This document shows positions 1 to 64,000 of a stretch of DNA of 64,000 nt, in pieces. Each line of letters begins with the position of its first letter. Position 1 is the first letter of the stretch. Source of the stretch: a virus. The notes under the pieces are model-generated. The model had not been told where the DNA came from. It did not search any database and was given only the letters and a program-made list of their open reading frames with translations. The translations under genes and the position numbers were made by a program. The DNA lies in the IMG/VR virus record IMGVR_UViG_3300047089_000113, positions 1 to 64,000 of that record. One strand, 5' to 3'.

Positions 1-2772
1 CTCGATGCGCAGCTCCAGCGAGCCCTGGTACTGGAAGGTGCCAGCCTGGACGTTGGCCGTCACCAGCAGCCGGTACAGCGTGTCGGACGTCAGGTTGCCG
101 GGGATGTACTCGCAGATCGGGGTCATATGGTTCAGGTTGGCGTTGGTGCACGCGATGACCGACTGCCGCAGGACAGGCGTTGAGGTGGTCGGCGTGCTGC
201 CATCGGTGGTGGCCCGGAGCTGCATCACGTACTGGGTGGCCGCGTTGGTCGGGATGAAGTCTGTCGGGATGACAGAGAACCGGTAACCCCGCCCGGCGGT
301 GAGCGTCTGGTCCAGCTCCAGGATGGAGGTGTTCCCGGTGCCGACCGGGGTGGACGGCCAGGGACCGCCGGGGGTCCAGCCCCTGGCGACGAGGCCCTGC
401 GCGTAGTTCGGCAGGATGTCACTGATCAGGGAGCCGCCGGGCAGGTTGACGTCCACTGCCGCCGAGAGGGTCTGCCCGGTGATGTTGCCCTGGCTGTCGA
501 TCGAGGCGAGCTGCTGGCCCTGGTACGGGTCGGTGACCCCGAATGCGTTCGTCATGCCGGTCAGGCCGACGAAGTTCATGCCCTGCGGGACCGGGTTGCC
601 TACCGCGTCGATCGTGGCCTGCGGGCTGTTGGAGTAGGCCAGCCCGCCGGGCACGTGCACGCCATCGAGCAGGAACCAGTTGCCCGCCGTGTCGGCCTGC
701 TTCTCCTGCGCGTACACGGTGGCGGACTGCGCCCCGGCCGGGACCGGGATGTTGTAGAGGATGACCGCCTGGAACTGGTTGAACGGGACGGCCCCGAAGG
801 TCCAGAACGTCGCGCCCAGGTTCGCGCCGGTCCCGTTCGGCCCGCCCCACCAGTTGAAGCCGAACTCGAAATTGCCGAGCGCGATGTTGAGCGTGCCGAC
901 CACGAGCCGCACCGCTATCAGCGAGCCGGGCTGGACCGGGAACCCAGGGTACGTCACGCCCCACGGGGTGCCAGCGCCGGACTTGGTGACCTTCAGGCTG
1001 AAGTTGCCCTCATCACCCCACAGGCTGGAGGCGGACACGGTGGAGTTGAGCGGCACGGGGGCGTTGGCCGCGAGGGTCTGCGCCGGGCTGGCCCTGTAGC
1101 CGATGATCACCGCGCACCAGGCCGCGCTGGTGATGGCAGCCGAGGCGGTCAGCGCCGAGCCGGACAGGCTGGGGCCGAAGTACACCGACGTGTACTGCTG
1201 ACCGGCGACCTGGCTCTGCTGGACGAGCTGGAAGCCGTCAACGACGGTGCCAGCTCCCCCGGCGCTGGCCCACGAGGCGATGAGCATCACCGTGTCGCCG
1301 TAGCTGGTAGGCGTGCCGCTTACTGATGGCGCGGCGGACGTGCCGGTGGCCTGCGCGGAGAAGTCCAGCGGGGAGACCGTCAGCAGGCTGGCGGTGTTCA
1401 GCAGGATGAAGTTCTTCTGCTGGGTGTTGGCCGCGCTCATCGTGAAGGTGACCACATCCGGCCCGCCCGCGTTCCCGGTCAGCGTCAGCGCGGCGGTCGC
1501 CCCGGTGGCCTGGAAGACCTGCATGTGCGGCGTGACCGCCGTGCACGACTGGACCAGCGTGTAAGTGTTGCCCTGGGTGTCGGTGACCCCGGTGCAATCG
1601 GTCGCGCCGTTGCACGAGACGATCGCCGTCAGCACGTCCCCGGCGCTGGTCGGGTTGCTGACCGGGTTGGCGTAAGCGCCGAACGAAGTCGCGGCGAACA
1701 GGGCCAGGGCCGGGACCGGCTGGTTGGGCTCGTTGCTGGGTGCCTGCGGGCCGGTCAGGCTGGCGTAGATGAGCTGGGTGCCGCCGGGGCTGATCTGCTG
1801 GAGCAGCGTGCCGGACTGGCTGAACCAGTAGACCGTGCCGTCCGCGCCGATGCGGAAGACCACCACGCCAGCCGCGTTGGTGATCGTGATCGACCCGTCC
1901 GGGTTGATGGAGGTCTTCGGGTTTGTGGTGCTGTTCTGGATCGTGCTGCCGGTCAGTATCGTGCCATCGACAATGCCCGCGAAGATGGTCCCGACCAGGA
2001 TCGTGGCTGCGGTGACCGAGCCGGTCGCCAGCGCGCCGTTCCCCCACTGGTAGGCCGTCCAGGTGGTGCCGTTCCACTGGCTGAGCAGGTTGCCGTTCGC
2101 GGTGTTGAACCACAGGTCGTTGACGGCCGGGGTGACCGGCGCGCTGGTCCCGAAGGTGATGTTGACCCCGCCGCCCGAGACCGTGAAGCCGAGCTGGCTC
2201 TGCTGGATCGAGCCGGGCGGGATGCTGGCCGGGACCGAGACCGGGGTGCCGAGCACCTGGTTAGATACCGGGCCGAGGTTGCCCGCGTTGTTCATCACCA
2301 TGGTGATGACGTAGTAGGTGGCCCCCGGTATCAGGTTGGCGATGCCGAAGGCCCCGGCCCCGACCATATGCCCGGCGAGCGTGGTGGCGTCCGGGGTGAA
2401 GCCGGACACCAGGGAGGCGTGCACCTGGACCGCGTAGAAATCAGCGGTCGGCGGGGTGCCGTCCGCCATCAGCCCGCTCCACAGCACGGTCAGCCCGTTG
2501 ATGGCCGTCTGCACGATCGGGTCGGACGGGGCTTGCAGGGGAACTGCCCCGCCTGTCCCGCTGGCGGCGTAGCTGCCGTCCGGCTGGAGGCCGAGGATCA
2601 GGGTCGGGTTGCCGTTGTCGTCGTTGACGGTGACCGCGCCGCCGTCGATCGAGCTGTTGGCCAGGTTGTAGCTGGCCCGCTGGTTGCGCTCCAGTTGCTG
2701 GATGCGGGCCTGCATCTCGCGGATCTGCGCGCCGAGCTGGGAGACCGCCGGGTCGAGTGTCGGATTCGGCAT
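1..2772 (-). CDS. Minor tail / tail-fibre protein (3' end cut by window edge)
   Basis: Open frame of 924 codons from the ATG at 2772 running off position 1, so the C-terminus is missing. It begins directly after the TAG of the preceding minor tail gene. Residues 10-30 form a short amphipathic helix (QLGAQIREMQARIQQLE) typical of fibre trimerisation starts. Residues about 80-168 look like a fibronectin type III domain (GLTVLWSG, GATYYVITMVMNNAG). Around 220-245 there is a DLWFNT...WNGTTW motif seen in phage fibres, followed by beta-rich repeats with DGSITITN and GADGTVYWF. The rest is Gly/Ala/Thr-rich beta structure. It is last in the tail operon as seen here, which fits receptor-binding or distal tail fibre proteins. 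Identification rests on domain style and gene order; the ligand is unknown. Confidence 0.75.
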   Translation of the reverse strand, partial: MPNPTLDPAVSQLGAQIREMQARIQQLERNQRASYNLANSSIDGGAVTVNDDNGNPTLILGLQPDGSYAASGTGGAVPLQAPSDPIVQTAINGLTVLWSGLMADGTPPTADFYAVQVHASLVSGFTPDATTLAGHMVGAGAFGIANLIPGATYYVITMVMNNAGNLGPVSNQVLGTPVSVPASIPPGSIQQSQLGFTVSGGGVNITFGTSAPVTPAVNDLWFNTANGNLLSQWNGTTWTAYQWGNGALATGSVTAATILVGTIFAGIVDGTILTGSTIQNSTTNPKTSINPDGSITITNAAGVVVFRIGADGTVYWFSQSGTLLQQISPGGTQLIYASLTGPQAPSNEPNQPVPALALFAATSFGAYANPVSNPTSAGDVLTAIVSCNGATDCTGVTDTQGNTYTLVQSCTAVTPHMQVFQATGATAALTLTGNAGGPDVVTFTMSAANTQQKNFILLNTASLLTVSPLDFSAQATGTSAAPSVSGTPTSYGDTVMLIASWASAGGAGTVVDGFQLVQQSQVAGQQYTSVYFGPSLSGSALTASAAITSAAWCAVIIGYRASPAQTLAANAPVPLNSTVSASSLWGDEGNFSLKVTKSGAGTPWGVTYPGFPVQPGSLIAVRLVVGTLNIALGNFEFGFNWWGGPNGTGANLGATFWTFGAVPFNQFQAVILYNIPVPAGAQSATVYAQEKQADTAGNWFLLDGVHVPGGLAYSNSPQATIDAVGNPVPQGMNFVGLTGMTNAFGVTDPYQGQQLASIDSQGNITGQTLSAAVDVNLPGGSLISDILPNYAQGLVARGWTPGGPWPSTPVGTGNTSILELDQTLTAGRGYRFSVIPTDFIPTNAATQYVMQLRATTDGSTPTTSTPVLRQSVIACTNANLNHMTPICEYIPGNLTSDTLYRLLVTANVQAGTFQYQGSLELRIE

Positions 2773-4587
2773 CTACATCGTCCCCGCCTGCCCGGTCTCG
2801 GCCTGGTACGTGAACGAGTCCGACCTGGCCAGCGCGAGCGTCATCAGGTCGGTGGTCGGGTCCTGGGTCATCGAGACGATCCGGCTCCAGATCACCGTGT
2901 TCCGCCAGCCGCTGGCCAGCATCACCGGGATGTCATCGCCCGGCCCGAAGCTCCCCCACGGCGCGTTGCGGTGGTTCTTGACCACGATCGAGGTCACCGA
3001 GTCGATATTCTGCATCGCGGTGAGCACCTTGGTCGCCTTGGTCGCCAGCCGCACCTTGCTGTACACCGTCTGGTCGGTGTAGACGTAGCTGCGGCGCAGC
3101 CGCCCGGTGTTCAGGTTGGCCGCCTGGGTGCGAATCTGGGCCGAGCCCGAGCCCGCGCCGAGCGCGATGACGTCGTTGGCGTACCTGGCCCCGTCGCGGG
3201 TCACGGTGGCCGCCTGGATGATGTTCTCGCCTTCCGCGAACCGCAGGCCGGTCAGCCGCCCGCCGAGCCGGGGCACGCCGAACAGCACCTGGTGCCGGAT
3301 GGTGCTCTTGGTCTTGTCCGGCCAGTAGTGCCGCTCGCGCCAGTCGAAGATCGCTTCCTGCTGGATGGACGTGATCTCGCTGCCGCAGTCGGTGCTGTTG
3401 TACCAGAGCATCTGCCAGGGCGTGATGGTGCGCACCTGGGTCACCTTCGTGCCCTTGGCGTATGCCTTGCGCAGGTTCGACTTCAGCGTGACGTTGCCGC
3501 TGGGCAGGCCCGACGTCGCGGTCAGGATCTGGTCGATGAGATAGGCATCGCTGCCGATGGTGATCGTCTCGCCGCTGGCGAAGGCGGTGGAGTCGAGCAG
3601 CCAGATGTGGTTGTCCCCGGACTTCCCGGCCACCGAGACCGTGGTGTGGACCGGCGAGGTCTGGAACACCGGGTCACCGATGTTGTGCGTCTCGGCCAAC
3701 GGCGTGGTCAGGTAGACCTGGCCGCTCGGCTTGCCGCTCTTGGCGTCGGCCACCACCGTCTTGAAGGTGTACGGGTACCCGGCGATGGAGACGTTCTCGC
3801 CTCCGGTGAAGGCCCCGGCGTCACCGAGCCAGATCACGGTGTCCCCGGTGTTGGCCTTGCGGGCGATGGAGGTCTGCGCGCCTGCCGGGACCTGCGCGCC
3901 GAGCAGCACCCCGGACTTCTGCGTGCCCAGCTCCAGGCCGACGTTGCCGCCCGGCTGGGACTGTATCCAGCCCCAGATCAGCCGCACCGCGTCCAGGGCG
4001 TCGATGTTGGTCCGGGTGACGTTCGGCCCCTCGTACACGATGCCGTTGGCGTACCCGGCGAAGCCGGTGGCGGTGATGGCCCAGGCTGGCCCGGTCATGT
4101 TCGAGCTGGTGACGATGCCGCCGAACTTGACCTCATCGGCTTCCTCAAGGTAGATCGCGTCCCGCCACTCCAGCAGCAGCGCGTTCCCGCTGCTGTCCAT
4201 CATGTCCGGCCTCGGCGGGGCCAGGGAGCAGGAGAAGGTGTCGGCGGCGTTCAGCGCCCAGGTGATCGACGGGCTGCCCACGGCCTGCACGTCGCGGTGC
4301 AGCCAGGTCCCGGTGAGCAGGTTCTGGACATGCATCCGGGGCATCTGGCTGCGGATGAAGGCCGGGCTGGCGGGCCGGATCGCGGTGCCGGGCACCTGCG
4401 CGGGTGCCGCGCCGATCCTGACGCTGATGGCATCGACCGCGCCCGCCGCCTCGGGCAGCGCTGGCGAGACCGAGATGGTGATCGCAAGGTCTTCCTCGGC
4501 AGCCCCGGTATCGGTCACGGGCACGGCGGTAGTGACGGTGACCTTATCGGTTGCGCCCGCCTTGTCCGGGAGCTGCGGCGTGGTCAA
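2773..4587 (-). CDS. Minor tail protein (604 aa), probable tail hub/baseplate component
   Basis: 604 aa with a TTG start at 4587, one base after the stop of the upstream repeat protein, so translation is probably coupled. Residues 1-55 hold three copies of the Ala/Asp-rich repeat (PDKAGATDKVTV, TDTGAAEEDLAI, PEAAGAVDAISV) that fill the middle of the upstream gene. After a Pro/Ala linker, the body (from about residue 80, MHVQNLLTGTWLHRDVQAV...SPSITWALNAAD) resembles actinophage minor tail proteins following Dit and the upper tail proteins, with two beta modules of similar layout (GDTVIWLGDAGAFTGGENVSIAG and GDNHIWLLDSTAFASGETITIGS). No enzyme signature was seen. Function as a tail-tip or baseplate protein is inferred from position and composition. 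A later in-frame start would remove the repeats. Confidence 0.7.
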   Translation of the reverse strand: MTTPQLPDKAGATDKVTVTTAVPVTDTGAAEEDLAITISVSPALPEAAGAVDAISVRIGAAPAQVPGTAIRPASPAFIRSQMPRMHVQNLLTGTWLHRDVQAVGSPSITWALNAADTFSCSLAPPRPDMMDSSGNALLLEWRDAIYLEEADEVKFGGIVTSSNMTGPAWAITATGFAGYANGIVYEGPNVTRTNIDALDAVRLIWGWIQSQPGGNVGLELGTQKSGVLLGAQVPAGAQTSIARKANTGDTVIWLGDAGAFTGGENVSIAGYPYTFKTVVADAKSGKPSGQVYLTTPLAETHNIGDPVFQTSPVHTTVSVAGKSGDNHIWLLDSTAFASGETITIGSDAYLIDQILTATSGLPSGNVTLKSNLRKAYAKGTKVTQVRTITPWQMLWYNSTDCGSEITSIQQEAIFDWRERHYWPDKTKSTIRHQVLFGVPRLGGRLTGLRFAEGENIIQAATVTRDGARYANDVIALGAGSGSAQIRTQAANLNTGRLRRSYVYTDQTVYSKVRLATKATKVLTAMQNIDSVTSIVVKNHRNAPWGSFGPGDDIPVMLASGWRNTVIWSRIVSMTQDPTTDLMTLALARSDSFTYQAETGQAGTM

Positions 4588-4588
4588 G

Positions 4589-7500
4589 TCAGTACACCGT
4601 CAGCACGCCGACGAACTTCCTCGGTGCCTCGGGCGTGCCCTGCACCTGGCCCCAGACGTCGTACTGGCCCCTGGCCAGCACCGGCCCGGATGTGCCCGGC
4701 CCGACGATGCACTGCTCGACGTAGCCCTTCCCCGTGCCGCCGATCAGCCAGGCCCCGGTGTACCAGGTGCTTGCTGCTGCCGGGTGAGCGATGTCGCCCG
4801 AGCTGACCGACAGCGCGTACTGGCAGGTCAGCGGCGTGATAGTCGGGTCGATGCTAGTCCCGTCCAGGTCCGAGGTCCACCGGATGTTGACGTACTCCGG
4901 GCTGGTCGATGAGATCGGGCTGAATGTCTGCAACGTGGCCTCCCACCTGGCTTGCTCAGGCTCTGTGTCCCATCGTGCCTGACCGGGCTCCGCGTTCCAA
5001 CGCGCGCTGCCGGTACTGGCCTCCCAGCGCTGGCGCTCCAGCACGGCGAGCCACCGGGCGGGCTCCCCGTACGCCGCCCAGGCGACCGTGCCGGTGCGCG
5101 CCTCGGAGCTGACGGCCTCGATCCGGTCGGCGGCGCTGGCGGCCTCTGTGAGCGCCACAGCCGCCGTGAGGGTGATGACATCGGCTGCCGCCGCGCGCTC
5201 GGTCAGCGGCACGCTCACGACCACGGACAGGGCGTCTCGCGCCGCTGCGAAGTCGGCCTGCGCGACCGCCTGCCCCACGGTCACGCTCAGCGTATCGACC
5301 GCGCCCGCCTGATCGGCTACGCTGAGCCCGGCGATCACGCCCAGCGAGTCAGCCGCCCCGCCTCTGTCGGTTTGCGGGGATGTAGCGCTGACCGCGAGCG
5401 CGTCAGCCGCTGCCGCCGCGTCGGCTGGCTGCGCCGTGACCGCCGCCGTGAGCTGGTCGGCTGCGCCCGCTGCGTCGGCCAGGCTCACGGCCTGCCCGCC
5501 GACCGTCACGCTGATCGCGTCAGTGGCCCCGGCTGCCTCGGCTAGGCTCGTGCTGGCGGTTACGGCTAGCTGCTCCGAAGCACCCGCCGTGTCGGCAACA
5601 GCACCCGCTGCCGTGACCGCTACCGCGTCCCTGGCCCCGGCCGCGTCCGCGAACGAGACCGGCTGGCCGACCGTGACCGAGATGGCGTCGGCTGCGGCTG
5701 CGGCGTCGGTCAGCGGGACCGCCGAGCTGACGGAAACCGCCTCGGCTGCACCGGCCGCATCGGAGGTCGATGTCGATACGGCGACGGTTACGGACTCAGC
5801 CGAGGCGGCTGCCTCAGCGTAGCTGAGCCCGATCGCCTGGGACTCGATCGCGCCAGCCGCGTCGGCCAGGGGTAGCGTGACCGTGACGGCCAGGGCATCG
5901 GTCGCCCCCGCCGCGTCTGCCTGGCGGGTGCCTATCACCTGGGATTCGGTCGCGCCCGCCACATCGGGCAGGTTCACGGTTGCGGCGATGGTCAGCGCGT
6001 CCGATGCCCCGGCCGTCTCAGCTAGCGGCGCTGAGACGGCCACAGACAGCGCGTCTACCGCGCCTGCGGCATCGGCCGCCAGTACCGCCGCCGTGACGCT
6101 GACGGCTTCGGTGGCCCCGGCTGCGTCGGCCTGCGCGATGGCAGAGCTGATGACCACGGAGATCGCGTCGGCGGCCCCGGCGGCATCAGCCAGCGGGATC
6201 GTGGCGTTTACTGCTTCCTGGTCCGCTGCGGCTGCCACTTCCGGGAGCGCTACAACAGCGCTCACCGCTACCTGATCCGCCGCTGCGCCCTGCTCGGCCA
6301 GCGGGACCGTGACGCTCACCGCGAGCGCATCTGTGGCTGCCGCGACGTCGGCCGCCGGAACAGCAGCGCTCACTGCTACCTGATCGGCAGCGGCGGCGGT
6401 GTCGGCCACCGGGACGGCTGCGGAAACGACGCTGGCCTCAGCCGCGCCAGCCGCGTCGGCCAGCCCTACGGCTACAGGCCCGGCCCCGCCGGGAACGACG
6501 GCGGTCCAGATGGCGGCAACACCGTTGATCGTGGTGCCGGACTGCTCGACCTGCTTGGTCCAGGTCAGCCCGCCCGTGTCAGTGACTGTCGTGGTCTGCG
6601 AGGCTGACGTGCCCAGGCCCTCGGCGTAGACCAGGGCAACTAGCAGCGCGCCGGGCGGCGGGGTGAAGATCGGGCTGATGGCAGGCCCGGCGGTCGTGAC
6701 GCCCGCGTAGGCAGGCGTAGACCCGTCGATCACCAGGCCCGTCCCCGCCAGCACTTCCATCGCGGCTATCGCGCCGCGCAAGTTGGTGGCGGTCTCGCCC
6801 ACTGTTATCGCGCCCGGCGTGCCCGTCGCTGCCGTGGTGCGCATGGCCCAGTCATCGCAGCCGTTGGTGGAGTCCAGGAACGACCCGATGTTCGTACAGC
6901 CCGCGATGGCCGTGGGCGGGGAGCCAGCCGAGTTGTTGTGACCGCCCGTGACGAACACGAGCGAGCCGGTCACGGTCGTGGTGATGCCGACCTGTATCAG
7001 GCTGCCGGTCGGCAGGGCAGCCGACGCGATGTTGCCCAGGAAGCTGGCAGCCTGCCCGGTGACTACCGCAACCTGGATGCCAGCACCGGCTGTGCTCGCG
7101 GCAATCGCTGCTGACACCCTGGTGCTGAACACAGGGATCGGGTCAGGCTGGGCGGTGACCTTCCGCAGCGCCATCGGGGAGCGACGGCCAGGCGGCCTTC
7201 GCACCGGGTACGACTCGGCTGGCGCGGCAACGGCAGGCGGCAGCACCTCGACGGCGACGATGCCCCACTCATCGGAAATCGTGTTCGTCCAGGTCAGCGT
7301 CTGGTTCGCACCGCCGCCCGTGCTAGGCGCGGTGCCCCCGCCGATGTTGTCCGAGCCCGAGCTGGAGCCGGTGTCGTGCGTGACCCGGACAGTCCCGCCG
7401 GTCAGCCCCCAGGTCCCGCCGTTAGCCCCGTGGCACGCGAACGTGACGATCAGGCCGCCGGTCGTGGTGCCGTTGACCGTGACGGCCTGGGAGGTCGTCC

Positions 7501-7870
7501 CGGCACCGCCGCTGTTCGCGGTGAACAGGGTGCCGAACGAGCCCGAGGCCGAGAAGCTGACCGAGCCCGCGTTGTGGTTGTTCGTATCCGACGCGGTGAC
7601 CGAGACCGTGTTGCTCCCGGTCGGGCAGGTAGGCCCGGCCAGTCCCCAGTATGAGATGCCGCCCGCTGCGGCCCCGGTGTTCGTGAAGCCGATCTTGCTC
7701 AGCGAGACCCCGCCATACGTGGCAGCGGTCACCGTATCGGTAGAGCCAGTGAAAACCGTGCAGGCGACGAGAATCCCGTTGCCGGTGTTGACGTGCGTCC
7801 AGGTACCCGGCCCGGTCGTGAACGCGGTCCCGGCACCGCCAGCGGGGCCTACGGCGTCAAAGGCGACCAC
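4589..7870 (-). CDS. Large repeat-containing tail fibre/adhesin-like protein (1093 aa)
   Basis: 1093 aa. Residues 1-210 are a beta-rich Gly/Thr/Ser domain of the kind used in phage fibres (WTHVNTGNGILVACTVF, ATYGGVSLSKIG). Residues 250-455 hold a second, related domain. From about residue 465 to 920 there are roughly 25 tandem units of 17-22 residues with core (A/T/P)(D/E)xA(G/A)A(x)(D/E)x(L/I)(S/A)V. The tail has four ARW/QRW steps (GEPARW, GSARW, GQARW, EQARW) and then a final domain of about 115 residues with a WTSDLDGTSIDPTITPLTC strand pattern. No signal peptide or enzyme motif. It probably forms a long fibre or surface appendage with the repeats as stalk. The minus frame is chosen over equally long plus-strand mirror ORFs because neighbours, overlaps and domain logic all lie on the minus strand. 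Confidence 0.75.
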   Translation of the reverse strand: MVAFDAVGPAGGAGTAFTTGPGTWTHVNTGNGILVACTVFTGSTDTVTAATYGGVSLSKIGFTNTGAAAGGISYWGLAGPTCPTGSNTVSVTASDTNNHNAGSVSFSASGSFGTLFTANSGGAGTTSQAVTVNGTTTGGLIVTFACHGANGGTWGLTGGTVRVTHDTGSSSGSDNIGGGTAPSTGGGANQTLTWTNTISDEWGIVAVEVLPPAVAAPAESYPVRRPPGRRSPMALRKVTAQPDPIPVFSTRVSAAIAASTAGAGIQVAVVTGQAASFLGNIASAALPTGSLIQVGITTTVTGSLVFVTGGHNNSAGSPPTAIAGCTNIGSFLDSTNGCDDWAMRTTAATGTPGAITVGETATNLRGAIAAMEVLAGTGLVIDGSTPAYAGVTTAGPAISPIFTPPPGALLVALVYAEGLGTSASQTTTVTDTGGLTWTKQVEQSGTTINGVAAIWTAVVPGGAGPVAVGLADAAGAAEASVVSAAVPVADTAAAADQVAVSAAVPAADVAAATDALAVSVTVPLAEQGAAADQVAVSAVVALPEVAAAADQEAVNATIPLADAAGAADAISVVISSAIAQADAAGATEAVSVTAAVLAADAAGAVDALSVAVSAPLAETAGASDALTIAATVNLPDVAGATESQVIGTRQADAAGATDALAVTVTLPLADAAGAIESQAIGLSYAEAAASAESVTVAVSTSTSDAAGAAEAVSVSSAVPLTDAAAAADAISVTVGQPVSFADAAGARDAVAVTAAGAVADTAGASEQLAVTASTSLAEAAGATDAISVTVGGQAVSLADAAGAADQLTAAVTAQPADAAAAADALAVSATSPQTDRGGAADSLGVIAGLSVADQAGAVDTLSVTVGQAVAQADFAAARDALSVVVSVPLTERAAAADVITLTAAVALTEAASAADRIEAVSSEARTGTVAWAAYGEPARWLAVLERQRWEASTGSARWNAEPGQARWDTEPEQARWEATLQTFSPISSTSPEYVNIRWTSDLDGTSIDPTITPLTCQYALSVSSGDIAHPAAASTWYTGAWLIGGTGKGYVEQCIVGPGTSGPVLARGQYDVWGQVQGTPEAPRKFVGVLTVY
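5105..6475 (-). repeat. Tandem coding repeat, about 25 copies of an Ala/Asp-rich unit
   Basis: Direct reading of the protein shows about 25 imperfect copies, spaced 17-22 codons apart, with consensus VPLADAAGAADAISVTV. Position 4-5 of the core is acidic (D/E) and the unit ends in a hydrophobic strand-like triplet. Copies differ at many codons, so this is an old, diverged array rather than a recent slip expansion. Three further copies start the next gene (about 4430-4587). Confidence 0.9.
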
Positions 7871-7902
7871 CGGGTCTCACCCCCTCACGGGCGGCAAGGC
7901 CC

Positions 7903-8502
7903 CTAGTTCATGGTCTCCAGGAACCACTGCGTGCACTGGATCGTGGCGTTGGCCCCGGCCAGTGTTGCCCGCAGCGCGATGCCCTGGGTGCGCGTCGTGT
8001 TGACCGCCGCATTGGTCTCACCGGATACGCTCGGCATTCCCACGATGATGCCGCTGGCCGTGACCATGGTCGGGGTAGCCGTGGTGGCGATCTTCATCAG
8101 GCCCTGCGTGGCTATCGTGTTACCCGCGTTGGCGACGGCGGTGCACCGTGCCGTGAACCACAGCTCCCACGGCAGCCCGGTGAGCGCGCCGGTACCGGTG
8201 GCGATGCCCGCCGTGGTGGCGAGCGTCACGTAGGTGGTGCCGGTGTTGTCGATGTTGGTGCCGATGAACCAGGTGGCGGTGGTGGATGTACCGGTGGTGG
8301 TGATGAAGCCCCTGGCGTGACCCCGGATGTTCTTGCCGACTGACCAGTCCGAGCCGTTGACGAACTTGTTGTAGTCCGCCGTGAGGCCGGTCGGCGTCGG
8401 GCTGATCGTCGCGGTGGCAGCCGTGCTCAGCGCGGTGCCCGCGCCAGTCCACGCAGGCTGATCGCCCTGCGGGAAAAGAGCTACCCAGTCCTGCTCAGCC
8501 AT
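7903..8502 (-). CDS. Minor tail / structural protein (199 aa)
   Basis: 199 aa, ATG at 8502 sharing one base with the TAA of the upstream gene. Composition is Thr/Ala/Gly-rich with alternating hydrophobic residues (WFIGTNIDNTGTTYVTLATTAG), as in all-beta virion proteins, and there are single Cys residues near the C-terminus. No recognised enzyme motif. It lies between a minor tail protein and the repeat fibre, so a tail-fibre or tail-tip accessory role is inferred. Confidence 0.65.
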   Translation of the reverse strand: MAEQDWVALFPQGDQPAWTGAGTALSTAATATISPTPTGLTADYNKFVNGSDWSVGKNIRGHARGFITTTGTSTTATWFIGTNIDNTGTTYVTLATTAGIATGTGALTGLPWELWFTARCTAVANAGNTIATQGLMKIATTATPTMVTASGIIVGMPSVSGETNAAVNTTRTQGIALRATLAGANATIQCTQWFLETMN

Positions 8503-9212
8503 TAGCTGACCGTGCCAGCCCCGGACGGGAAGCCGAAGCTGATCGTCTCGGTGGCGGTCCAGGTCTGACCGCCTGCCTTGGTGCCCTGCGCGGACACGCC
8601 CCGGTTGAAGAAGATATCGGAGGCACCCAGGCCGGTGGAGGTGACGCCCGAGACGTTCCAGTTGTCAGAACCGAACTCGTTCCACGCGAAGTTCGCGTTG
8701 GCACCCCCGAACGCTGCGACCAGCACCAGGGTGGGCGGCGATGAGCCGGTCGAGATCGTCGGTGCACCGGACACGAGCTGGAAGTAGCTGGTGACCGAGG
8801 CACCGCCCGTGTCCCCGACCAGCGTCGTGTTGGCGTAGGCCGCCGCCGTCGCGCTCGTGCCGACGCCGATCCGGCCCTGCGTGGCGCTGAACTTGTTGGT
8901 GATCGAGGTGCCCGCGATGCCGCCGAGCAGCGCCACCCAGCCAGCCTGGACCACCAGGTTGCAGTCGTCTTCCTGGGTCTCGGAGTAGGGCGCGATGCCG
9001 ACGCTGGCGAACTCATCGGGGGTGATGCCGCGCCAGTCCAGCGGCGGCAGCCAGTCCCCGTAGCCGATCCTGGCCATCGCCCAGTCGGTCATCTCCGCGT
9101 CGTATCGTTTCACGTTGAACGACGTGCTGATCTTGCCTGCGAAGTCGGCCAGGCCGAGGTCCACGCCGACGCTCAGCCGCTCGGAACCTGCTGCGAAATC
9201 GGGGTGTGTCAT
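8502..9212 (-). CDS. Minor tail protein (236 aa)
   Basis: 236 aa, ATG at 9212 with a purine-rich ribosome-binding site in the 9-nt gap to the upstream stop. The N-terminus (GVDLGLADFAGKISTSFNVKRYDAEM) is acidic and mixed. Residues about 60-90 carry WLPPLDWRGITPDEFASVG. The remainder is Gly/Thr/Ser-rich and beta-like (GRIGVGTSATAAAYANTTL). I recall similar proteins among actinophage tail operons but cannot give a named family. Structural role inferred from location and composition. Confidence 0.65.
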   Translation of the reverse strand: MTHPDFAAGSERLSVGVDLGLADFAGKISTSFNVKRYDAEMTDWAMARIGYGDWLPPLDWRGITPDEFASVGIAPYSETQEDDCNLVVQAGWVALLGGIAGTSITNKFSATQGRIGVGTSATAAAYANTTLVGDTGGASVTSYFQLVSGAPTISTGSSPPTLVLVAAFGGANANFAWNEFGSDNWNVSGVTSTGLGASDIFFNRGVSAQGTKAGGQTWTATETISFGFPSGAGTVS

Positions 9213-9221
9213 TCTCTCTCC

Positions 9222-10187
9222 TTACGCCAGTGCAGCGAGCTGCTGGAACTCATAGATGATGGACGTCGAGCTGCCTTCGTCTACGGACAGGATGCCGGTC
9301 TGCGTGCCGTCCGTGACCTGCTTGAATTGCAGCGTCTGGGTGGTGTTGCGCAGGCTGGCCGGGATAGAGACGGAGAAGCCCCCGCTGATGCTGTGCCGAT
9401 ACGGCCCGGTGGCAGTCGGGATGGAGACCAGGGTCTGCGGCATGGCCAGGTTGGGCGCGGCGACCGAGGTGCCGAAGAACGGGTTGACGTAGCCGCGTGC
9501 CCAGCCGGACTGCCACAGCGCGTCGTTGATCTGCCAGTTGACCTGCATGATCGTGGCCCAGGACGGGATATAGACCTGCCAGTTGGAGGCGGGGGGCCAG
9601 ATCACGCCAGCCGTGCCCACGGTCCAGTTCCTTACCACGGTCTCCTGCGCGCCGATCACCTGGAGCACCCGCTGCGGCTGCGTCACGAAGCGCAGATCCT
9701 TGATGTACGCCTGCTGGACCGTCGAGCTGCTGGCTGGCATGTCGATCCGAGCCAGCGGGATGCCGGACTGGCCGCCGGGCATGGTGGTGGCGGTCGGGGA
9801 CACCCCGGAGATCACGCGGGGGAAGATGATCTGGCCGCTGGCCGGGTTGCCCCAGGGGCTGCCGCTCCAGGTCGGGTCCTCGGCCCGTGCCACGATCAGG
9901 TCCGAGCGGATAGTGCCGGTGGTGGCCGCGATGGTCAGCGACGTGTCGTTGCCGACGTTGTACCCGTAGTAGCTGCCCTGGTAGGGCGTCTCGACGCCGA
10001 GGATCACGCAGGCCCCGCCCGCGATCACGATGCCCGCCGTGGCCGTGGGCGTGGTCGCGGTGACCGCCAGGTCGAGATGGCCGATGATGCCCTGCGCGCC
10101 CGCCGTGGAGGACTGGAGCATCAGCCGCAGGAAGTTGCCGGACTCGGTGTTGCCATCGACCGCGTAGACCGCGTTCTGGAAGGTCAT
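9222..10187 (-). CDS. Minor tail / upper baseplate protein (321 aa)
   Basis: 321 aa starting MTFQNAVYAVDG at the ATG at 10187, which overlaps the stop of the upstream gene as ATGA. The same frame is open further upstream but that part is shadow coding. The N-terminal half contains a HLDLAVTATTPTATAGIVIAGG segment and a YYGYNVGNDTSLTIA segment. The C-terminal half (FFGTSVAAPNLAMPQTLVSI, YRHSISGGFSVSIP) is beta-rich. It follows the distal tail protein, where actinophages usually encode upper minor tail proteins that attach the fibres. No enzymatic motif seen. Confidence 0.7.
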   Translation of the reverse strand: MTFQNAVYAVDGNTESGNFLRLMLQSSTAGAQGIIGHLDLAVTATTPTATAGIVIAGGACVILGVETPYQGSYYGYNVGNDTSLTIAATTGTIRSDLIVARAEDPTWSGSPWGNPASGQIIFPRVISGVSPTATTMPGGQSGIPLARIDMPASSSTVQQAYIKDLRFVTQPQRVLQVIGAQETVVRNWTVGTAGVIWPPASNWQVYIPSWATIMQVNWQINDALWQSGWARGYVNPFFGTSVAAPNLAMPQTLVSIPTATGPYRHSISGGFSVSIPASLRNTTQTLQFKQVTDGTQTGILSVDEGSSTSIIYEFQQLAALA

Positions 10188-11104
10188 GCCGAGCCTCCGA
10201 TTGCCAGCGTGGCGTTGCGCCAGGTGATCACGCAGGTGGCCTGGCCGGTGCTGTCCTGGCCGGTGAATCTCACGACGGTTGACCCCGGCTGCGCCTGCAT
10301 GCTGATCATCGGGCTGCCGGTGAGCAGGCCCGCCACGCTGCTCGTGTTCAGGATGGCCGTCCGAGCCCACGGGCGGGTGTCGATCACCAGCGTGTCCGTG
10401 GCCTTCATGACGCCGTTGTACCCGATCGAGACCGGCGTGTTGACGAAGACCAGGCCGGGGTAGCTGATCGGCCCGGTGATGGTGATCACCGGCCAGGTCG
10501 GCAGCGAGCCGGTGTTGACGATCGCGTTCTGCTGGAAGATGTTGCTGGCGGCGAGCTGGTACGGCGGGGTCAGCGGCGGCGTGATCGTGCCGAAGAAGCT
10601 CGGCCGCTGGGTGAGGTTCAGCACAGTCGGGATGTCGGAGTACCAGATGGTGTCGGCCGCCTGGAACTGGGCGGTGAACGGCACCACGCCCTGGTAGACC
10701 ATGCCGTAGGTGGGCACGATCTTCCGGCCGCGCCCGTAGCAGCGCCGGACCACGTTGCTGCCGGGGTAGTAGCCCCGCAGCACCTGCACCGTGTTGTCCG
10801 TCAGCCGCACACTGGGATCGTTCCAGGCACCCGCCAGCGCCGAGTAGGCGTCCATGGCCAGCGCCCCCTGGGCTGGCGAGGTGAGCGCGTAGCCGGTCTG
10901 GGTGATCACCATGCCGGGCAGCGTGTCGATGCCGAACAGCGTCCCGTCGTGCCCGGTAACCGCCTGGTCCTGGACCACCAGCGAGCCGGTGTCGGTGGCG
11001 GTGTTCTGGATCTGGATCGAGCTGGCCCCGCGCCCGTAGACGTAGCCCGGCCCGCCTTCCCGGCCGATGCTGTACTGGCCCACGGCCAGGGTCGGGTCAG
11101 CCAC
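10184..11104 (-). CDS. Distal tail protein (Dit-like, siphovirus tail component)
   Basis: 306 aa with a GTG start at 11104, overlapping the tape measure stop by 8 nt. The gene immediately after the tape measure is classically the distal tail protein that builds the hub ring between tube and tip. The sequence agrees: an N-terminal half with DAYSALAGAWNDPSVRL and GYYPGSNVVRRCYGRGRKIVP, a FTAQFQAADTIWYSD strand typical of siphovirus tail component proteins, and a C-terminal galectin-like beta section (VITITGPISYPGLVFVNT). Function is inferred by synteny plus this pattern. Confidence 0.8.
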   Translation of the reverse strand: MADPTLAVGQYSIGREGGPGYVYGRGASSIQIQNTATDTGSLVVQDQAVTGHDGTLFGIDTLPGMVITQTGYALTSPAQGALAMDAYSALAGAWNDPSVRLTDNTVQVLRGYYPGSNVVRRCYGRGRKIVPTYGMVYQGVVPFTAQFQAADTIWYSDIPTVLNLTQRPSFFGTITPPLTPPYQLAASNIFQQNAIVNTGSLPTWPVITITGPISYPGLVFVNTPVSIGYNGVMKATDTLVIDTRPWARTAILNTSSVAGLLTGSPMISMQAQPGSTVVRFTGQDSTGQATCVITWRNATLAIGGSA

Positions 11105-14100
11105 CGGGGAGCACCCCCGCGAAGCCCTGCTGCTGGGCGACCTTCAGCCAGAAGGTCAGCTCAGACAGCGCGCGGGCGACTGTCTGCCCTTCCGGGAGCT
11201 GGATGTGCACGTTCCCTATCATCGCCCCGCCTGACGGACCCCCGCCAGGACCGGCAGGCGATACCCACTCCCGGCCGTTCTCCCCGAACACGTAGCTCTG
11301 CCCCGACATGCCGAAGCCGATCACCGGCTCGTTGATCGGCCCGCCGTCGCCGTACCAGTTGTTGGCCCGGTGGAAGGCCCACGCGCTGTTCGGGTCGTGG
11401 AAGTTCCTGCTCTGGGAGATGTATTTCATCATGAGCTGGAGCTGGGTGTACGGGTTGGAGGTCTTGGTCCCGCCGACCGCCGCCCAGGTGGAGTCAAGGA
11501 ACTGCCCGAGGCCGAACGCGGTGGACGTCGGGTTCTGGGCCAGCGGGTTCCACCCCGCCTCGGACATCTCCAGGGCGTTGAACGACGGCCACTGGCTGCC
11601 CCAGCCGTAGGCGGCGAGCAGCTTCTTGGCGAACGCCTGGATCGGCCCCTTGGCGGCCACGTTCGGCATCCCGCTCTGCTGCTGGCTGGCGAACGACTTC
11701 ACGCCCTTGACCAGGAAGTTCATCGTGTCCTTGATCAGCTTGCCGGGCAGCCCCAGCAGCAGGTTGGCGAGGTCGCCGCCCGCCCCGCCCTTCGTCGCGG
11801 GGAACAGCGCGGACATCGCCCGGCCAGCGCCCCCGGTGTCGCCGTGCGCGAGGTCGATGGCCACCTTGGCGAGGTTCCCCAGCCCGCCGAAGATGTCCTT
11901 CAGGGTGCGGATGATGAAGCCGATGCCTGACGTGCCGCCCTGGATCGGACCCTTGCCGAGGATGCCGCGCGGCCCGCCGAGAGAGCCGATCAGGTCAGAC
12001 GCGGCCTTGCCCCAGGCGGTCGGGTAGAGCCCTGGGTCACCGTGCTTCTGCCCGGCCGCAGCCTGGCCTGCTGCCGCTGCCGCCGTCTTGCCGGTGCCTG
12101 GCGGCGCGGCCCAGCCGACCTCGATACCGGACGGCCCGCCGAGCGCGTCCGCGATGTACTGGCCAGCCGAGACCCCGGCCCCTACGTGAATGCCCCGGTT
12201 GAGCAGCGGCATGATGTCTTCGGCGTAGAACCAGTAGCCGCTGCCGTAGGGCGGGCTGAGCCGCAGCCCGAGGAACGTGCCGCCCGGCCAGCCGCTGTTC
12301 CACAGGTTGGTGATCGTGCCTGAGCCGATCGCGTACAGCGGCCCGGACCCGCCGTAGTCAACGCCCATGTCGATCCGCTCGGGCTTCAGCCCTGGGCCGA
12401 TCGGGTTGACCAGCCCGCCGCTGGCGTAGCCCGGCACGCCGAGAGCGGCCAGCGCCGGGGCCAGGATGCGGGAGTGCAAGGCGGACAGGACGGTCTCATT
12501 GCGGCTGACCCGGACCACCACGTCATCGGCGGTGTCACTGGTGCCTGCCGTGATCTTCCCGCCAGCCGCCAGCCCTTGCAGCGTCTTGATGGCCCCGGCC
12601 AGGGGGTTCTTGCCCAGCACGAAGTTCGTGATGGTGTCGATGCCCTTGAATAGCGGCACGATCGTGGCGTTGGCCACGGTCCTGATCGGCCCGGAGATCT
12701 TGGCCCTGATGAAGTCCCAGGCATTGCCGATCAGCGTTACGGCTGAGCTGAAAGTGTTGGGAAGGGTCTTAGTAAACCAGTTAGATACGGGGGTGATAAA
12801 GTGCTGGCTGATCCAGTTCTTGACGGAGTTAAACCGGTCCCCGATACCGCCGCCCAGCCGGATCAGCGCGCCGATCGTGTTGTTGTAGATGACATCCCAG
12901 GCGTGCGCGATGTCATGGCGGATGCCGTCGAACTTGCTGGCGGTGCTGTGCCGGATGTTGTCGAACCACGCGGCCACGTCGTGCGCGCCGCGCTCGGCCC
13001 GGCCGATCGTGTTGTTCCACACCATGTCCCAGATATGGGCAACCTCGTGCCGCATGCCGTCGAAAATGACCGCAGCCTCGTGCGTGACGGAATTGAACTG
13101 AGTCTCGATGTTGTGCGCGAAACGGATAGCCGCACCGATCGTGTACCCGAACAAGTCATCAAAGATGTGCATGACTTCATGTCGCGCCCCGTCGAAAATG
13201 ACCGCGATCTGGTGCCGCACCGAGTCAAACTGCGTCTCCACGTTGTGGCCGAACCGGATGGCCACGCCGATCGTATATCCGAACATGTCATCGAAGATGT
13301 GCATGGTCTCGTGACGCATGCCATCCCAGATGTTCGCGGCCTCGTGGCGGATCATGTCGAAAATGTGGGCGATCTGGTGGTGGAACTGGGTGACCAGCCC
13401 GGTGACCAGGCCGATAGCCGCTCCCGCCGCGATCCCCCACGGGCCGAACATCGCCCCGGCCGCCGCGCCGGATGCCACGTCTACCCCGACCTGGCCCCAC
13501 TTCTGGCCGGTAGTGCCCGGCCTCGTGGTCGCGCCGACGATGGCCGAACCACCGGCAAAGACGCCTGCGCCGAGAGCCGCCCCGCCGACACCCTTGCCTG
13601 CGAGACTTCCCAGCCTGCTCAGCCGCCCGCCCTTGCCTGCCGCACCCGCAGCACCGCCCGCCGCGCCCGCCGCGCCGCCCTCGGTCGCGGCACCGACCAT
13701 CGTGTCAGCGGCGATCTGCATCTTCGTGGAGGCGGTCACCATCGTGTCGGCGGCGGTCTGCATCGGGGTCGAGCCGCCGATGTTGATCGCGCCGCCGGTC
13801 ATCCACTTCAGCAGCGCCGCGCCGCCCTTGCCGACCAGGTTCACCGCGAAGCTGATGACCTTGGTCCCGCCGGGCAGCTTGGCCAGGATCAGCGCCGCCC
13901 CGGCAATCGCGGCCAGCGGCCCGGCTACCCCCGGCGGCAGCTTGGCGACCAGGTTCAGGAAGGTGGTGAGGACTTGCAGCTCAATCAGGCCCCCGGAGGT
14001 CAGCCCCGGTGCCAGCGCCTTCAGCGCCCCGCCGATGGACTCGATGAACCGGCCGACCGTGGGTCCGTTCTCCTTGAACCACTTCAGGAAGTTGGCGACG

Positions 14101-15116
14101 TCGGTGCGGGCCTTGCCCGAGACCGCCCACGCCTCGAACTTGTCGGCCAGGTGGCCGACGCCGCGCGCAGCGCCCTCGATCAGCGGGGCGAACAGGGGCA
14201 GCAGGACCATCAGCCCGTGCAGGACAGCCAGGATCGACCGCCCGGCCTCACCGACCACCAGTGACCCGGTGCCCGCGATGAAGTTGCGGAATCCGGTGAA
14301 GGCCGGGGAGTTGACCAGCACGTCGAACTGCTTGCCGAGCGAGCCGATCACCCCGGAGACCGCGACGACGATCGGGTGCAGCTTGGTCATCATGGACGTG
14401 ATCGCGGACAGCCACGGGGTCAGCGCCCCGGCCACCACCGGGGTCTCGGCCTTCTTGACCTTCTCCCAGTTCTCGGCCATCTTCCCGAGCTGCTGCGACA
14501 GAGCCCGCTGGGCCGGGGACATATCCGTGTACGCCTTGGCGATGGCCTGCTGCTGAGCCGCGTACGCCTTGGACGGGGAGACGCCGTTGGCGATGGCCTG
14601 GTTGTAGGCGTCCTGGGCCTTCTGTACCGCCTGCTCGGCCTTCAGCGCGTCGGATAGGACCGGCTTGGCGATGGCCCCGAACGCGGCCAGCGCCCCGCCA
14701 GCGGCGGCGAACGCGCCAGCCCCGGCGATCCCCGCACCCAGGCCGACGCCGCCCAGGACAGCGGCAGCCGGGATAGCCGCCAGCCCGGCTCCGATGAGCG
14801 GGCTGACGCCCTTCATGCTGGTGGCGACCCGGCCCCCGGCGCTCTTGGGGTTGAACAGGCCGGACAGCGAGCCGAGCACCGAGCCCTGCGGCGAGTTACG
14901 CGCCCGCTGCGTTGCTTCCCGCGTGATCTGCTGGTCGAACCGGGAGAACTGCTGGCGGGCCTCGTTGAACGCGGAGCTGTCCAGCACCGGGACGATCTTG
15001 ACCTCGTGCTTGGCGTCCTCGAACCGCTTGACCCTGGCCTCGGCCTCGGTCAGCTTGCGGTCGAACTCGGTCAGCGTGACGTCGAGATGAGCCTGGATGG
15101 CACCGGCATCAAACAC
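11097..15116 (-). CDS. Tape measure protein (1339 aa) with lytic transglycosylase-like domain
   Basis: 1339 aa, GTG start at 15116 overlapping the end of the chaperone -1 frame. Residues 1-60 are charged coil; about 110-160 and 450-560 are Gly/Ala-rich hydrophobic segments typical of tape measures. Residues about 572-745 are a tandem repeat of roughly 44 aa. Residues about 910-1005 resemble an M23 peptidase fold (MGVDYGG, WFYAEDI, SGIEVGWA) but the usual zinc-binding His residues are not in place. Residues about 1150-1260 match a soluble lytic transglycosylase (LEMSEAGWNP with catalytic-type Glu near 1184, AFGLGQFLDSTW). It sets tail length, perhaps around 200 nm by the usual length rule, and probably opens the cell wall during DNA ejection. 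Confidence 0.93.
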   Translation of the reverse strand: MFDAGAIQAHLDVTLTEFDRKLTEAEARVKRFEDAKHEVKIVPVLDSSAFNEARQQFSRFDQQITREATQRARNSPQGSVLGSLSGLFNPKSAGGRVATSMKGVSPLIGAGLAAIPAAAVLGGVGLGAGIAGAGAFAAAGGALAAFGAIAKPVLSDALKAEQAVQKAQDAYNQAIANGVSPSKAYAAQQQAIAKAYTDMSPAQRALSQQLGKMAENWEKVKKAETPVVAGALTPWLSAITSMMTKLHPIVVAVSGVIGSLGKQFDVLVNSPAFTGFRNFIAGTGSLVVGEAGRSILAVLHGLMVLLPLFAPLIEGAARGVGHLADKFEAWAVSGKARTDVANFLKWFKENGPTVGRFIESIGGALKALAPGLTSGGLIELQVLTTFLNLVAKLPPGVAGPLAAIAGAALILAKLPGGTKVISFAVNLVGKGGAALLKWMTGGAINIGGSTPMQTAADTMVTASTKMQIAADTMVGAATEGGAAGAAGGAAGAAGKGGRLSRLGSLAGKGVGGAALGAGVFAGGSAIVGATTRPGTTGQKWGQVGVDVASGAAAGAMFGPWGIAAGAAIGLVTGLVTQFHHQIAHIFDMIRHEAANIWDGMRHETMHIFDDMFGYTIGVAIRFGHNVETQFDSVRHQIAVIFDGARHEVMHIFDDLFGYTIGAAIRFAHNIETQFNSVTHEAAVIFDGMRHEVAHIWDMVWNNTIGRAERGAHDVAAWFDNIRHSTASKFDGIRHDIAHAWDVIYNNTIGALIRLGGGIGDRFNSVKNWISQHFITPVSNWFTKTLPNTFSSAVTLIGNAWDFIRAKISGPIRTVANATIVPLFKGIDTITNFVLGKNPLAGAIKTLQGLAAGGKITAGTSDTADDVVVRVSRNETVLSALHSRILAPALAALGVPGYASGGLVNPIGPGLKPERIDMGVDYGGSGPLYAIGSGTITNLWNSGWPGGTFLGLRLSPPYGSGYWFYAEDIMPLLNRGIHVGAGVSAGQYIADALGGPSGIEVGWAAPPGTGKTAAAAAGQAAAGQKHGDPGLYPTAWGKAASDLIGSLGGPRGILGKGPIQGGTSGIGFIIRTLKDIFGGLGNLAKVAIDLAHGDTGGAGRAMSALFPATKGGAGGDLANLLLGLPGKLIKDTMNFLVKGVKSFASQQQSGMPNVAAKGPIQAFAKKLLAAYGWGSQWPSFNALEMSEAGWNPLAQNPTSTAFGLGQFLDSTWAAVGGTKTSNPYTQLQLMMKYISQSRNFHDPNSAWAFHRANNWYGDGGPINEPVIGFGMSGQSYVFGENGREWVSPAGPGGGPSGGAMIGNVHIQLPEGQTVARALSELTFWLKVAQQQGFAGVLPGG
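12880..13400 (-). repeat. Tandem repeat inside the tape measure gene (about 44-aa units)
   Basis: Four to five units built on the pattern QFDSVRHQIAVIFDGARHEV, then MHIFDDLFGYTIGAAIRFAH, with a recurring RHE/RHD and TIG core. Two central copies are nearly identical in protein and similar in DNA, while flanking copies have diverged (FDNIRHSTASKFDGIRHDIA). Helical repeats of this kind are common in tape measures and provide length. Confidence 0.85.
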
Positions 15117-15461
15117 CAGGCTCGCCTCCCTCTTGCTGCCGCCTGGCCCGGTCTGCCTCCAGCTCGGCCCGGAACGCCGTCAGGTCGAACACTCTCTGTC
15201 CCATGTCCACGTTCTCGCGGATCTGCGGCCCGGACACTCCGGGAGTCAGCTCGCCAGCCTCGGGCTCCCTCCAGGTGAACGGGACTGTCTCGTCTTCAGC
15301 CAGCCCTTGCAGGTAGGTCTTCTGTATGTCCCAGGACAGCTCGTCCCATTGGCCCGGAAGCAGGTCCAGGTAGCGCTTGACGGTGTAGAGGATTACCCTG
15401 CGCGCCCGACTGGCAGGCTCCTGACCTCCGCGTTCCCACCTGGACTCACGGGTTCCGGGGA
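15109..15461 (-). CDS. Tail assembly chaperone, -1 frameshift extension
   Basis: No good start codon of its own. In the -1 frame relative to the upstream chaperone gene there is a continuous coding-like sequence (SRWERGGQEPASRARRVI, LYTVKRYLDLLPGQWDELSW, VFDLTAFRAELEADRA) ending at the TGA at 15111-15109, just inside the tape measure start. The distance from the chaperone ATG (15827) to this stop is 719 nt, which becomes 240 whole codons after one base is re-read, exactly what a -1 shift needs. The slip site is not obvious: TCCCCGG (15461-15455) and GGTGGGAAC (15440-15432) are the candidates inside the overlap. Programmed frameshifting producing the longer chaperone is a conserved feature of siphovirus tail operons. 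Confidence 0.75.
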
Positions 15462-15827
15462 CATCACTTCCTGCTGGAGCCAGGAGAAGAAGATGTTGCG
15501 GACCCGCATCGGGAGCTGATGGATGCTCTCAGCGGTCGGCGTGCCCGAGCACAGCCTGGAGTAGACCTCGCACATCTTGCCCATCTGCTTGATGGCGACC
15601 TCGGGGTCCGTGTCCTCCAGCGCGGCCATGATGTCCACCGGGTCGCTGTCCTCGCTGATGCCCTCGGTCACCGAGTCCCGAGCTTCCTTGATCACGTCCT
15701 TCAGGCCGGTGAAGAACTCCGCGATCTGGGTGTCGGTGGGCTCGGGGATGGTCCCCTTCGCGGCCACGTACGGGTTGAAATCCCAGTCCAGCGCCTCGAC
15801 TACGCCCTGCGCCTTGAAAGCTGGCAT
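15393..15827 (-). CDS. Tail assembly chaperone (short form, 144 aa)
   Basis: 144 aa acidic helical protein placed between the tail tube gene and the tape measure, the standard location for the tail assembly chaperone that coats the tape measure during tube polymerisation. The central region (IAEFFTGLKDVIKEARDS, DPEVAIKQMGKMCEVYSRLCSG) is helical, and the C-terminus (FFSWLQQEVMSPEPVS) is where the -1 frame takes over. The last ~15 codons overlap the downstream frame. Assignment is by synteny and the frameshift arrangement. Confidence 0.85.
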   Translation of the reverse strand: MPAFKAQGVVEALDWDFNPYVAAKGTIPEPTDTQIAEFFTGLKDVIKEARDSVTEGISEDSDPVDIMAALEDTDPEVAIKQMGKMCEVYSRLCSGTPTAESIHQLPMRVRNIFFSWLQQEVMSPEPVSPGGNAEVRSLPVGRAG

Positions 15828-15838
15828 GCATCGACCTC

Positions 15839-16447
15839 CTAGCTCGTGGCGATGGCCGTGAGGTCAGTCCACGTGATCTGGTTGAACGCGCAGATGGTGT
15901 TCAGCGTCAGCGGGTACAGCCGCTGCTGCGCCGCCCGCCGGTAGGCCGTCTGCACCTGGCCCGCGCTCATCACCTGCGGGATGTTCAGCACCCGCGCGTA
16001 GCCGAGCTGGTTGCGGCCGACCAGCGCGCAGGCCATCGCCTGGAAGTTGGTGCTCAGCGTCAGCACCGACTTGCCGGGCTGGCCCGCTCCCGCCGGGGTG
16101 ACCGCGATCGAGCCGCCGTTGCCCCAGGCCAGGTTGACGTTGAACAGCGTTTCCTCGGACAGCGAGCAGGTCACCTGGAGCGTGGCCGTGCTGACCACCG
16201 TGGCGATCGGAGTCGGCTGTTCCTCGATGTTCAGGTCTTGCGTGCTCGGGTTGAAGGTGACCGTCACGCCAGCCTCGGTGGCCCCGACGTAGGCCCAGCC
16301 GAGCCCGGTCCAGGCCGAGGCCACGCCCAGGTTCTGGTCGCTCGGCATGGCTGTGCCGACCGTCGCGGTGAACAAGATCCCGACGCCGTACAGGACGTTG
16401 GTCGTCGTGTAGTTCGGCGCAGAGTAGACAAGCGGAGGCCCGGCCAT
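15839..16447 (-). CDS. Major tail protein (tail tube subunit)
   Basis: 202 aa, upstream of the chaperone pair. All-beta composition with strands such as VGILFTATVGTAMP and EAGVTVTFNPSTQDLNIEEQ. The phrase DLNIEEQPTPIATVVSTATLQVTCSL is characteristic of actinophage tube proteins (substrate-adding strand followed by an EEQ/PI motif and a strand ending in hydrophobic and acidic residues). C-terminal NQITWTDLTAIA is also tube-like. It would form the stacked hexameric rings of the tail tube. Confidence 0.85.
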   Translation of the reverse strand: MAGPPLVYSAPNYTTTNVLYGVGILFTATVGTAMPSDQNLGVASAWTGLGWAYVGATEAGVTVTFNPSTQDLNIEEQPTPIATVVSTATLQVTCSLSEETLFNVNLAWGNGGSIAVTPAGAGQPGKSVLTLSTNFQAMACALVGRNQLGYARVLNIPQVMSAGQVQTAYRRAAQQRLYPLTLNTICAFNQITWTDLTAIATS

Positions 16448-16450
16448 GGC

Positions 16451-16786
16451 TTAGCCTTCTTCCTGCGTCAAGGTGACGCCCGAGTTGGCCGCGCCCTCCA
16501 TCAGGGCAGCGACGGAGCTGGATGGGACATCGGTGTACTCGGTGCCCACGACGATATGGCCAAGCACGAAGGCGACGTGCGGGTCCTCGACCTTCATCTT
16601 CACCGTGGCACCCGACCTGGCTGCGGCCCGCAGCTCGGCAAGCTGGCTCTCCAGGTCAGCCACCTGGGTTGACAGATCCTCCGCTGGCGCTGCCGGTGCA
16701 GGCGCTGCCGGTGCAGTCATGTCCGGTACAGGCGCATCCGGGTCAGCCGGAATAGCGGGGATGACCTCTGTCGGCGCATCTGCCAT
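16451..16786 (-). CDS. Small structural protein with Ala/Pro-rich N-terminus and coiled coil
   Basis: 111 aa. Residues 1-40 are Ala/Pro/Asp-rich (PADPDAPVPDMTAPAAPAP), residues 40-58 a short heptad coil (LSTQVADLESQLAELRAAA), and residues 60-111 a compact beta-like domain (VKMKVEDPHVAFVLGHIVVG). It sits between the tail tube gene and a connector-region gene and so may be a tail-terminator partner or tube-associated protein, but I do not recognise the family. Confidence 0.6.
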   Translation of the reverse strand: MADAPTEVIPAIPADPDAPVPDMTAPAAPAPAAPAEDLSTQVADLESQLAELRAAARSGATVKMKVEDPHVAFVLGHIVVGTEYTDVPSSSVAALMEGAANSGVTLTQEEG

Positions 16787-16799
16787 CAGTTTCTTCCTC

Positions 16800-17282
16800 T
16801 CACGGCTGGACCGGGATGAGCGAGTAGGCGCGCAGCGCTAGCGTGGTCGTCGTGGTGAAGTCCACGACCACGCAGCCCTGCGCGGCGGTGGTGAGCGCCT
16901 GGGTGTTGATCGCGCCCGCGTAGGTGACCTGCGCCGGGGCCTGCTGGTTGTAGGTGAGCGGCGACCACGGCCCCAGCCAGCCCACGGTGTTGGCCGCGAT
17001 CGTCCCGGCGATGGCAGTACCGGCGGCGACCTGGCCGGTGTTGCCGATCAGGTCCCCGACGAGCACCTGGAACGCGCCAGCGGGGGTGGCCCCGCAGGCG
17101 AAGCCGAGGATGACCTGGCCGTTGTTCGGGACCTGCACGCCGAGCTGGCCAGCCCACGCGGTGATCGCGCTCGGGCTGCCCAGGTCGTAGCCGGGCGTGG
17201 TGGCGACGATGAACAGGCCCGGCCCGGACGGGTTGAGGTTCAGCGGAATCGGCTGAAGGGTAACGCGGGGTCCGGCAGGCAT
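16800..17282 (-). CDS. Structural protein of the connector/tail region (160 aa), function unknown
   Basis: 160 aa, beta-rich, Gly/Ala/Thr-rich (VILGFACGATPAGAFQVLVG, TAIAGTIAANTVGWLGPW). Neighbours are the tail-completion-like gene upstream and the small coiled protein downstream, two bases from the former. No enzyme motif. Possibly a tail sheath-like or decoration module of the tube, but this is only context. Confidence 0.6.
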   Translation of the reverse strand: MPAGPRVTLQPIPLNLNPSGPGLFIVATTPGYDLGSPSAITAWAGQLGVQVPNNGQVILGFACGATPAGAFQVLVGDLIGNTGQVAAGTAIAGTIAANTVGWLGPWSPLTYNQQAPAQVTYAGAINTQALTTAAQGCVVVDFTTTTTLALRAYSLIPVQP

Positions 17283-17283
17283 C

Positions 17284-17706
17284 TCACACTCCAGCTATCA
17301 CGATGTAGGAACAGGTGAACTCATGCCGCAGGTCATTCGGGTCGAGCGGCAGCGGCGTCGGCGGGCTCCCGGCCCGGTTCGCGGCCAGCACCCGCACGCC
17401 GTCCACGGTCAGCGGGTACGGCGCTCCCAGCAGCATCTGGTCCAGCCGCAGTGCCATGATCTCGGGCTCGTAGGGCTCATCGGTGGGTCCGCGCACGCGG
17501 GCCTGGAAGGACCAGGCGTCGGTGGCCGCTTCCTCGGTGGTGAAGCCCGGCCCGCCGGTAGCGGTGATGAACACCGCCCGGTCAGGCTCGGTCAGGATCT
17601 CGATGCCGGGATACAGCGGGTAACCCAGCTCCTGCGCCCCGTCCCAGCCCATGGCAGTGAGCAGGTCGATCACGACCTTGGTCATGGCGACAGTCGGCGT
17701 GCTCAT
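17284..17706 (-). CDS. Tail completion / minor capsid-like protein
   Basis: 140 aa using the ATG at 17706 that overlaps the previous stop as ATGA; the longer frame upstream is shadow. Content (VVIDLLTAMGWDGAQELGYPLYPGIEIL, RAVFITATGGPGF, WSFQARVRG, ALRLDQMLLG) fits the tail-terminator family in which a protein of about 130-140 aa with an YxxxxRVRG-type strand caps the tail tube and joins it to the head. Position (third connector gene before tube) agrees. Confidence 0.75.
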   Translation of the reverse strand: MSTPTVAMTKVVIDLLTAMGWDGAQELGYPLYPGIEILTEPDRAVFITATGGPGFTTEEAATDAWSFQARVRGPTDEPYEPEIMALRLDQMLLGAPYPLTVDGVRVLAANRAGSPPTPLPLDPNDLRHEFTCSYIVIAGV

Positions 17707-18209
17707 CCGCGCCTCCCGCCCAGGTGCGGCGGCGGCTCCTGCTTGTGCATCACGTGCCACCAGATCCAGCCGATCAGCTCGGGCGGCAGGTGCCGCAGCC
17801 GGGCCTTGATCCGCAGCTCGCCCTCGGTCAGCCGGTGCTGCTTGGGCTGCCGGTCGTAGACCTGGCGCTGCCCGGAGTAGACCTCGGGGTGCCCGGAGCG
17901 CCGCAGGTCAGCGAACTCCACGGGTGCCTCGATCTCCACCCGGTAGCTCAGGTGGTTCATCGCCTGGGCCATCGCGTCCTGGCCGCCGTTGTCCAGCACC
18001 TCGCGGGCGTAGCCGCCCAGGTACCCGTTGTAGTACTCGTACAGCGGGGACTGGAGGTAGAGCGCGTGCCCGCCGCGCGGGTGCCGGAACTCCAGGTGCT
18101 CGTGCTGGTAGTGGGCGTAGATCTGGTCCACGGTGACCTGCCCGCGCAGCGTATGCGGAGCGCCGGTCATCCGGCGAAGCTCCGCTATCCGCGCGCTGAA
18201 GGTCTCCAT
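17703..18209 (-). CDS. Head-tail connector protein (HK97 gp10-like position)
   Basis: 168 aa starting METFSARIAELRRMTG at the ATG at 18209, two bases inside the upstream stop; the ORF is open further upstream but not coding-like. N-terminal helix, then DQIYAHYQHEHLEFRHPRGG, a central YYNGYLGGYAREVLDNGG helix and a basic C-terminus with WIWWHVMHKQEPP. Gene order (adaptor, this gene, terminator, tube) places it as the second connector protein. Sequence family not recognised with certainty. Confidence 0.65.
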   Translation of the reverse strand: METFSARIAELRRMTGAPHTLRGQVTVDQIYAHYQHEHLEFRHPRGGHALYLQSPLYEYYNGYLGGYAREVLDNGGQDAMAQAMNHLSYRVEIEAPVEFADLRRSGHPEVYSGQRQVYDRQPKQHRLTEGELRIKARLRHLPPELIGWIWWHVMHKQEPPPHLGGRRG

Positions 18210-18210
18210 G

Positions 18211-18753
18211 TCACCCCTGGCTGCTGCTCCAGCCCATGGCCCGAGGCGACCACAGACCGGCTGGCACATCGACTTCTAGCTGGTTGTTCACGACCCGCGT
18301 GTTGCTGTCTTCCCCGGTGAAGATGTTCGGGATGCGATTGATGGGATGCGAGGTCTCGCTTGGCCCGACACCGCTCCCGGCCACCATGACGTCCAGGTCG
18401 ATCTTGTTCTCGCGGACGTCGTTGAGCATCTGCTGGGCGCTCTGGTAGGCCACGAACACCGGATGGTCGGCGGCCATGACCTTGCCCTTGAGGTAGGTCC
18501 GCCAGGCGAAGAACGCGGCCAGGTCGAGCGTGAGGTCATGGAAGACCGGCGGCGGGGTGGCCGCCGCCGTGCTGCCGTCGTAGATGCCGCCGCCGTAGAC
18601 GCTGACCCGGTTGGACGCCGAGTACAGGCACAGCGACAGTTGATCGTCGCTGAGCTGGGCTGGCGTGCCGGTCCCGGAATCAGTACCGCTCACCCACTCC
18701 TTCAGGTCATTGACCGAGGCGTAGAGCGGCCCGGTGGGCAGGGGAGTAGTCAT
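18211..18753 (-). CDS. Head-tail adaptor protein (gp6-like)
   Basis: 180 aa. Helical N-terminus (YASVNDLKEWVSGTDSG, LSDDQLSLCLYSASNRVSVYGG) followed by LTLDLAAFFAWRTYLKG is the pattern of the alpha-helical adaptor that binds under the portal: small domain recording four helices with a Gly-rich turn. The last third (VDVPAGLWSPRAMGW) is extended. It is the first connector gene after the capsid cluster, matching the HK97 gp6/SPP1 gp15 position. Confidence 0.75.
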   Translation of the reverse strand: MTTPLPTGPLYASVNDLKEWVSGTDSGTGTPAQLSDDQLSLCLYSASNRVSVYGGGIYDGSTAAATPPPVFHDLTLDLAAFFAWRTYLKGKVMAADHPVFVAYQSAQQMLNDVRENKIDLDVMVAGSGVGPSETSHPINRIPNIFTGEDSNTRVVNNQLEVDVPAGLWSPRAMGWSSSQG

Positions 18754-18950
18754 GGCACCGACCAGGCCAGGAAGAACGCCGAGAGGCCGCCAGCTCCCCA
18801 GGCCCAGCCCATGTCAGCGCCGCCGTGCAGGATGCGGGAGAACTCCAGCGCGGCGATGAACAGGCAGACGGCGGCGACCAGGCACAGCAGCCGGAACACG
18901 AACCACGGCGACCGGCCGGTGTAGGCGGGAGCGGGAGCGGGTGCGGTCAC
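18750..18950 (-). CDS. Small two-helix membrane protein
   Basis: 66 aa with two hydrophobic segments (FVFRLLCLVAAVCLFIAALEF and MGWAWGAGGLSAFFLAWSV) separated by a short loop, preceded by a Pro/Ala-rich tail. ATGA overlaps on both sides show it belongs to the operon. A membrane protein inside the head-tail connector cluster is unusual. Possible roles are superinfection exclusion or membrane-associated assembly; nothing in the sequence decides. Confidence 0.7.
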   Translation of the reverse strand: MTAPAPAPAYTGRSPWFVFRLLCLVAAVCLFIAALEFSRILHGGADMGWAWGAGGLSAFFLAWSVP

Positions 18951-19168
18951 AGGTTGCCGCCTCCCGAGTCCCCTACGGGCTCTGTGTCGCCGGACACTAC
19001 CTGGGCGCTGGTCGGCCCGAGCGCGACCAGGTTGCCAGCGCCGCCGTAGGCCGCCTCCAGGGGTCCGCCGGGCGGGATGTCCACGATGGTGCCTCGCCTG
19101 ACGAGGGTCGAGACGAGATCCCAGGCCACGATGACGTCATTGGCGACAATGCGCGGGCTGGCGGCCAT
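18947..19168 (-). CDS. Small capsid-associated protein, GAGN family copy 3
   Basis: 73 aa from the ATG at 19168, which shares one base with the upstream TGA. It has the pattern RIVANDVIVAWDLVSTLVRR-GTIVDIPPGGPLEAAY-GGAGNLVAL, i.e. a small beta domain with a GxxVDxP strand and a terminal (G/A)GAGNL box. The same plan is found in two other genes nearby (22273-22476 and 19534-19807). I recall similar short proteins in actinophage capsid clusters, but know no proven function. Head fibre or decoration is an inference. Confidence 0.7.
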   Translation of the reverse strand: MAASPRIVANDVIVAWDLVSTLVRRGTIVDIPPGGPLEAAYGGAGNLVALGPTSAQVVSGDTEPVGDSGGGNL

Positions 19169-19527
19169 CAGTTGCACACCCCCACGCCCCAGCCGGTGAA
19201 GCCGGACAGGGAATGCGCCGCGTACGGCATCGCGGTGATCGGGCTGTATCCAGGCCCCGAGGCACCGGAGTTGTAGGCCGAGTAGCCGGGCGTGTAGCTG
19301 GTGGCGATCGGCGCGGTCCAGGTCCAGGTGGGCGCGACCGTATAGGTCATCGAGATGGTGCCGCCGGGCGGCAGCGAGTAGTTGCCCGCGCCCGCGCCAG
19401 CGGTCACCCCGTTGATGCTCACGTTGGTCATAGTGCCGCCGACGATGGCGACCGAGACATACTGGCCGGTGGTGTTGGTCACCACGACCGTGGTGAGCGG
19501 GACCGCAGGTGTCGAGACAGCCATCAT
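19168..19527 (-). CDS. Small virion protein (119 aa), possible capsid decoration
   Basis: 119 aa, start MMAVST with a GGAGGG ribosome-binding site immediately upstream. N-terminal half is beta-like (TTVVVTNTTGQYVSVAIVGG, SINGVTAGAGAGNYSLPPGG, ISMTYTVAPTWTW); the C-terminal half is Ser/Gly/Tyr-rich and aromatic (YTPGYSAYNSGASGPGYSP). It also has a GAGNY/PPGG strand resembling the neighbouring GAGN proteins. Likely a surface-exposed head protein. Confidence 0.65.
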   Translation of the reverse strand: MMAVSTPAVPLTTVVVTNTTGQYVSVAIVGGTMTNVSINGVTAGAGAGNYSLPPGGTISMTYTVAPTWTWTAPIATSYTPGYSAYNSGASGPGYSPITAMPYAAHSLSGFTGWGVGVCN

Positions 19528-19533
19528 GCCCTC

Positions 19534-19807
19534 CTAAATTCCCGAGCGCGGCGTGGCCAACATCGTCCTGGCCCTGCACGTAGGCTCGCAGGTTCCCGGC
19601 CCCGATCGCGGTGTACAGCGGGCTCGCCGGGTCGAGCACGATCGCCGTGTTCTTGACGAAAGTCGCCGGGTACAGCGGGCCTCCGGTGGTGCTGGCGTTG
19701 CCGAAGCCAGCCGCGCCGCCGGTTCCGGGCTCCCCGGCGACCAGCGTGGAGGCCGTGCCTGGGGCAACCGTCACGGTGGCGGTCAGGACGTACTTGTTCA
19801 GCGCCAT
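19534..19807 (-). CDS. Small capsid-associated protein, GAGN family copy 2 (frame problem at 3' end)
   Basis: Starts MALNKYVLTATVTVAPGT at the ATG at 19807, overlapping the previous stop. Coding-like for about 88 residues (TFVKNTAIVLDPASPLYTAIGAGNLRAYVQ), close in plan to the 67-aa gene at 22273. After ...GHAALGN the frame does not stop: it runs on through two other genes to 18947, where it happens to coincide with the third GAGN gene. A TAG lies at 19536-19534 in the +1 frame, right where the protein should end and just before the next ribosome-binding site. Either one extra T is present in the run at 19538-19540, or the protein truly reads on. Confidence 0.6.
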
Positions 19808-20214
19808 CAGAAGCCCCAGCCAGCCGCTGGCGGTACCCGCTCGGAGGCGAGCTGCGACGGGGTGAGCAGGAGCTGGCCGAACGCAGCGCCGCCGCCGTGC
19901 GCGCGGTAAAACTTGGCCACCGGGACCGACGTGCCGGTCGGCACGCCGCTGACCCGGACGATCTCGGCGTTAGCCGCCGTGTCGTACAGCAGCGACATGC
20001 CGTTGGTGAAGGCCGCGCCGCCGCTGGCCACGGTGATCGCGGTCGATGCGGTGGTCACCGCGCCCGTGCCGGTCCCGGTCGGGGCCACCGTGCTCGCCGT
20101 GAACGCCCACTCGCACGCGCCGCACAGGTAGGCCGTGCCGGTGCCGATGAGCGTCCGCAGTATGTTGCAGCGCGGGCACGGGGCGAAGACGTTGGCTGGC
20201 ACCAGTGGCGGCAT
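19807..20214 (-). CDS. Small structural protein with N-terminal zinc ribbon
   Basis: 135 aa. Residues 13-35 hold CPRCNILRT...CGACEWAF, a four-cysteine zinc-ribbon spacing. The rest is a beta-rich domain (TASTAITVASGGAAFTNGM, AEIVRVSGVPTGTSVPVAKF). Located two genes after the major capsid protein among the small capsid proteins. The combination suggests a virion protein with a metal-stabilised tip. Family name not known to me. Confidence 0.65.
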   Translation of the reverse strand: MPPLVPANVFAPCPRCNILRTLIGTGTAYLCGACEWAFTASTVAPTGTGTGAVTTASTAITVASGGAAFTNGMSLLYDTAANAEIVRVSGVPTGTSVPVAKFYRAHGGGAAFGQLLLTPSQLASERVPPAAGWGF

Positions 20215-20220
20215 GAGCGG

Positions 20221-20835
20221 TTACCTCCCGGCCTGAGCTTGCGCTGCCCTCGCTCGGGTGCGCTCGGGCAGGATGTCCTCGGCGCTGACGTACGTGCCGC
20301 CCGCGCCGGGGTCACCGTCGCTGTTCTCGCTGCCCGGCACCGGCTCACCGGTCTCCGGGACCTCCTGCTGGAGGATCGCGGATGCGCCAGCCGGGTCGGG
20401 CAGCGGCATGCCCGAGCCCGGAGCGGGCGTTGCGGGCTGCCGCAACGCCCCCGAGACCGCGCGTGGGGGGACACGCTGCGGTGCCTCGCTGCTGGACTTC
20501 GGGCCGGTCGCGGGCCGGATAACCGGCACCCTGCGTCCGTCTCCCGGCCCGTGCCGCATGTAGCCAGCCGCTTCCTCGGGCGTGAGATTGACCGTCTCGC
20601 CCGCCATCACCAGGTCCGAGCCGCGCAGCGGGTCAGTCCCGCGCCGGGGCACGTTCAGGTTGATCAGCGCGATGTACGGGTCGCCGGGCCTGGAGGCAGG
20701 CGTCTGCACCTGGCTCTCCCGCGCGAGCAGCTTGTTCATCACCTCGCGCTCGGCCTCGGACAGCGGGGTCATCTCCGATGCCTCGTTGATGACCGGCATT
20801 GGGCGTCCTGCGCCTGGCCGTGTCTGCGGGGGCAT
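20221..20835 (-). CDS. Capsid-cluster protein with disordered Pro-rich tail (204 aa)
   Basis: 204 aa immediately after the major capsid gene (start and stop share a base). Residues 20-90 are ordered (LSEAEREVMNKLLARESQVQ, LNVPRRGTDPLRGSDLVMAG-ETVNLTPEEAAGYM), the last part resembling the GxTVDLSP strand-helix of the GAGN proteins. Residues 110-204 are Pro/Ser/Gly/Glu-rich and likely disordered. Possibly a head-associated or DNA-contacting protein; not recognised. Confidence 0.6.
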   Translation of the reverse strand: MPPQTRPGAGRPMPVINEASEMTPLSEAEREVMNKLLARESQVQTPASRPGDPYIALINLNVPRRGTDPLRGSDLVMAGETVNLTPEEAAGYMRHGPGDGRRVPVIRPATGPKSSSEAPQRVPPRAVSGALRQPATPAPGSGMPLPDPAGASAILQQEVPETGEPVPGSENSDGDPGAGGTYVSAEDILPERTRARAAQAQAGR

Positions 20836-21746
20836 CAGACTCCGCTCAGCAGCACGATGGCCAGCGGCTGGTCCAGGCCGATGGCAGCGGCGCGCTGCGT
20901 GTCCGACCGCCAGGTCTTGCGCGGCTCGTCGCGGTAGAGCGGGCCTGCCATGAACGGCAGCTCGTCCGCGAAGAAGCCCGCCCGCTGGCGCTGCATGATG
21001 AGCGCGTTGCCCGCCGGGACCTGGCGGGAGACCATCACGTCCAGGTTGAGGATCTGCTGCGGGAGCGTGCCCGTGTACAGCAGGTTCTCGCTGGCGATGT
21101 CACCGATGTACGGCGCGGCGAACGTGGCGCTCTGGAGCAGCGTGTTCTTGGTGCCGTGGTTGATGATCAGCGTGTCGGCCTCGAATCCGAGCCACTGCGT
21201 CACGCCGCTCGGGGACACGATGTTGGCGTTCTCGATCAGGTAGACCGCCTGCATGATGTCGGCCCGGATGGTCGCAGCCGCGCTGGCCCAGGCGTTCGCC
21301 ACGGCGAGTGTCTGGATCGAGGCGTTGGAGACTACCGCCGAGTAGAAGGCGGTGTTCCACGAGTAGACCATCGTGTTCTTGACCTGCAAGAGCTGGCGGG
21401 TCACCGGGTCGATGGCCTGACGGCGGCGCATCTCATCGGAGACCATGATCGCCATCGCGCGCTCGTGGCTGAAGACCACTCGCGGGATTCCGACGCTGGT
21501 CGGCACGATCGGGACCTCACCGAACTCAGGCCGGATCTCCGGGTAGTCGTCGGCGTACAGAGGCGTGCTCTCGGCGTACCTGACCGCGCCGGATGGTGCC
21601 GCCCCGCCCGACCGCAGCACCGAGTCCATGACGAACTCGTTGCGCGTGATATCGAGGATGAGCTGGGGGATGACCAGCGGGTCCTTCAGCAGCTCGTTGA
21701 CGGTGATCCGTGGTGCATCGCTATAGCTCCTGGCACCAGTCGGCAT
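20835..21746 (-). CDS. Major capsid protein
   Basis: 303 aa, HK97-fold type by sequence style and position. N-arm (APRITVNELLKDPLVIPQLI), E-loop region (SGAVRYAESTPLYADDYPEI), spine helix (RAMAIMVSDEMRRRQAIDPV) and P/A domains (ANAWASAAATIRADIMQAVY, TLIINHGTKNTLLQ, LNLDVMVSRQVPAGNALIMQ, GLDQPLAIVLL). It is preceded by the decoration and protease genes, as in many actinophages. The N-terminus does not look like a long delta domain, so scaffolding is probably supplied by the C-terminus of the protease gene. Confidence 0.92.
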   Translation of the reverse strand: MPTGARSYSDAPRITVNELLKDPLVIPQLILDITRNEFVMDSVLRSGGAAPSGAVRYAESTPLYADDYPEIRPEFGEVPIVPTSVGIPRVVFSHERAMAIMVSDEMRRRQAIDPVTRQLLQVKNTMVYSWNTAFYSAVVSNASIQTLAVANAWASAAATIRADIMQAVYLIENANIVSPSGVTQWLGFEADTLIINHGTKNTLLQSATFAAPYIGDIASENLLYTGTLPQQILNLDVMVSRQVPAGNALIMQRQRAGFFADELPFMAGPLYRDEPRKTWRSDTQRAAAIGLDQPLAIVLLSGV

Positions 21747-21757
21747 GACTCACTCCC

Positions 21758-22264
21758 TCAAATCTCGACTCGGCAGCGGCCGAAGAAGTAGGACGCGCCG
21801 CCCTGGCCGCCGATTTGCTGGGTGAGCATCCCGGCTGAGATGCCGCCGGGGTGCGTGCAGCGAGCGACGATGAGGTCAGCCGTGCCAGCCGCGTAGGCGA
21901 CCACGGTCCCGGCGTTGCCGCCGACCGCGCTGATCATCAGCGGCTGGCCGACGTAGGCCGCCCCTGAGTACCAGCAGAAGATGTCCACGCCGCCGTAGTA
22001 GACCGCCACGTAGTCAGTCAGCACGGAGATGTCAATCAGCGGCTGGCCGTAGGTGTTCGGCAGGCCGGTCTGGACGGAGATGGGCGCGGCATCACTTCCG
22101 GCCACGCCGAGCGCGTAGTTGACCGAGGGTGTCGCAAGCGCCACCGTCAGGTCTGTGGTACCCGGCGTGATCGAGTGGTGCATGACCCACTGACCGCCGT
22201 AGATCAGGCCGAACACCTGGTAGTTGGACGGGCCAACCTTGTAGTGCGGCAGGGCTCCTGCCAT
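21758..22264 (-). CDS. Head decoration protein
   Basis: 168 aa. Pattern YQVFGLIYGGQWVMHH, ...NYALGVAGSDAAPISVQTG..., VAVYYGGVDIFCWYSGAA-YVGQPLMISAVGG, matching the small beta-barrel decoration proteins encoded next to major capsid genes (strand with GGQ(L/W)V, a GVAxxDA loop and an AxxGQPL(K) strand). It presumably binds the outside of the capsid and stabilises it. Gene order protease - small protein - decoration - capsid supports this. Confidence 0.78.
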   Translation of the reverse strand: MAGALPHYKVGPSNYQVFGLIYGGQWVMHHSITPGTTDLTVALATPSVNYALGVAGSDAAPISVQTGLPNTYGQPLIDISVLTDYVAVYYGGVDIFCWYSGAAYVGQPLMISAVGGNAGTVVAYAAGTADLIVARCTHPGGISAGMLTQQIGGQGGASYFFGRCRVEI

Positions 22265-22272
22265 CGTTCCTC

Positions 22273-22476
22273 CTAAGAGCCGTTCGATACGCCGACAGCT
22301 TCACCTTGCTGGTCGTGGACGGTGGCGGTGGCGACCGCCCGCATGTTGCCAGCCCCGAGAGCGGTGACCTCGGCTGGCGACAGGTCCACGGTCTGCCCCT
22401 TGACGTGCACACGGCCGGGTTGCAGGTAGTTGACGAACGCCACCTGCGCTGCCGTGGTGAGGATGTACTTGGCCAT
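22273..22476 (-). CDS. Small capsid-associated protein, GAGN family copy 1
   Basis: 67 aa, MAKYILTTAAQVAFVNYLQ, then VHVKGQTVDLSPAEVTALGA-GNMRAVATATVHDQQGEA. Intact, with its own stop and a downstream ribosome-binding site for the decoration gene. It shares the MA(x)KY(I/V)LT start and GAGN(M/L)RA box with the gene at 19807, so the two are paralogues. Function unknown; the repeated presence around the capsid gene suggests a head-associated role. Confidence 0.7.
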   Translation of the reverse strand: MAKYILTTAAQVAFVNYLQPGRVHVKGQTVDLSPAEVTALGAGNMRAVATATVHDQQGEAVGVSNGS

Positions 22477-22479
22477 CGG

Positions 22480-23682
22480 CTACAGGCCCATCTGCTGCCT
22501 GGCGCGGTCGATGACCTCGCTGCGCGCCGTCTGCTCCGCGCTCGGCTGCGCGCCGGGCGGCTCGTCCATCGGGGTGCCCAGCTCCGCGCCCAGGTCGAGC
22601 ATCTGCGCCATCTTGGCGTACTCGCTCAGCACCTTGCGCATGACCTGGCCGACGTCCACCCGCTGGCCGTTGGCCAGGTCGATGGTGTGCCCGGAGCCCT
22701 GGAGCACCGGCCGGGCCAGGTCGGTGATGTAGGGCGGCACGCCGAGATCCGCGAGCTGCCGCTTCTCCACATCGAACGTCTGCGCCTCGAACCGCGTCTG
22801 GAAGACGCCAAGCTGGCGCTCGGTCTCATCCGCGCGGGAGTTGGCGAGGTCGATGGCCATCTGCGCCTCGGCCGTCAGGCCGGTGGTCTGCATGGCATCG
22901 GCGGTGTCGGCGTCAAGCCCGGCCTCGACGGCGGCCAGCTCGTCATCGTCCAGGGCGGCGATCAGGTCGGCCAGCTCGGCGTCGGTCAGCTCGTCATCGG
23001 CTGGCGGTGCGGGCGGCGTGCTGCCGTTACCAGCAGGCGGGGCTTGCTGCTGCCCGAGCAGCCGGTCCAGGGCAGCCGGGTCCATGTTGAGCAGCTTGCT
23101 CAGGTTGGCCTGCTGCTGGGGGTTCATCTGCTCGGGCATGGTCTCCACTTCCTGTCCGGCGTAACTCGATCCGGTGAGGTCTATAACGAGTGACGGCGTG
23201 TTGGCCGCCTCGATGGTCTGCCAGGCCCCGAGGCCCGGAATGCGCGGGTCCAGTGTCCCGAGCACGTGCTGAACGGCGGCAGGGTAGAACTTCCCGTCCG
23301 CGCGCTGGTACTGCTCGACTATCCGCGCCGATACGCCCAGGTACGGATTCTCCCTCAGCACCTGCTCGCCAGCCGGGGTCGGGTCGAGCGTGATATAGAG
23401 CCCGTCCGGCTCGGTCTGCATGTCCACGATCGTGCCGCGATGACGCTCCGGGTCATTGGTATGACTGTTGCCCGCGTCCGCGAGCTGGAAGGACACCTGG
23501 TCATACGCCCGGCTGCGGAACGCCTCTGCCAGCCCCGCCAGGTAGCCCGGCGTGAAGTGCAGCGTGCGGCCCTGGTACTGGATGTCCCCGATCGGCAGCA
23601 CCCGCTTGCGCCAGAGCTTGTTGCCCAGCTCGATCGCAGTGCCCCGGTCGAACGGGGTCAGCAGCGCGGCGAAAGCGGTCAT
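22480..23682 (-). CDS. Prohead protease with C-terminal scaffold-like domain
   Basis: 400 aa. Residues 1-175 look like a prohead (assemblin-type) serine protease: strands LWRKRVLPIGDIQYQGRTLHF, His74 in GNSHTNDPERHRGTIVDM and Ser118 in NPYLGVSARIVEQY make a plausible His/Ser pair. Residues 200-400 are Gln/Ala/Asp-rich and helical (QQQANLSKLLNMDPAALDRLL, ELADLIAALDDDELAAVEAG), like fused scaffolding domains. The product probably drives capsid assembly and then cleaves itself and other head proteins. Position before decoration and capsid genes agrees. Confidence 0.85.
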   Translation of the reverse strand: MTAFAALLTPFDRGTAIELGNKLWRKRVLPIGDIQYQGRTLHFTPGYLAGLAEAFRSRAYDQVSFQLADAGNSHTNDPERHRGTIVDMQTEPDGLYITLDPTPAGEQVLRENPYLGVSARIVEQYQRADGKFYPAAVQHVLGTLDPRIPGLGAWQTIEAANTPSLVIDLTGSSYAGQEVETMPEQMNPQQQANLSKLLNMDPAALDRLLGQQQAPPAGNGSTPPAPPADDELTDAELADLIAALDDDELAAVEAGLDADTADAMQTTGLTAEAQMAIDLANSRADETERQLGVFQTRFEAQTFDVEKRQLADLGVPPYITDLARPVLQGSGHTIDLANGQRVDVGQVMRKVLSEYAKMAQMLDLGAELGTPMDEPPGAQPSAEQTARSEVIDRARQQMGL

Positions 23683-24293
23683 GAGGGTGCCCCGAACGAC
23701 TGGGCGCGCTTGGCGAACTTGTGCGCCTTGGCGTGGTCCCAGCCCTTGGCCTTCAGCTTCTTCCTGATGCTCAGGCCCTTGGGTGACAACTCGTTGTCGT
23801 CGGCGTCGGGCTCCTTGCCGCCGTTGGCCATGGTGACCCGAGCGCCGTCACCGGCTGAGCGCGCGGGCGTGGCCAGGGCGTTGATAGCGGGCACCCCGTA
23901 CTGCTCCATCAGCGGCGTCTGGACCGGCGGCGGCTGGAGCGCCCCGTCAGCAGGCTGGTCGGTGCCCCGGTTCCACAGGCCCAGCAGCTCGGCCAGGGCT
24001 CCGCGCTGGTGCACATGCGGCCGGGTGGACGTCTTGCCGCCGTAGACCGCCCGCCAGCCGTCCTCGTCCCTGATCTCCCCGATCAGCGTGCCGCCCCTGC
24101 GGTGCCGGATCGACGCGCCGCCGGTTGCGCTGCGGCCGATCAGGACGTCGCCGGGCGACGTGACCGGGTATCGCGGGGTGGCCAGCTCGACCCTGCTGCC
24201 CCTGGTGCGGCTGGCGATGTAGGCGGCTAGATGCTCGGGGTTGCTCACTCCGCGTACGGCTAGTGCTGCGATGGCAGCCTGCCGTGAGGCCAT
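23679..24293 (-). CDS. Head-cluster protein of unknown function (204 aa)
   Basis: 204 aa from the ATG at 24293; the frame is open upstream but not coding-like, and the ATGA overlap at 23682 links it to the protease. Residues 1-35 are helical (ASRQAAIAALAVRGVSNPEHL), 45-110 are beta-like with SPGDVLIGRS, GGTLIGEIRDEDGWRAVYGG. The C-terminal 45 residues form a basic helix pair (SIRKKLKAKGWDHAKAHKFAKRAQSFG). The basic tail could bind DNA or the portal; no family recognised. Confidence 0.6.
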   Translation of the reverse strand: MASRQAAIAALAVRGVSNPEHLAAYIASRTRGSRVELATPRYPVTSPGDVLIGRSATGGASIRHRRGGTLIGEIRDEDGWRAVYGGKTSTRPHVHQRGALAELLGLWNRGTDQPADGALQPPPVQTPLMEQYGVPAINALATPARSAGDGARVTMANGGKEPDADDNELSPKGLSIRKKLKAKGWDHAKAHKFAKRAQSFGAPS

Positions 24294-24378
24294 GACGCCT
24301 CCTAGACTCTCAACGTCTACTTGAAGGCCATCGTAGGCTGCCGCGTCCAGGAACGCATGACCCGGTATGCAGGAATCT

Positions 24379-24522
24379 TCAGGATTGCTGCTGCGCGATG
24401 GCCTGATCCGTAACCTCGGTGGCAAATTCCTCGGCGCGTTCTTCGTCCATGCCCTTGCTCACCAGAAGCTCTGTCCACACGTCGATGAGGTACTGGCGAT
24501 CCTCTGGTTTGACGGTCGCCAT
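24379..24522 (-). CDS. Small acidic helical protein (47 aa)
   Basis: Starts MATVKPEDRQYLIDVWTELL at the ATG at 24522, which shares one base with the stop of the upstream gene, and ends at a TGA at 24379. It continues LVSKGMDEERAEEFATEV and ends TDQAIAQQQS. Amphipathic, strongly acidic. The one-base overlap and good coding style support a real gene. Function unknown. The 85 nt from here to the next start hold nothing I can identify. Confidence 0.65.
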   Translation of the reverse strand: MATVKPEDRQYLIDVWTELLVSKGMDEERAEEFATEVTDQAIAQQQS

Positions 24523-25391
24523 CACAGCTTCTTAAAGAACTCGATGATGGTCTGGATCAGGAACGGACCCACCGTGGCGATGATCGGCAGGATCTCGGGA
24601 GCGCCCGACTTCACCGCGAGATAGGCCAGGGCACCGCCCGTGACGGCAAGACCGGCCTCGGTGGCGAGCTTCATCTTGGCCTTGCGGCCCGCCCAGGTGT
24701 CTTCTTCCTTCTTGGCCTCTGCCAGCTTCTGGCTTACGAGCTGCTGGGCCTGGGCCACCGCCTGCTGGGCCTTGCTCTCGGCCAGCGGCGCGACCTGGGT
24801 GGCGATGAGCTGCTGGTGGATAAGCTGCTCGCGCCTGGTCGGCTGCACCTTGCCGCTGACCTGGTAGGCAACCTCGGCCGCCTTGTTCTCGGGCGCGATG
24901 TCCGCCGGGACCTTGATCTGCTTGGCCAGCTCCTGCTGGATGAGCTGGCGCAGGTGCTCGTCGGAGACGTCGCTGCCCGCGCCGAGACTGCCGGTGCTGC
25001 TGGCGTGGCGGGACTGGGCGGCCTGTATCCGCCGCAGCCGTGCCGCCCGCTTGGCTTCCGTGCCGACAGCGCCGCCGGGGCCGACCCACTTCCCGCCCTT
25101 GCCCCGTCGTTCGGTGCGCCAGGCTTCGTTGGCCAGGTCGATGAGCTGGCTGGTGATGGTGTCACCCGCCAACTGCCCCAGGAGCGTGCCTTCTCCGACC
25201 ACGGGTCCAGTATCCAGCGTCCCGGCCAATCTGGAAAGCATCACGCCCGCATCCTGGATCTCGCGCAGCTCCGCGCCGGTCGCGGCGATGGCCATCTCGC
25301 GCACCTGGCTGAGCGCGCTGGCGACCCGGCCCGCCGGGTCTTCCCAGGCCCATTTGGCGATGCTGAGTGCCCGCTGCCCGTCTGGTGTCAT
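24522..25391 (-). CDS. Helical protein with C-terminal membrane anchor (289 aa)
   Basis: 289 aa, largely alpha-helical. Residues 95-130 are basic; 140-235 form a long Gln/Ala/Lys-rich coil (IQQELAKQIKVPADI, QAVAQAQQLVSQKLAEAKKE). Residues about 245-285 hold two hydrophobic segments (AGLAVTGGALAYLAVKSG and ILPIIATVGPFLIQTIIEFF). A coil plus membrane hairpin in the head gene cluster fits an ejected virion protein that could insert in the host membrane during DNA entry, but this is inference. ATGA overlap with the 1186-aa gene. Confidence 0.65.
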   Translation of the reverse strand: MTPDGQRALSIAKWAWEDPAGRVASALSQVREMAIAATGAELREIQDAGVMLSRLAGTLDTGPVVGEGTLLGQLAGDTITSQLIDLANEAWRTERRGKGGKWVGPGGAVGTEAKRAARLRRIQAAQSRHASSTGSLGAGSDVSDEHLRQLIQQELAKQIKVPADIAPENKAAEVAYQVSGKVQPTRREQLIHQQLIATQVAPLAESKAQQAVAQAQQLVSQKLAEAKKEEDTWAGRKAKMKLATEAGLAVTGGALAYLAVKSGAPEILPIIATVGPFLIQTIIEFFKKL

Positions 25392-28300
25392 GCCGCTTCC
25401 GCCATCTCGCGCTGCTTCTCGACCACCTGCTGGAAGGCCGCGCTCTTGGCTGACCTGAACGCCTGCCTGGCCGCGCCCTCCGGGTTATCGGTGTTCCACT
25501 GCTGAAGGATGCTCTCGGTGATCGTGCTGGCCATCTGGTCCATGAACGCCTTGTCCGCGCGCATCTTCGGCTCGTCGGTGGTCATCGCCAGGGCGAGTTG
25601 CGCCGCCATGGCCTGGACCTTGCCGGATGCTCCCTGGCGGTTCACCTGGTTAGCCAGTTCAACGATCCGCGCCCTGCCCTGCGGGCTGTCCAGGATCAGG
25701 TTCTCCTGCTGGACCACCTGCTGCACCCAGTCCTGGGCGTCCTTGGTCTGCGACGGGTAGTGCCCCCAGGCGTTGCCGTTGTGGATCTCGTCCGGGTTGT
25801 TGATGGTCTCGGCCATCTCCTTCACGGTGTGACCGGGGAACGTCCGGGCCTGCCGGTCCCCGATGCCCATCTGGTCAAAAAACTCGGGAGCGTGGTGGAT
25901 CGCGCCCAGCTCGGTGAAGCCTTCCTCGATCTGGGATACGGCGAAGACCTGGTACGCCTTCTCGTTGGCCTTCGCCGTGCCCGCCGGGACCACGCCGTGG
26001 ATCATCTCGTGCGCCAGCACCTCGAACGCATCGGGGTAGCGGACGGGATCGTCCGGGCGGTCGCTGGCGTCCTTGATCGCGGCGGCTACGTTGTCCGCGA
26101 TGGACAAGGTGCCGTTCCACTCCATCTCGGCCAGGATGTGCGGCTTGGACTCCTTGCGGTAGAGGCTGGCTTCACCGTCCCATTCCTCGTGACTGCCGCC
26201 GAGCAGGCGCGGGATGATGTTCGCCGCCTTGGTCGTCTCGGCCACGACCGCCGTATCCAGCTCCTGCTCATTCGGGATCGGCGGGCCGACGAACGGGACA
26301 GCCGCCGCGCGCAGCAGCTTGCCGATGTGCATCTGCTCGGTGCGGCCCCTGGTCCAGCGTCCCCGGAAGTCACGCAGCTCATCGGGATGGAACGCGAGGT
26401 CTAGGAGCGGTGCGTCAATCCCGCCTGGACCTGCTCGGCTATCTTCTCCGCTGCCGCCAGCCGCTCGTCCTCCGGGAGGTCCCAGTAGCCAGGCGGGATA
26501 GGCACGATCACCTTCGGCGTTGGCGTGCTCGATGATGCTTCCGCCACCGGTTCCTCCAGTCTGGATCTCCGCGCCGTTGTTCACGTCCCAGATGGCGATC
26601 TGGTTGCGCTCGGCTGCCGCGCGCACCGCCTCGGACTTGCTGGTGATGTTGTCGCTCGGCTCCAGCCATAGCTTACCGCCGTGTACCCACCCGCCGAGGA
26701 ACGTGCTCCGGTCCCTGAAGGCCGACTTCTCGGACATCAGCATGTCGTCAATAGCACGGGTCAGGGCCTTGCGATCGTCCAGGACCGACTCGGGGAAGAC
26801 GTGCGTGTGATCGGTCTGCGCCACCATGTAGCCGGTCTTCGGCTCACCGCCGGTATGCAGGCTGACGCTGAAGCCCTCGCGGTTCTGGCGCATGATGTCG
26901 GCGGCCTCGCCTACCGCGCCGAACTTCGCCCAGCGCCCCCGGTCATCGCGGAGCTGGTCCGGGTTGAACGCCATGTCGATCAGCGGCTCGCTGTCCGTGT
27001 TCGCGCCCTCGACCAGCCTGGCGTTGCCCAGCGCCCGGCCGCCGATGCCCATGCCGACAGCGAAGGAGATGGCGTAGGGGATGGCCAGCCGGGCTGGCAG
27101 GCCGATCCGCTGGACCTCGATCTCCTTCGGCCCGAGCCCGGCGTACGCCAGCGCCTCATCTGACGCCCATCGGTGGTGCCCGTCGATCACGTAGTTGTCG
27201 CTGGTGACCCAGATGGGCTCCTTCAGCATCTTCCGCACGGCCGGGACGTTCTTCTCGGCCGCCGCCGTGATGCCCGCCACCGTCGCGGCGGTGAGCTGGG
27301 TCTGGGTGGCGCGCAGGTTACCGGCCGGTACGCGCTCGTTCTTGACGTCGATGCCGTCGCGCCTGAGCTGGTCACGGAACTCGGGGTCCAGCTCGATGAA
27401 CTTGTTGGCCCCGCCCGCCAGCAGCGCCGCCTCGGAGCCGGGCCGGGCCGGGCCGTTGAGCTGCGGCATGTCGGTGCGCGGGATGCCCAGGGTCTGCTCG
27501 TTGAACAGCCGGGTGCCCTTGACGCTGACCAGGCCCAGGTCCCAGGGCGGCTCGTTGTCCCGCGTGTAGCCCTGCGCGCTGGCCTTCGCGTTCACCGCGT
27601 CGAGCAGCGGCTTGATCTCGGCCGGGCTGCTCAGCCGGACGTGGCTGCCAGCCGCCATCAGGTCCACGGCGCGGCCCATGTCGCCCTGGGCGTCGATCGG
27701 GTCCTCGGGGGTACCGGCACCGTCAGGCCGTCCCGGCAAGTTCAGCGGCTTGCGCTGGTCGGCTGCCTCCATCGACGGGATCTGCGGGTCGTAGCCCTCG
27801 AACCGCCCCCGGTAGCCGTGCCGCTCCAGGCTGGCCGCGTGCGACTCCAGCCCGCCGCCGCCGTGGGTCCACCGGCCGGTGATGTCCCGTTCCTCGTGCA
27901 GCCAGCCGGTGCCCATGTCAAGCACCTGGGCGGACAGCAGGCGTTCAGTTTCCTGAACGTTCGAGAACTGCTCGGTCAGCAGCCCGGTGGTGCCGGGCAC
28001 CAGCGTGTAGCCGTGCCGGGCGGCTTCCGCCTGCCACTTGTCCCAGGCGTTGCGCAGCATGGTGGACCGGCCCTTGGACAGCCGCCGTCCGCCCCGGCTG
28101 GCGGCCACCGATGAGGACAGCTCGTGCGCGGCCTCGTCCTCGGCCTCGTTGATCCGCTGCTGGCGCAGCCAGGTGATCGCCTGCACCTGGTGCGGGCTGA
28201 CCGGCGTGCCCCGCGCGCTGATCTCCAGGGCGGCGTTGCGGTAGGTGTCGGCCACGTACTGGTAGTAGCGGTCCTTGCCGATCGGGGCCTTGTCGGCTTC

Positions 28301-28948
28301 CTTCTTGGGCAGCCGCTCGTCCATAGCCACGGTCATCGCGTGCCGGTCGATGACCACCTGGCCGAGGTGATCGTCCGGCTCGTCACCGCCCGCGCGGATC
28401 AGCCGGGCGAACGCCTTGGTCTTGGAGCTGTTGTTGGCCTCGTCGGCGTCCATGCCGTCGATGGCTTCCTGGGCGTTGGCCTGCATCGAGCCGGTGATCA
28501 TGCCCTCGCCCGGCCCGAGCGCCCGGTTCTCGTCCAGCGACCGGTCGGCGTTGAACATGTTGACCGCCCAGCCGGTCTGCGGGGACAGGGCGGCGATCAC
28601 GCCCGCGTTCTTCTCGATGTCTCCCTGGTCCATCTTGGCGGCCAGGTTGTGCGCGTCGGCGTACCAGCGCATCCCCTGGGCGCGCTCCTGGGCATCGGAA
28701 TCGTCGTAGGCGGCGACCACGTTGGCCGCGCTGACCGGGTGCTCCTTGAAGAACGGGTGATCGGCGGGGGTGCGGTAGTAGTAGGACCCGCGCCGCTTGG
28801 CCAGGATCAGCCGGTCGGGGTCCGGCGCGGTGTACGCCTCGCCGCCCTTGGTCCAGCGCCCGCGCTCGTCGCGCTTCTCGAACGGGTCGAACCGCCAGCC
28901 CAGCTCCAGCTCATCCGGGCCGGTGAACCACTCCAGCAGCTCGGTCAT
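25388..28948 (-). CDS. Giant modular head-associated protein with ParB-like and zincin-like domains (1186 aa)
   Basis: 1186 aa made of four modules, each opened by an RDxxGRW element: residues about 26 (FDPFEKRDERGRWTKGG), 350 (ERDITGRWTHGG), 667 (FNPDQLRDDRGRWAKFG) and 860 (FHPDELRDFRGRWTRG). Module 1 has GVIAALSPQTGWAVNMF and VVIDRHAMTVAMD, a globular domain reminiscent of helix-hairpin-helix glycosylase-like phage proteins. Module 2 carries ATQTQL...IWVTSDNYVIDGHHRWASDE (near 590), a ParB/sulfiredoxin-like signature. Module 3 has GYMVAQTDHTHVFPE and NQIAIWDVNNGAEIQTGGTG, known to me from other actinophages without function. Module 4 has HEMIH (near 980) and a downstream EEGFTELGAIHH, a zinc metalloprotease layout. 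Probably a virion cargo or maturation protein. Confidence 0.8.
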   Translation of the reverse strand: MTELLEWFTGPDELELGWRFDPFEKRDERGRWTKGGEAYTAPDPDRLILAKRRGSYYYRTPADHPFFKEHPVSAANVVAAYDDSDAQERAQGMRWYADAHNLAAKMDQGDIEKNAGVIAALSPQTGWAVNMFNADRSLDENRALGPGEGMITGSMQANAQEAIDGMDADEANNSSKTKAFARLIRAGGDEPDDHLGQVVIDRHAMTVAMDERLPKKEADKAPIGKDRYYQYVADTYRNAALEISARGTPVSPHQVQAITWLRQQRINEAEDEAAHELSSSVAASRGGRRLSKGRSTMLRNAWDKWQAEAARHGYTLVPGTTGLLTEQFSNVQETERLLSAQVLDMGTGWLHEERDITGRWTHGGGGLESHAASLERHGYRGRFEGYDPQIPSMEAADQRKPLNLPGRPDGAGTPEDPIDAQGDMGRAVDLMAAGSHVRLSSPAEIKPLLDAVNAKASAQGYTRDNEPPWDLGLVSVKGTRLFNEQTLGIPRTDMPQLNGPARPGSEAALLAGGANKFIELDPEFRDQLRRDGIDVKNERVPAGNLRATQTQLTAATVAGITAAAEKNVPAVRKMLKEPIWVTSDNYVIDGHHRWASDEALAYAGLGPKEIEVQRIGLPARLAIPYAISFAVGMGIGGRALGNARLVEGANTDSEPLIDMAFNPDQLRDDRGRWAKFGAVGEAADIMRQNREGFSVSLHTGGEPKTGYMVAQTDHTHVFPESVLDDRKALTRAIDDMLMSEKSAFRDRSTFLGGWVHGGKLWLEPSDNITSKSEAVRAAAERNQIAIWDVNNGAEIQTGGTGGGSIIEHANAEGDRAYPAWLLGPPGGRAAGGSGEDSRAGPGGIDAPLLDLAFHPDELRDFRGRWTRGRTEQMHIGKLLRAAAVPFVGPPIPNEQELDTAVVAETTKAANIIPRLLGGSHEEWDGEASLYRKESKPHILAEMEWNGTLSIADNVAAAIKDASDRPDDPVRYPDAFEVLAHEMIHGVVPAGTAKANEKAYQVFAVSQIEEGFTELGAIHHAPEFFDQMGIGDRQARTFPGHTVKEMAETINNPDEIHNGNAWGHYPSQTKDAQDWVQQVVQQENLILDSPQGRARIVELANQVNRQGASGKVQAMAAQLALAMTTDEPKMRADKAFMDQMASTITESILQQWNTDNPEGAARQAFRSAKSAAFQQVVEKQREMAEAA

Positions 28949-31900
28949 GCTGCCTTCGCCCGTGCCTGCTTCTCCAGCTCACCGGCCTCGGCCTTGCCAG
29001 CCGCAGCCCTGACCTCGGGGTGCACCTTGCCGCCGCCCGCTGCCCAGCGCCGGATTGCCGCTCGGGCAATCGCGTACGCCTTGTCCTCGGACATGCCGCG
29101 CTTCTCGATCAGTGCCTTGACGATCTGCTGGAGGTACGGGGTGTGACCGAGCCCCTTGACGTCATATAGTCCGGGACCGCCGGGCTTCCCGCGCGGAGCC
29201 GGTGTGACACTGAGCACACCCGTCTGCGCGGACAGCTCGGCGGCGAACTGGCTGACGGATGAGACGGTCTCCATCTGCGGGATGCGCAGCGCGCCGCGCG
29301 TCGGGTTGGACGGCAGGCGGGTGCCGACGTAGTGACCCGGATGCGCTGCCCGGCGCGAGATCGGGCTGTAGGTCCGCTCCCGCCAGCCGGTGGCCTGCTT
29401 CGGCACCCGGTCCAGTTGCTTCTCCAGCTCGGCCAGGTCCCTGGTCCACATGCCGCTGGCCTCGGTGACGTTCGCCTGCTTGGCGACCTCCAGGTGTATC
29501 CGCGCCGACTTCATGTCCCGCCCGGCCAGCGAGTGAGCCAGGTTGTGCAGCGCGGTCTGCAAGGTCGATGACCTGTTGCCCGGCGCGGTGTCGGAGCTGA
29601 CCGCCTTCGCGCCCAGATCCTCGATCGCGCGCAGGTGCTCGAACGAGCCGGGCTGGAGCCCGGCCGCGAACTTGGTCGGGTCCACCTTGATCCAGCCGTG
29701 GATGTAGCCCTTCGGCCCGACCAGATCGAGCGGCGTGGCGAGATTCCTGGCCCTGGCCAGCACCGCCTGCGCCTTGCTGTGGGACGCGCCGCCCTTGCGC
29801 AGCTTCGCGTACAGCTTCTGCTTGCGCGCATCACCGCCGAACATCGCGCTGAAGCCCCTGGCCTCCTTGCCGGACAGGTGCCTGCCGAACGGGCCGGGGA
29901 TGCCCGCCACGCCGGTTACCGCCTCGTTGCGCATCGCCTGCTTGCTGACGTGCCCGCCGCTGACGTGGCCGCGCCTGGCCCCGAGCATGCTGGCCATGCC
30001 CGCTGCCTCGTGCCGGGAGACGTGCTTGCCGGTCAGGGCCGAGATCGGCATCTGCGCGGGGTCCTTGATCCAGCCGTGCCGGTAGCCCTTCGGGCCTGCC
30101 AGCTCGATGGCGTCGGTCACGTCCTCCCAGGACAGCGCGGCAGCCCGCTTCGTGTAGCTGGCGATCTCCCTCGCGTAGGTGCCGATCTGCCGGTTGATGG
30201 CCGCCGCCTCGGACGCGGCGGACAGCGGCCCGGCCGCCTTCTTGGCTCCCGCCGCCTTCCCGGTCTTGGCCCTGGCACCCGCCGCCGAGATGGCTGCCGC
30301 GCCCCTCTTGGCCGGTGCGCCCTTCTTGGCCGGGGTGGACGTGGCGGCCTTGCCGATCTGGCCCGCCTGGGTGGCCTTGTTCCGGGCGTCCAGCGCGGTG
30401 ATCCGGCCGCTGGCGAGCGCCTTCAGTATCCGGCGCAGCGTCTCGATCCTGGCCCGGTCATTGGCGATGGCCGCGAGCAGCGCAGACTTCGCCTGCTGAT
30501 TCGCTGACTTCTGCGCGGGCTTCTTCTGGGCTGCCCCGCCGCTGCTGCCCTTGATGAACTGCCCGCCGGTAGCGATACCGGCACCCGCGCGGGCCTGGCC
30601 AGGGTTGCCAGCCGGGTTGAACAGCTCTACAACGCGAAAGGGCGCGGCCCCGGTAGGCGTGGCAAAGCCAGCCGGGGGCACGGCCTTTCCCGCGTCAAAG
30701 CTCTTGCCGATGCTCCGCAGCACGGCCATCGCCCGGCTGTGCGAGTGCCCCCTGGCCCGCAGCGTCTTGTAGGCCCGCTGCTTCCTCGGGCTCATGCTCC
30801 TGACCCGGCTCTCCAGCGGCAGGCCGGTGCCCGCTGCCGCCGCCTCGGTGGCCGAGCCAGCCTGGAACAGCTTGCCCAGTGACCCGCCGGACGCCGGGAC
30901 GAAGTGATGCGTCGGGGTCCTGGGGAAGCGCAGGGACGGCGGGCCTTCCACGAACTTGTACTTCTTGCCCCGGATCGTGATCGGCGGCCCGGCCCCCCTG
31001 GCGGCCTCGGCCTTCTTCTGCGCCTCGATGCCCCCGCCGATCTTGATCCAGCCGTGCCTGAAGCGGAACGCCAGATCGACCTCGTTGGAGAACTGCGCCG
31101 TGGCGAGCTGGCGGGCCTGCTCCCGGTGGTTGGCCTCGGAAGCGAAATCGCCGCGCCTGTGCGCCGCGCCCGCTATCTTCAGGTGCAGCGCCATGGACAG
31201 CTTGCGCTTCTTCTCGCTGCGCCCGGCCGACTGGCTGGCCCCCAGTGCCCTGATCAGCCCGGCTCGCCGGGCCATCTTCATGCTCGCGGTGCCCGCCATC
31301 ATGCCGGGGACACCCTGCCACCGGCCGTGCCGGTCGCGCACCTCATCCGGGTTGTACCGCAGCTCGACCACGAAGCGGTCCTCGATGCCGTACGCGGCCA
31401 GGTTGAACTCGCTGCCCATCGTCTTAGCACCGGGCTCGGCCCAGGTGCCCTTCAGGTGGTGCGCCACGCCCATCCGCTTCGCGTTCTTCTGGATGGCACG
31501 CTTCAGCACTCCGCGCTTGCCCGGCGCGACCCGGCCGACCGCCTTCAGCGCCTTGTGCAGGTAGCTCACGTTCGGCATCGGGTAGCTGGTGCCGTACGCG
31601 GTCTGTCCCTTCTTCTGGAGCGCCCGCCTGCCAGCCGCCGTCTCATGATGGGGCACGGCGGCCAGCTCGATCGCGCCCAGCACATCGCCCCAGCTTGCGG
31701 CGACGTTCATCGGCGGCGGTGCCGGTGCTGATGATGTGCGCATGGCTCTCTCCTGGGCCTGCTGGTCCCGCTCGTCGCGGCGTTCCTGGCCGATAGCCCG
31801 GTTGGACCCGTGGATGTCCTCGATGTCCTTGACCAGCAGCAGGTGCCGGTGGGCCTGCTGCATGAACGCCTTGCCGCGCATGTGCCCGGCGTCATCGTGC

Positions 31901-32151
31901 ACGCCGTGGCGTCGGAGCTGGACCGGCTGGAGCCCGAAGATCGCGGCGTTCAGGTGACGCTGGGAGCTATTCGTGCGCCCGGCGTCCAGCTCGCGCGCCG
32001 CGTCCCGCAGGTGGTCGTGCACCGCCATCTCGGGGTAGGCATCGGCCATGTCGGCGGCCAGCTTGCGCAGGCTGGCCGATGTTCGCTGCTTCATCGGGCC
32101 GGTGGAGATGGCCCGGTGGAACCGGGGAGGTCCCTGCGGCTGCTCGGACAT
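28945..32151 (-). CDS. Giant basic modular head-associated protein (1068 aa)
   Basis: 1068 aa, very basic, between the MuF-like gene and the 1186-aa gene with ATGA overlap at 28948. Repeated elements: SWGDVLGAIELA (about 155) and SWEDVTDAIELA (677); RYNPDEVRDRHGRWQG (270); DLAFRFRHGWIKIGG (365), GPKGYRHGWIKDP (690), GPKGYIHGWIKVDP (815); and two helical blocks RKQRAYKTLRARGHSHSRAM (465) and RKQKLYAKLRKGGASHSKAQ (785). A Lys/Ala-rich disordered stretch (about 530-640) resembles histone tails. The C-terminus (EKRGMSEDKAYAIARAAIRR then GGGKVHPEV) is a motif common in actinophage head proteins. No enzyme signature. Likely an internal, DNA-contacting virion protein or multi-domain cargo. Confidence 0.75.
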   Translation of the reverse strand: MSEQPQGPPRFHRAISTGPMKQRTSASLRKLAADMADAYPEMAVHDHLRDAARELDAGRTNSSQRHLNAAIFGLQPVQLRRHGVHDDAGHMRGKAFMQQAHRHLLLVKDIEDIHGSNRAIGQERRDERDQQAQERAMRTSSAPAPPPMNVAASWGDVLGAIELAAVPHHETAAGRRALQKKGQTAYGTSYPMPNVSYLHKALKAVGRVAPGKRGVLKRAIQKNAKRMGVAHHLKGTWAEPGAKTMGSEFNLAAYGIEDRFVVELRYNPDEVRDRHGRWQGVPGMMAGTASMKMARRAGLIRALGASQSAGRSEKKRKLSMALHLKIAGAAHRRGDFASEANHREQARQLATAQFSNEVDLAFRFRHGWIKIGGGIEAQKKAEAARGAGPPITIRGKKYKFVEGPPSLRFPRTPTHHFVPASGGSLGKLFQAGSATEAAAAGTGLPLESRVRSMSPRKQRAYKTLRARGHSHSRAMAVLRSIGKSFDAGKAVPPAGFATPTGAAPFRVVELFNPAGNPGQARAGAGIATGGQFIKGSSGGAAQKKPAQKSANQQAKSALLAAIANDRARIETLRRILKALASGRITALDARNKATQAGQIGKAATSTPAKKGAPAKRGAAAISAAGARAKTGKAAGAKKAAGPLSAASEAAAINRQIGTYAREIASYTKRAAALSWEDVTDAIELAGPKGYRHGWIKDPAQMPISALTGKHVSRHEAAGMASMLGARRGHVSGGHVSKQAMRNEAVTGVAGIPGPFGRHLSGKEARGFSAMFGGDARKQKLYAKLRKGGASHSKAQAVLARARNLATPLDLVGPKGYIHGWIKVDPTKFAAGLQPGSFEHLRAIEDLGAKAVSSDTAPGNRSSTLQTALHNLAHSLAGRDMKSARIHLEVAKQANVTEASGMWTRDLAELEKQLDRVPKQATGWRERTYSPISRRAAHPGHYVGTRLPSNPTRGALRIPQMETVSSVSQFAAELSAQTGVLSVTPAPRGKPGGPGLYDVKGLGHTPYLQQIVKALIEKRGMSEDKAYAIARAAIRRWAAGGGKVHPEVRAAAGKAEAGELEKQARAKAA

Positions 32152-32154
32152 GGC

Positions 32155-32829
32155 TCACACTCCCGCCATAGCTGGCTCGGGACTGGTGCTGGGTAGCATT
32201 CTCGCACCGATGCGCGGCGGCCCCGCGTAGCACCGGCAGTGCGGGTGCACCGAGCCGGGGTAGCCGATCAGCGGCACCGAGCTGGCCCGGAAGTTCGCGC
32301 CGTTCGCGGCCCGGCAGTCGGCGCTGGTCCGGGAGTCGAGCACCGTGTTCCAGCCGAGCATGTCGCCCCAGGTCCACGCGGCCATGTCCACCTGCATGGC
32401 CGCCTGGGCACGCTGCCAGATGGCGTCCCGGTGCTGGCCGAAATAAAGGCGCTCGCGGGCCATCCCAGCCGCGAGCGCCTTTATCACTGCCTCCCCGCGT
32501 GACCGGGCCTCAACCATGTCCCTGGTCAGCCGCCGGGCTGCGGCCAGGGCGAACTGGGCGCGGCGGATCAGGTTGGTGCGGCTGGCGTTCATCGTGGCCG
32601 ATCCCGCGACCCCGGTCTGCTCGGGCGGCATCGCCATCACGACCTCCAGCGCGGCCCGCATCGCGCCCCGGCTGACCTTCCAGGTGACCAGCGCCGCGCC
32701 GCCGAGCATGGTCAGCGCGGCGACCGCGCTGGCCGCGCCGACCAGCGCGGTGGCGATGGCCGTCACCGCCGCCGCGTCAGCCGCCGCGTCCTGCTGCGGC
32801 TCCGGTGGCGGCTGCTGCGGGGTGCTCAC
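32155..32829 (-). CDS. MuF-like minor head protein
   Basis: 224 aa. Residues 20-50 are hydrophobic, 80-145 helical. The C-terminus has the hallmark of SPP1 gp7/Mu F proteins: LDSRTSADCRAANGANF (164-180) followed by GYPGSVHPHCRCYAGPP (189-205), with Cys/His that likely bind zinc. Encoded directly after the portal with an ATGA overlap. It binds the portal and is packaged in the prohead, affecting DNA ejection. Shorter than many MuF proteins, since the extra domains seem to sit in the separate giant genes downstream. Confidence 0.85.
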   Translation of the reverse strand: MSTPQQPPPEPQQDAAADAAAVTAIATALVGAASAVAALTMLGGAALVTWKVSRGAMRAALEVVMAMPPEQTGVAGSATMNASRTNLIRRAQFALAAARRLTRDMVEARSRGEAVIKALAAGMARERLYFGQHRDAIWQRAQAAMQVDMAAWTWGDMLGWNTVLDSRTSADCRAANGANFRASSVPLIGYPGSVHPHCRCYAGPPRIGARMLPSTSPEPAMAGV

Positions 32830-34403
32830 GCCAGCCGTCCGGGCGGCGGGACACTCGGCGGCTTAGCAGGCGGTGTCCGCTGCTGTGCCGGGGCCAGCGG
32901 CGCTCCGGGCGGCGGTCGCATCTGCGCGCCCTGCGGACGCCCGGCCGCGCGGTTGGCGATGGCAACGCCCGCGCCCGCCAGGCCCTGGAGCCCGCCGAGC
33001 GCCCCGGCGGCCTCGGGCGGCATGCCGGGCGGCGGCTGGGCCTGCAACTGCTCGGCCCGCTGGCTGGAGGTGGACATCAGCGCGGCGTGCACCTGGTCCA
33101 CGTCGAGCTGGAGGACCGAGGCCATCCGCTCGGTGATCAGGTCCACCACCTGGATCGGGATGTGCAGCGCGGGTGCCGCCACGATCTGGCCGAACAGGGT
33201 CAGCAGCGCCTGCTCCTGCTCATCCTGGAGCGGGCCGAACTTGGCCTGCGGGATCGCGGCCTCGGGACCGAAGTTGAGCACGGTCAGCGGCATGATGACC
33301 TGGTTGGAGTACGCCTGCGCGATCTCGGCAGCCACGCCCTGCCGGGACTTGAGGTAGAAGCTGGACTGGTCCTGGCTCAGTGCGTAGGAGCCCTTGCCGC
33401 CTGTTGCCGAGCTGGTCAGCGCCATGAAACCGGCCAGCACCGAGTGCACCTGCCAGCCCTCCAGGAAGTTCAGCGCCTCCACGAAGAACTTGCCGCCGTC
33501 GCCGCTGTTCTCCATCATCTCGAACGCCTTCTGGCCCGCCTGCGGCTGCTCCATGCCGACCACGCCCGAGGACTTCAGCGAGGCGATCGAGTCGGCGCGG
33601 TTGTTGGCGGACGGCTGGTCCGGCCCGTACACGACCACGCGGGGCAGCGCCTGGGTCTCCAGGAAGTGGTACCAGAGGTAGAGCAGCTTCATCTTGGTCT
33701 GGTAGCACCAGTAGCTGACCTCCATCTCCGACGCGCCGGTCAGCGGCTCGCGGTGCTTGCCGTGCGTGTAGATGAAGCTGCGGACGTGCGGGATGTCCAC
33801 GTAGCCGGGGACCTTCTGCTTGGACGCCGTGCTCATGAGCTGCCCGCCGAACAGCCACACCTGCTGGCGGAAGCCGTGCGGCGCGGCGGTCTTGGCGTTG
33901 TAGCGGGCCTGGCAGGTGGCGCTCGGCCGGAACGCGATCTTGTCGTAGATGATCTTGCCGTCGCTCTCGCGGATCTTCCAGACCTTCTCGAAGAACGCGC
34001 GCCGGTAGATCTGGCCGGACGTGATCTGGCCGATCAGGTCCACGTTGGGCGTCTTCATGCCGCCGATGTGGTCCGGCGTCAGCAGGACGCTGGTAGCCAG
34101 CTCCAGCTCGCCCTTGTCGCCCTTGGCCCCGGTGATGTCAAAGTCGGCCTCGCGGATCGGCAGGGTCAGCGCGGCCTCGACGGCTGAGCACAGCCCGTCG
34201 CGGCTGAACATCACCTTCATGTCCCGGCTTGACCACTCGCCGTAGTCAAAGACGTCGCCCTCGCCGTAGTAGGCGAATAGCCGCTGGCCCCAGTCGAACT
34301 GCGTGCCGATCTCCGGTCCCAGGAGCTGGCCCTTGGTCGCCTTCAGGTCCGGCAGCTTCAGCACCTGCGCGAGCGTGCCGGTGGCGTTCTGGCGAGGCGG
34401 CAT
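32826..34403 (-). CDS. Portal protein
   Basis: 525 aa, located between large terminase (3 nt gap) and MuF. Features of the siphovirus portal: N-terminal DVFDYGEWSSRDMKVMFSRD-GLCSAVEAALTLPIREADF (wing), central LYLWYHFLETQALPRVVVYG, stem-like helical region and C-terminal crown-like Pro/Gly tail (PPGMPPEAAGALGGLQGLAG). The pattern matches the actinophage DUF935-like/portal group: GKGSYALSQDQSSFYL is a shared signature. It forms the dodecameric ring through which DNA is packaged. Confidence 0.88.
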   Translation of the reverse strand: MPPRQNATGTLAQVLKLPDLKATKGQLLGPEIGTQFDWGQRLFAYYGEGDVFDYGEWSSRDMKVMFSRDGLCSAVEAALTLPIREADFDITGAKGDKGELELATSVLLTPDHIGGMKTPNVDLIGQITSGQIYRRAFFEKVWKIRESDGKIIYDKIAFRPSATCQARYNAKTAAPHGFRQQVWLFGGQLMSTASKQKVPGYVDIPHVRSFIYTHGKHREPLTGASEMEVSYWCYQTKMKLLYLWYHFLETQALPRVVVYGPDQPSANNRADSIASLKSSGVVGMEQPQAGQKAFEMMENSGDGGKFFVEALNFLEGWQVHSVLAGFMALTSSATGGKGSYALSQDQSSFYLKSRQGVAAEIAQAYSNQVIMPLTVLNFGPEAAIPQAKFGPLQDEQEQALLTLFGQIVAAPALHIPIQVVDLITERMASVLQLDVDQVHAALMSTSSQRAEQLQAQPPPGMPPEAAGALGGLQGLAGAGVAIANRAAGRPQGAQMRPPPGAPLAPAQQRTPPAKPPSVPPPGRLA

Positions 34404-34406
34404 CAG

Positions 34407-36062
34407 CTACTTCCATTCCCGCCGGTTGGGGCTCTGCCCGTCCGGGGTGTCATCCTCGGCCGGGGCGAACGTATCCAGGGACCAGTCACTGCCGCCATCG
34501 TAGGCTCCCCCGTGAGCCTCGGCCAGCCTGCGCTGCGCCCTGGTGCCGGTCGGGCTGAACGTCGAGTCGGCCAGGTGACCGGTCACGTCGGTGCCGGTGT
34601 TCAGGTCATCGGCGCGTATCCACTCGCGCTTGCCGCCTGCTACCGGCGGGCCGAACCAGGTGTCCAGGAACGGGTAGCAGCCCCAGACGAGGGAGTCGAG
34701 CCGGTCGGGGGAGCGCTCACCAGCCGCCCCGGTGAAGCTGCACATCTGGTCTTCCAGCTCCACGAAGCGCTCGGTGTCGGTGTGCCAGATCCGCTCGCTG
34801 GTCCTGGCGTCGGTGATCTGGTAGGTGACCTGCCGCTGGCAGTGCCGGACGATCTTGCGCTCGTACAGCGCGCTCACCGGCTCGGCGCGGGTCCGCTTGG
34901 CCTGGCTGGCGTGCACCTCGCGGTACTTGCACCGGCCGGTCTCCTTCATCACCTGCTCGAACGTGGCGCTCAGCCAGCCGCCGCCGTGGTTCTTCTCCAC
35001 CACCAGCGTGGCGTCCAGCTCCTGGGCCTTCTTGATCACCCGCTTGGCGAACATGACCGGGCTCTCCTGCCCGCCCCAGCTCTCGATCACGTACAGGTGC
35101 GGGTCGTCTATCAGCCCGCGCGCCACGATGGTGTACGCCTGCTCGTCGGAGTCCTCCCGGCCGTCGCTCGGGTCCACGCCGATGAAGACCTGGGTCAGCC
35201 AGGGCGGCCCGCCTTCCTCGCCCACGGCCGGGCACTGGCTGGCCTCGATCAGCTCGCGGGTCCACAGCGCGTTGGCGACGTCATCCAGCAGCTCGCCTTC
35301 CAGCTCCTGGCGCTCCAGCCGGGTGCCGCGCGCCGCGCCGACCACGGCGCGGTAGAACGCCTCGGACAGGTTGGCGATGTTGTCGATGGTGCGCAGCCGC
35401 CGGGTGATCACGCCGCCGTGCTCGGGCTCGTCGCGGATCAGCGACCGGATCAGCTTGCGTGCGCTCATCGAGACCTTCGGGGTGCCGGTGGCGATGATCT
35501 TGGACACGCCCTGCCGGACGGCGAACTTCAGCGACTCGCCCCAGGCCACCTCCCACTTCTTCCACAGCCCGATCTCGTCGCACCAGGCGGCGCGCAGGTT
35601 GCGGCCCTGGATGCGCAGGCCCCCCTCGTCCGCTGAGTCCACGTAGACGATCAGCCCGGAGTGCAGCACCACCTGCCCGTAGGTGCGCCAGGCGCTGCGC
35701 ACGATGTGCGACTTGTGGTCCTTGACCTCGGCCATCGAGGTGCCCAGCGCCCGCAGGATGCCGGATTCGCCCTCGACGCACTTGGTCCAGGCGTCGGCGT
35801 AGGTGGGCGCGATGATGCCGTACTCGCCCTCGGTGTCGGTGTCGTCCAGGATGATGTCTGCCAGCCCCTGAGCCCCGGCGCGGGTCTTGCCGCTGCCCCG
35901 GCCGCCCTGGAGATAGAACACGCGCCACGGGTCGGCCAGCGGCGGCAGCACCTGCTCGGGCCGGGCCACCCCGGAGCGCCAGCGGACGCGCGGGTCCTTG
36001 ACCGGCTCAGCCAGCCGCTCGTCCCACTCGGCCAGGATGACGTCATCAGCAGTGGCAGTCAT
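34407..36062 (-). CDS. Terminase large subunit
   Basis: 551 aa ATPase-nuclease that pumps DNA through the portal. Walker A GGRGSGKTRAG at residues 53-63, Walker B-like RAAWCDEIG at 157-165, coupling motif IIATGTPK at 189-196. The RNase H-like nuclease domain starts with VFIGVDPSDG (292-301) with acidic DxxD, and continues with TLVVEKNHGGGW. ATG at 36062 has no clear Shine-Dalgarno; instead a perfect inverted repeat lies 3-23 nt upstream. First of the head genes in transcription order after the putative small subunit. Confidence 0.93.
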   Translation of the reverse strand: MTATADDVILAEWDERLAEPVKDPRVRWRSGVARPEQVLPPLADPWRVFYLQGGRGSGKTRAGAQGLADIILDDTDTEGEYGIIAPTYADAWTKCVEGESGILRALGTSMAEVKDHKSHIVRSAWRTYGQVVLHSGLIVYVDSADEGGLRIQGRNLRAAWCDEIGLWKKWEVAWGESLKFAVRQGVSKIIATGTPKVSMSARKLIRSLIRDEPEHGGVITRRLRTIDNIANLSEAFYRAVVGAARGTRLERQELEGELLDDVANALWTRELIEASQCPAVGEEGGPPWLTQVFIGVDPSDGREDSDEQAYTIVARGLIDDPHLYVIESWGGQESPVMFAKRVIKKAQELDATLVVEKNHGGGWLSATFEQVMKETGRCKYREVHASQAKRTRAEPVSALYERKIVRHCQRQVTYQITDARTSERIWHTDTERFVELEDQMCSFTGAAGERSPDRLDSLVWGCYPFLDTWFGPPVAGGKREWIRADDLNTGTDVTGHLADSTFSPTGTRAQRRLAEAHGGAYDGGSDWSLDTFAPAEDDTPDGQSPNRREWK

Positions 36063-36064
36063 AT

Positions 36065-36085
36065 CAAGTGTCCGCTAGACACTTG
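36065..36085 (-). promoter_or_regulatory. Inverted repeat just upstream of the large terminase start
   Basis: CAAGTGTC-CGCTA-GACACTTG, a perfect 8-bp palindrome with a 5-nt loop, 3 nt before the terminase ATG. In mRNA it would form a hairpin over the ribosome-binding region. It may control translation of the terminase, bind a regulator, or be part of the packaging region. The rest of the gap between the terminase genes (36086-36161) shows nothing I can identify with confidence. Confidence 0.6.
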
Positions 36086-36161
36086 GTCTGGTCAGTCGCG
36101 GCGGTCATCGGTGACCAGCGTCCGGTTGAACAGCCGCCACAGCGCGCCTCTCAGGCCGTGG

Positions 36162-36893
36162 CTATGACGCCATCTTGATGTGCTTGCGGAAGGTCTCACG
36201 TGCCGCTTCCATCTTCTCGGGCGGGACGTTGGCCCTGGTGAACGCCAGGGTCAGCGCCCGGTCGAGCATGTCCAGGGTGTTCTGGCGGATGCCGACCAGC
36301 CGGGCGTCCAGGTTGAGCTTGGCGATGGCGACCAGCATCGAGCCCAGCCGTTCCATGGCCCGCTCGTACAGCACGATCTCGGCCCGCATCTGCTCGCCGG
36401 TCCTGCCCGCGTAGCGGTACTGGGCTGGCTTCAGGAGCTGCACCCGCCCCCGCAGCAGGTTCTTCCACTCGCGCATCTCCCCGGCCAGCAGCATCAGCTC
36501 AACGTAGGGGTCCTCGACCGGCCGGGGATTGGCCAGGTCGGCACCGTACTCCGCGATGATCTCGCCAGCCCGCTCGTCCGCCTGGCCGTTGATCAGCCGC
36601 AGCGCCGCGCCCTTGGACGTGTTGGAGCCCTCGTTGGCCCCGTGGTTCTTGCAGCGCGGCGGCTCGGTCCCGGCGACCGCGAAGAAGTGGCAGGCGGCCG
36701 GGGTGCCGTATTCGTGGCGGCAGCGCCGGAAGCCGGTGGCCTGCTCGGCTTCCTCCAGCAGCTCGTCGGGCATGTGGTGCAGGCAGTACTCCAGGCCCTC
36801 GACCTCGACGTTGCCGCACCGGCCGCCGCCGCGCTTGGTTCCGGCGCAGAGCGCGGTGCCGAAACCGGGAGGCGTGGGAGGTGTGCTCGGCAT
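36162..36893 (-). CDS. Putative terminase small subunit with cysteine-rich N-terminus
   Basis: 243 aa from the ATG at 36893 (a GTG at 36911 would add six residues). Residues about 16-35 hold C-GTKRGGGRC-...EYCLHH and about 60-90 CRHEYGTPAACHFF...RCKNHG, two zinc-knuckle-like clusters. The C-terminal two thirds is helical (EREWKNLLRGRVQLLKPAQY-like region, MERLGSMLVAIAKLNLDARL). A helical DNA-binding protein immediately upstream of the large terminase is the expected small subunit. The zinc clusters and helical domain resemble small terminases of actinophages. Not certain by sequence alone. Confidence 0.65.
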   Translation of the reverse strand: MPSTPPTPPGFGTALCAGTKRGGGRCGNVEVEGLEYCLHHMPDELLEEAEQATGFRRCRHEYGTPAACHFFAVAGTEPPRCKNHGANEGSNTSKGAALRLINGQADERAGEIIAEYGADLANPRPVEDPYVELMLLAGEMREWKNLLRGRVQLLKPAQYRYAGRTGEQMRAEIVLYERAMERLGSMLVAIAKLNLDARLVGIRQNTLDMLDRALTLAFTRANVPPEKMEAARETFRKHIKMAS

Positions 36894-36913
36894 GCCCTCA
36901 TTGTGCAACACGA

Positions 36914-36941
36914 GAGCCCCGCAGCCGTAGCTGCGGGGCTC
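36914..36941 (-). terminator. Strong hairpin, probable terminator
   Basis: GAGCCCCGCAG-CCGTAG-CTGCGGGGCTC, a perfect 11-bp stem with 6-nt loop. It follows the exported-protein gene on the minus strand and precedes the small terminase, so it would separate the secreted cassette from the structural operon. No long U run, as is common in high-GC hosts. Confidence 0.75.
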
Positions 36942-36959
36942 CCAGTAACCGCGTTGCCT

Positions 36960-36982
36960 GCCGCCCTCCGGTGCCGGGCGGC
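36960..36982 (-). terminator. Second hairpin after the exported-protein gene
   Basis: GCCGCCC-TCCGGTGCC-GGGCGGC, a 7-bp GC-only stem lying 13 nt after the stop of the gene at 36996. Together with the hairpin at 36914-36941 it makes a tandem terminator. Confidence 0.55.
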
Positions 36983-36995
36983 TGCGGTTAGTACC

Positions 36996-37742
36996 TCAGC
37001 GGCGGGCGAGCCCGGTGGCCCACACCTGGATGTTGGTGTAGCGCGGCGTGATCCGGTTCTGGAGGATCGGGTTGCCGCGCAGGAAGCGCAGCGAGCAGAC
37101 GCCCCTGATGGTCGGGAACACCCACTGGCCGGTCAGCAGGAAGGTGCCGTTGCCGACCGCGTTGCGGAACAGCCCGGTGCCACGGTTGAACCTCCACAGG
37201 CCGAGCTGGTTGACCGAGGCCACGCACAGCCGCAGGTCGATGCTCGGGAACGCGAGACCGGTGTGGTCCACGTTGACCGAGCGGAAGAAGCCCGGCAGGT
37301 CGAACACGTCGCGCGTGTTGGTCTGGAGGGACAGGTCATCGGAGCCGGTACCGAAGACGGGGCCGGACGCGATGACGCGGTTCTGGACCACGGTGCTGCC
37401 CAGCGCCGTGATCTGGGCGACGAACTGCTCAGGCGAGCACCGCAGCGGGTTGACCACGGGGCGCTGGTGATCGGTCGGCTTGCCGGTCGGGCTGACCGTG
37501 CGGAGATCCGGCTGGCTGGACAGGCCGTCAGTCGGGCTGACCTCATCGGTCGGGCTGACCGTGGGTGCGAAGGTGATCGGCCGGGTCGGCGCGCAGGTCT
37601 GCACCGGGCGCGGCGGCGGGGTGAACGTCTCGGTGACGGACGGCTCGGGGGTCGGCGTACCGGCGAATGCGGCAGTCGATCCCAGGCCGACCATCATGCA
37701 GGATGCGGCAGCTACTGCCAGCACATTGGTCCTGACGGACAT
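36996..37742 (-). CDS. Exported protein of unknown function (248 aa)
   Basis: 248 aa from the ATG at 37742, chosen for the AAAGGGACAAGT ribosome-binding site and because it starts a classic signal peptide (SVRTNVLAVAAASCMMVGL...STAAFA, cleavage near residue 27). Residues 28-85 are Pro/Thr-rich (TPTPEPSVTETFTPPPRP and two VSPTDEVSPTDG steps). Residues 95-248 form a compact domain with two or three Cys and the repeated style TGLFRNAVGNGTFLLTGQWV, resembling choice-of-anchor or actinobacterial secreted domains. No catalytic motif. Its own promoter with two operator-like boxes lies upstream. A lysogenic-conversion-like or host-surface role is inference. Confidence 0.72.
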   Translation of the reverse strand: MSVRTNVLAVAAASCMMVGLGSTAAFAGTPTPEPSVTETFTPPPRPVQTCAPTRPITFAPTVSPTDEVSPTDGLSSQPDLRTVSPTGKPTDHQRPVVNPLRCSPEQFVAQITALGSTVVQNRVIASGPVFGTGSDDLSLQTNTRDVFDLPGFFRSVNVDHTGLAFPSIDLRLCVASVNQLGLWRFNRGTGLFRNAVGNGTFLLTGQWVFPTIRGVCSLRFLRGNPILQNRITPRYTNIQVWATGLARR

Positions 37743-37930
37743 ACTTGTCCCTTTCGTTGTTTTACCGTGGCTGACCGAGATCCGCCCCCCCTGTATCAGC
37801 GAGGCTTTCCAGGTCATCGTGATCTCCATCGTGATCGTGGTACCAGGGCACACACCGGGTGCCCGCGTTTACACTACACGCCCCCCAGGGGGTGTTGACA
37901 CGCTTCCGATCACGAAACGATCACGAACGC
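37743..37930 (-). promoter_or_regulatory. Promoter region with two operator-like boxes
   Basis: Contains GTGTTGACAC (37892-37901) and a CGTTTACAC half-site (37866-37874) with a TAGTGT hexamer on the minus strand between them. A C6/G5 palindrome CCCCCC-A-GGGGG... sits between the boxes. The arrangement would place the boxes over -35 and +1 of a minus-strand promoter driving the exported protein. No gene seen in this stretch. Confidence 0.55.
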
Positions 37931-38377
37931 TCATATAAAACGCATAGCCATCGTAGGCTCGTAGCTTCCCGGCCACCACCGTGACCAGCCCACTGTTGTC
38001 CCGCTGTGATGCGCGCCGAAGCTCATGTTCGTCCAGATCGTGGCGAACTCGACGTGCCCGGAGCCGAAGAACAGCAGGTCACCGCGCCGGGCATCGGCAA
38101 GCGGTATCCGCACCAGGTGAGCGGTGCCGCCGAGCATGGCGTAGGTGGAGTGCGGCAGGCTGATGCCGTGCTGCGCCGCCGCCCAGACCACGAGCCCGGA
38201 GCAGTCGAACGCGCCCGGCCCGGCCGCGCCGTAGGAGTACCAGGCACCGGTACGCGATTCGGCGGTGTCCAGGATCGAGCCGCCGAGGCTGCCGGTGCTA
38301 GCGTGCGCGGCCGGTGCGGTGATCAGGAAGCTGGCCATCAGCGTGATGGCAGCCAGCAACCACGCATAGCGCCGCAT
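37931..38377 (-). CDS. Exported NlpC/P60-like endopeptidase
   Basis: 148 aa. Signal peptide at residues 1-26 (MRRYAWLLAAITLMASFLIT, cleavage after AHA). Mature part is an NlpC/P60 papain-like domain: Cys59 in FDCSGLVVWAAAQHG, PHSTYAMLGG, RRGDLLFFGSGHVEF with His108, as in gamma-D-glutamyl-L-diamino acid endopeptidases of actinobacteria. It would cleave peptidoglycan peptides outside the membrane. Three nt separate it from the transglycosylase-like gene, so both probably act together. Shorter than chromosomal NlpC proteins, lacking a coiled N-terminal domain. Confidence 0.87.
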   Translation of the reverse strand: MRRYAWLLAAITLMASFLITAPAAHASTGSLGGSILDTAESRTGAWYSYGAAGPGAFDCSGLVVWAAAQHGISLPHSTYAMLGGTAHLVRIPLADARRGDLLFFGSGHVEFATIWTNMSFGAHHSGTTVGWSRWWPGSYEPTMAMRFI

Positions 38378-38380
38378 GGC

Positions 38381-39265
38381 TCAGCACCCGCCGCTGGCGG
38401 CCCAGGCCGAGTAGCCGGACTGGGCCACCTGCTGGTGGTACGCCTGGTTCTGCTCGGCCACGCTGGCGTTCTGAGCCAGCCCGGAGTGCCCGAGCCCCTG
38501 CCAGGTCGATGGCAGGAACTGGTAGAGACCGCCCGCCCCGCTGGACGGGTTGACCGCGCGGGCGTTGCCGCCGGACTCGTCCGCGATGATGTGCGACTGG
38601 CAGCCGCCCGAGCCCCGGTAGCTGGAGTTGCTGTAGCTCCTGGACCTGCTGCCCCGGTAGACGGTTACCGCGCGGTAGGCGTGGCCGCTGCTGCGGGGCT
38701 GCGCCCACCCGGCTGGCGGGTGGTCCAGGTCGAGCCCGTCGCCGTCGCCGTCGCCCCACAGGAACGGGCCGTGGTGCGCGGGCTGCGCGTGCCAGGTATA
38801 GGCCGCCGTGGTGACCGCTCTCGGCGTCATCGACTGGGCGTACTTCAGCTCGGCTGGCAGGTAGGCGCAGTTGAGCGCCAGTTCCTGGCCGATCCTCAGC
38901 ACGTTGGCGTTGCGCGCGGTCAGGTGCGCGGCGCGGCTGGCGGCGTAGATGCCGGTCCACATCCGGGCCTGGCCGTGGCAGGCGTTGACCGCTACCGATG
39001 AGATCGACTCGCCAGCCCGCACCGTGTGCAGGGCCAGTGCCCGGTCGGCGTGCGCGCGGGCGGCGTGCAGCACCGATCGCACGGCCAGCCGCATCACGCT
39101 GGCATCCCGGCTAGAGTGCAGGTCAGGGGTGTCCCGTACGCCCGTGGCAGCCGCGTGGGACGGGGCGGCGCTGATCAGGCCGGGCAGCACCGCGATGAGA
39201 GAGATCCAGGCCCACCGGAGATTACGGCGGATAGCGGCGGGCAGGTGCGCAGATATGCGCTGCAT
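38381..39265 (-). CDS. Exported transglycosylase (Rpf/SLT-like) with LysM-like domain
   Basis: 294 aa. Twin-basic N-terminus and hydrophobic segment (RWAWISLIAVLPGLISAAP) form a signal peptide, cleavage near residue 39. Residues 78-135 look like LysM (HTVRAGESISSVAVNACHG, NVLRIGQELALNC). Residues 170-182 are WGDGDGDGLDLDH. The C-terminal 75 residues are a lysozyme-like domain of the actinobacterial transglycosylase/resuscitation-promoting type: IIADESGGNARAVNP with catalytic-type Glu230, SSGAGGLYQFLPSTWQGLG. It should cut glycan strands outside the cell. A TTTCGC ribosome-binding region is weak. Confidence 0.85.
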   Translation of the reverse strand: MQRISAHLPAAIRRNLRWAWISLIAVLPGLISAAPSHAAATGVRDTPDLHSSRDASVMRLAVRSVLHAARAHADRALALHTVRAGESISSVAVNACHGQARMWTGIYAASRAAHLTARNANVLRIGQELALNCAYLPAELKYAQSMTPRAVTTAAYTWHAQPAHHGPFLWGDGDGDGLDLDHPPAGWAQPRSSGHAYRAVTVYRGSRSRSYSNSSYRGSGGCQSHIIADESGGNARAVNPSSGAGGLYQFLPSTWQGLGHSGLAQNASVAEQNQAYHQQVAQSGYSAWAASGGC

Positions 39266-39495
39266 GTGTACCCTTTTCGCAGAGATGGCCGCTACTCGGG
39301 GGGATTTCCAGGTCTTGCCCCTTGCAGCGCTGTGTCCTCACCGACGATAACAAGACGGCCTCGCGCTGTCCTGGCTTTGCCGGTGTCACATGCGAGAGCC
39401 CAGGACCCGCCGCTAAGGCGGGCCTGGGCTCTCGTTCAGGCACGAGCTGATTTTGACCGCATGGCCAGCCAGCCTAACCCCGTGTACCCGGCTCA
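39266..39495. other. Intergenic region between the secreted cassette and the small-gene block
   Basis: 230 nt without a convincing gene. It contains a very strong hairpin (separate entry) and an AT-richer segment (GATAACAAGACGG near 39345) that may be part of a minus-strand promoter for the gene at 39265. Small ORFs here are frame shadows. Confidence 0.5.
39393..39434 (-). terminator. Long hairpin terminator
   Basis: CGAGAGCCCAGG-a-CCCGCC gctaa GGCGGG-CCTGGGCTCTCG: an 18-bp stem with one bulge, 62 nt after the last gene of the block to the right. It would end minus-strand transcription of the 39.5-41.9 kb genes. Confidence 0.8.
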
Positions 39496-39783
39496 TCAAG
39501 CGTGCGGGTACCGGCACAGCGCCTCGATGCACCGCCCGTCGTTGTGGAAGAACAAGCTGACCTGGGACGCGATGTCGCACACCCGGCAGGCCGGGTCCTC
39601 CTTGTCGTGCGCGGGGCAGATGACGTCCACGCAGAGGACCGGCCAGGCGCGACCGCCCGGACACGTTCTCCAGCCGGTGGCGATGTGGTACCAGTCAGGC
39701 ACCGTGACCAGCACGTACCCGCTCCGCGCGAAGCCGGTGCAGTCGCGGATGCGCTCGCCGCAGCGGGCGCAGCGCGAGATCAC
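39496..39783 (-). CDS. Small cysteine-rich protein, zinc-binding (95 aa)
   Basis: 95 aa with GTG start at 39783 forming GTGA with the previous stop; the longer upstream frame is shadow. Eight cysteines: CARCGERIRDC at residues 5-15, then C41, C51 and C56, CRVCD at 66-70 and C85/C90 near the end, with His59. Pattern of two zinc ribbons. Actinophage genomes carry many such small proteins; no function recognised. Confidence 0.65.
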   Translation of the reverse strand: MISRCARCGERIRDCTGFARSGYVLVTVPDWYHIATGWRTCPGGRAWPVLCVDVICPAHDKEDPACRVCDIASQVSLFFHNDGRCIEALCRYPHA

Positions 39784-40379
39784 TTCAGCTTGAAGCGGTA
39801 GATGACCCCCGCGATCCAGACCAGCAGCCCGATCAGGTGCTGCCCGGCGGCCATCAGCGCGCACCCGGAGAACACGATGGCCATCGCGGTGGCCCGGTCC
39901 CAGTGCCGCTCCCGCCGTGGTGCCGGGACGGGCCTCGGCGGGAGCGGGGCCGGGGCCATGATGCGCAGCTCGTCGCACCACTGGCACAGCTCCGCGCCAG
40001 CCGGTCCCTTGACCTGCTCGTTCTCGGTCCCGCAGCCGGTGCAGGCACCGTCATGCCAGCCCTCGGCCAGCCTGCGGCGGTGCTCGCGCAGCGCGGCTTC
40101 CTCGACCGGCAGCGGGACGCCAAGGCCGTACGATGCCCGCATGTTGGCCTCGTTCGCCCGGATGTGCCAGTGGAACGGGCACTGGCAGTCCGGCCCGCCG
40201 TCGCAGGCCGGGTACGGCGGGTACTTCGGCCGGGCCTCGTTCTCCAGCCGCCTGACCTCAGCGGCCAGCTCCCGGTTATCCCGCATGAGCTGGTCGGCCG
40301 CCTCGGTGTCGAGCTTGCGCATCGCCTCGCGCAGCGCGTTCTCGGCCTGGCGCTCGGGGTGCTCTACCTCGCCGTCCAT
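39780..40379 (-). CDS. Membrane-anchored coiled-coil/zinc-finger protein (199 aa)
   Basis: 199 aa. Residues 10-50 form a coiled coil (LREAMRKLDTEAADQLMRDN then RELAAEVRRLENEARPK). Residues 58-70 carry CDGGPDCQCPFHWH, and 113-135 CTGCGTENEQV...CQWCD, zinc-like. The C-terminus has two membrane segments (AMAIVFSGCALMAAGQHLI and GLLVWIAGVIYRF) and ends in RFKLK. Unknown role at the membrane. Confidence 0.62.
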   Translation of the reverse strand: MDGEVEHPERQAENALREAMRKLDTEAADQLMRDNRELAAEVRRLENEARPKYPPYPACDGGPDCQCPFHWHIRANEANMRASYGLGVPLPVEEAALREHRRRLAEGWHDGACTGCGTENEQVKGPAGAELCQWCDELRIMAPAPLPPRPVPAPRRERHWDRATAMAIVFSGCALMAAGQHLIGLLVWIAGVIYRFKLK

Positions 40380-40642
40380 GTCTGGTCCTCGCCTAGCACG
40401 TAGTCCCGCCGCTGGCCGTCAGTCTCGCGCAACACGGTACCGGGGTCTTCCTCGCGGCAGATCGCCATGGCTTCCTGGATATGGCTGGTCTTGACGTGGA
40501 TCGTGTGGTGGTCGGCCTGCATGTTGTCCATCTCGCCGCGCAGCCGGGCGGTCTCGGCCTCCAGCTCCGCGATGCGCTCGCGCATCCACTGGAGCCGGGC
40601 GACCGGGACCTCCACCATCGGCTCGTCGTCAAGTGCTGTCAT
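40364..40642 (-). CDS. Small coiled-coil protein (92 aa)
   Basis: 92 aa. Residues 10-45 are a heptad coil (LQWMRERIAELEAETARLRG), followed by HHTIHVKTSHIQEAM and a C-terminal RRDYVLGEDQTW segment. It overlaps the downstream gene by 16 nt and the upstream gene by 14 nt. Function unknown. Confidence 0.62.
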   Translation of the reverse strand: MTALDDEPMVEVPVARLQWMRERIAELEAETARLRGEMDNMQADHHTIHVKTSHIQEAMAICREEDPGTVLRETDGQRRDYVLGEDQTWTAR

Positions 40643-41165
40643 CGTGCACCGCCTCGGGCTCGTCGGCCATGACGTTGGCCGCGTGCGCCATCAGCGTCAG
40701 GAGCTGGTCGGCCCCCTCGATGGCGCTGCGCTTGATCTCCCTCGGCTCGACCGCGCCGGGGTGGGTGTCCGACATCCACCCCGCGAACGCGGCGAACCGC
40801 TCCGGGTCGCTGTGCACCCACTCCGTGGTGAAGGACCCGACCGCCAGCGCCCCGGCGCTCTGCTCCAGGCCGTCATCGTCCGGCGTGTGCGGGATCACGA
40901 CCTGGAACGTCGCCAGCGGCCCCTGGTGGCGCAGCAGCTTCTGCCCGATGATGGTCAGCGCCATCTCGGACATCTCCAGCGCCTTGGCGTCCACCCGGTC
41001 AGGGTTGAACGGGGTCTTGGCCTTCCTGGCGGCCTGCTGGAGCTGTACGACCAGCACGGGGTCCTCGCGGATCATCTGGAGCGCGATCACCGCGATCATG
41101 TGCGCGGTGCTGGCGGACGCCGCCGCCTGGCTGGTGCCCATCTTGATGCGGTCTCCCATCGTCAT
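40629..41165 (-). CDS. Conserved-looking cytoplasmic protein (178 aa)
   Basis: 178 aa from the ATG at 41165 (MTMGDRIKMGTSQAAASAS), ATGA overlap with the upstream stop. Residues 20-50 helix (MIAVIALQMIREDPVLVVQL), 65-100 NPDRVDAKALEMSEMALTII, 110-135 TFQVVIPHTPDDDG, then a helix ending in QLLTLMAHAANVMADE. No catalytic motif seen. Genes of this type occur in actinophage early blocks without known function. Confidence 0.6.
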   Translation of the reverse strand: MTMGDRIKMGTSQAAASASTAHMIAVIALQMIREDPVLVVQLQQAARKAKTPFNPDRVDAKALEMSEMALTIIGQKLLRHQGPLATFQVVIPHTPDDDGLEQSAGALAVGSFTTEWVHSDPERFAAFAGWMSDTHPGAVEPREIKRSAIEGADQLLTLMAHAANVMADEPEAVHDDST

Positions 41166-41482
41166 CGTGTCTTGGCTTTCCCGGCGGCGGATTCCAGCCG
41201 GGCGACGGCGGCCTTCTCGTACGGCGTCAGCGTGACCTGGTGCTTCACGCGCTCCAGGATCAGCTCGATGTCGCGGACCTGCACGGTGCCGCCCAGCAGG
41301 ACGACGTTGTTCGCCCACTCCAGCGGCGGGGATTCCTTGCCGTCGCGCATCAGCGCGTCCAGCTCGGCCCAGGCGCGGGTGAACGCCTCGGCCGCCTCGT
41401 GCTCAGGGCGCGAGCGCGGCTCGGTCTGCTCCCATTCGAGCATCTGGGCGTTGACCTCGTTGCGCAGGTCGTCGGCCTTCAC
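41162..41482 (-). CDS. Small helical protein (106 aa)
   Basis: 106 aa with GTG at 41482 (GTGA overlap). VKADDLRNEVNAQMLEWEQT at the start, then ALMRDGKESPPLEWANNVVL, VQVRDIELILERVKHQVTLT and a short helix to the end. Mixed acidic and helical. No family recognised. Confidence 0.6.
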   Translation of the reverse strand: MKADDLRNEVNAQMLEWEQTEPRSRPEHEAAEAFTRAWAELDALMRDGKESPPLEWANNVVLLGGTVQVRDIELILERVKHQVTLTPYEKAAVARLESAAGKAKTR

Positions 41483-41769
41483 TGTCCCCTCACCACGACT
41501 TTCGCGGGCCAGGAGTACAGGTGCCACACCAGGCCCTCGCGGGTGCGCGGCGCGGTGCCGACGTACGTCCCGCCCTCGGGGACGGGGTGACCGGTGCCGA
41601 TCACCAGGAACTTGAATGCGTACTCGGGCAGGGTGTCGTCGTGCTCGGCCCAGAACTCCACGTCGCGGGGCTCGCCCGGCCCGTTGGCCACCGATAGCAG
41701 CCTGCCGGTCAGCTTGTGCTCGTGCACCCGGTCATCCACCGGCACCTTGTAGCGGTAGATCGTCCTCAT
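41479..41769 (-). CDS. DUF7352-like small phage protein (96 aa)
   Basis: 96 aa. The plan MRTIYRYKVPVDDRVHEHKL, then NGPGEPRDVEFWAEHD, FKFLVIGTGHPVPEGGTYVG and GLVWHLYS is the conserved signature of a small protein widespread in actinobacteriophages (start xxIYKYxVPVDD, GTGHP box, LVWHLF end), listed as DUF7352 as far as I recall. Function unknown, beta-rich fold. Confidence 0.75.
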   Translation of the reverse strand: MRTIYRYKVPVDDRVHEHKLTGRLLSVANGPGEPRDVEFWAEHDDTLPEYAFKFLVIGTGHPVPEGGTYVGTAPRTREGLVWHLYSWPAKVVVRGQ

Positions 41770-41894
41770 GACTGCGCCGCCGTCTCGTAGGTCTTGGTCA
41801 GCTCGCCGTAGAGCCCGGCCAGCTCGTCGTAGAGCCTGGCCTGCTCCAGGGTCAGGCGCTCGATCTCGCGGTAGATCCTCACGCGCTCGTTCAC
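41766..41894 (-). CDS. Very small helical protein (42 aa)
   Basis: GTG start at 41894 with GAGGGAGAA 6 nt upstream. VNERVRIYREIERLTLEQAR followed by LYDELAGLYGELTKTYETAA. One amphipathic helix, first gene after the promoter at 41934-41960, ending in an ATGA overlap with the DUF7352-like gene. Confidence 0.62.
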   Translation of the reverse strand: MNERVRIYREIERLTLEQARLYDELAGLYGELTKTYETAAQS

Positions 41895-41964
41895 GGTATG
41901 TTCTCCCTCATCGTTGCCGCCGGGTCTCGGCGGGTGTTTACACCCTACAGCGTATCGTGGGCTT
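41895..41964. promoter_or_regulatory. Divergent promoter/operator region
   Basis: On the minus strand: TGTCAC (41972-41967), 17 nt, TAGGGT, then GTGTAAACAC (41943-41934), a CCGCCG-AGACC-CGGCGG hairpin and the leader AACGATGAGGGAG before the GTG at 41894. On the plus strand TATCGT (41953-41958) lies 6 nt before the GTG at 41965, as in leaderless actinobacterial genes. It therefore likely drives both directions and is controlled by the GTGTTTACAC operator. Confidence 0.65.
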
Positions 41965-42216
41965 GTGACATTCCCGGCTAGCCCCGTCCTGATGAAGGCC
42001 CTGCGTCCTCTCAAGCGCTGGTCGCAGGCCGGGCCGTGCCCGCCGGTCCCGACTAACGGGATCTTCTGGGCGACCGCGAAGCAGGCCCCGCTGCTGGCCG
42101 CCGGGAACCTGGCGATCTACGCGCCGGACGGCACCCCGGTCCCGCCAGCCGAGCCCCCGCTGACCGTCAACATGGTGCCGGGCCTGGCAGCGGGCGTGAG
42201 CAACGCCAGCCGGTAG
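41965..42216 (+). CDS. Lone plus-strand gene in the minus block (83 aa), moron-like
   Basis: 83 aa from GTG at 41965 (ATG at 41992 is the alternative). Body: LKRWSQAGPCPPVPTNGIFW, then QAPLLAAGNLAIYAPDGTPV and PPAEPPLTVNMVPGL. It reads against its neighbours, has its own promoter side and is followed at once by a hairpin terminator, the usual look of an independently expressed phage moron. Function unknown. The coding style is convincing but the protein is unique to me. Confidence 0.6.
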   Translation: MTFPASPVLMKALRPLKRWSQAGPCPPVPTNGIFWATAKQAPLLAAGNLAIYAPDGTPVPPAEPPLTVNMVPGLAAGVSNASR

Positions 42217-42234
42217 TTGTCGAGCGATCGACAA
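42217..42234 (+). terminator. Terminator of the lone plus-strand gene
   Basis: TTGTCGA-GCGA-TCGACAA followed by TTATT, starting on the base after the TAG of the 83-aa gene. 7-bp stem, 4-nt loop, and a short U-rich tail, so a canonical intrinsic terminator. Confidence 0.75.
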
Positions 42235-42269
42235 TTATTGCCGGTCGGGCTGGTCCTGGCGGCTAGTAG

Positions 42270-42285
42270 GTAGGGAGATCCCTAC
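42270..42285 (-). terminator. Hairpin after the holin-like gene
   Basis: GTAGGG-AGAT-CCCTAC, 6-bp stem, directly after the stop of the gene at 42286. In minus direction it would terminate the lysis block, opposite to the terminator at 42217-42234. Confidence 0.5.
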
Positions 42286-42552
42286 TTACCGCCCTGGCAG
42301 GCCCGGCGGCGGCGCTCCCCCTTCCGGCGGCTGCACCGGGGCCAGGTCCGGGCGGTGCGTGTGCGGCGAGAAGTAGGCGGCTACCGCGCCGAGCAGCCAG
42401 GCGATGATGACCGGCAGGTTCTGCTTCTGGTCGGCGGTCAGGTTGTCCCGCAGCCACGGCACGATCTCGACCAGTAGCCCGGACAGGTACCCGGCGGCCA
42501 GGTACGTGACGCTGCCAGCCGCTACCTTGGTCTCGATCCCGCCGCCGCTCAT
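42286..42552 (-). CDS. Holin candidate, two-TM membrane protein (88 aa)
   Basis: 88 aa, ATG at 42552 overlapping the previous stop. Two hydrophobic segments, about residues 16-35 (TYLAAGYLSGLLVEIVPWL) and 47-66 (LPVIIAWLLGAVAAYFSP), joined by a short charged loop; C-terminus Pro/Gly-rich with HTHRPDLAPVQPPEGG. Size, topology and location 1.3 kb downstream of the endolysin fit a class II holin that would release the lysin. Not proven by sequence. Confidence 0.65.
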   Translation of the reverse strand: MSGGGIETKVAAGSVTYLAAGYLSGLLVEIVPWLRDNLTADQKQNLPVIIAWLLGAVAAYFSPHTHRPDLAPVQPPEGGAPPPGLPGR

Positions 42553-42881
42553 CAGCCGGGCGGCTTGTTCTCGGTCACCTGGGAGAGCTGCTGCCGCAGC
42601 AGGTAACCTTCCAGCTCCCAGATCTTGTCGCGGGCCTCGGTGTAGGCGATGGACCGGCCCAGCTCGGCGTCGAAGTTCTCCTGGCTGGCGGCGGCGCTGT
42701 GCCCGACCGTGGTGAACCCGTTGGCCAGGGTCAGCGCGCAGACGGTGACCGTGGTGCCGGGGAAGACGTGGTAGTCCTCGCGCACGATCTTGCCGGTGAC
42801 CTGCTCGGGCGTGACGCGCGGCGCGGTCAGGCCCTTGTCCTGCACGGCCTGCTCGATCGCGGCCTCGTTGGATGTGATCAC
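42552..42881 (-). CDS. N4 gp49 / Sf6 gp66 family protein (109 aa)
   Basis: 109 aa with GTG start at 42881 (GTGA overlap). VTPEQVTGKIVREDYHVFPG then TTVTVCALTLANGFTTVGHS, NFDAELGRSIAYTEARDKIW, ELEGYLLRQQL is the full plan of the Phage_gp49_66 family: a strand with (C/V)xLTLxNGFxxxG(H/E)SA and the NFDxELGxxIAxxxAxxKIWxLEGYLL helix. Function unknown, widespread in dsDNA phages. Confidence 0.85.
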   Translation of the reverse strand: MITSNEAAIEQAVQDKGLTAPRVTPEQVTGKIVREDYHVFPGTTVTVCALTLANGFTTVGHSAAASQENFDAELGRSIAYTEARDKIWELEGYLLRQQLSQVTENKPPG

Positions 42882-43243
42882 TGCTTCCTCCGGGAGTTGA
42901 GCTGGGCGGCCTGGCCGAACATGGCCGCTTCCTGCGGGCTGGCGGGAGCAACGCCGCCGGGCATCAGCTCCAGCCCCAGCGAATGGCTCCAGCAGACCGG
43001 CAGCGCGCCGAACTGCGGCACGACGGTGCTGATCGCGTGGGTGACGGCGGGCTTCAGCTCGGTCCCGGCCAGGTCCCGCGCCATGTTCACCCGCACCGCC
43101 GGGGCGTCTTCCGCCGACCGGCTGGCCAGGGAGACCATCGCCTGCTGCTCGTGCACCACGTGCTGCTTGGCCAGCATCACGCAGACCGCGCACCACTCCT
43201 TGCCCTCGGGCGGTTCCGGGCCGTCGAAATACAGGTCAGCCAT
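42878..43243 (-). CDS. Small protein of unknown function (121 aa)
   Basis: 121 aa, AAGGAGAG ribosome-binding site before the ATG at 43243. N-terminus PPEGKEWCAVCVMLAKQHVV with CxxC, middle MARDLAGTELKPAVTHAIS and FGALPVCWSHSLGLELMPGG (Cys, His), and a short Asn/Arg C-terminus. One CxxC plus CxxH suggests a metal site. It precedes the gp49-like gene. Confidence 0.62.
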   Translation of the reverse strand: MADLYFDGPEPPEGKEWCAVCVMLAKQHVVHEQQAMVSLASRSAEDAPAVRVNMARDLAGTELKPAVTHAISTVVPQFGALPVCWSHSLGLELMPGGVAPASPQEAAMFGQAAQLNSRRKQ

Positions 43244-43273
43244 CTGCTCTCCTTGCTCGTGTCCGCACCTACT

Positions 43274-43606
43274 CTAGCCACCGGGCGGCGGACATGGCAT
43301 CAGGGCCGTGCCGGGGATCGCGGGCAGCCCGTGGGCGATGAGCTGCATCTCCAGCTCGACGGCTGCCTGCTGGTACAGGCACACCGTGCCGGACAGGCGC
43401 GCGACCTGGGCCTGGAGCTGGGCGTTCTCGTTGTGCAGCGACCAGATCAGCCAGAACTGCCAGCCCAGGAAGCACCCGAGCAGCACCGCCAGGCCGATCA
43501 CGGCGTACTGCCAGCCGGTTATCCGTGCCGGTGGAAGAACACCGTCACCGATGTCAGCAGCAGGGGCAGCGCCAGGCCCGTCAGGATTATCGTGACCAGG
43601 GTCCAT
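43274..43606 (-). CDS. Single-TM protein overlapping its neighbour (start uncertain)
   Basis: ORF of 110 aa; the first ATG (43606) would overlap the upstream gene by 88 nt. The coding-like part begins around ITGWQYAVIGLAVLLGCFLG (TM), continues WQFWLIWSLHNENAQLQAQV with a coil, and ends in a Pro-rich CPPPGG. The ATA of ITGWQ overlaps the upstream TAA as ATAA, mimicking the ATGA couplings of this genome, so a rare ATA start is possible; a GTG 7 codons later is another option. TM plus periplasm-like coil next to the lysin suggests a spanin-like or holin-like helper; inference. Confidence 0.5.
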   Translation of the reverse strand: MDPGHDNPDGPGAAPAADIGDGVLPPARITGWQYAVIGLAVLLGCFLGWQFWLIWSLHNENAQLQAQVARLSGTVCLYQQAAVELEMQLIAHGLPAIPGTALMPCPPPGG

Positions 43607-43833
43607 ATCCGCTGCTTCCGCTCATCGACCTGCTTGCGCAGCAGGTCAACCCGCTCGGACAGGCTGCGCCGGTTTTCCTCGGCGGTGGCCAGCGAGTCGC
43701 CGTACCGTTCGAGCAGGATGGACTGGGCCTGGTTCTGGTCCCGGAGCGCGGCCAGCCGGTCATCGAACGCCTCCATCTCGGCGGAATAGCGTCCCCAGGT
43801 GACCGGTGAGTCATCCGGGTGGCTGTTCGGCAC
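43519..43833 (-). CDS. Coiled-coil protein with C-terminal TM (104 aa), lysis block
   Basis: 104 aa with GTG start at 43833, 3 nt after the endolysin stop. Residues 25-75 form a long coil (LAALRDQNQAQSILLERYGD, RRSLSERVDLLRKQVDERKQ). Residues 76-100 are one hydrophobic segment (WTLVTIILTGLALPLLLTSV). Such a cytoplasmic coil with a tail anchor is common beside actinophage lysins; holin or holin-regulator candidate. Confidence 0.62.
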   Translation of the reverse strand: MPNSHPDDSPVTWGRYSAEMEAFDDRLAALRDQNQAQSILLERYGDSLATAEENRRSLSERVDLLRKQVDERKQRIWTLVTIILTGLALPLLLTSVTVFFHRHG

Positions 43834-43836
43834 GGC

Positions 43837-44856
43837 TCACAGCGCGCCGAGAGCTGCCCACGTGGCCGGGCCGATCACGCTGTCCGCCGTCAGCTTGTGG
43901 CTGGCCTGGAAGGTGTGCACGGCGGCACTGGTGGCCGGGCCGAATCCGCCGTCCGTGGCGATGCCCGCGCTGGTCTTGTTCAGGTCGTGCTGGGCCAGGC
44001 GCACCCACCCGCTGGCATCGCCCTGGCGCAGCAGCGGGCCGTCGCCCGCGATGATGGTGACCGTCGTGCCGGGCTTGACGTCGGAGCCGATCACGGGGGC
44101 CAGGCCCGAGCAGATCTGGCTGGCCTTCTGCCCGGTGGCCGCCGCCGGGATCATGTGCGCGGCCACCAGCCGGTTGTGCGCGTTCCCGGCGGTCTTGCCC
44201 GCGCAGTCCGGCACGGTGAGCATGCCCGCCGGGGCGGGGTGCGGCGGCTGCGGGCCGGGCGCTGCGGCATGCCCGCCGACCATGGCGGCGAGCTGGGCGA
44301 AGGTGCCCTTGTAGGCGTTGCAGTCCACCTGGCCGAACCCGCCGGTCCTCATCGTGGACGTGTACTGCCACACGTCCGGCCGCATCCCGCCGTAGGGAGC
44401 CCAGCCGCCGCCGTGGTCGGAGTAGGCGCTGTACGCGGAGCTGACCAGGTGCAGGTGCCGGTTGATGAACGGCGTGAGGGACGGCGACCCGATCTGCTGC
44501 CAGTACCAGTGCGGCAGGTAGACCATGTTCACGATGCCGCCGCGAGCCCGCAGCCGGTCGCAGAAGGAGATCGCGTCCCCCATGCCGGGCCGGGTGTTGC
44601 TCGGCTCGAAGTCGATCATGGCGGGCAGCCTTCCGGCCCTGGACCAGTAGTAGTCGGCCTGGCCAGCGCCGTTGCCTGCGGTCAGGAAGTGGTAGCCGAA
44701 GAAGTACGCGCCGACGTTGGCGGCGCTGCCCTTGAAGCGGGTCCAGTAGGGGTTGGTGTAGCCGGTGCCCTGGGAGATCTTGGCGCAGACGGTGTGCCAG
44801 CCAGCGAGGTTGATCCCGGCCTGGTACGAGCTGATGTCGATGTAGAAGACGGTCAC
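43837..44856 (-). CDS. Endolysin: GH25 muramidase + PASTA-like + peptidoglycan-binding domain
   Basis: 339 aa, GTG start at 44856 with GAAGGAGGACC ribosome-binding site. Residues 1-195 are a GH25 lysozyme: FYIDISSYQ (Asp7), GYHFLTAGN, MIDFEPSNTRPG with Asp82/Glu84, PDVWQYTS. Residues about 213-275 match a PASTA domain (VPDCAGKTAGNAHNRLVAAH, DVKPGTTVTIIAG). Residues 280-339 are a PG_binding_1 domain (VRLAQHDLNK, DGGFGPATSAAVHTFQASH, GPATWAAL). It hydrolyses the MurNAc-GlcNAc bond; no signal peptide, so export depends on a holin. Confidence 0.93.
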   Translation of the reverse strand: MTVFYIDISSYQAGINLAGWHTVCAKISQGTGYTNPYWTRFKGSAANVGAYFFGYHFLTAGNGAGQADYYWSRAGRLPAMIDFEPSNTRPGMGDAISFCDRLRARGGIVNMVYLPHWYWQQIGSPSLTPFINRHLHLVSSAYSAYSDHGGGWAPYGGMRPDVWQYTSTMRTGGFGQVDCNAYKGTFAQLAAMVGGHAAAPGPQPPHPAPAGMLTVPDCAGKTAGNAHNRLVAAHMIPAAATGQKASQICSGLAPVIGSDVKPGTTVTIIAGDGPLLRQGDASGWVRLAQHDLNKTSAGIATDGGFGPATSAAVHTFQASHKLTADSVIGPATWAALGAL

Positions 44857-44902
44857 CTGGGTCCTCCTTCAGCGGCGGATAACCCCATGGTGCCATCGCC
44901 CA

Positions 44903-44912
44903 GTGTCAACAG
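44903..44912 (-). promoter_or_regulatory. Operator-like box upstream of the endolysin
   Basis: GTGTCAACAG on plus, CTGTTGACAC on minus: a copy of the GTGTTKACAC box containing a TTGACA -35-like hexamer. It overlaps the stop codon of the upstream gene and lies 47 nt before the endolysin GTG; a GGTTAT element follows 19 nt downstream. Confidence 0.5.
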
Positions 44913-45187
44913 CCAGCGCTGTCCCAGGGCCGCACCCCGCCCGAGCGCTCATACCAGCGGTCGCACATCGGGGTGCGCGGCGGCCGGGCTATCGCCGCGA
45001 TGTCATCCTTGATGCCCGTGTACCCAGGATCTGCCCACGGGCTGTCCGCGTAAATGCAGCCGCACTCGGGACATGGGCAGTGCCCGATGAAGGACAGCGT
45101 GCCCTCATCGGCGGTGGACCGGATGCCGCAGTGATGGCCGCAGGCGGGAGACAGGTGCTCCCCCGGCAGCGCCTGCCGGGTGCTCAT
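44906..45187 (-). CDS. Small cysteine/histidine-rich protein (93 aa)
   Basis: 93 aa, ATG at 45187 (ATGA overlap). Start MSTRQALPGEHLSPACGHHC followed by FIGHCPCPECGCIYADSPW: CGHHC and CPCPECGC form a likely zinc site. C-terminus RTPMCDRWYERSGGVRPWDS. Unknown function. Confidence 0.6.
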   Translation of the reverse strand: MSTRQALPGEHLSPACGHHCGIRSTADEGTLSFIGHCPCPECGCIYADSPWADPGYTGIKDDIAAIARPPRTPMCDRWYERSGGVRPWDSAGC

Positions 45188-45354
45188 GCGTGGCACCGCT
45201 CCCGCAGCCAGCAGGTGACCGCCTGCGGGTGCTCCCGCCAGCCGCAGTGCTCCGGGCTCGGCCAGGGCGTGGTCCAGGTGCACGCCACGAAGGCGTGATC
45301 AGCCGCGAGCTGGCGGCACTTCAGCCCGAGCTTGTGCCGCAGCCAGTCGGTCAT
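45184..45354 (-). CDS. Very small protein (56 aa)
   Basis: MTDWLRHKLGLKCRQLAADH then AFVACTWTTPWPSPEHCGWR and a C-terminal RERCHA. Framed by ATGA overlaps at both ends (45354 and 45187), which is why I accept it. Five Cys and several His suggest metal binding. No family recognised. Confidence 0.6.
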   Translation of the reverse strand: MTDWLRHKLGLKCRQLAADHAFVACTWTTPWPSPEHCGWREHPQAVTCWLRERCHA

Positions 45355-45614
45355 GACGCCGGGTAGAACGGCTCGGGCACCACCTGGGCCAGGGCCGTGT
45401 CCTGCGGTCCCTGGTCATAGTGGTGCACGACCAGCGCATCGCCCAGGAACGCGCGGATCTCGTCAATGCAGCCGCCGCACAGGTCGAACGGCTTGTAGTC
45501 ATCCTGGCTGACCACCTCGCCGCCCGCCCTGGCGTGCATCTCGGCCAGGTGCAGGTGCCCGGTCCTGTACGCGCACTCGGCCCCGCACCGGTCGCAGTAG
45601 GTCTTGCGGCTCAC
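45351..45614 (-). CDS. Small zinc-finger-like protein (87 aa)
   Basis: 87 aa with GTG start at 45614. CDRCGAECAYRTGHLHL at the start and DLCGGCIDEIRAFLGDALVV in the middle give two CxxC knuckles with a helix after the second, i.e. a treble-clef-like zinc finger. The rest (VVHHYDQGPQDTALAQVVPE) is unstructured. Similar short proteins are common in actinophages. Confidence 0.65.
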   Translation of the reverse strand: MSRKTYCDRCGAECAYRTGHLHLAEMHARAGGEVVSQDDYKPFDLCGGCIDEIRAFLGDALVVHHYDQGPQDTALAQVVPEPFYPAS

Positions 45615-45997
45615 AGGATTCCGCCTCCCCCGATGTTCGTGATCGCCTTCGGGTCGTTGATGTTCATGCCCGCGATGGCGTGCTGCCGCAGCCGCTCGAC
45701 CCGCGCCTGCTCGGCCGCGTCCTCGCGCGCCCAGCGCTCCAGCACCCAGCCGATCGCCTGCGCTGCGGTGTCCGCGTCGTAGATCAGGACGCTGCGCATC
45801 GTGGTCTCCAGGTGCCAGTGCACCTCGCTGCCGGACTCGACGGTGCGCTGGCCCCAGCCAGCCCCCGGCAGGTCACGGCTCGCGTACAGCCGGATCTTCC
45901 CGTCCGGCTTGCGTACCCAGGTCAGGATGCACTCGGGCTCGGCGTTGCTCGCCTGGACCTGGATCTCGTTGCTGGCCAGGTTCTGGTAGTAGTCCAC
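45611..45997 (-). CDS. Small protein of unknown function (128 aa)
   Basis: 128 aa with GTG start at 45997 and AGAAGGGA ribosome-binding site. Beta-like first half (CILTWVRKPDGKIRLYASRD, VHWHLETTMRSVLIYDAD) and helical second half (AQAIGWVLERWAREDAAEQA). It overlaps the open frame of the upstream gene by about 125 nt. Unknown function. Confidence 0.6.
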   Translation of the reverse strand: MDYYQNLASNEIQVQASNAEPECILTWVRKPDGKIRLYASRDLPGAGWGQRTVESGSEVHWHLETTMRSVLIYDADTAAQAIGWVLERWAREDAAEQARVERLRQHAIAGMNINDPKAITNIGGGGIL

Positions 45998-46166
45998 TGC
46001 GGGCGTCCCTTCTCAGTTGTGCCGCGCCGATCCGCAGCATCTCGCGGGTGGCGTGCGCGGTCGGGTCCATCATCACCTGGGCGTAGAACCGCCGTTCGAG
46101 CACGCCGATCGCGCGCTCCAAGATGATGGCGTCGGCTTCCATTCGCTGGTGATCTGCGCAGGTCAT
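45873..46166 (-). CDS. Small helical protein whose frame runs into the next gene
   Basis: ATG at 46166: MTCADHQRMEADAIILERAI, GVLERRFYAQVMMDPTAHAT then REMLRIGAAQLRR are coding-like (about 54 residues). The frame then stays open through the first 125 nt of the next gene and ends at 45873 with a shadow-like tail. A TGA in the +1 frame lies at 46015-46013, right where a natural end would be. Either a long overlap or a one-base problem; see findings. Confidence 0.5.
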   Translation of the reverse strand: MTCADHQRMEADAIILERAIGVLERRFYAQVMMDPTAHATREMLRIGAAQLRRDARSGLLPEPGQQRDPGPGEQRRARVHPDLGTQAGREDPAVREP

Positions 46167-46168
46167 TC

Positions 46169-46615
46169 CTAGAATCCCCCCTGACTCGGGCTAGACGGTG
46201 ACGGAGACGGGGCCGTCACGCCAGGGGTCGGGTTATCCGTGCTAGGCGGCGGTGGCTCACCTCCGGTGGTGCTCGGCGGGATGTACCCCGGCACGCCGGG
46301 GATGTTCGCAGAGCCGGATGACGGCCGGGTCAGGCTCGGCTGCGGCCGGGCGGCTGGCTGCTGATGGCTAGGTCGCACAATGACAGGCGGCTCAGTGACA
46401 TACCGCGTGCTGGCGTGCGGCGCTGGCGCGCGGATAGTGGAGTGGATGACCTGCGGCGGCGGGGTGATCACCTCAACCGGGGCGGGCCGGACAGCGTAGT
46501 AGTAGGCGGTGACGCCTCCCATCCCGAGCAGGGCCGAGGTGATCAGCACAGCCAGCAGCAGCGGCCAGCCGCCAGCCGGTCGCCACTTCCTGCTCCACCT
46601 CACCGGCTTAGCCAC
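46169..46615 (-). CDS. Membrane-anchored Pro-rich exported protein (148 aa)
   Basis: 148 aa with GTG start at 46615. Residues 15-40 are one TM segment (GGWPLLLAVLITSALLGMGG). The outside part is Pro/Ser/Thr-rich (PVEVITPPPQVIHSTIRAP, IPPSTTGGEPPPPSTDNPT), typical of actinobacterial cell-wall-spanning linkers. Ends SPSQGGF. Possibly holin-linked or superinfection-related; context gives no clear answer. Confidence 0.65.
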   Translation of the reverse strand: MAKPVRWSRKWRPAGGWPLLLAVLITSALLGMGGVTAYYYAVRPAPVEVITPPPQVIHSTIRAPAPHASTRYVTEPPVIVRPSHQQPAARPQPSLTRPSSGSANIPGVPGYIPPSTTGGEPPPPSTDNPTPGVTAPSPSPSSPSQGGF

Positions 46616-46770
46616 GAGATCACGGACGGGTGCGCCCTGGCCTTCTCCGCGTGCCTGCGGACGTAGTGCCGCCGGTACCGGGCCAGCGTCCTGCCCCTGC
46701 GCCGCCTGCTCCAGTCGCAGCGCGGGCAGCTCAGGTGGCCGCCGCCCAGGACGGGCGGCTCGGACTTCAC
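46600..46770 (-). CDS. Small basic zinc-finger-like protein (56 aa)
   Basis: GTG start at 46770 (GTGA overlap): VKSEPPVLGGGHLSCPRCDW then SRRRRGRTLARYRRHYVRRH and SVISWLSR. CPRC with a later HYVRRH looks like a C2H2-type finger and the chain is strongly basic, so nucleic-acid binding is likely. Confidence 0.6.
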   Translation of the reverse strand: MKSEPPVLGGGHLSCPRCDWSRRRRGRTLARYRRHYVRRHAEKARAHPSVISWLSR

Positions 46771-46907
46771 AGCTTCCCGGCCAGCCAGGTCATCCAGCGC
46801 GGCGGCGCGTACCGCCTGCCGTGGCAGCTCGTGCACGAGCAGCAGTAGCCGTACCGGTCGCGCGCAGATACCGGGCGGCAGTGCGGGCCGCAGTCAGGGG
46901 TGCTCAT
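46767..46907 (-). CDS. Very small cysteine-rich protein (46 aa)
   Basis: MSTPDCGPHCRPVSARDRYG then YCCSCTSCHGRRYAPPRWMT and WLAGKL. Six Cys in about 30 residues, arranged CxxxC...CCxCxxC. Bounded by a 14-nt overlap upstream and a GTGA junction downstream. Not recognised. Confidence 0.57.
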   Translation of the reverse strand: MSTPDCGPHCRPVSARDRYGYCCSCTSCHGRRYAPPRWMTWLAGKL

Positions 46908-47307
46908 CGGCGGTGATCTTCTCCTTCTTGATGAAGCGGGCCAGCACGACCCCGCCGCCCCTGTCCCAGCACAGCGAGCACCGCCAGCCGAACTCGGCCT
47001 GCTCGACCTCGGTTATGTGCCTGTCGCAGACCCCGGACGGCGCGATGTGCTCGTGCGGGCAGCCGATCCAGGCTTTCCATGCCTCGGGCTGGTCACAGCG
47101 CCGGGTGCCGTGGTAGACCACGCAGCCGCTGTCGGTATGGCGGCGGGCCGCGCGGTTGTCCCAGTGCGGGTAGAGCCCGCCGCCGGTAGCACGGTCCAGG
47201 GCCTGCTGAATAGGGTCACCGGGATCGCCCATGGTGAGCATGCCCGGCGGCGGGCCTAGCAGCTCGTCGTCACGATCGCGTTGATCGGACACCGTTGATC
47301 CGCTCAT
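46894..47307 (-). CDS. Zinc-finger-like protein (137 aa)
   Basis: 137 aa. Residues 1-40 acidic/Pro-rich, then HWDNRAARRHTDSGCVVYHG, TRRCDQPEAWKAWIGCPHEH, GVCDRHITEVEQAEFGWRCS and LCWDRGGGVVLARFIKKEKI. At least six Cys and several His spaced as zinc-binding knuckles. A recurring actinophage type; no defined function. Confidence 0.63.
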   Translation of the reverse strand: MSGSTVSDQRDRDDELLGPPPGMLTMGDPGDPIQQALDRATGGGLYPHWDNRAARRHTDSGCVVYHGTRRCDQPEAWKAWIGCPHEHIAPSGVCDRHITEVEQAEFGWRCSLCWDRGGGVVLARFIKKEKITADEHP

Positions 47308-47419
47308 CAGTCACCTTGCCCAGCAGGCAGATCACGAAGTCGGCGTACCGGGGCAGGTTCAGGAACGCATTGAGCACGTCCAGCCGCTCGGCCTCGCTGG
47401 TGGTAGACACGGTGATCAT
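47270..47419 (-). CDS. Very small protein (49 aa)
   Basis: MITVSTTSEAERLDVLNAFL then NLPRYADFVICLLGKVTDER and INGVRSTRS. Starts on the base after the TAG of the upstream membrane protein and overlaps the next gene by 38 nt. Helical; unknown. Confidence 0.58.
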   Translation of the reverse strand: MITVSTTSEAERLDVLNAFLNLPRYADFVICLLGKVTDERINGVRSTRS

Positions 47420-47611
47420 CTACAGCGCCTTGATCAGGACGCCGAGCTGGGTGAACGTCCACTTGATGCCGGTCCCGACGCCGCTCATGAACGGGGCACC
47501 GCTGGTGCCGGGCGTGCTGATGATGCCGATGATCCAGAACACGATCAGCACCGCCGCGATGGTCAGCGCCGCGCCGAAGACCTTGATCGCGCCTTCCAGG
47601 ATGCTGCTCAT
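47420..47611 (-). CDS. Small membrane protein (63 aa)
   Basis: MSSILEGAIKVFGAALTIAA then VLIVFWIIGIISTPGTSGAP: one long hydrophobic helix (about residues 10-32) and a second amphipathic stretch (GVGTGIKWTFTQLGVLIKAL). ATGA overlap with the upstream gene. Resembles small actinophage membrane proteins placed near lysis or early genes. Confidence 0.63.
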   Translation of the reverse strand: MSSILEGAIKVFGAALTIAAVLIVFWIIGIISTPGTSGAPFMSGVGTGIKWTFTQLGVLIKAL

Positions 47612-47754
47612 GACGGCTCGGCGCTCACGTCGATGTTGTCCCCCAGCTCGCCCAGGCGGTCGCAGATGATGTTGTAACCGTCCGAGGTGATGCCCATCTC
47701 GTGCCCGGCGTCCTCATACTCGGGGTCGATCGTCATCGTGATGCGGATCTTCAC
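47608..47754 (-). CDS. Very small acidic protein (48 aa)
   Basis: GTG start at 47754 (GTGA overlap): VKIRITMTIDPEYEDAGHEM, GITSDGYNIICDRLGELGDN, IDVSAEPS. Beta strand plus helix with an acidic tail. Ends in an ATGA overlap. Unknown. Confidence 0.6.
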   Translation of the reverse strand: MKIRITMTIDPEYEDAGHEMGITSDGYNIICDRLGELGDNIDVSAEPS

Positions 47755-47891
47755 GACCGCCCCCAGAACCAGTCAGCGCGGCAGGAGACCTGCTCGTGCC
47801 GGGAGTCGCCCGGCGCGACGGGCAGGACGCTCTGCCAGTAGTAGGTGCCGCCAGCCTGGCCGGTGAACCGGTACCGCGTTCTCGCCATCAT
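47751..47891 (-). CDS. Very small aromatic-rich protein (46 aa)
   Basis: MMARTRYRFTGQAGGTYYWQ, SVLPVAPGDSRHEQVSCRAD, WFWGRS. Preceded by an AACGATGAGG leader with good spacing, which is why I accept the start. The second Met is an alternative start. Unknown. Confidence 0.6.
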   Translation of the reverse strand: MMARTRYRFTGQAGGTYYWQSVLPVAPGDSRHEQVSCRADWFWGRS

Positions 47892-47938
47892 CGTTCCTCA
47901 TCGTTGCCGTCTCGGAGCAGGGTATCAGGCCGGTGTCC

Positions 47939-48163
47939 TCACTTCTTGCCCTTCTTCGCCCCGCCGCCTCGCCCGCCCCTGCCCTTGGCGTGCTGTTCCC
48001 TGCGGGCCTTGCTGATCTTCGCCCGGTAGGCCGGGTCCTTCCAGGTGGCCGCCGCACCCTGGGACTGGCGCTTGCGAAATTCCTCATCCTCGTAGTGCTT
48101 CTTCATCGCCGCCGCCTTCTTGGCGGCTATCTCGGCCTTCTTGGCTTCGTCATCGTCGGCCAC
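47939..48163 (-). CDS. Lys-rich basic protein with NUMOD3-like motif (74 aa)
   Basis: 74 aa with GTG start at 48163. Ala/Lys-rich helix (EAKKAEIAAKKAAAMKKHYE), then ATWKDPAYRAKISKARREQH, matching the DNA-binding NUMOD3 element of homing endonucleases (WxDPxYRxKxSxARR), and a Gly/Lys tail. No nuclease domain attached. It probably binds nucleic acid on its own, or is the remnant of an HNH-type gene. Confidence 0.6.
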   Translation of the reverse strand: MADDDEAKKAEIAAKKAAAMKKHYEDEEFRKRQSQGAAATWKDPAYRAKISKARREQHAKGRGGRGGGAKKGKK

Positions 48164-48167
48164 TGGC

Positions 48168-48929
48168 CTATGACCGCAGCCAGTCCTCGACGCCCGGCGT
48201 CATGCTGCCGAAGTCCGGGCCGGGCACCAGCCCGATCGACTCGGACGTGATGACGCCCGCGTGGATCAGCACCACGATCACGCGCGCCAGCTTGGAGACG
48301 TTCAGCACTTCCACCTGGTGCGGCTGCTGGGCCATGTACAGGTCGGGGAACTCCCGCTCGTTGCGCTCGGCGTCGGCTGTCGCCCAGGCGGGCGGCTCCG
48401 GGACGGGCTGCGGCCGGTCATCGCCCAGCACCTGCCGCATCACCTCGGCTTGCGCCTCGGTCGGCGTGGTCTGCCCCCTGCGCACCCGCTCGCGGAGCTG
48501 GCTGATGTCGTAGCCAGCCTCGGCCTCGGCCGCCCATCGCTCGATCATCGCCTCGGTGATGATCTTGCCGCTCTTGGTGCGGTACAGCGGCGGGGGCAGC
48601 CAGCCCTCGGCCTCGGCCTGGGTCTGCGCCATGGCAGTATCCAGGCGCTGCTGCTCGGGCGGCGTCAGCTCGTGCTCGCTGCCGACATAGCGGAACCGCA
48701 GCACCGGACGCCCGGCTACCGGGTACTCCATGCCGGTGAGGGTCATCCGGTACTCGCCAGCCGGTAGCTGGCCGGGCAGCCCGTCGATCCTGATCTCGCA
48801 GTGCCGGGCGCTGGCCAGGTCGGTCGGCTCGTCGCCGTGCCGCTCGCGGTATGTCTCGTCGCTCTCACCGGGCTGCGGGCCGTCCGGGTCAGGGGCCAGG
48901 CCCTCGCAGCCCGCGTCGTTGCTCATCAT
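48168..48929 (-). CDS. Protein of unknown function (253 aa)
   Basis: 253 aa. Residues 1-40 acidic, then a beta domain (LPGQLPAGEYRMTLTGMEYP, VAGRPVLRFRYVGSEHELTP), a central helical region (LDTAMAQTQAEAEGWLPPPL, MIERWAAEAEAGYDISQLRE), and a C-terminal helix (LNVSKLARVIVVLIHAGVIT). No catalytic residues or family recognised. Largest gene of this part of the block. Confidence 0.6.
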   Translation of the reverse strand: MMSNDAGCEGLAPDPDGPQPGESDETYRERHGDEPTDLASARHCEIRIDGLPGQLPAGEYRMTLTGMEYPVAGRPVLRFRYVGSEHELTPPEQQRLDTAMAQTQAEAEGWLPPPLYRTKSGKIITEAMIERWAAEAEAGYDISQLRERVRRGQTTPTEAQAEVMRQVLGDDRPQPVPEPPAWATADAERNEREFPDLYMAQQPHQVEVLNVSKLARVIVVLIHAGVITSESIGLVPGPDFGSMTPGVEDWLRS

Positions 48930-49024
48930 CAGGTCCAGTGCCTCCAGACGTGGGCGACGGTGATCACGAAGATCGCCGCCAGCAGGACGATGACGGTCGT
49001 CAGGTCGGTGCCGATGCTCATCAT
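48929..49024 (-). CDS. Tiny single-TM protein (31 aa)
   Basis: MMSIGTDLTTVIVLLAAIFV then ITVAHVWRHWT. One TM helix nearly fills the protein. TGATG junction downstream, ATGATG start overlapping the upstream gene's TGA. Possible holin-like or membrane accessory peptide. Confidence 0.58.
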   Translation of the reverse strand: MMSIGTDLTTVIVLLAAIFVITVAHVWRHWT

Positions 49025-49158
49025 CGCTGCGTCTCTCCGTTTTTGTGCTCGCGCTTCCAGCGGTGCCGGTCAGCGATCCTGAACAGGACCGGCCGGGCCG
49101 CGAGGATCGCCAGGATCGCCAGCGTGACCAGCACGCCCGTCCACAGAGCCGGGCTCAT
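49021..49158 (-). CDS. Small single-TM protein with basic tail (45 aa)
   Basis: MSPALWTGVLVTLAILAILA then ARPVLFRIADRHRWKREHKN and GETQR. N-terminal TM helix and a cytoplasmic basic tail. Pair with the 31-aa TM peptide next door. Unknown. Confidence 0.6.
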   Translation of the reverse strand: MSPALWTGVLVTLAILAILAARPVLFRIADRHRWKREHKNGETQR

Positions 49159-49406
49159 GAGTCATCCTCCGGGAGGAACACCCAGGCTTGGGGCACGGTT
49201 TTCAGCGCCTCATCGCCCAGGAAGTAGACGTTGGACCGGAAGACCTCGATGCCCTTGGTGATCTGCTCGTGGCCGCCTTCCACGATGGCCAGCGCCGTAG
49301 CGCGCGGCATCGGGGTGCCCTCAGTGTCGGCGTAGTTCTCCATCAGGTAGCGGACCACCTGGCTGAAGCTGGTGCAGGGCTCGGTGCCCTCGTACCGCTC
49401 GCTCAT
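49155..49406 (-). CDS. Small protein (83 aa), unknown
   Basis: 83 aa: MSERYEGTEPCTSFSQVVRY, LMENYADTEGTPMPRATALA, IVEGGHEQITKGIEVFRSNV, YFLGDEALKTVPQAWVFLPE. Mixed alpha/beta with acidic ends. ATGA junctions on both sides. Not recognised. Confidence 0.6.
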   Translation of the reverse strand: MSERYEGTEPCTSFSQVVRYLMENYADTEGTPMPRATALAIVEGGHEQITKGIEVFRSNVYFLGDEALKTVPQAWVFLPEDDS

Positions 49407-49744
49407 CGTTTATCCTCATCGTCGTGCGGGTGCGTCTCACCCGCTTCCGGTGTAAACATAGCAGGCTGCACGGGCATTCCTGGCAGGACCGGCTGGCCGG
49501 TGTAGGGGTGGCTCATCATCATGCCGTGGATCGGGCAGTGGATCTGCGGCGGGTAGGGGTCCTCGCGGTCGTACGCCATCGCGCAGTTGCACAGGATCGG
49601 CGCGAAGAACTGGACCAGCTCGATCCGCTTCAGCATCTCGGAGCGTTCATACTCCTGAACGCGCTCCATGTGCTCGCGCTGAGCGCGGGTCAGCCGCTGC
49701 TGCGGCTGGCCGAACAGCTCGCTCAGGTCGTTGATCTCCGTCAT
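49403..49744 (-). CDS. Small protein with C-terminal Cys/His motif (113 aa)
   Basis: ATG at 49744 (ATGA overlap with the basic protein upstream): MTEINDLSELFGQPQQRLTR, AQREHMERVQEYERSEMLKR, IELVQFFAPILCNCAMAYDR, PPQIHCPIHGMMMSHPYTGQ. CNC...CPIH could bind metal. A GTGTAAACAT operator-like box lies inside it near 49450. The same frame is open upstream, which is only shadow. Confidence 0.6.
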   Translation of the reverse strand: MTEINDLSELFGQPQQRLTRAQREHMERVQEYERSEMLKRIELVQFFAPILCNCAMAYDREDPYPPQIHCPIHGMMMSHPYTGQPVLPGMPVQPAMFTPEAGETHPHDDEDKR

Positions 49745-49956
49745 GCCGCCCGCCGGGCCGCGCGGCCGATCTTGCGCCGGATGCGCCCGCGCTGGGCGGG
49801 CGTCTGGTGGCCGGTGACCGCTCCTGTCTCCAGGTCGCGCAGCCCGTAACTGGCCAGCCGCCGCTCGTAGCTCATCGGCACCGTGTCCGGGGTGCCCTTC
49901 TTGCCGAGCCGGGTGCCCCGCCTGCGCCCGCGCACCCTGCGCCTGCTCGTGCTCAT
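49741..49956 (-). CDS. Small very basic DNA-binding-like protein (71 aa)
   Basis: 71 aa: MSTSRRRVRGRRRGTRLGKK, GTPDTVPMSYERRLASYGLR, DLETGAVTGHQTPAQRGRIR, RKIGRAARRAA. Over 30 percent Arg/Lys. The core GTPDTVPMSYERRLxxYGLRD and QTPAQRxRIRRK looks like a shared actinophage protein type, likely nucleic-acid binding. Confidence 0.68.
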   Translation of the reverse strand: MSTSRRRVRGRRRGTRLGKKGTPDTVPMSYERRLASYGLRDLETGAVTGHQTPAQRGRIRRKIGRAARRAA

Positions 49957-49962
49957 CGTGTA

Positions 49963-50110
49963 TCACTCCCTCATCGTAGAGATGCTGCCGCCAGGCGGCG
50001 ACAGCATCTGCGGCCTTCAAGCGTACCCCCGCGATCAGCGCAGATCCGCAGGTACAGCCGATCTCGGCCCGCCAGCCGTACCCGTGGATCGTGATCGCGT
50101 GACCGCGCAT
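49963..50110 (-). CDS. Small protein with unclear 3' end
   Basis: ATG at 50110: MRGHAITIHGYGWRAEIGCT, CGSALIAGVRLKAADAVAAW, RQHLYDEGV. About 45 convincing residues with CTCG. Its frame then continues across the downstream gene into the frame of the 113-aa gene (to 49403). TGA codons in the other two frames lie at 49973-49971 and 49965-49963, where the protein would naturally end. I give the shorter extent. Confidence 0.5.
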
Positions 50111-50113
50111 GGA

Positions 50114-50263
50114 TCAGGTCCGCCGCCGTCCCCGCGTCCGCGCCCGGATGGCGCGCAGCCCCGGCATGTTCTTCTGCAAGATCCGGTTCTCGACAACGTG
50201 TATGCCTATCCGGTTTGACCTGGCCCTTCGCAGCAGGAAATCCTGCTTGGCCTTGCCTCTCAC
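50114..50263 (-). CDS. Very small basic protein (49 aa)
   Basis: GTG start at 50263 with a perfect AGGAGG 4 nt upstream: VRGKAKQDFLLRRARSNRIG, IHVVENRILQKNMPGLRAIR, ARTRGRRRT. Highly basic, one strand and one helix. Probably nucleic-acid binding. The 55 nt before it (50264-50318) hold only this ribosome-binding site. Confidence 0.63.
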   Translation of the reverse strand: MRGKAKQDFLLRRARSNRIGIHVVENRILQKNMPGLRAIRARTRGRRRT

Positions 50264-50318
50264 CGCGCCTCCTAGTGTTGGATCGTGTTGATTCTCACCC
50301 TGCGTAGATAACCGCAGC

Positions 50319-50609
50319 TCACCCTAGCCGCAGGTCGTAGATGCCGAGCACGCCGCCATCGGCGGGCACGGTGCCGAGGCTCGGCACGCGGTTGTGCTCG
50401 AACGTGGACGCCTGCCAGGCGTCGGCGGCGGCCTGGTCGCGGTAGACGTACCCGGCCACCTGCGCCGGATCGACATCCTGCCGCCCGAGGTCCGCCAGCG
50501 CCTGGATCACCACCCCGGCGGGGGCTCGCACCGGCCTGCCGTGCGTCCGCTCCAGCTCGGCGCGGCGGCGGTTCCGCCCGGTCTCCCGCTGGTAATCGTC
50601 CCAGGTCAT
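50319..50609 (-). CDS. Small protein (96 aa), unknown
   Basis: ATG at 50609 (ATGA overlap): MTWDDYQRETGRNRRRAELE, RTHGRPVRAPAGVVIQALAD, LGRQDVDPAQVAGYVYRDQA, AADAWQASTFEHNRVPSLGT. Basic N-terminal helix then a mixed domain. Not recognised. Confidence 0.6.
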   Translation of the reverse strand: MTWDDYQRETGRNRRRAELERTHGRPVRAPAGVVIQALADLGRQDVDPAQVAGYVYRDQAAADAWQASTFEHNRVPSLGTVPADGGVLGIYDLRLG

Positions 50610-50905
50610 GGCGCATCTGAGCACCGGTCACGCCCCAGGAACTTCTCCATGCAGCGCTGCATCGCGCCGGGCTTGCCGCAGCGGTCCATCCCGCGCAGCG
50701 GGGCCTGGCACGTCTTCGGCTCGGGCAGCGGCGGCGCTTCGGCGTACGTTTCCGAGCGCCTGAGAGCCGCTGAGAGCCGCGCCCGCTCGCCGGGGTCCAG
50801 GGCTGCGGTTGCGTCCCCCAGGGGGCCGTCAGCGGCTCTCAGGGCCTCGCGCAGGGCCGTCCGCGCCATGGCCGCGTCGGTCTGCTCGGCGCTGGTCGCG
50901 CTCAC
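50606..50905 (-). CDS. Small protein with C-terminal Cys motif (99 aa)
   Basis: 99 aa: helical Ala-rich N-terminus (ALREALRAADGPLGDATAAL, SAALRRSETYAEAPPLPEPK) and a C-terminal CQAPLRGMDRCGKPGAMQRC motif, a knuckle-like cysteine cluster ending in CMEKFLGRDRC. Unknown. Confidence 0.6.
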   Translation of the reverse strand: MSATSAEQTDAAMARTALREALRAADGPLGDATAALDPGERARLSAALRRSETYAEAPPLPEPKTCQAPLRGMDRCGKPGAMQRCMEKFLGRDRCSDAP

Positions 50906-51123
50906 GACGGGATCACCCGCTCGGGCAGCGCGGCGGTGATCTTCCGCAGCCGCCCGCCCTGGCCCTCGGTCATGACCACCGGCTCGACCGCGACGGAGCG
51001 GGCATCGCCAGCCGCCATCGTGTCCACGGCAAGATCCCAGACGCGCACGAATGTCCGCAGGTCAGCCATGGTGAGCCAGCCCTGCTTGGTCTCGGTGACG
51101 ACTTGCACGGACGTCGTGCTCAC
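50902..51123 (-). CDS. Small protein (73 aa), unknown
   Basis: GTG start at 51123 (GTGA overlap): VSTTSVQVVTETKQGWLTMA, DLRTFVRVWDLAVDTMAAGD, ARSVAVEPVVMTEGQGGRLR, KITAALPERVIPS. A beta-helix-beta layout. The longer frame upstream is shadow. Not recognised. Confidence 0.6.
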   Translation of the reverse strand: MSTTSVQVVTETKQGWLTMADLRTFVRVWDLAVDTMAAGDARSVAVEPVVMTEGQGGRLRKITAALPERVIPS

Positions 51124-51629
51124 TCGGCCACGGCTTCGTGGTCGGCCGCGTCCCAGGCCGCCTGCCAGTCGATCGGCTCGAACGGCGTCTCGACCGGCAT
51201 GACCGGCTGCGCGATGCCCAGGTGCGCCAGGATCGCGTTCAGCTTGGCGTCCAGGCCCGCCAGGCTCACGCCGGGGCTCGGCACCCGCGCCCCCGCCAGG
51301 ACACCCGCCTGGGTGGCGCTGGCGACGATCTCGCCGGGGCTCGGCATGCCGGGCAGCGGGTCGGGCTGCGCGAGCTGTTCCGGGGTGATCCCGGCATCGC
51401 GCGCCGAGGCCACGATCCGCTGCTGGCGGTACTCGGTCATGGTCACTTCCCACGCCTCTGCCAGCCCTTCCTGTGACTCGAACAGCCCTCTGTCGCGCAT
51501 GTGGCGCTCGATGTTTCCGGGGTTGCTGAGCTTCGGCGTATCGGCCAGGTCCCGCCAGTACTTCGCAGCCCATCCCACCTGGTCAGACCGGTCGCGCTGC
51601 TCCTTGAGCCAGCCGCTAAAAGTTACCAC
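51120..51629 (-). CDS. YozE/SAM-like domain protein (169 aa)
   Basis: 169 aa, GTG at 51629 with AACGATGAGGGAGCAG further upstream. Residues 1-75 (FSGWLKEQRDRSDQVGWAAK, YWRDLADTPKLSNPGNIERH, EGLAEAWEVTMTEYRQQR) resemble the YozE_SAM_like helical domain. Residues 80-169 are linker plus a helix-rich C-terminus (LAGLDAKLNAILAHLGIAQP, IDWQAAWDAADHEAV). First gene after the putative origin in this direction. Confidence 0.6.
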   Translation of the reverse strand: MVTFSGWLKEQRDRSDQVGWAAKYWRDLADTPKLSNPGNIERHMRDRGLFESQEGLAEAWEVTMTEYRQQRIVASARDAGITPEQLAQPDPLPGMPSPGEIVASATQAGVLAGARVPSPGVSLAGLDAKLNAILAHLGIAQPVMPVETPFEPIDWQAAWDAADHEAVAE

Positions 51630-51978
51630 CTGTAATCATCTGCTCCCTCATCGTTGCCGAGCGTGCTGCATGCCCGTCCCAGGCTGTCCCAGGATGTCTC
51701 GCGCCGGTCACGGGCTCACGGGCTGAGGCCCGCGACCGGCACTCCCGATCCTACCGCCTGAGTACACCGCTCGCATCTCATCCTCTCAAGTTCTACATGA
51801 ATCCTCGGAATCCTCGCTGCGGGTGTGTGCGCAGTTTTCCTTACTTACTACCCCCTTAAATTCTCCGGTCCATAAAGGTAAGAGAAAAGATGCCCGCACC
51901 CCCGCATACACCCGCACACACCCGCACCGAACTTCTACTTACAACACCCGCACACCCGCATTCCTGTGTTTACACGCT
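51630..51978. other. Long noncoding region, putative replication origin and promoter
   Basis: About 350 nt without a supportable gene. On the minus strand it has TAGGAT (51753-51748), a GCCGGTC-GCGGGC.../GCCCGT-GACCGGC hairpin and an AACGATGAGGGAG leader before the gene at 51629. Left part is AT-richer (CTTACTACCCCCTTAAATTC region, 51844-51863). The part right of 51890 is full of ACACCCGCA repeats, described separately. Confidence 0.6.
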
Positions 51979-52012
51979 TCAGGATTGCGGGTGTTGGTTT
52001 TGTACACCCGCA
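51818..52012. other. Iteron array, candidate origin of replication
   Basis: CCCGCA cores within (A)CACCCGCA: 51893-51898, 51901-51906, 51911-51916, 51921-51926, 51947-51952, 51955-51960, 52007-52012, plus inverted TGCGGG at 51818-51823 and 51986-51991. Several direct copies are spaced by 10 bp or 8 bp, so on one face of the helix. An AT-richer segment with TTAAATTC and CATAAAGG sits alongside, and a GTGTTTACAC operator (51966-51975) lies within. The array borders the helicase and primase genes. Confidence 0.65.
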
Positions 52013-53460
52013 ACGTAGATTCCGCTCAATCCTGGAGGCGGAACCAGCATGATCCGGCGTGATTTCTTGTGACCGTCAAGCGGCCTGGAGACCATCCAGC
52101 CGCTGTCCCTCAGCGCCGCCGTGCACCGGTCCAGCCGGGCACTGACAAGCCTCGGCGTCCACTCCCGCCCGCTCATCAGCGGGAGCTGGAGCTTGATCAG
52201 CAGGTCCCGCGCGGTGCCTTCCCACGGCTGCGTGATCTTCTCCGTGATGTACCAGGACACCGGGTCATCATCGAGCTGATCGGTGTAGCTGATCGCCTGC
52301 CCGGCCTTCCACGTGCCCAGCGCCTGCGTGCCCCACATCGCGTCACACGCCATCAGCACCCGCGCGAAGTCGGGCATGGTCTCGCCCTGCGGCGCATTAA
52401 TCCTCGGCAGCATGGCCATCACCGTGCACAGCGTGTCGAACAGCCAGCCCAGGGCTTCCGGGTGCGCCCGCTCCCACGCCGCCGCCAGCTCGACGTCCCC
52501 GAGGAAGGTCCCCGGCGGCATCAGCTCGTGCACAGCCGCGCGCCGCACCAGGTCCCCGCGAATGCTCATCTCGATGGTGTTGATGATCACCGACACCGGG
52601 TCGAACTGGACGGCGAACAGCTCGGCGTCCTTGTAGAGCTTGCGCGCGGTGAAGCTGTCCCCGCTGGCCGCCTTGCAGATCAGGTCCGACTGGTAGCCGC
52701 TCAGCCCGCTCACGTTGTCATGGCCGATGCAGTGCGTGTTGGACGCCAGCGCCGCCCAGTCCTTCGGGTCCTTGCCGAGCTGGGCCATGTAGCCGCCCAG
52801 CCAGCCGACCGTCATCCTCGTAGTGCCTGTCTTGGCGGTTCCCGGCTGGCCGGTGAAGATCTCGACCGGCAGCGTGCAGCCGGGCATGCACGCCATCAGG
52901 CGGCAGGCCGAGTAGACCGCCTTGGCATCCCAGTCCCGCAGGTTGACCAGGGAAAGCGCGGGCACTCCGCTGCCGCCTGGCACCGGCACGGGCAGCGGAG
53001 CGGTGAAGGAGTTGCGCCGGAACAGCGCGTTTCCGCGCGTGCTGATCTCCCAGCCGTATGGCCCGGCGAGCACGGCGGCACCGTCATCGCGCCCGAGGTC
53101 GATGGCGATCCGGCCGTCACTGAGCCGGGCGGTGCGCAGGTGGGGCTTGACCTTCGGGGCGTCCCCGGCCTCGCCCTTGATGATGCTCATGACCGCGCCC
53201 AGCGCCTCGGAGCTGGTGGTCATGCCGAGCAGTTTGTACAGGTGAGCGGACAGCAGGTCTTTCAGGCCGATCGTGCCGTCCAGCGGGATCGCCACGCCGG
53301 GCACGGCCTGGTTCACCACGTAGGGATCACCGCCGGTTGACGCGCCGATCCGGTAGTTGTCCTTGAAGATGGCCAGCAGTGCCCGCTGCGGCGGGATCTT
53401 GGCACCGGTCGGCGCGGCGGCGGCGACCTCGGCCGCCCAGGCGTCCCCCAGCCTGGCCAT
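51979..53460 (-). CDS. Replicative helicase-like P-loop ATPase (493 aa)
   Basis: 493 aa. Walker A GQPGTAKTGTTR at residues 204-215 in strand EIFTGQPGTAKT. The following block NTHCIGHDNVSGLSGYQSDL, CKAASGDSFTARKLYKDAEL, VSVIINTIEMSIRGDLVRRA matches a family of phage/plasmid ATPases partnered with prim-pol primases (a strand ending in D-N-V-S, then SDLxCxxxSGDxxxxRxLY, then a sensor strand and GDLxxRA). C-terminal winged-helix-like segment (LVSARLDRCTAALRDSGWMV, GHKKSRRIMLVPPP). It would unwind DNA or load at the origin. Stop lies in the iteron region. Confidence 0.78.
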   Translation of the reverse strand: MARLGDAWAAEVAAAAPTGAKIPPQRALLAIFKDNYRIGASTGGDPYVVNQAVPGVAIPLDGTIGLKDLLSAHLYKLLGMTTSSEALGAVMSIIKGEAGDAPKVKPHLRTARLSDGRIAIDLGRDDGAAVLAGPYGWEISTRGNALFRRNSFTAPLPVPVPGGSGVPALSLVNLRDWDAKAVYSACRLMACMPGCTLPVEIFTGQPGTAKTGTTRMTVGWLGGYMAQLGKDPKDWAALASNTHCIGHDNVSGLSGYQSDLICKAASGDSFTARKLYKDAELFAVQFDPVSVIINTIEMSIRGDLVRRAAVHELMPPGTFLGDVELAAAWERAHPEALGWLFDTLCTVMAMLPRINAPQGETMPDFARVLMACDAMWGTQALGTWKAGQAISYTDQLDDDPVSWYITEKITQPWEGTARDLLIKLQLPLMSGREWTPRLVSARLDRCTAALRDSGWMVSRPLDGHKKSRRIMLVPPPGLSGIYVAGVQNQHPQS

Positions 53461-53516
53461 CAGACTGTAACCGCTGAGTACACGACAAATCGGCGCTGGT
53501 CAGCTAGGATCGTCAT
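53460..53516 (-). CDS. Leader peptide coupled to the helicase gene (18 aa)
   Basis: MTILADQRRFVVYSAVTV, with AGGAGA 9 nt before its ATG and a TGATG junction to the helicase start. The helicase itself has no good ribosome-binding site, so its translation probably depends on this tiny ORF. The larger frame upstream is shadow. Confidence 0.6.
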   Translation of the reverse strand: MTILADQRRFVVYSAVTV

Positions 53517-53686
53517 CGTCAGTGTCTCCTGTTCTCGGCATGGAGTGCTGGCCTCGCGGGTGCTTCTGCCAGGAAGCGCCCGAAGGCGTAGGCGCGGGCT
53601 GATAGCCAATGCGACTCGGGGATCAGCCCGCCCGGCCCACACTAGTCCGCGACCGGCCGGTAGGGCAGGCCCGGCACCGGGTGATT

Positions 53687-53842
53687 TCACGGGTCCACCC
53701 CGCAGCACTCGGCCAGCCAGCCCATCTCGCCGTCATACCACCGGATCAGCTCCCCGGCTCCGAACCGCGCGCCGCAGCCCCGGCAGAAGCCGTCATACAG
53801 GGACAGCCGCCAGGAGCCCAGGCCGGTGGCCCGCTGGGACAT
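53687..53842 (-). CDS. Very small zinc-finger-like protein (51 aa)
   Basis: From the ATG at 53842: MSQRATGLGSWRLSLYDGFC, RGCGARFGAGELIRWYDGEM, GWLAECCGVDP. CxxC and CC suggest a zinc ribbon. The frame is open upstream without start; a longer form or the overlapping MTGSHCGGCP frame is possible. The 170 nt from 53517 to 53686 contain no gene I can support. Confidence 0.5.
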   Translation of the reverse strand: MSQRATGLGSWRLSLYDGFCRGCGARFGAGELIRWYDGEMGWLAECCGVDP

Positions 53843-53861
53843 CCGCCACAGTGACTCCCAG

Positions 53862-54068
53862 TCATAGCTGTGCGGCGTGCCGCGCGACGGCATGGGCGTC
53901 CATCCAGTCGTACCAGCGGGCTCCGTGCACGTCGGGGCTGGGCGTGCCGTTGACGGTGCCGTTGCGCCCGGTATAGGAGACGCACATCTCGCCCTTGGCC
54001 GCGCCGCAGGCCCGGCACGCGATGGCCGCCCTGATCCGGGTGCGGATGCCCGGATGCCTACTGCCCAC
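53862..54068 (-). CDS. Small zinc-finger protein, actinophage type (68 aa)
   Basis: GTG start at 54068, overlapping the primase stop by 11 nt: VGSRHPGIRTRIRAAIACRA, CGAAKGEMCVSYTGRNGTVN, GTPSPDVHGARWYDWMDAHA. CxxC...C and a HGAR...H helix match the small zinc proteins common in actinobacterial phages (CxxCGAxxGxxC..HxxR). Unknown function, probably nucleic-acid binding. Confidence 0.65.
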   Translation of the reverse strand: MGSRHPGIRTRIRAAIACRACGAAKGEMCVSYTGRNGTVNGTPSPDVHGARWYDWMDAHAVARHAAQL

Positions 54069-55008
54069 TGCCCCGCCAGGACGCGAAGGCCATGTGCTCC
54101 TGCTGCCGCTGGCGGCTGATGAACTTGCGTGCACTCTCCACGCACACCAGCACCTCCCGCCACGTGAAGTCCCGTTGATCACTGGCTTCCCAGATCTCGC
54201 GGATGATGCCGACCACGATCGACGCGACGTCCGGCTCAGTCCCGTACCGGCGGTAGAGAGAGCACGCGACCCGGTAGACCGTGTGGTTGCGCTCCCCCAC
54301 CGGGACACCGGTCTTGCGCAGCTCGCCCACGTCCGGCGGCGGATTAGCAGTGCTTCCCTGCTGCTGCTGCTGCGGCGCGGACATCGCCCACGCAGGCAGC
54401 CAGGCCGGTGCCCACGGTGCTCCCGCCATGCACGGGCAGCCGTGCTCCCAGGCGTACGGCACCGGGACCGGCTCGACCCGCTCGCCGTCCCTCCCGTCCG
54501 GCATGATCAGCCGCGCGGACGGGGCCGCGAGCACGTAGCCGCCGTCCCCCTTCAGGTCCACGCCGGGCAGGATGCCGGGACGCTCGGGGACGGCCAGGCC
54601 GGGCGGCAGCCGCATCCACAGGTGCACGCCACCGCTAGGCGTCCGCGCTACCGGGTGACCGGCCATGGTGCTGATGGGGCTGCCGTGCAGAAATTCAACC
54701 AGCGAGTCCATGCCGTTGGCCGTGCCCTTGACGTCGCAGTCGATCACGGCGAGCGCGGAGACCTGCCCCGTCGCAACCCCGATGCCCGCCGCCGGGTCGT
54801 TGCTCCACCAGCGGCGTATCTGTGCCGGGTCAGTGCTGGCCCAGTGCACCCCGCCTTCCGGCGGGAGCATCCGGTGCGGCTTCTTGCCTCCGCGCTCGCA
54901 CGGAAGGACAGCGTATCCCCAGGACGCATAGCGCAGGGCCATAACGCCGAAGCCGATCTGGCCGACCTCCCCGCCAGCCGGTACCGCCCAGCTATGCCCG
55001 CAGTTCAC
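54058..55008 (-). CDS. Bifunctional primase/polymerase (prim-pol, AEP superfamily)
   Basis: 316 aa from the GTG at 55008 (ATG at 54942 is the alternative). Signature of bifunctional primase-polymerases: RYASWGYAVLPCERGGKKPH, WWSNDPAAGIGVATGQVSAL, AVIDCDVKG with the catalytic D-x-D, then PVARTPSGGVHLWMRLPPG (SGGxHLW). C-terminal part from about residue 190 is a linker and helical domain (VGELRKTGVPVGERNHTVYR, VGIIREIWEASDQRDFTWRE). It should synthesise primers. It sits two genes from the helicase-like ATPase and near the iterons, forming the replication initiation module. Confidence 0.85.
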   Translation of the reverse strand: MNCGHSWAVPAGGEVGQIGFGVMALRYASWGYAVLPCERGGKKPHRMLPPEGGVHWASTDPAQIRRWWSNDPAAGIGVATGQVSALAVIDCDVKGTANGMDSLVEFLHGSPISTMAGHPVARTPSGGVHLWMRLPPGLAVPERPGILPGVDLKGDGGYVLAAPSARLIMPDGRDGERVEPVPVPYAWEHGCPCMAGAPWAPAWLPAWAMSAPQQQQQGSTANPPPDVGELRKTGVPVGERNHTVYRVACSLYRRYGTEPDVASIVVGIIREIWEASDQRDFTWREVLVCVESARKFISRQRQQEHMAFASWRGSGQ

Positions 55009-55294
55009 GGCTCGCCGCCTGCCACAGAGTCTCCCAGTCAATCGGCGGCGGTGTCCCGGTCAGCGACCAGTGTCTGAGGATGTCTCCTTGAGGTGGCTCC
55101 ATCCTGTCGGCCAGGCGGTTGATGGCGGTAGCCAGCCCGTCGATCGACTCAGCCACCGTGCTGAGCCCTTCGTATGCTGCCGAGCCCGCGCCTTCTATCG
55201 CCGGGCCGACAGGACTGCGCAGGCCCTGGCCGCCAAGCGCCATGGCCACGCCTTCCAGCATCTCGGCTATGTCGTGCGGGTTGACGCCGGTCAC
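54992..55294 (-). CDS. Small helical protein (100 aa)
   Basis: GTG start at 55294 (GTGA overlap): VTGVNPHDIAEMLEGVAMAL, GGQGLRSPVGPAIEGAGSAA, YEGLSTVAESIDGLATAINR, LADRMEPPQGDILRHWSLTG. Mostly helical with a basic end, overlapping the primase start region by 17 nt. Unknown. Confidence 0.6.
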   Translation of the reverse strand: MTGVNPHDIAEMLEGVAMALGGQGLRSPVGPAIEGAGSAAYEGLSTVAESIDGLATAINRLADRMEPPQGDILRHWSLTGTPPPIDWETLWQAASRELRA

Positions 55295-55527
55295 TGCGCC
55301 GCCTGCTGGGCCTCGGCGGTGAGCAGCCGGGCGAACAGGGTGCCGAAGTCCACGATGCCGGTCTGCACCGACGCGATCACCAGCCGCCGCTGGAAGACCT
55401 CGACCAGCGCGAACGTGTAGATATCCTCGGTGCCGGGCACCTGGTACATCCCCTGCTCGACCGCGCCGGGCGAGACCTCGTGCACCTTGCCCGCGAACGG
55501 GCCGTCCATCCATACCGGGCTGACCAT
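55291..55527 (-). CDS. Small protein (78 aa), first gene of the minus operon
   Basis: ATG at 55527 with ACGATGAGGGAGAAC leader: MVSPVWMDGPFAGKVHEVSP, GAVEQGMYQVPGTEDIYTFA, LVEVFQRRLVIASVQTGIVD, FGTLFARLLTAEAQQAAQ. Beta-rich, known plan in actinophages (WMDGPFAGxxHEV). Function unknown. Confidence 0.65.
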   Translation of the reverse strand: MVSPVWMDGPFAGKVHEVSPGAVEQGMYQVPGTEDIYTFALVEVFQRRLVIASVQTGIVDFGTLFARLLTAEAQQAAQ

Positions 55528-55657
55528 GTTCTCTCCCTCATCGTGATCGGCGTACTCAGGCACCACTGTACCGGCGGAATCGCTAGGATGTCCTTGGTGT
55601 TTACACCAGTGACCGGCGCATCCCGCGACCGGGGATGACGTTAAAGGAGAGAGTCAA
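55528..55657. promoter_or_regulatory. Main divergent promoter/operator region
   Basis: Between the leftward and rightward operons. Contains GGTGTTTACACC (55596-55607), the best palindromic copy of the operator, with TAGGAT (55584-55589) seven bases before it on the plus strand, and the AACGATGAGG-type leader for the minus gene (55536-55545). A GAGAGAG ribosome-binding site precedes the plus gene. This is the likely control point for both arms. Confidence 0.7.
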
Positions 55658-56605
55658 ATGGGAGAGCGCCCGAGAGGCCCGCTGCCCGGCTGGCAGCCGC
55701 AGCCCGGCTTCCAGGCCGCGCTGCTGGCCGACATCATGGACCGGCTGAACCAGCACGACCGCGAGGGAACGCTGCCGCGCTCCCCGCGCGGGCTGTTCTA
55801 CGACCTGCGCCCGTCCGGCTACGGCCGGGGCATCACCTACACCAAGTACCCGGCGATGCACCGGGTGGGCACCCAGCAGCGCAAGGTCAACCCGATGGAC
55901 GCCTCCGTATCTCACGTGCAGGAAGTCCTGGCCCTGGCCCGGCGAGCCGGGCTCGTGCGCGAGAGCTGGATAGAGGACACCCGCGCCCCGCTCCCGGCGG
56001 TGCCGTCCTACGACACCGAGACCGCCGAGCAGGTGGCCGGGCAGCTAGCCGATATGGTCCGCAACCCGGCCCTGGAGTACAGCCCGCAGGAGGACCAGGA
56101 GACCTACCTGGAGGTGCTGGTGGAGGCCGCCGGGCTGATCAGCCGCCTGGAGCGGATCGCCGCGCCGTACGGCGTGCCGGTCTACTCCGGTGGCGGGTAC
56201 GGCGGCATCAAGGGCAAGCGGGCGGCAGGTGGCCGCGCCGCGCGCCGCGAGGTGCCGACCGTGGTGCTCCAGGTCACCGACTACGACGACCACGGGCTGA
56301 GGATCGCCCGCGCGTCAACGGAGGACAGCACCGCCTGGGCCGAGCAGTACTACGACGCGGAGCCGGGCTGGCTGACGTTCGAGCGGATCGCGCTGACCGA
56401 GGACCAGGCCGCCAGCGCCGACCTGCTCGACCAGTTCGGCAAGGCCGAGGCGGACGGGCTGCCGGTGCCGGTCATGGACCAGATCCTGCGCGATGCGATC
56501 GAGGGCTACCAGGACCCGGCCCTGCGCGAGCAGACCATCGCCCGCGCCGCCGGGGAGCGCGAGCGCGTCCCGGATCTGGTCCGGGAGCTGCTGGCCCAGG
56601 ACTAG
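55658..56605 (+). CDS. TOPRIM / topoisomerase VI-A (Spo11)-like protein
   Basis: 315 aa. Residues 30-110 resemble the winged-helix part of TopoVI-A-like proteins: RSPRGLFYDLRPSGYGRG, HVQEVLALARRAGLVRESWI, EDTRAP. Residues 145-215 form a TOPRIM domain: TYLEVLVEAAGLISRLERIA (Glu156), PYGVPVYSGGGYGGIKGKR, PTVVLQVTDYDDHGLRIARA with the D-x-D at 208-210. This family (small prokaryotic and phage proteins with an FYxL...WIxDxR...TOPRIM plan) is annotated as TOPRIM-containing, function mostly unknown. Putative nuclease or topoisomerase-like enzyme acting on DNA. A C-terminal helical tail (DPALREQTIARAAGERERVP) is extra. First gene of the rightward operon. Confidence 0.72.
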   Translation: MGERPRGPLPGWQPQPGFQAALLADIMDRLNQHDREGTLPRSPRGLFYDLRPSGYGRGITYTKYPAMHRVGTQQRKVNPMDASVSHVQEVLALARRAGLVRESWIEDTRAPLPAVPSYDTETAEQVAGQLADMVRNPALEYSPQEDQETYLEVLVEAAGLISRLERIAAPYGVPVYSGGGYGGIKGKRAAGGRAARREVPTVVLQVTDYDDHGLRIARASTEDSTAWAEQYYDAEPGWLTFERIALTEDQAASADLLDQFGKAEADGLPVPVMDQILRDAIEGYQDPALREQTIARAAGERERVPDLVRELLAQD

Positions 56606-56752
56606 TGATAGCCTCCGGGGAATGCCTGGTGTACGCAGGGTGTTGACACCAACTGCGGCCACCAGGCCGCCAAGGTCACGATCAAGATCAAGATGATCCT
56701 GGCCAGTCTCTATGCCCCGTCCTGGGGCTGACTAGCAAAGGAAGTACCACAA
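56606..56752 (+). promoter_or_regulatory. Intergenic promoter region with operator
   Basis: GGTGTTGACACC at 56639-56650 includes a TTGACA. A tiny ORF, MILASLYAPSWG (56693-56731), lies between it and the ParB-like gene and may be a leader peptide. A GCCCC-GTCCT-GGGGC hairpin (56714-56728) overlaps the end of that peptide, and AAAGGAAG is the ribosome-binding site for the next gene. Confidence 0.5.
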
Positions 56753-57673
56753 GTGGAAAACGAGGACTTCAAGGTCCCGTGCAAGGCCGCGTTCGAGTTC
56801 ATCACGCCCGAGAAGGCGAAGCAGATGCTCGACACCGGCATCAACCGGCGCAACCGGAAGGTGACGGAGCCCGCCAAGAAGCGGCTCCAGGGCATCATCG
56901 AGCGCGGCGAGTGGATGTTCGACTCCACCGACGCGATCGGCACGGCCAAGGACGGCTCTGTCGTCAACGGCCAGCACCGCCTCACCGCGATCTCCGAGGG
57001 CAGCAAGGGAGTCTGGGCACTGGTTGTCCGGGGCGTCCGGCCCGAGATCATCAAGGTGATCGACCAGCCGACGATGCGGACGATCCAGCAGGCGCTGGAA
57101 ATCGACGGCCGGTTCCCCGAGCCGGGTCCGCTGGCATCTGCGCTGAAGGACACCCACAAGTACCTGATCCACGGGTTCAAGAAGACCCTGCCGACCGAGT
57201 ACAAGCCCACCATCCCGCAGCTCCTGGAGCTGCTGGCTGAGCACCCGCACCTGGTAGACAGCCTCGGCCTGGCCGGGAAGGTCTACCGCAACCCCTACAA
57301 GGCGCTCCCCAAGGGAGCCTGGACCGCCCTGCACTACGCCTTTAGCTGCGCCGACGCGGAGCTGGCTGACCAGTTCCTCACGGCCATCGCTACCGGCGAG
57401 GACATCAACGACGGCGATCCCGCCTACCTGCTCCGGGAGCGGTTCTTCATCACCGAGCCCAGCAAGGCCAACGACACGCGCAAGCGGACCCTGGAGGTTC
57501 ACGAGGCCGTGTCCCTGGCCATCATGGCGTGGGAGGCAACCCGCGCTGGCGGGCTGACCGTCAAGGAGACCAAGGTGCTCCGCACCGGCTTCCCGCTGGC
57601 GGCTGCCCCGATGCCGGTCGTGACCGGCGTGCCGTGGCTGGCCCGCGACGACAACGGGAAGGCGGCTGCCTGA
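56753..57673 (+). CDS. ParB-like protein (306 aa)
   Basis: 306 aa, GTG start at 56753 with AAAGGAAG 7 nt upstream. Residues 15-75: FITPEKAKQMLDTGINRRNR, KVTEPAKKRLQGIIERGEWM, AKDGSVVNGQHRLTAISEG, the NGQHRL box of ParB/Spo0J-type and related phage proteins. The remainder (TMRTIQQALEIDGRFPEPGP, LTKSxxLxHxxx-like helices, YLLRERFFITEPSKANDTRK) is helical. Family occurs in actinophages as a possible DNA-binding or CTPase protein; specific role unknown. Confidence 0.72.
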   Translation: MENEDFKVPCKAAFEFITPEKAKQMLDTGINRRNRKVTEPAKKRLQGIIERGEWMFDSTDAIGTAKDGSVVNGQHRLTAISEGSKGVWALVVRGVRPEIIKVIDQPTMRTIQQALEIDGRFPEPGPLASALKDTHKYLIHGFKKTLPTEYKPTIPQLLELLAEHPHLVDSLGLAGKVYRNPYKALPKGAWTALHYAFSCADAELADQFLTAIATGEDINDGDPAYLLRERFFITEPSKANDTRKRTLEVHEAVSLAIMAWEATRAGGLTVKETKVLRTGFPLAAAPMPVVTGVPWLARDDNGKAAA

Positions 57674-57674
57674 G

Positions 57675-58592
57675 ATGAACACCCGCCACCTCGCGGTGGT
57701 GGACTCGGCGGGCCGGGGCGATTCAGCCCCGGCCCTGCCGGGCTCTGGCCGCGAATATGACAGGATCGTGGCCGCCGCGCTCGATGAAGACGAGAAGAAG
57801 GGCAGCTACTTCAAGTTCCGCACAGCCGAAGCCCTGGCGCTGGATATCCCGGAAATAGGCGGCGGCAACCGGCGGCCTGAGAAGGACATCCCCGCGAGGC
57901 TTGCCGAAGCTCGCCAGGCCATCATCGACGCTGGCGGGAAAGCACGGTCAGCGGGGACACTAAAGGACTACCGCCTGGCCGCTCTGTGGGTCATAGATAG
58001 GGATCTCCCTACTTATGCTTTCCGGTGGGTAACCGGGGCGGCGATCAACACGCACGCCGAGGCTCGCAAGTATGGCATGTCCTATGAGGACTTTGCCACC
58101 TTGCCCCCGGAAGACCGGAAGGTGGACAGGATACGCGAGATGCACGGTGCCGCGACAACTCACGGCAGCCCGAGCGGCAGGAAGCCCGCCAAGGTGGCTA
58201 AGGCCGAGGTCAGCGCTCGCAAAGAGAAGCGCAAGGCTGAGCTAGCTGAAAGCGCGAAGTCCAGGGACGCCATCCGCGAGAACGCCTACAACACGATGCG
58301 CAACGCCCCGCCCGGAGCGCAGAATAACCCGATGTTCTGGCGCGCGTCCAAGGTGGAAGCGCTGATCAACGAGCTGCGCTCGATCGAGCCCGAGGTTGCG
58401 GCCAGTAATCTCGTCCCGCCCGCGTTCCGCTTCTTCACCGCCGAGAACCGCGACTGGTGGGACCGGTTTGTCACGGCCTGCGAGAAGCGGCTGGCGGATG
58501 AGATGCCAGGTGAGAAGCCGCTGAAGCGGCACCCGGCACGGGCTCCGTGGGCCGAGTCGGGCCTGGACACCGGGCGGGAGTCACCGTCATGA
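57675..58592 (+). CDS. Protein of unknown function (305 aa), possibly DNA-binding
   Basis: 305 aa starting 2 nt after the ParB-like gene. Residues 25-60 helical (GREYDRIVAAALDEDEKKGS, YFKFRTAEALALDIPEIGGG), 85-130 with GTLKDYRLAALWVIDRDLPT, YAFRWVTGAAINTHAEARKY, resembling a helix-turn-helix layout; 170-210 a Lys/Arg-rich coil (KVAKAEVSARKEKRKAELAE); C-terminus helical (MFWRASKVEALINELRSIEP). It is placed like a ParB-associated or recombination accessory protein. Family not recognised. Confidence 0.6.
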   Translation: MNTRHLAVVDSAGRGDSAPALPGSGREYDRIVAAALDEDEKKGSYFKFRTAEALALDIPEIGGGNRRPEKDIPARLAEARQAIIDAGGKARSAGTLKDYRLAALWVIDRDLPTYAFRWVTGAAINTHAEARKYGMSYEDFATLPPEDRKVDRIREMHGAATTHGSPSGRKPAKVAKAEVSARKEKRKAELAESAKSRDAIRENAYNTMRNAPPGAQNNPMFWRASKVEALINELRSIEPEVAASNLVPPAFRFFTAENRDWWDRFVTACEKRLADEMPGEKPLKRHPARAPWAESGLDTGRESPS

Positions 58593-58861
58593 ACAGCGAG
58601 CTGGTCAAGCGGCTGCTGGACATCGGGGACACCATGATGGAGCCCGAGCAGCAGCGTGTCCTGCACGGCAGCATGATCATGGAGATGCTGGCCGAGGCGC
58701 AGCAGGCCCGCGATGACTACCTGGCCGACATCCAGATGCTGCGCGAGCGCGGCCACGATTTCGAGCCCGACCAGAAGCTGCTGACCGCCCTGTCCGATGT
58801 GATCACCGCACTTGCCGAGCACGCGACGGCCCTGTTCGAGGGCGGCGAGGACGGTGAGTAA
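58589..58861 (+). CDS. Small helical protein (90 aa)
   Basis: ATG at 58589 (ATGA overlap): MNSELVKRLLDIGDTMMEPE, QQRVLHGSMIMEMLAEAQQA, RDDYLADIQMLRERGHDFEP, DQKLLTALSDVITALAEHAT. Fully helical; unknown. Precedes the HicA-like gene. Confidence 0.6.
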   Translation: MNSELVKRLLDIGDTMMEPEQQRVLHGSMIMEMLAEAQQARDDYLADIQMLRERGHDFEPDQKLLTALSDVITALAEHATALFEGGEDGE

Positions 58862-59066
58862 GCGCCGGTTCCAGAACAAGGCGGCGAAGGAGCTGGCTGA
58901 CCAGATCCGGGCGGCCGACCCGTCTGCGGTGATCGAGTTCAACCGGCTCGGACATCTCAAGGTCACCGGCCCGGCCGGGACCGCCGTGATCCCCGGCAAG
59001 CCGAAGTTCCCGGCCAAGTCGCGGGTGCGGCTGGCCCGTTACGCTGGCATCTACCTGGCCGCCTGA
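58854..59066 (+). CDS. HicA-like small protein (70 aa)
   Basis: GTG at 58854, 8-nt overlap: VSKRRFQNKAAKELADQIRA, ADPSAVIEFNRLGHLKVTGP, AGTAVIPGKPKFPAKSRVRL, ARYAGIYLAA. A helix, then GHLKVTGPxGxxVIPxxP resembles the HicA/YcfA double-stranded RNA-binding fold (GxHxxxxxPxGxxxxIPxH), with His in place of the catalytic-type residue. Phages often encode such solo domains; whether it is a toxin is unclear. No antitoxin gene was identified next to it. Confidence 0.6.
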   Translation: MSKRRFQNKAAKELADQIRAADPSAVIEFNRLGHLKVTGPAGTAVIPGKPKFPAKSRVRLARYAGIYLAA

Positions 59067-59071
59067 GCACC

Positions 59072-59112
59072 GAGCGCCCGTCACTTTCAGGTCCCCCAGT
59101 GGCGGGCGTTCG
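59072..59112 (+). terminator. Hairpin after the HicA-like gene
   Basis: GAGCGCCCGTCACT ... AGTGGCGGGCGTTC, 14-bp stem with two mismatches (both allow G-U pairs in RNA) around a 12-nt loop, starting 4 nt after the stop. Likely terminator before the next promoter. Confidence 0.6.
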
Positions 59113-59152
59113 GCATTCCCGCAGGCCAGCGGGAAGACCGGCGTCAGTTACC

Positions 59153-59191
59153 CTGTTTACAGGAAGATGACGATGAGGAATAGGTGCTGAG
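59153..59191 (+). promoter_or_regulatory. Operator box and leader before the gene at 59192
   Basis: CTGTTTACAG (59153-59162, perfect outer palindrome CTGT...ACAG) preceded by TACCCT, followed by GACGATGAGG (59169-59178) as ribosome-binding leader. Confidence 0.55.
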
Positions 59192-59695
59192 ATGGCTGTT
59201 ACCGTTGCCGGTCGCGTGATCGAGGGCCACCTGGCGTGCCCGCCGGTCAGCACCGAGCTGGACGAGGAAACCGGGCGCAAGCGCGAGCGCTTCGTGACCA
59301 TGGAGCTGTACGCCCTGGATGACGGCGGCTGGCTGGCGCACCGTACCGGCTGGTCGGTGATCTACCACCGCCGCGATACCTTCTGCACCACGCGCGGGGG
59401 CCGCAAGAGCGGGGACCTGGCCAGCGTCGATGACCTGCCCGACGACGCGATGCCGTGCCCGCAGTGCCAGCCCCCCGCTCCCCGCAGGCTGCCCGATGGG
59501 CCGGGCGTGGTCCGGTTCGAGTTCCCCCGGCATAGCTGGGACCAGTGCCCGACGCCTGAGCTGATCAAGATGCGGCTGACCACGGTGCGGTCCCGCGACG
59601 GCGGGATCAGCGAGTTCATGAGCGAGCCGGTGGCCGAGCTGCTGCGCAACGCCGCCGCGATCTACCCTGAGTTTGCGCCGCTGCTCGCGGCGTGA
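59192..59695 (+). CDS. Protein of unknown function (167 aa)
   Basis: 167 aa: beta-rich N-terminus (VTVAGRVIEGHLACPPVSTE, VTMELYALDDGGWLAHRTGW), SVIYHRRDTFCTTRGGRKSG, a CPQCQPP cluster at about 91 and a C-terminal helix (MSEPVAELLRNAAAIYPEFA). CxxC with TFC/TACP could bind metal. Seen by me in style among actinophages (GWLAHRTGxSVIYH) but without known function. Confidence 0.6.
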   Translation: MAVTVAGRVIEGHLACPPVSTELDEETGRKRERFVTMELYALDDGGWLAHRTGWSVIYHRRDTFCTTRGGRKSGDLASVDDLPDDAMPCPQCQPPAPRRLPDGPGVVRFEFPRHSWDQCPTPELIKMRLTTVRSRDGGISEFMSEPVAELLRNAAAIYPEFAPLLAA

Positions 59696-59697
59696 CG

Positions 59698-59774
59698 TAG
59701 GGTGTAAACACCTGGCTCGCGCTCTCCCCCCCAGGCGCGGGCCAGGTCTGATAACGATGAGGAAGGCCGCAGCC
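59698..59774 (+). promoter_or_regulatory. Promoter, operator, hairpin and leader before the papain-like gene
   Basis: TAGGGT (59698-59703) runs into GGTGTAAACACC (59701-59712). It is followed by CCTGGC-T-CGCGC ... GCGCG-G-GCCAGG, a long stem around a CT-rich loop (59711-59746), and AACGATGAGG (59753-59762). This is the clearest example of the full control cassette of this phage. Confidence 0.65.
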
Positions 59775-60353
59775 GTGAACACCGATATCGACAAGCTGGA
59801 GCCCGGCACGTTCGGCGTCAGCCACGGCGGCGGCACCGCCGGGGAGCTGATCCGGCACGCTACCGGCTCCTGGGCCGGGCACGCCTTCCTGTACCTGGGC
59901 GGCGGGCTGATCGTGCAGGGCCAGCCCCCGCAGGCGGCCACCGCGCCCGCAGCCAGCCACGGTGACGCCATCTGGGCCTGGCGGATGTGGGACTACCTGC
60001 GCGAGAACGGCTGGACCGCCGACCAGGCCGCCGCCGCCCAGGCCAAGGTGGTCGAGCGCGGCAGGCAGCTCATCGGGTGCAGCTACGATTTCGAGGCGTA
60101 CGGCGCGTTCACCCTGATGGTGCTGAAGCTGCGCACCGCCGGGCAGCTCTCCCCGCTGTTCCGCCGGGACGCCTGGCGGGTGTGCTCGGCGCTGGTGGCC
60201 GATGCCGTGGAGTACGGCGGGGTGCCGCTGCACTTTGAGTCCGGCGACGGGCCGGGCCTGGCGCAGCAGGAAGACCTGAAGGTGATCATGCCGCCCAACC
60301 TGGTGGCCCCCGGCATGCTGCTGGGCCTGTCCCAGCGGCTCGGCTGGTCCTGA
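59775..60353 (+). CDS. Permuted papain-like (YiiX/NlpC-P60-type) protein
   Basis: 192 aa from GTG at 59775 (AACGATGAGGAAGG leader); a slightly longer ATG start exists at 59757. Residues 10-45: GTFGVSHGGGTAGELIRHAT, GSWAGHAFLYLGGGLIVQGQ with His36 in a GHxxxYxG strand; residues 95-145: IGCSYDFEAYGAFTLMVLKL and RRDAWRVCSALVADAVEYGG with Cys137 in VCSxLVxxA. The His-before-Cys order is that of permuted NlpC/P60 enzymes such as YiiX. No signal peptide, so cytoplasmic or virion-targeted. Probably an amidase or peptidase; substrate unknown. Confidence 0.72.
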   Translation: MNTDIDKLEPGTFGVSHGGGTAGELIRHATGSWAGHAFLYLGGGLIVQGQPPQAATAPAASHGDAIWAWRMWDYLRENGWTADQAAAAQAKVVERGRQLIGCSYDFEAYGAFTLMVLKLRTAGQLSPLFRRDAWRVCSALVADAVEYGGVPLHFESGDGPGLAQQEDLKVIMPPNLVAPGMLLGLSQRLGWS

Positions 60354-60496
60354 TGGCCGACGATGATCCTCGGGCGCACTACGCCGTCAGGGTGACCGAT
60401 CTCCCGCCCACCGAGATCGTCTGCAAGTGCGGCGAGACGTTCACCGGAGACGACACGATCGGCCAGGTCAAGGCCCACATGGACGCGCTCAACTGA
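60353..60496 (+). CDS. Very small protein with CxC (47 aa)
   Basis: MADDDPRAHYAVRVTDLPPT, EIVCKCGETFTGDDTIGQVK, AHMDALN. TGATG junctions at both ends. CKCGETF...AHMDA resembles a small zinc finger (C-x-C ... H). Unknown. Confidence 0.62.
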   Translation: MADDDPRAHYAVRVTDLPPTEIVCKCGETFTGDDTIGQVKAHMDALN

Positions 60497-62253
60497 TGCC
60501 CGGAGCCCTGGACTCGGTGCGGCTTCACCTCGTTTCCAGCCTGGACGAGCTGGAAGCCTGCCGCCGCTGGGCTGGCGAGCGCCGCGACGTGCCGCTGTTC
60601 GCGGACACCGAGTCCGCCGGGCTCAATCCCCATCATGACCGGATGCGGATGGTGCAACTGGGGGACCTGAACCACGGCTGGGCGTTCCCGCGCGGCTGGT
60701 GGGGAGGCGCGATCGAGCTGCTGACCCGGTACGCCGGGGCCATCGGCTTCCACAACTCCCCGTACGACTGGCGGGTGCTGGCCGTCCACGAGCAGGTTGA
60801 GCCGCAGTGGCACAAGACCGAGGACACGCTGCTGCTCGGGCACATCGCGGACTCACTGCGGCTGGCCGGGCTGAAGCCGAGGGCCACCCAGGAAGTGGAC
60901 CCTCGGGCGCTGCGCGGCGAGCAGGTACTGAGCGAGGGCATGAAGGCCCGGCACTGGACCTGGGATGACGTGCCGGATACCTGGGCTCCCTACTGGATGT
61001 ACGCCGCCCTGGACCCGGTGCTGGCCGCGCACCTGTGGGCCGCGCCGTCCTTCACCCGCGCCCGGACCATCTACCGCGAGGCGTACGACCTGGAGCGCGC
61101 GACCGCGCGGATCTGCGCCCGGATGATGCTCACCGGGATGAGGCTCGACGTCCCCTACATCACCGAGCGGATCTCCGAGATCCAGGACTACACGCACCGC
61201 GCCGGGAGCTGGCTGAGCGGCACGTTCGGGATCAATAATCCGGGGTCAACGAAGCAGGTCACGGCGGCGATGGCCGAGTGGGGCATCCCGGTCTCGGTGT
61301 ACACCGAGAAGGGCAACCCGAGCCTGAACAAAGAGGCGCTGGGCTATTACGCGCTGGCGTACCCGCAGCACAAGGAGCTGTTCGACGCCGTTCGCTGGTG
61401 CCGCAAGGGCAACTCGATGGTGAACAACTACCTGGGCAAGTTCCTGACCTTGCGCAATGACGACATCCTGCACTACAACATCCACTCCTGCCGCGCCCGC
61501 ACGACGCGGATGAGCATTACCGACCCGGCCATGCAGACCTTTGACCGCGACGTCCCGGCTATCCGGGGCGGCTTCCAGCCGCGTGAGGGCTACGCGCTGA
61601 TCACCATTGACGCCGATCAGATAGAGGCACGGCTTACTGCTCATTACGCCAATGACCCGCGCATGATCGCGGACTTCCGCTATGCCGATGAGCACAAGCT
61701 GAAGTTCTTCATCGAGATGGCCAGCCGCATTTACGCCGAGCGGATATCCAAGCGCGACCCCCGGTACACCTGGACCAAGAACGCCACCTACGGCCAGATT
61801 TACGGTGCCGGGCTGGCGAAGGCGGCGGTAACCGCCGGGGTGCCGGTGGAGGTCATGAGGCCCGCTTACGAGGGCCTGAGCCAGATGTACCCGAACGTCG
61901 CCCGGTACATGAACTACCTGATCCGCACCGGCAAGAGCGGTCGGCCGAAAGTGCAGACCATCGACGGCCGGTGGCTGTACACCAACCGGGGGCATGAGTA
62001 CGCGCTGCTCAACACGCAGATCCAGGCCAACGCCGCGATCGTGCTGAAGCGCGGCATCATCAACCTGGACGCGGGCGGCCTGGGCGAGTTCCTGCGGCTG
62101 CCGGTGCACGACGAGCTGTTGCTTGAGGCCCCGGTCGCCATGGCGGCCGACGTGCTGCGCGAGGCCGAGCGCATCCTGACCGACCGCGAGAGCTTCAGAG
62201 TTCCAATTACTTGGAGCGGCAGCATCCTCACCGAGAGATGGGTGAAAACCTGA
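60496..62253 (+). CDS. DNA polymerase, family A, with 3'-5' exonuclease
   Basis: 585 aa from the ATG at 60496 (TGATG junction). Exonuclease motifs: FADTES with D37/E39, GFHNSPYDWRVL with N87/D91, PYWMYAALDPVL with Y169/D173. Polymerase motif A ITIDADQIEARLTAHYANDP near 371, motif B RYTWTKNATYGQIYGAGLAK near 430, motif C LPVHDELLLEAP near 537. This is the T7/mycobacteriophage-style replicative Pol I without a 5' nuclease domain. It would replicate the phage genome with the prim-pol and helicase to the left. Confidence 0.93.
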   Translation: MPGALDSVRLHLVSSLDELEACRRWAGERRDVPLFADTESAGLNPHHDRMRMVQLGDLNHGWAFPRGWWGGAIELLTRYAGAIGFHNSPYDWRVLAVHEQVEPQWHKTEDTLLLGHIADSLRLAGLKPRATQEVDPRALRGEQVLSEGMKARHWTWDDVPDTWAPYWMYAALDPVLAAHLWAAPSFTRARTIYREAYDLERATARICARMMLTGMRLDVPYITERISEIQDYTHRAGSWLSGTFGINNPGSTKQVTAAMAEWGIPVSVYTEKGNPSLNKEALGYYALAYPQHKELFDAVRWCRKGNSMVNNYLGKFLTLRNDDILHYNIHSCRARTTRMSITDPAMQTFDRDVPAIRGGFQPREGYALITIDADQIEARLTAHYANDPRMIADFRYADEHKLKFFIEMASRIYAERISKRDPRYTWTKNATYGQIYGAGLAKAAVTAGVPVEVMRPAYEGLSQMYPNVARYMNYLIRTGKSGRPKVQTIDGRWLYTNRGHEYALLNTQIQANAAIVLKRGIINLDAGGLGEFLRLPVHDELLLEAPVAMAADVLREAERILTDRESFRVPITWSGSILTERWVKT

Positions 62254-62498
62254 TGACTGACTACTACACCAAGCGCCCCGTCAAGGGAACCGGCACTGGC
62301 GGCCAGGCAACCGTGACGCAGCCGAAGGTCCAGGAAGTTCTCAGGTGGATCAGGGCGCTACCGATGGGGGCAGGGCCGAGACGCGCCGACTACCCGTCTT
62401 CGCATCATGTGGCGGATCTTGCCCGCCAGGTTGCCGTGGCGGACGGGCTCATGGTGCATACGGGGGGCCGCTACGTCCGCACCAGCAAGCTGGCCTAG
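62253..62498 (+). CDS. Small DNA-binding-like protein (81 aa)
   Basis: ATG at 62253 (TGATG junction): MTDYYTKRPVKGTGTGGQAT, VTQPKVQEVLRWIRALPMGA, GPRRADYPSSHHVADLARQV, AVADGLMVHTGGRYVRTSKL. Helix pair followed by a GGRYVRTS hairpin, a winged-helix-like plan. Unknown. Confidence 0.6.
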   Translation: MTDYYTKRPVKGTGTGGQATVTQPKVQEVLRWIRALPMGAGPRRADYPSSHHVADLARQVAVADGLMVHTGGRYVRTSKLA

Positions 62499-62810
62499 AT
62501 GATCGGCTACCTGCACATCGGCAAGGTCCGCACCGAGATCGAGAGCATCACCTTCAACGAGGACTGCATGGTGGTGCGGGCCACGCTCGGGCCGGAAGTC
62601 GCGGCCGAGCTGAGAGGCCACGTGAAGATCGAGGGCCTGGACGGCACGGTCTGCTGGCGCGGCACCAAATGGCACGACTACGGCGTCAAGACAGCCGGGG
62701 GCGCGTTCGGGCCGAGCACCTGGACGATCGTGCTCAACGCCGACCTGTTCGACCGGACCAGCGCCACGATCACGGCCAGGTACGAGAACGGGCCGCTGGA
62801 GATCCCGTGA
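62499..62810 (+). CDS. Small beta-rich protein (103 aa)
   Basis: 103 aa, immediately after the previous stop: MIGYLHIGKVRTEIESITFN, EDCMVVRATLGPEVAAELRG, HVKIEGLDGTVCWRGTKWHD, SATITARYENGPLEIP. Jelly-roll or tail-tip-like beta pattern. Unknown; ends facing the minus-strand gene. Confidence 0.58.
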   Translation: MIGYLHIGKVRTEIESITFNEDCMVVRATLGPEVAAELRGHVKIEGLDGTVCWRGTKWHDYGVKTAGGAFGPSTWTIVLNADLFDRTSATITARYENGPLEIP

Positions 62811-62812
62811 CG

Positions 62813-63187
62813 TCAGACGGCGGGCGGGGCGTCGGGAGGCGCGGCTGGCGGGGTCACCAGCCCGCTGACGCCCTGCGTAGCCGTGTCGAGCGATGTCTGC
62901 ACGCTCTGGGCTCGGGCCGCGAGCGCGTCGAGCTGGGTGGTGTCCACGGGGGTACCGGCGGCTACCTGGGTAGCGAGGGCCTGGGTATCGGTGACGAGCT
63001 GGGCTGCGTCCGCCGCGACTGCATCCATCATCGAGCTGATGGCTGCGACGTCGGCCTGGATCTGCTGTTCTGACATGAGGATCTGGTTTACCTTCCCGTG
63101 CATACGGTCAACGGAGGTCTGGAGGTTGGACAGTGCCGTGGTCACCTGGACGTACCAGGCTTGCGACGGGGCACGAGACGGGAACAC
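62813..63187 (-). CDS. Coiled-coil protein, virion- or fibre-like (124 aa)
   Basis: GTG at 63187 chosen because the upstream part of the frame overlaps another gene. VQVTTALSNLQTSVDRMHGK, VNQILMSEQQIQADVAAISS, MMDAVAADAAQLVTDTQALA form a long coil, then GTPVDTTQLDALAARAQSVQ and a Pro/Ala tail. This repeat style (IQADVAAI..., GTPVDTxxLDAL) is known from small actinophage coil proteins. It stands alone on the minus strand in the replication arm. Confidence 0.62.
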   Translation of the reverse strand: MFPSRAPSQAWYVQVTTALSNLQTSVDRMHGKVNQILMSEQQIQADVAAISSMMDAVAADAAQLVTDTQALATQVAAGTPVDTTQLDALAARAQSVQTSLDTATQGVSGLVTPPAAPPDAPPAV

Positions 63188-63200
63188 GGCGGCGAGCCGC

Positions 63201-63380
63201 CTACGCAGGCGGTGCTGGCGGGACACTCTCGGCAGCCGGTGCAGTCTCGGCAACCTCATCGGCGCTGGCGCTGGCCTCGGCCACGACAGGCGTCTCCTGC
63301 GCGGCAGTGGCTTCCTCATCCCTGGCGCGCTGCTCCGCGATCTCGGCAGCTACGGCCTCGCGGTCTTGCGGCATGGTCAT
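63201..63380 (-). CDS. Small acidic coil protein (59 aa)
   Basis: ATG at 63380 with GGGAGG upstream (ATG at 63374 also possible): MTMPQDREAVAAEIAEQRAR, DEEATAAQETPVVAEASASA, DEVAETAPAAESVPPAPPA. Acidic helix and Ala/Pro/Glu-rich tail. Pairs with the coil gene downstream. Unknown. Confidence 0.6.
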   Translation of the reverse strand: MTMPQDREAVAAEIAEQRARDEEATAAQETPVVAEASASADEVAETAPAAESVPPAPPA

Positions 63381-63431
63381 GATGACCTCCCTTCGCCCTG
63401 AGCATTGCACCTACCCCTGAAGGAGGCAAAT

Positions 63432-63878
63432 ATGCCAGCCCCGCCGCCGGTCACGCTCTGGATAGACCCCGGTGGTCAGACCGGCTTCGCCTGCCTGGAG
63501 TTCAGCACGTTCTGGGCCGAGGAACACCCGTGGGACCGTGCCTGCGACAAGCTCACCGGCATGGCCAGCTACTACCGCACCGCGCTCTACATCGGCTGGG
63601 AGACGTTCACCATCCTGCCGAGCACGCACAAGCTGAGCCCGCAGCCCGAGGCGTACGAGTTCCCCGGCGTGATCAAGTACGTCGCCCGGACGTGGGGGTG
63701 CCGCCTGCTGCCGCCAGCCCGGCCGTCTGAGCGGAATGTGGCCACGCCCGAGATGCTGAAGCGGGTCGGCTGGTGGGTGCCCGGCAAGGATGACGCCCAG
63801 TCCGCCAGCCAGCATCTGCTGGCCTTCTGCCTCCGCGAGAATTGCGTGCCGCACGCCATTGCGCCGATGATACGGTAG
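63432..63878 (+). CDS. RuvC-like Holliday junction resolvase
   Basis: 148 aa, ATG at 63432 with GAAGGAGG. RNase H fold of the phage RuvC type: VTLWIDPGGQTGFACLEF (Asp12), ALYIGWETFTILP (Glu57), YEFPGVIKYVARTWGCRL, and WVPGKDDAQSASQHLLAFCL with D120/D121 and His128. Matches the actinophage RuvC-like nucleases that resolve replication intermediates before packaging. Separated by a short spacer from the divergent coil genes. Confidence 0.85.
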   Translation: MPAPPPVTLWIDPGGQTGFACLEFSTFWAEEHPWDRACDKLTGMASYYRTALYIGWETFTILPSTHKLSPQPEAYEFPGVIKYVARTWGCRLLPPARPSERNVATPEMLKRVGWWVPGKDDAQSASQHLLAFCLRENCVPHAIAPMIR

Positions 63879-63922
63879 GCTGTTTACACCGTCCGACCAA
63901 CGATCACGATAAGGGACAGAAG
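63876..63922 (+). promoter_or_regulatory. Operator/promoter before the last gene
   Basis: TAGGCT (63876-63881) followed by CTGTTTACACC (63880-63890), overlapping the end of the RuvC-like gene; then AAGGGACAGA as ribosome-binding site. Confidence 0.6.
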
Positions 63923-64000
63923 ATGGCATCAAAGTCATCGCTTGCCGAGCGCCCGCGCATGCCCAAAGGCACGCCCGCTCAGCGCAAGCGCAAGGCGACC
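63923..64000 (+). CDS. Start of a basic protein, cut by window edge
   Basis: MASKSSLAERPRMPKGTPAQ then RKRKAT to the window edge. AAGGGACAGA lies 4-13 nt upstream of the ATG. Basic and Ala/Pro-rich; too short to identify. Confidence 0.5.
   Translation, partial: MASKSSLAERPRMPKGTPAQRKRKAT

Follow-up and report, generated by a model that had tools for sequence, protein, structure and literature searches.

Organisation of the head gene region

The window (the whole stretch of 64,000 nt that was analysed) contains one operon-like run of genes in the order terL, portal, MuF, B, A, C, D, E and capsid. Gene A (about 25388-28948, minus strand) encodes a polyvalent protein of 1186 aa with a pI of 5.2, which is composed of four linker elements and four folded modules. 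Gene B (about 28945-32151, minus strand) encodes a strongly basic protein of 1068 aa (pI 10.9, net charge +89) that contains one RDxxGRW, three HGWIK and one GGQF-like element. On one side they are followed by the genes for the MuF minor head protein (32155-32829, minus strand) and a Mu-type portal protein (32826-34403, minus strand), on the other side by C (24522-25391, minus strand), D (23679-24425), E (22483-23682, minus strand) and the major capsid protein (phrog_1650; 20835-21746, minus strand). E comprises a predicted maturation protease in its N-terminal ~150 aa, fused to an acidic scaffold. A sequence-only reading had placed A and B between the MuF protein and the prohead protease. This is the case, but C and D also intervene between A and the protease, and variants of the element described below are present in C and D or their relatives.

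An NCBIfam search gave no match for A, B, D and E and only a sub-cutoff match for C. PDB sequence searches with the whole of A and the whole of E gave no match, and a Foldseek comparison of A with the PDB gave none at E ≤ 0.001.

A repeated element at the borders of folded modules

An exact scan found RDxxGRW at residues 26, 354, 667, and 859 of A and at residue 272 of B, and HGWIK at residues ~365, 691, and 818 of B. The eight copies (five RDxxGRW and three HGWIK) agree with the earlier count of at least seven. Alignments of copies with one another reached scores of 87, 67, and 61, all above every shuffled sequence (≤48). RDxxGRW occurs 12 times in 11 homologous loci, compared with 0.0 in shuffles. 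The HGWIK pattern has dozens of matches across 34 phage records, on a single strand within each record, while the reversed control pattern has none in the same 34 records.

The element has two parts, an h[DE]L site that resembles a cleavage site and, behind it, a tag in the form [FY][DN]PxQPRDxxGRWT-GGG or VGPxGYIHGWIKV. In the following, ↓ marks the putative cut, and all positions are on the minus strand. The tags of A are GWRFDPFEKRDERGRWTKGG after LEL↓ (A1, 28841-28900), GTGWLHEERDITGRWTHGG after VLDM↓ (A2, 27857-27913), AFNPDQLRDDRGRWAKFG after LIDM↓ (A3, 26918-26971), and AFHPDELRDFRGRWTRGR after LLDL↓ (A4, 26342-26395). Those of B are RYNPDEVRDRHGRWQGV after VVEL↓ (B1, 31309-31359), AFRFRHGWIKIG after EVDL↓ (B2, 31036-31071), which is intermediate between both element types, AGPKGYRHGWIKDP after AIEL↓ (B3, 30058-30099), and VGPKGYIHGWIKVD after PLDL↓ (B4, 29680-29721). 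A further VVEL↓ site in B is followed by FNPAGNPGQARAGAGIATGGQFIKG (30547-30621), a probable third variant of the tag. Gene C contains a site with a divergent tag, IDL↓ANEAWRTERRGKGGKWVGPG (25077-25142).

The AlphaFold model of A has four folded modules, and all four elements are found within, or at the margin of, the disordered segments between them, where pLDDT is about 50 or less. The elements of A are thus found at domain borders, as had been proposed, and the idea that they are part of a folded domain was rejected. The modules that flank the elements were confirmed. M1 (27989-28756, minus strand) is a helical module of the DUF7178/phrog_3842 type; the DUF7178 match spans residues 74-261 of A, and relatives of M1 are annotated as “glycosylase” in two phages. 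M2 (27029-27748, minus strand) contains VIDGHHRW and has a ParB/sulfiredoxin-like fold, based on matches to phrog_2859 and to ParB/Sulfiredoxin entries in BFVD. M3 (26543-26908, minus strand) is phrog_17808-like and contains the AIWDVNNG motif. M4 (25391-26272, minus strand) is zincin-like, and its motifs HE[ML]IH and EEGFTE, i.e. the HExxH and the downstream acidic ligand of a zincin metallopeptidase, are conserved in the window and in the relatives L169, L184, and L017; within A the second one reads EEGFTELG. No peptidase match was found for M4 in Pfam. A combines disparate domains in one polypeptide and adjoins virion structural genes, both of which are characteristics of polyvalent proteins.

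M1-M4 occur independently of one another in different phages and are exchanged at the elements, which would also be expected if the element were a mere joint for module shuffling, i.e. a repeated DNA stretch that favours recombination and has no role in the protein. However, at the R, D, G, and R shared by the five RDxxGRW copies, codon positions 1 and 2 are 100% identical and position 3 only 38%, showing that the element is conserved at the protein level, and a role as DNA recombination joint was rejected on this pattern. Moreover, the element stands alone at the N-termini of single proteins, and the residues upstream of it follow the phage lineage and not the module. A mere joint is thus the least probable of the explanations that we considered.

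The residues upstream of the tag resemble a head protease site

[DE][LM] is found just upstream of the tag in 31 of 36 copies in the window clade versus 1 of 130 in other phages (Fisher test, 3e-27), counts that are drawn from related sequences and hence are not independent. Two of the five exceptions in the window clade fit after a shift of one residue. Outside the window clade K or R predominates (98 of 130), and 31 of 90 RDxxGRW elements there lack both K/R and [DE]L at the corresponding position. Orthologues of M3 keep the tag and swap the site by lineage (LIDM↓, VIEL↓ or LFLK↓), and the same is true for orthologues of the ParB module (VLDM↓, VLDL↓, KVLK↓, AQK↓ or LLQK↓). The genomes of the K type have hhK↓ motifs also at the N-terminus of the capsid protein (ELVK↓GAG) and at the end of the protease domain (QLVK↓A). 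Judged from these patterns, the upstream residues behave like a lineage-specific site of a maturation protease.

For comparison, the pattern [ILV][DE]L[AVSTG] was counted in proteins A to E, where it occurs 14 times versus ~1.9 times in shuffles, and in 19 other structural proteins, with five occurrences versus 3.5 in shuffles. One match, VELA at residue 1096 of A, lies inside a predicted helix and is probably not cut. The h[DE]L-type site is short, with only 3-4 residues. The capsid protein of the window contains no obvious propeptide site.

The best Foldseek match for the predicted fold of E is the T4 gp21 protease (5jbl, E 1.3e-3, probability 1.00), followed by herpesvirus assemblins, so that the predicted structure is assemblin-like. 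Sequence searches with E gave neither a PHROG nor a PDB match. H74 and S118, the putative catalytic His and Ser, are invariant in 12 sequences. E has three sites of its own (all minus strand): VIDL↓T where the protease domain ends (23173-23184; hDL[ST] in 10 of 10 relatives), and AIDL↓A (22843-22854) and TIDL↓A (22672-22683) in the scaffold part, which are both conserved in relatives. The motif h[DE]L↓[AST] is kept at all three sites in ten relatives, without a tag. We infer that the N-terminal part of E is the phage maturation protease that cuts the head proteins, and cutting of the cargo proteins at h[DE]L↓ in linkers is a prediction that is well supported by these data.

The zincin of A itself, with HEMIH, could instead process A and B, because a zincin-like HExxH...E module is present in A, and autoprocessing by a metallopeptidase domain has been proposed for DdrB of phage P1 (PMC5512222). 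However, matching sites are also present in the scaffold part of E, and six relatives (G001, L022, L192, L039, L154, and L190) keep the [DE]L sites and have no zincin homologue in their sequence examined. The absence of the zincin from relatives that retain the site makes the head protease the likelier cutter; the zincin was rejected as the processing enzyme on this ground, and we regard this possibility as very unlikely.

The cleavage-like site adjoins the tag in most copies, and the protease might recognise the whole stretch of hDL and tag, in which case the tag would have no function of its own. Against this, the conserved h[DE]L sites of E lack a tag, and the N-terminal tags MAFDPTEERDPHGRWT and MSFNPRQPRDRLGRW lack a site. 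Site and tag are thus separable, since the former occurs alone in the protease/scaffold protein and the latter at the very start of some single proteins, and the chance that both form one recognition sequence appears even slimmer.

A recurring protease-type site in head proteins is also found in the Microbacterium phage Pumpernickel, which can be regarded, on sequence grounds, as an independent case. Its gp84, which holds the head protease domain, contains seven copies of [LV][VI]A[AS]G, where 0.11 would be expected, and the protease region is bordered by two of these copies. One copy is present in the capsid protein and none in six further proteins of the neighbourhood (gp82 in part).

Distribution of the tag

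Single genomes contain up to 12 tags, over 31 kb. The domains that follow the tag include ART (11), zeta toxin (5), Arr (4), and ART-PolyVal (2), and further Topo I, RNase A toxin, 2H, Acb1, and SprT-like domains. By their domain assignments, these modules are of injected-effector types. The tag is N-terminal in some solo proteins and internal in polyproteins prior to their putative cutting.

In the phages examined individually, the head region harbours most of the tagged genes, and fusions of a tagged protein to portal or MuF also occur; in Bergeriella, which has a portal-MuF-LPD3 arrangement, tagged modules follow MuF. Tail-fibre families prevailed in a scan of the neighbours of 81 genes, from which alone the head linkage seen in the individual checks was not apparent. 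In 13 other contigs, tail-fibre genes were as frequent as head genes among the annotated matches next to tagged genes. Several tagged genes in bacterial genomes are located away from any capsid gene, and the genome of Afipia clevelandensis with a tagged gene contains no PF05065 capsid. A short tblastn search of annotated phages with the element gave mostly chance matches, and a search with its consensus form gave only two informative matches, Nocardia phage P3.1 and Mycobacterium phage Predator.

The tag is kept across unrelated capsid and portal types, e.g. with a Mu-type portal in the window and phrog_2662 portals elsewhere, which is odd for a capsid-binding peptide. The linkers might be cut as described, and the tag might act only later, in tail ejection, in the host cell or in docking to DNA or the portal, without loading cargo. 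It would remain on the product after the cut, and it is attached to very different enzymes, both of which are compatible with a late function. However, the mostly head-region location of tagged genes and the fusions to portal or MuF favour loading, and N-terminal packaging signals are known in T4 and P1 (PMC9024508). We therefore consider an exclusively late function of the tag to be rather unlikely.

A model for tagged cargo precursors

From the elements, their position in linkers, the lineage-matched upstream sites, the matching sites of E and the kinds of tagged modules, we infer that the proteins are actually cut, that the tag acts in capsid loading, and that the products are ejected. A and B are probably polyvalent cargo precursors, as are, with less certainty, C and D; they would be loaded into the prohead, cut by E at h[DE]L↓, and give rise to tag-bearing products that are ejected with the DNA. 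They would be produced along with the head genes and then enter the prohead, where the disordered linkers would be cut by the maturation protease at (I/V/L)-(D/E)-(L/M)↓X, in the same way as the protease cuts its own scaffold. Cutting would separate the DUF7178, ParB-like, M3, and zincin parts of A from one another and would yield a set of basic fragments from B. All products would be left with an N-terminal tag, FNPxxxRDxxGRW or VGPKGYxHGWIK, which most likely loads or holds the module in the head and thereby leads to its ejection with the DNA. The earlier proposal of cargo polyproteins in which the element is either a targeting tag or a cleavage site comes close, as both functions are implied; they are, however, not alternatives, because the element consists of a site and a tag.

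More tentatively, the tag could be portable, shared in the same form by tailed phages that are unrelated to one another, by prophages, and by gene-transfer-agent-like clusters from several bacterial phyla, and could mark the cargo of particles. Effectors would be chained, and only the residues before the tag would be rewritten for each head protease. If the model of tagged cargo precursors is right, a short motif together with the local protease site would allow the injected effectors of many uncultured phages to be listed from the sequence alone, and giant “hypothetical” head proteins could be divided into working pieces. Likewise, the anti-defence proteins that enter the cell as infection begins could be recognised from the sequence; Acb1 and many ADP-ribosyltransferases are already among the tagged proteins. 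The tag might also serve as a natural label for packing proteins into phage heads, and a concrete prediction follows for the cultured phage Pumpernickel.

Comparison with known systems

The internal proteins of T4 resemble the cargo proposed here in having a short N-terminal packaging peptide, a protease (gp21) of the same predicted fold, and ejection with the DNA. The capsid targeting peptide of T4 lies upstream of the cut and is removed. In contrast, the tag described here lies downstream of the putative cut and would stay on the product. In addition, the T4 carriers are single proteins, whereas the present ones are chains of modules.

Polyvalent proteins of phages and conjugative elements are large and multidomain, are encoded near virion genes, and are predicted to be injected with the DNA; their domains include ParB-like, metallopeptidase, ART, 2H, PBECR, and other effector domains (Iyer et al. 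2017, PMC5512222). A is similar in its multidomain architecture, its effector modules and its virion-gene neighbourhood, and delivery is likewise only predicted. The main text of that paper, which favours processing by a zincin, does not contain the word “linker”, and a repeated interdomain peptide does not seem to be described there; in the present proteins, each border is marked by a repeated tag together with a site of the head-protease type.

For DarB of phage P1, the N-terminal 30 residues are sufficient for head entry (PMC9024508). DarB is one large protein, whereas the tag is repeated here. In SPN3US, a single prohead protease, gp245, recognises one short motif, at which it cleaves several head proteins as well as its own C-terminal part (PMC10052503); the motif is different, and it serves the removal of propeptides, not the splitting of effector modules as proposed here. 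The MuF polymorphic toxins of temperate phages have toxin domains joined to head proteins (PMC5576092). They are similar in that some tagged modules follow MuF, as in Bergeriella, and different in that the cargo of the window is encoded in separate genes with repeated tags.

The tag in the window and in other viruses

The window, part of an 80.6-kb virus record, carries a head module on the minus strand with the gene order terL, Mu-type portal, MuF, B (28948-32151), A (25391-28948), C (24522-25391), D (23679-24425), E (22483-23682; a predicted maturation protease fused to an acidic scaffold), a small gene, and the capsid gene. A is an acidic protein of 1186 aa with the tag form RDxxGRW at residues 26, 354, 667, and 859, while B (1068 aa, net charge +89) has RDxxGRW at 272 and the form HGWIK near 365, 691, and 818. 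The copy at 365, DLAFRFRHGWIK, is a hybrid with the start of one form and the end of the other. The repeated element that the sequence-only reading had described in these two giant proteins is confirmed, as the copy-to-copy alignment scores exceed every shuffled-sequence score. The third codon positions of Arg, Asp, and Gly vary between the copies, and thus selection acts on the peptide. A second repeat, RKQxxYxxLRxxGxSHSxAxAVL, basic and helix-turn-helix-like, lies at residues 456-480 and 776-800 of B (within 28945-32151), with a weaker form in D.

An exact DNA scan of IMG/VR for P-x3-RDxxGRWT yielded at least 119 stretches, and at least 91 open frames encode the peptide; the GYxHGWIK scan yielded 36 stretches and 35 frames. 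The consensus sequences are [AK][FY][DN]P[DN][QE]PRDx[HR]GRWTxGGG (108 non-redundant copies) and [IVL]x[KL]VGP[KEH]GY[IV]HGW[IV]KVG (63 copies, likewise non-redundant). The number per genome reaches 12 copies, spread across 31 kb and all on one strand, and a reversed control pattern had zero matches in the tag scan of phage genomes.

The site preceding the tag

The residues directly before the tag in the window phage are LIDM, LLDL, VLDM, LEL, VVEL, EVDL, AIEL, and PLDL. [DE][LM] precedes the tag in 31 of 36 elements of contigs with window-type portal, MuF, or protease genes versus 1 of 130 in all others (Fisher 3e-27, relatedness of sequences being ignored); 98 of these 130 have K or R instead (K-type). 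Identical module types occur in both [DE]L-type and K-type phages. The phrog_17808-like module follows LIDM/AFNPDQLRDDRGRW in the window (the slash marks the inferred cut), VIEL/DWQMEPRDSHGRW in genome G002, and LFLK/YNPDQPRDPNGRF in locus L074, and the residues in front of the ParB-like module are VLDM/ or VLDL/ in the window's clade, with KVLK/, AQK/, or LLQK/ in other phages. As judged from these swaps, the tag travels with the module and the site with the genome, which would be expected if each phage relied on its own protease for the cut and indicates that the two are separable. The earlier proposal of cargo polyproteins, with the element as targeting tag or cleavage site, is thus partly supported, and is refined in that the element would be both at once, a protease site plus tag.

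The predicted AlphaFold model of A (20 sequences) has four folded modules, i.e. DUF7178/phrog_3842, a ParB/sulfiredoxin fold, a phrog_17808-like module, and a zincin-like module in which HEMIH and EEGFTE are kept among relatives. Each of the four elements falls inside or borders one of its low-confidence stretches (1-25, 326-398, 637-682, and 802-892), so that in the model the element is a linker and not a domain. On the features assessable from sequence and models, delivery apart, A belongs to the polyvalent protein class.

Candidate proteases

In E, H74 and S118 are invariant, and the model best matches T4 gp21, followed by herpesvirus assemblins. The h[DE]L motif is kept without the tag at three places in E of ten relatives; one of these marks where the protease domain ends, and the linker around it varies in both length and sequence. 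[ILV][DE]L[AVSTG] occurs 14 times in A-E versus about 1.9 in shuffles, and 5 times in 19 other structural proteins versus 3.5. The zincin of A could also be the cutter; it was not found in the sequence examined of six relatives (G001, L022, L192, L039, L154, and L190), whose elements retain [DE]L, and therefore E is preferred as the probable cutter of the A and B elements. E would then resemble the single prohead protease of SPN3US, which cuts several head proteins plus itself (PMC10052503).

In the K-type genome G027, the tag lies inside the protease polyprotein itself, and the capsid N-terminus contains ELVK/GAG and AVQK/SFTAG; other K-type capsid proteins have matching TLVK/G, DMVK/G, or TLTK/G. 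In Bergeriella, the tag follows LAK/G in a portal-MuF-LPD3 protein; its neighbours are an S78 protease and a capsid-like protein that contains ALHK/GFTQ. All of these are likenesses at the sequence level only. Microbacterium phage Pumpernickel appears to be a third, independent case of a motif common to protease polyprotein and capsid protein. Its gp84 (L175, 4296-8900; 1534 aa) has two RDxxGQF elements and seven [LV][VI]A[AS]G motifs versus 0.11 expected; the one at 961 borders the beginning of the stretch that matches the head maturation protease profile (969-1234), and the one at 1150 falls inside it. The capsid protein gp85 (9066-11102) has one, at 351, and none was found in the other neighbour proteins checked. 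As Pumpernickel is cultured, it is usable as a test case. The products of L173 7989-8699 (Nocardia phage P3.1) and L174 7995-8756 (Mycobacterium phage Predator), annotated "capsid/head maturation protease", are small and basic with the tag at the start and are not protease-like, a possible misannotation.

Modules after the tag and its possible role

The 149 segments after tags include ADP-ribosyltransferase exoenzyme (11), zeta toxin (5), rifampin ADP-ribosyltransferase (4), and ART-PolyVal (2); topoisomerase I, bacterial RNase A toxin, 2H ligase, Acb1 anti-CBASS, and SprT-like domains occur once each. Injected polyvalent proteins have the same domain repertoire (PMC5512222). In a Methylocapsa palsarum gene (L228 4510-5559), an Ntox50 toxin domain comes after the tag. 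In HGWIK phages (L188 8665-12570 and 12570-14798), several copies of a repeated domain, VHKPTGxxVGH...THADGT...LAxxHN, stand in one protein shortly downstream of the tags. Two gene-transfer-agent-like clusters of Rhizobiales contain a tagged protein whose end may be an HH-type nuclease, followed by a DUF2019 gene, between S78 prohead protease and capsid gene (L227 4628-7697) or ahead of the capsid gene (L225 5435-7998), possibly a particle-delivered toxin with its immunity gene.

The tag would stay on the product after the cut, and its simplest role would be loading or retention in the head. Its use across unrelated capsids and its presence in some solo bacterial genes leave room for action in ejection or in the host. 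Portal C-terminal extensions with the HGWIK tag and further domains are found at L185 14248-18036, L186 9577-13053, and L181 12774-16484. Solo tagged genes distant from capsid genes occur in Afipia clevelandensis (G036), in which the PF05065 capsid was not found, and in other Alphaproteobacteria; they are either remnants or use the tag in trans. To our knowledge, the pairing of the tag with a lineage-specific site is undescribed so far, no description having been found in the literature searched. Some proteins start directly with the tag (MAFDPTEERDPHGRWT, MSFNPRQPRDRLGRW, and MARRKFNPRQPRDLRGRW), and T4 internal proteins and P1 DarB are known to have short N-terminal packaging signals (PMC9024508).
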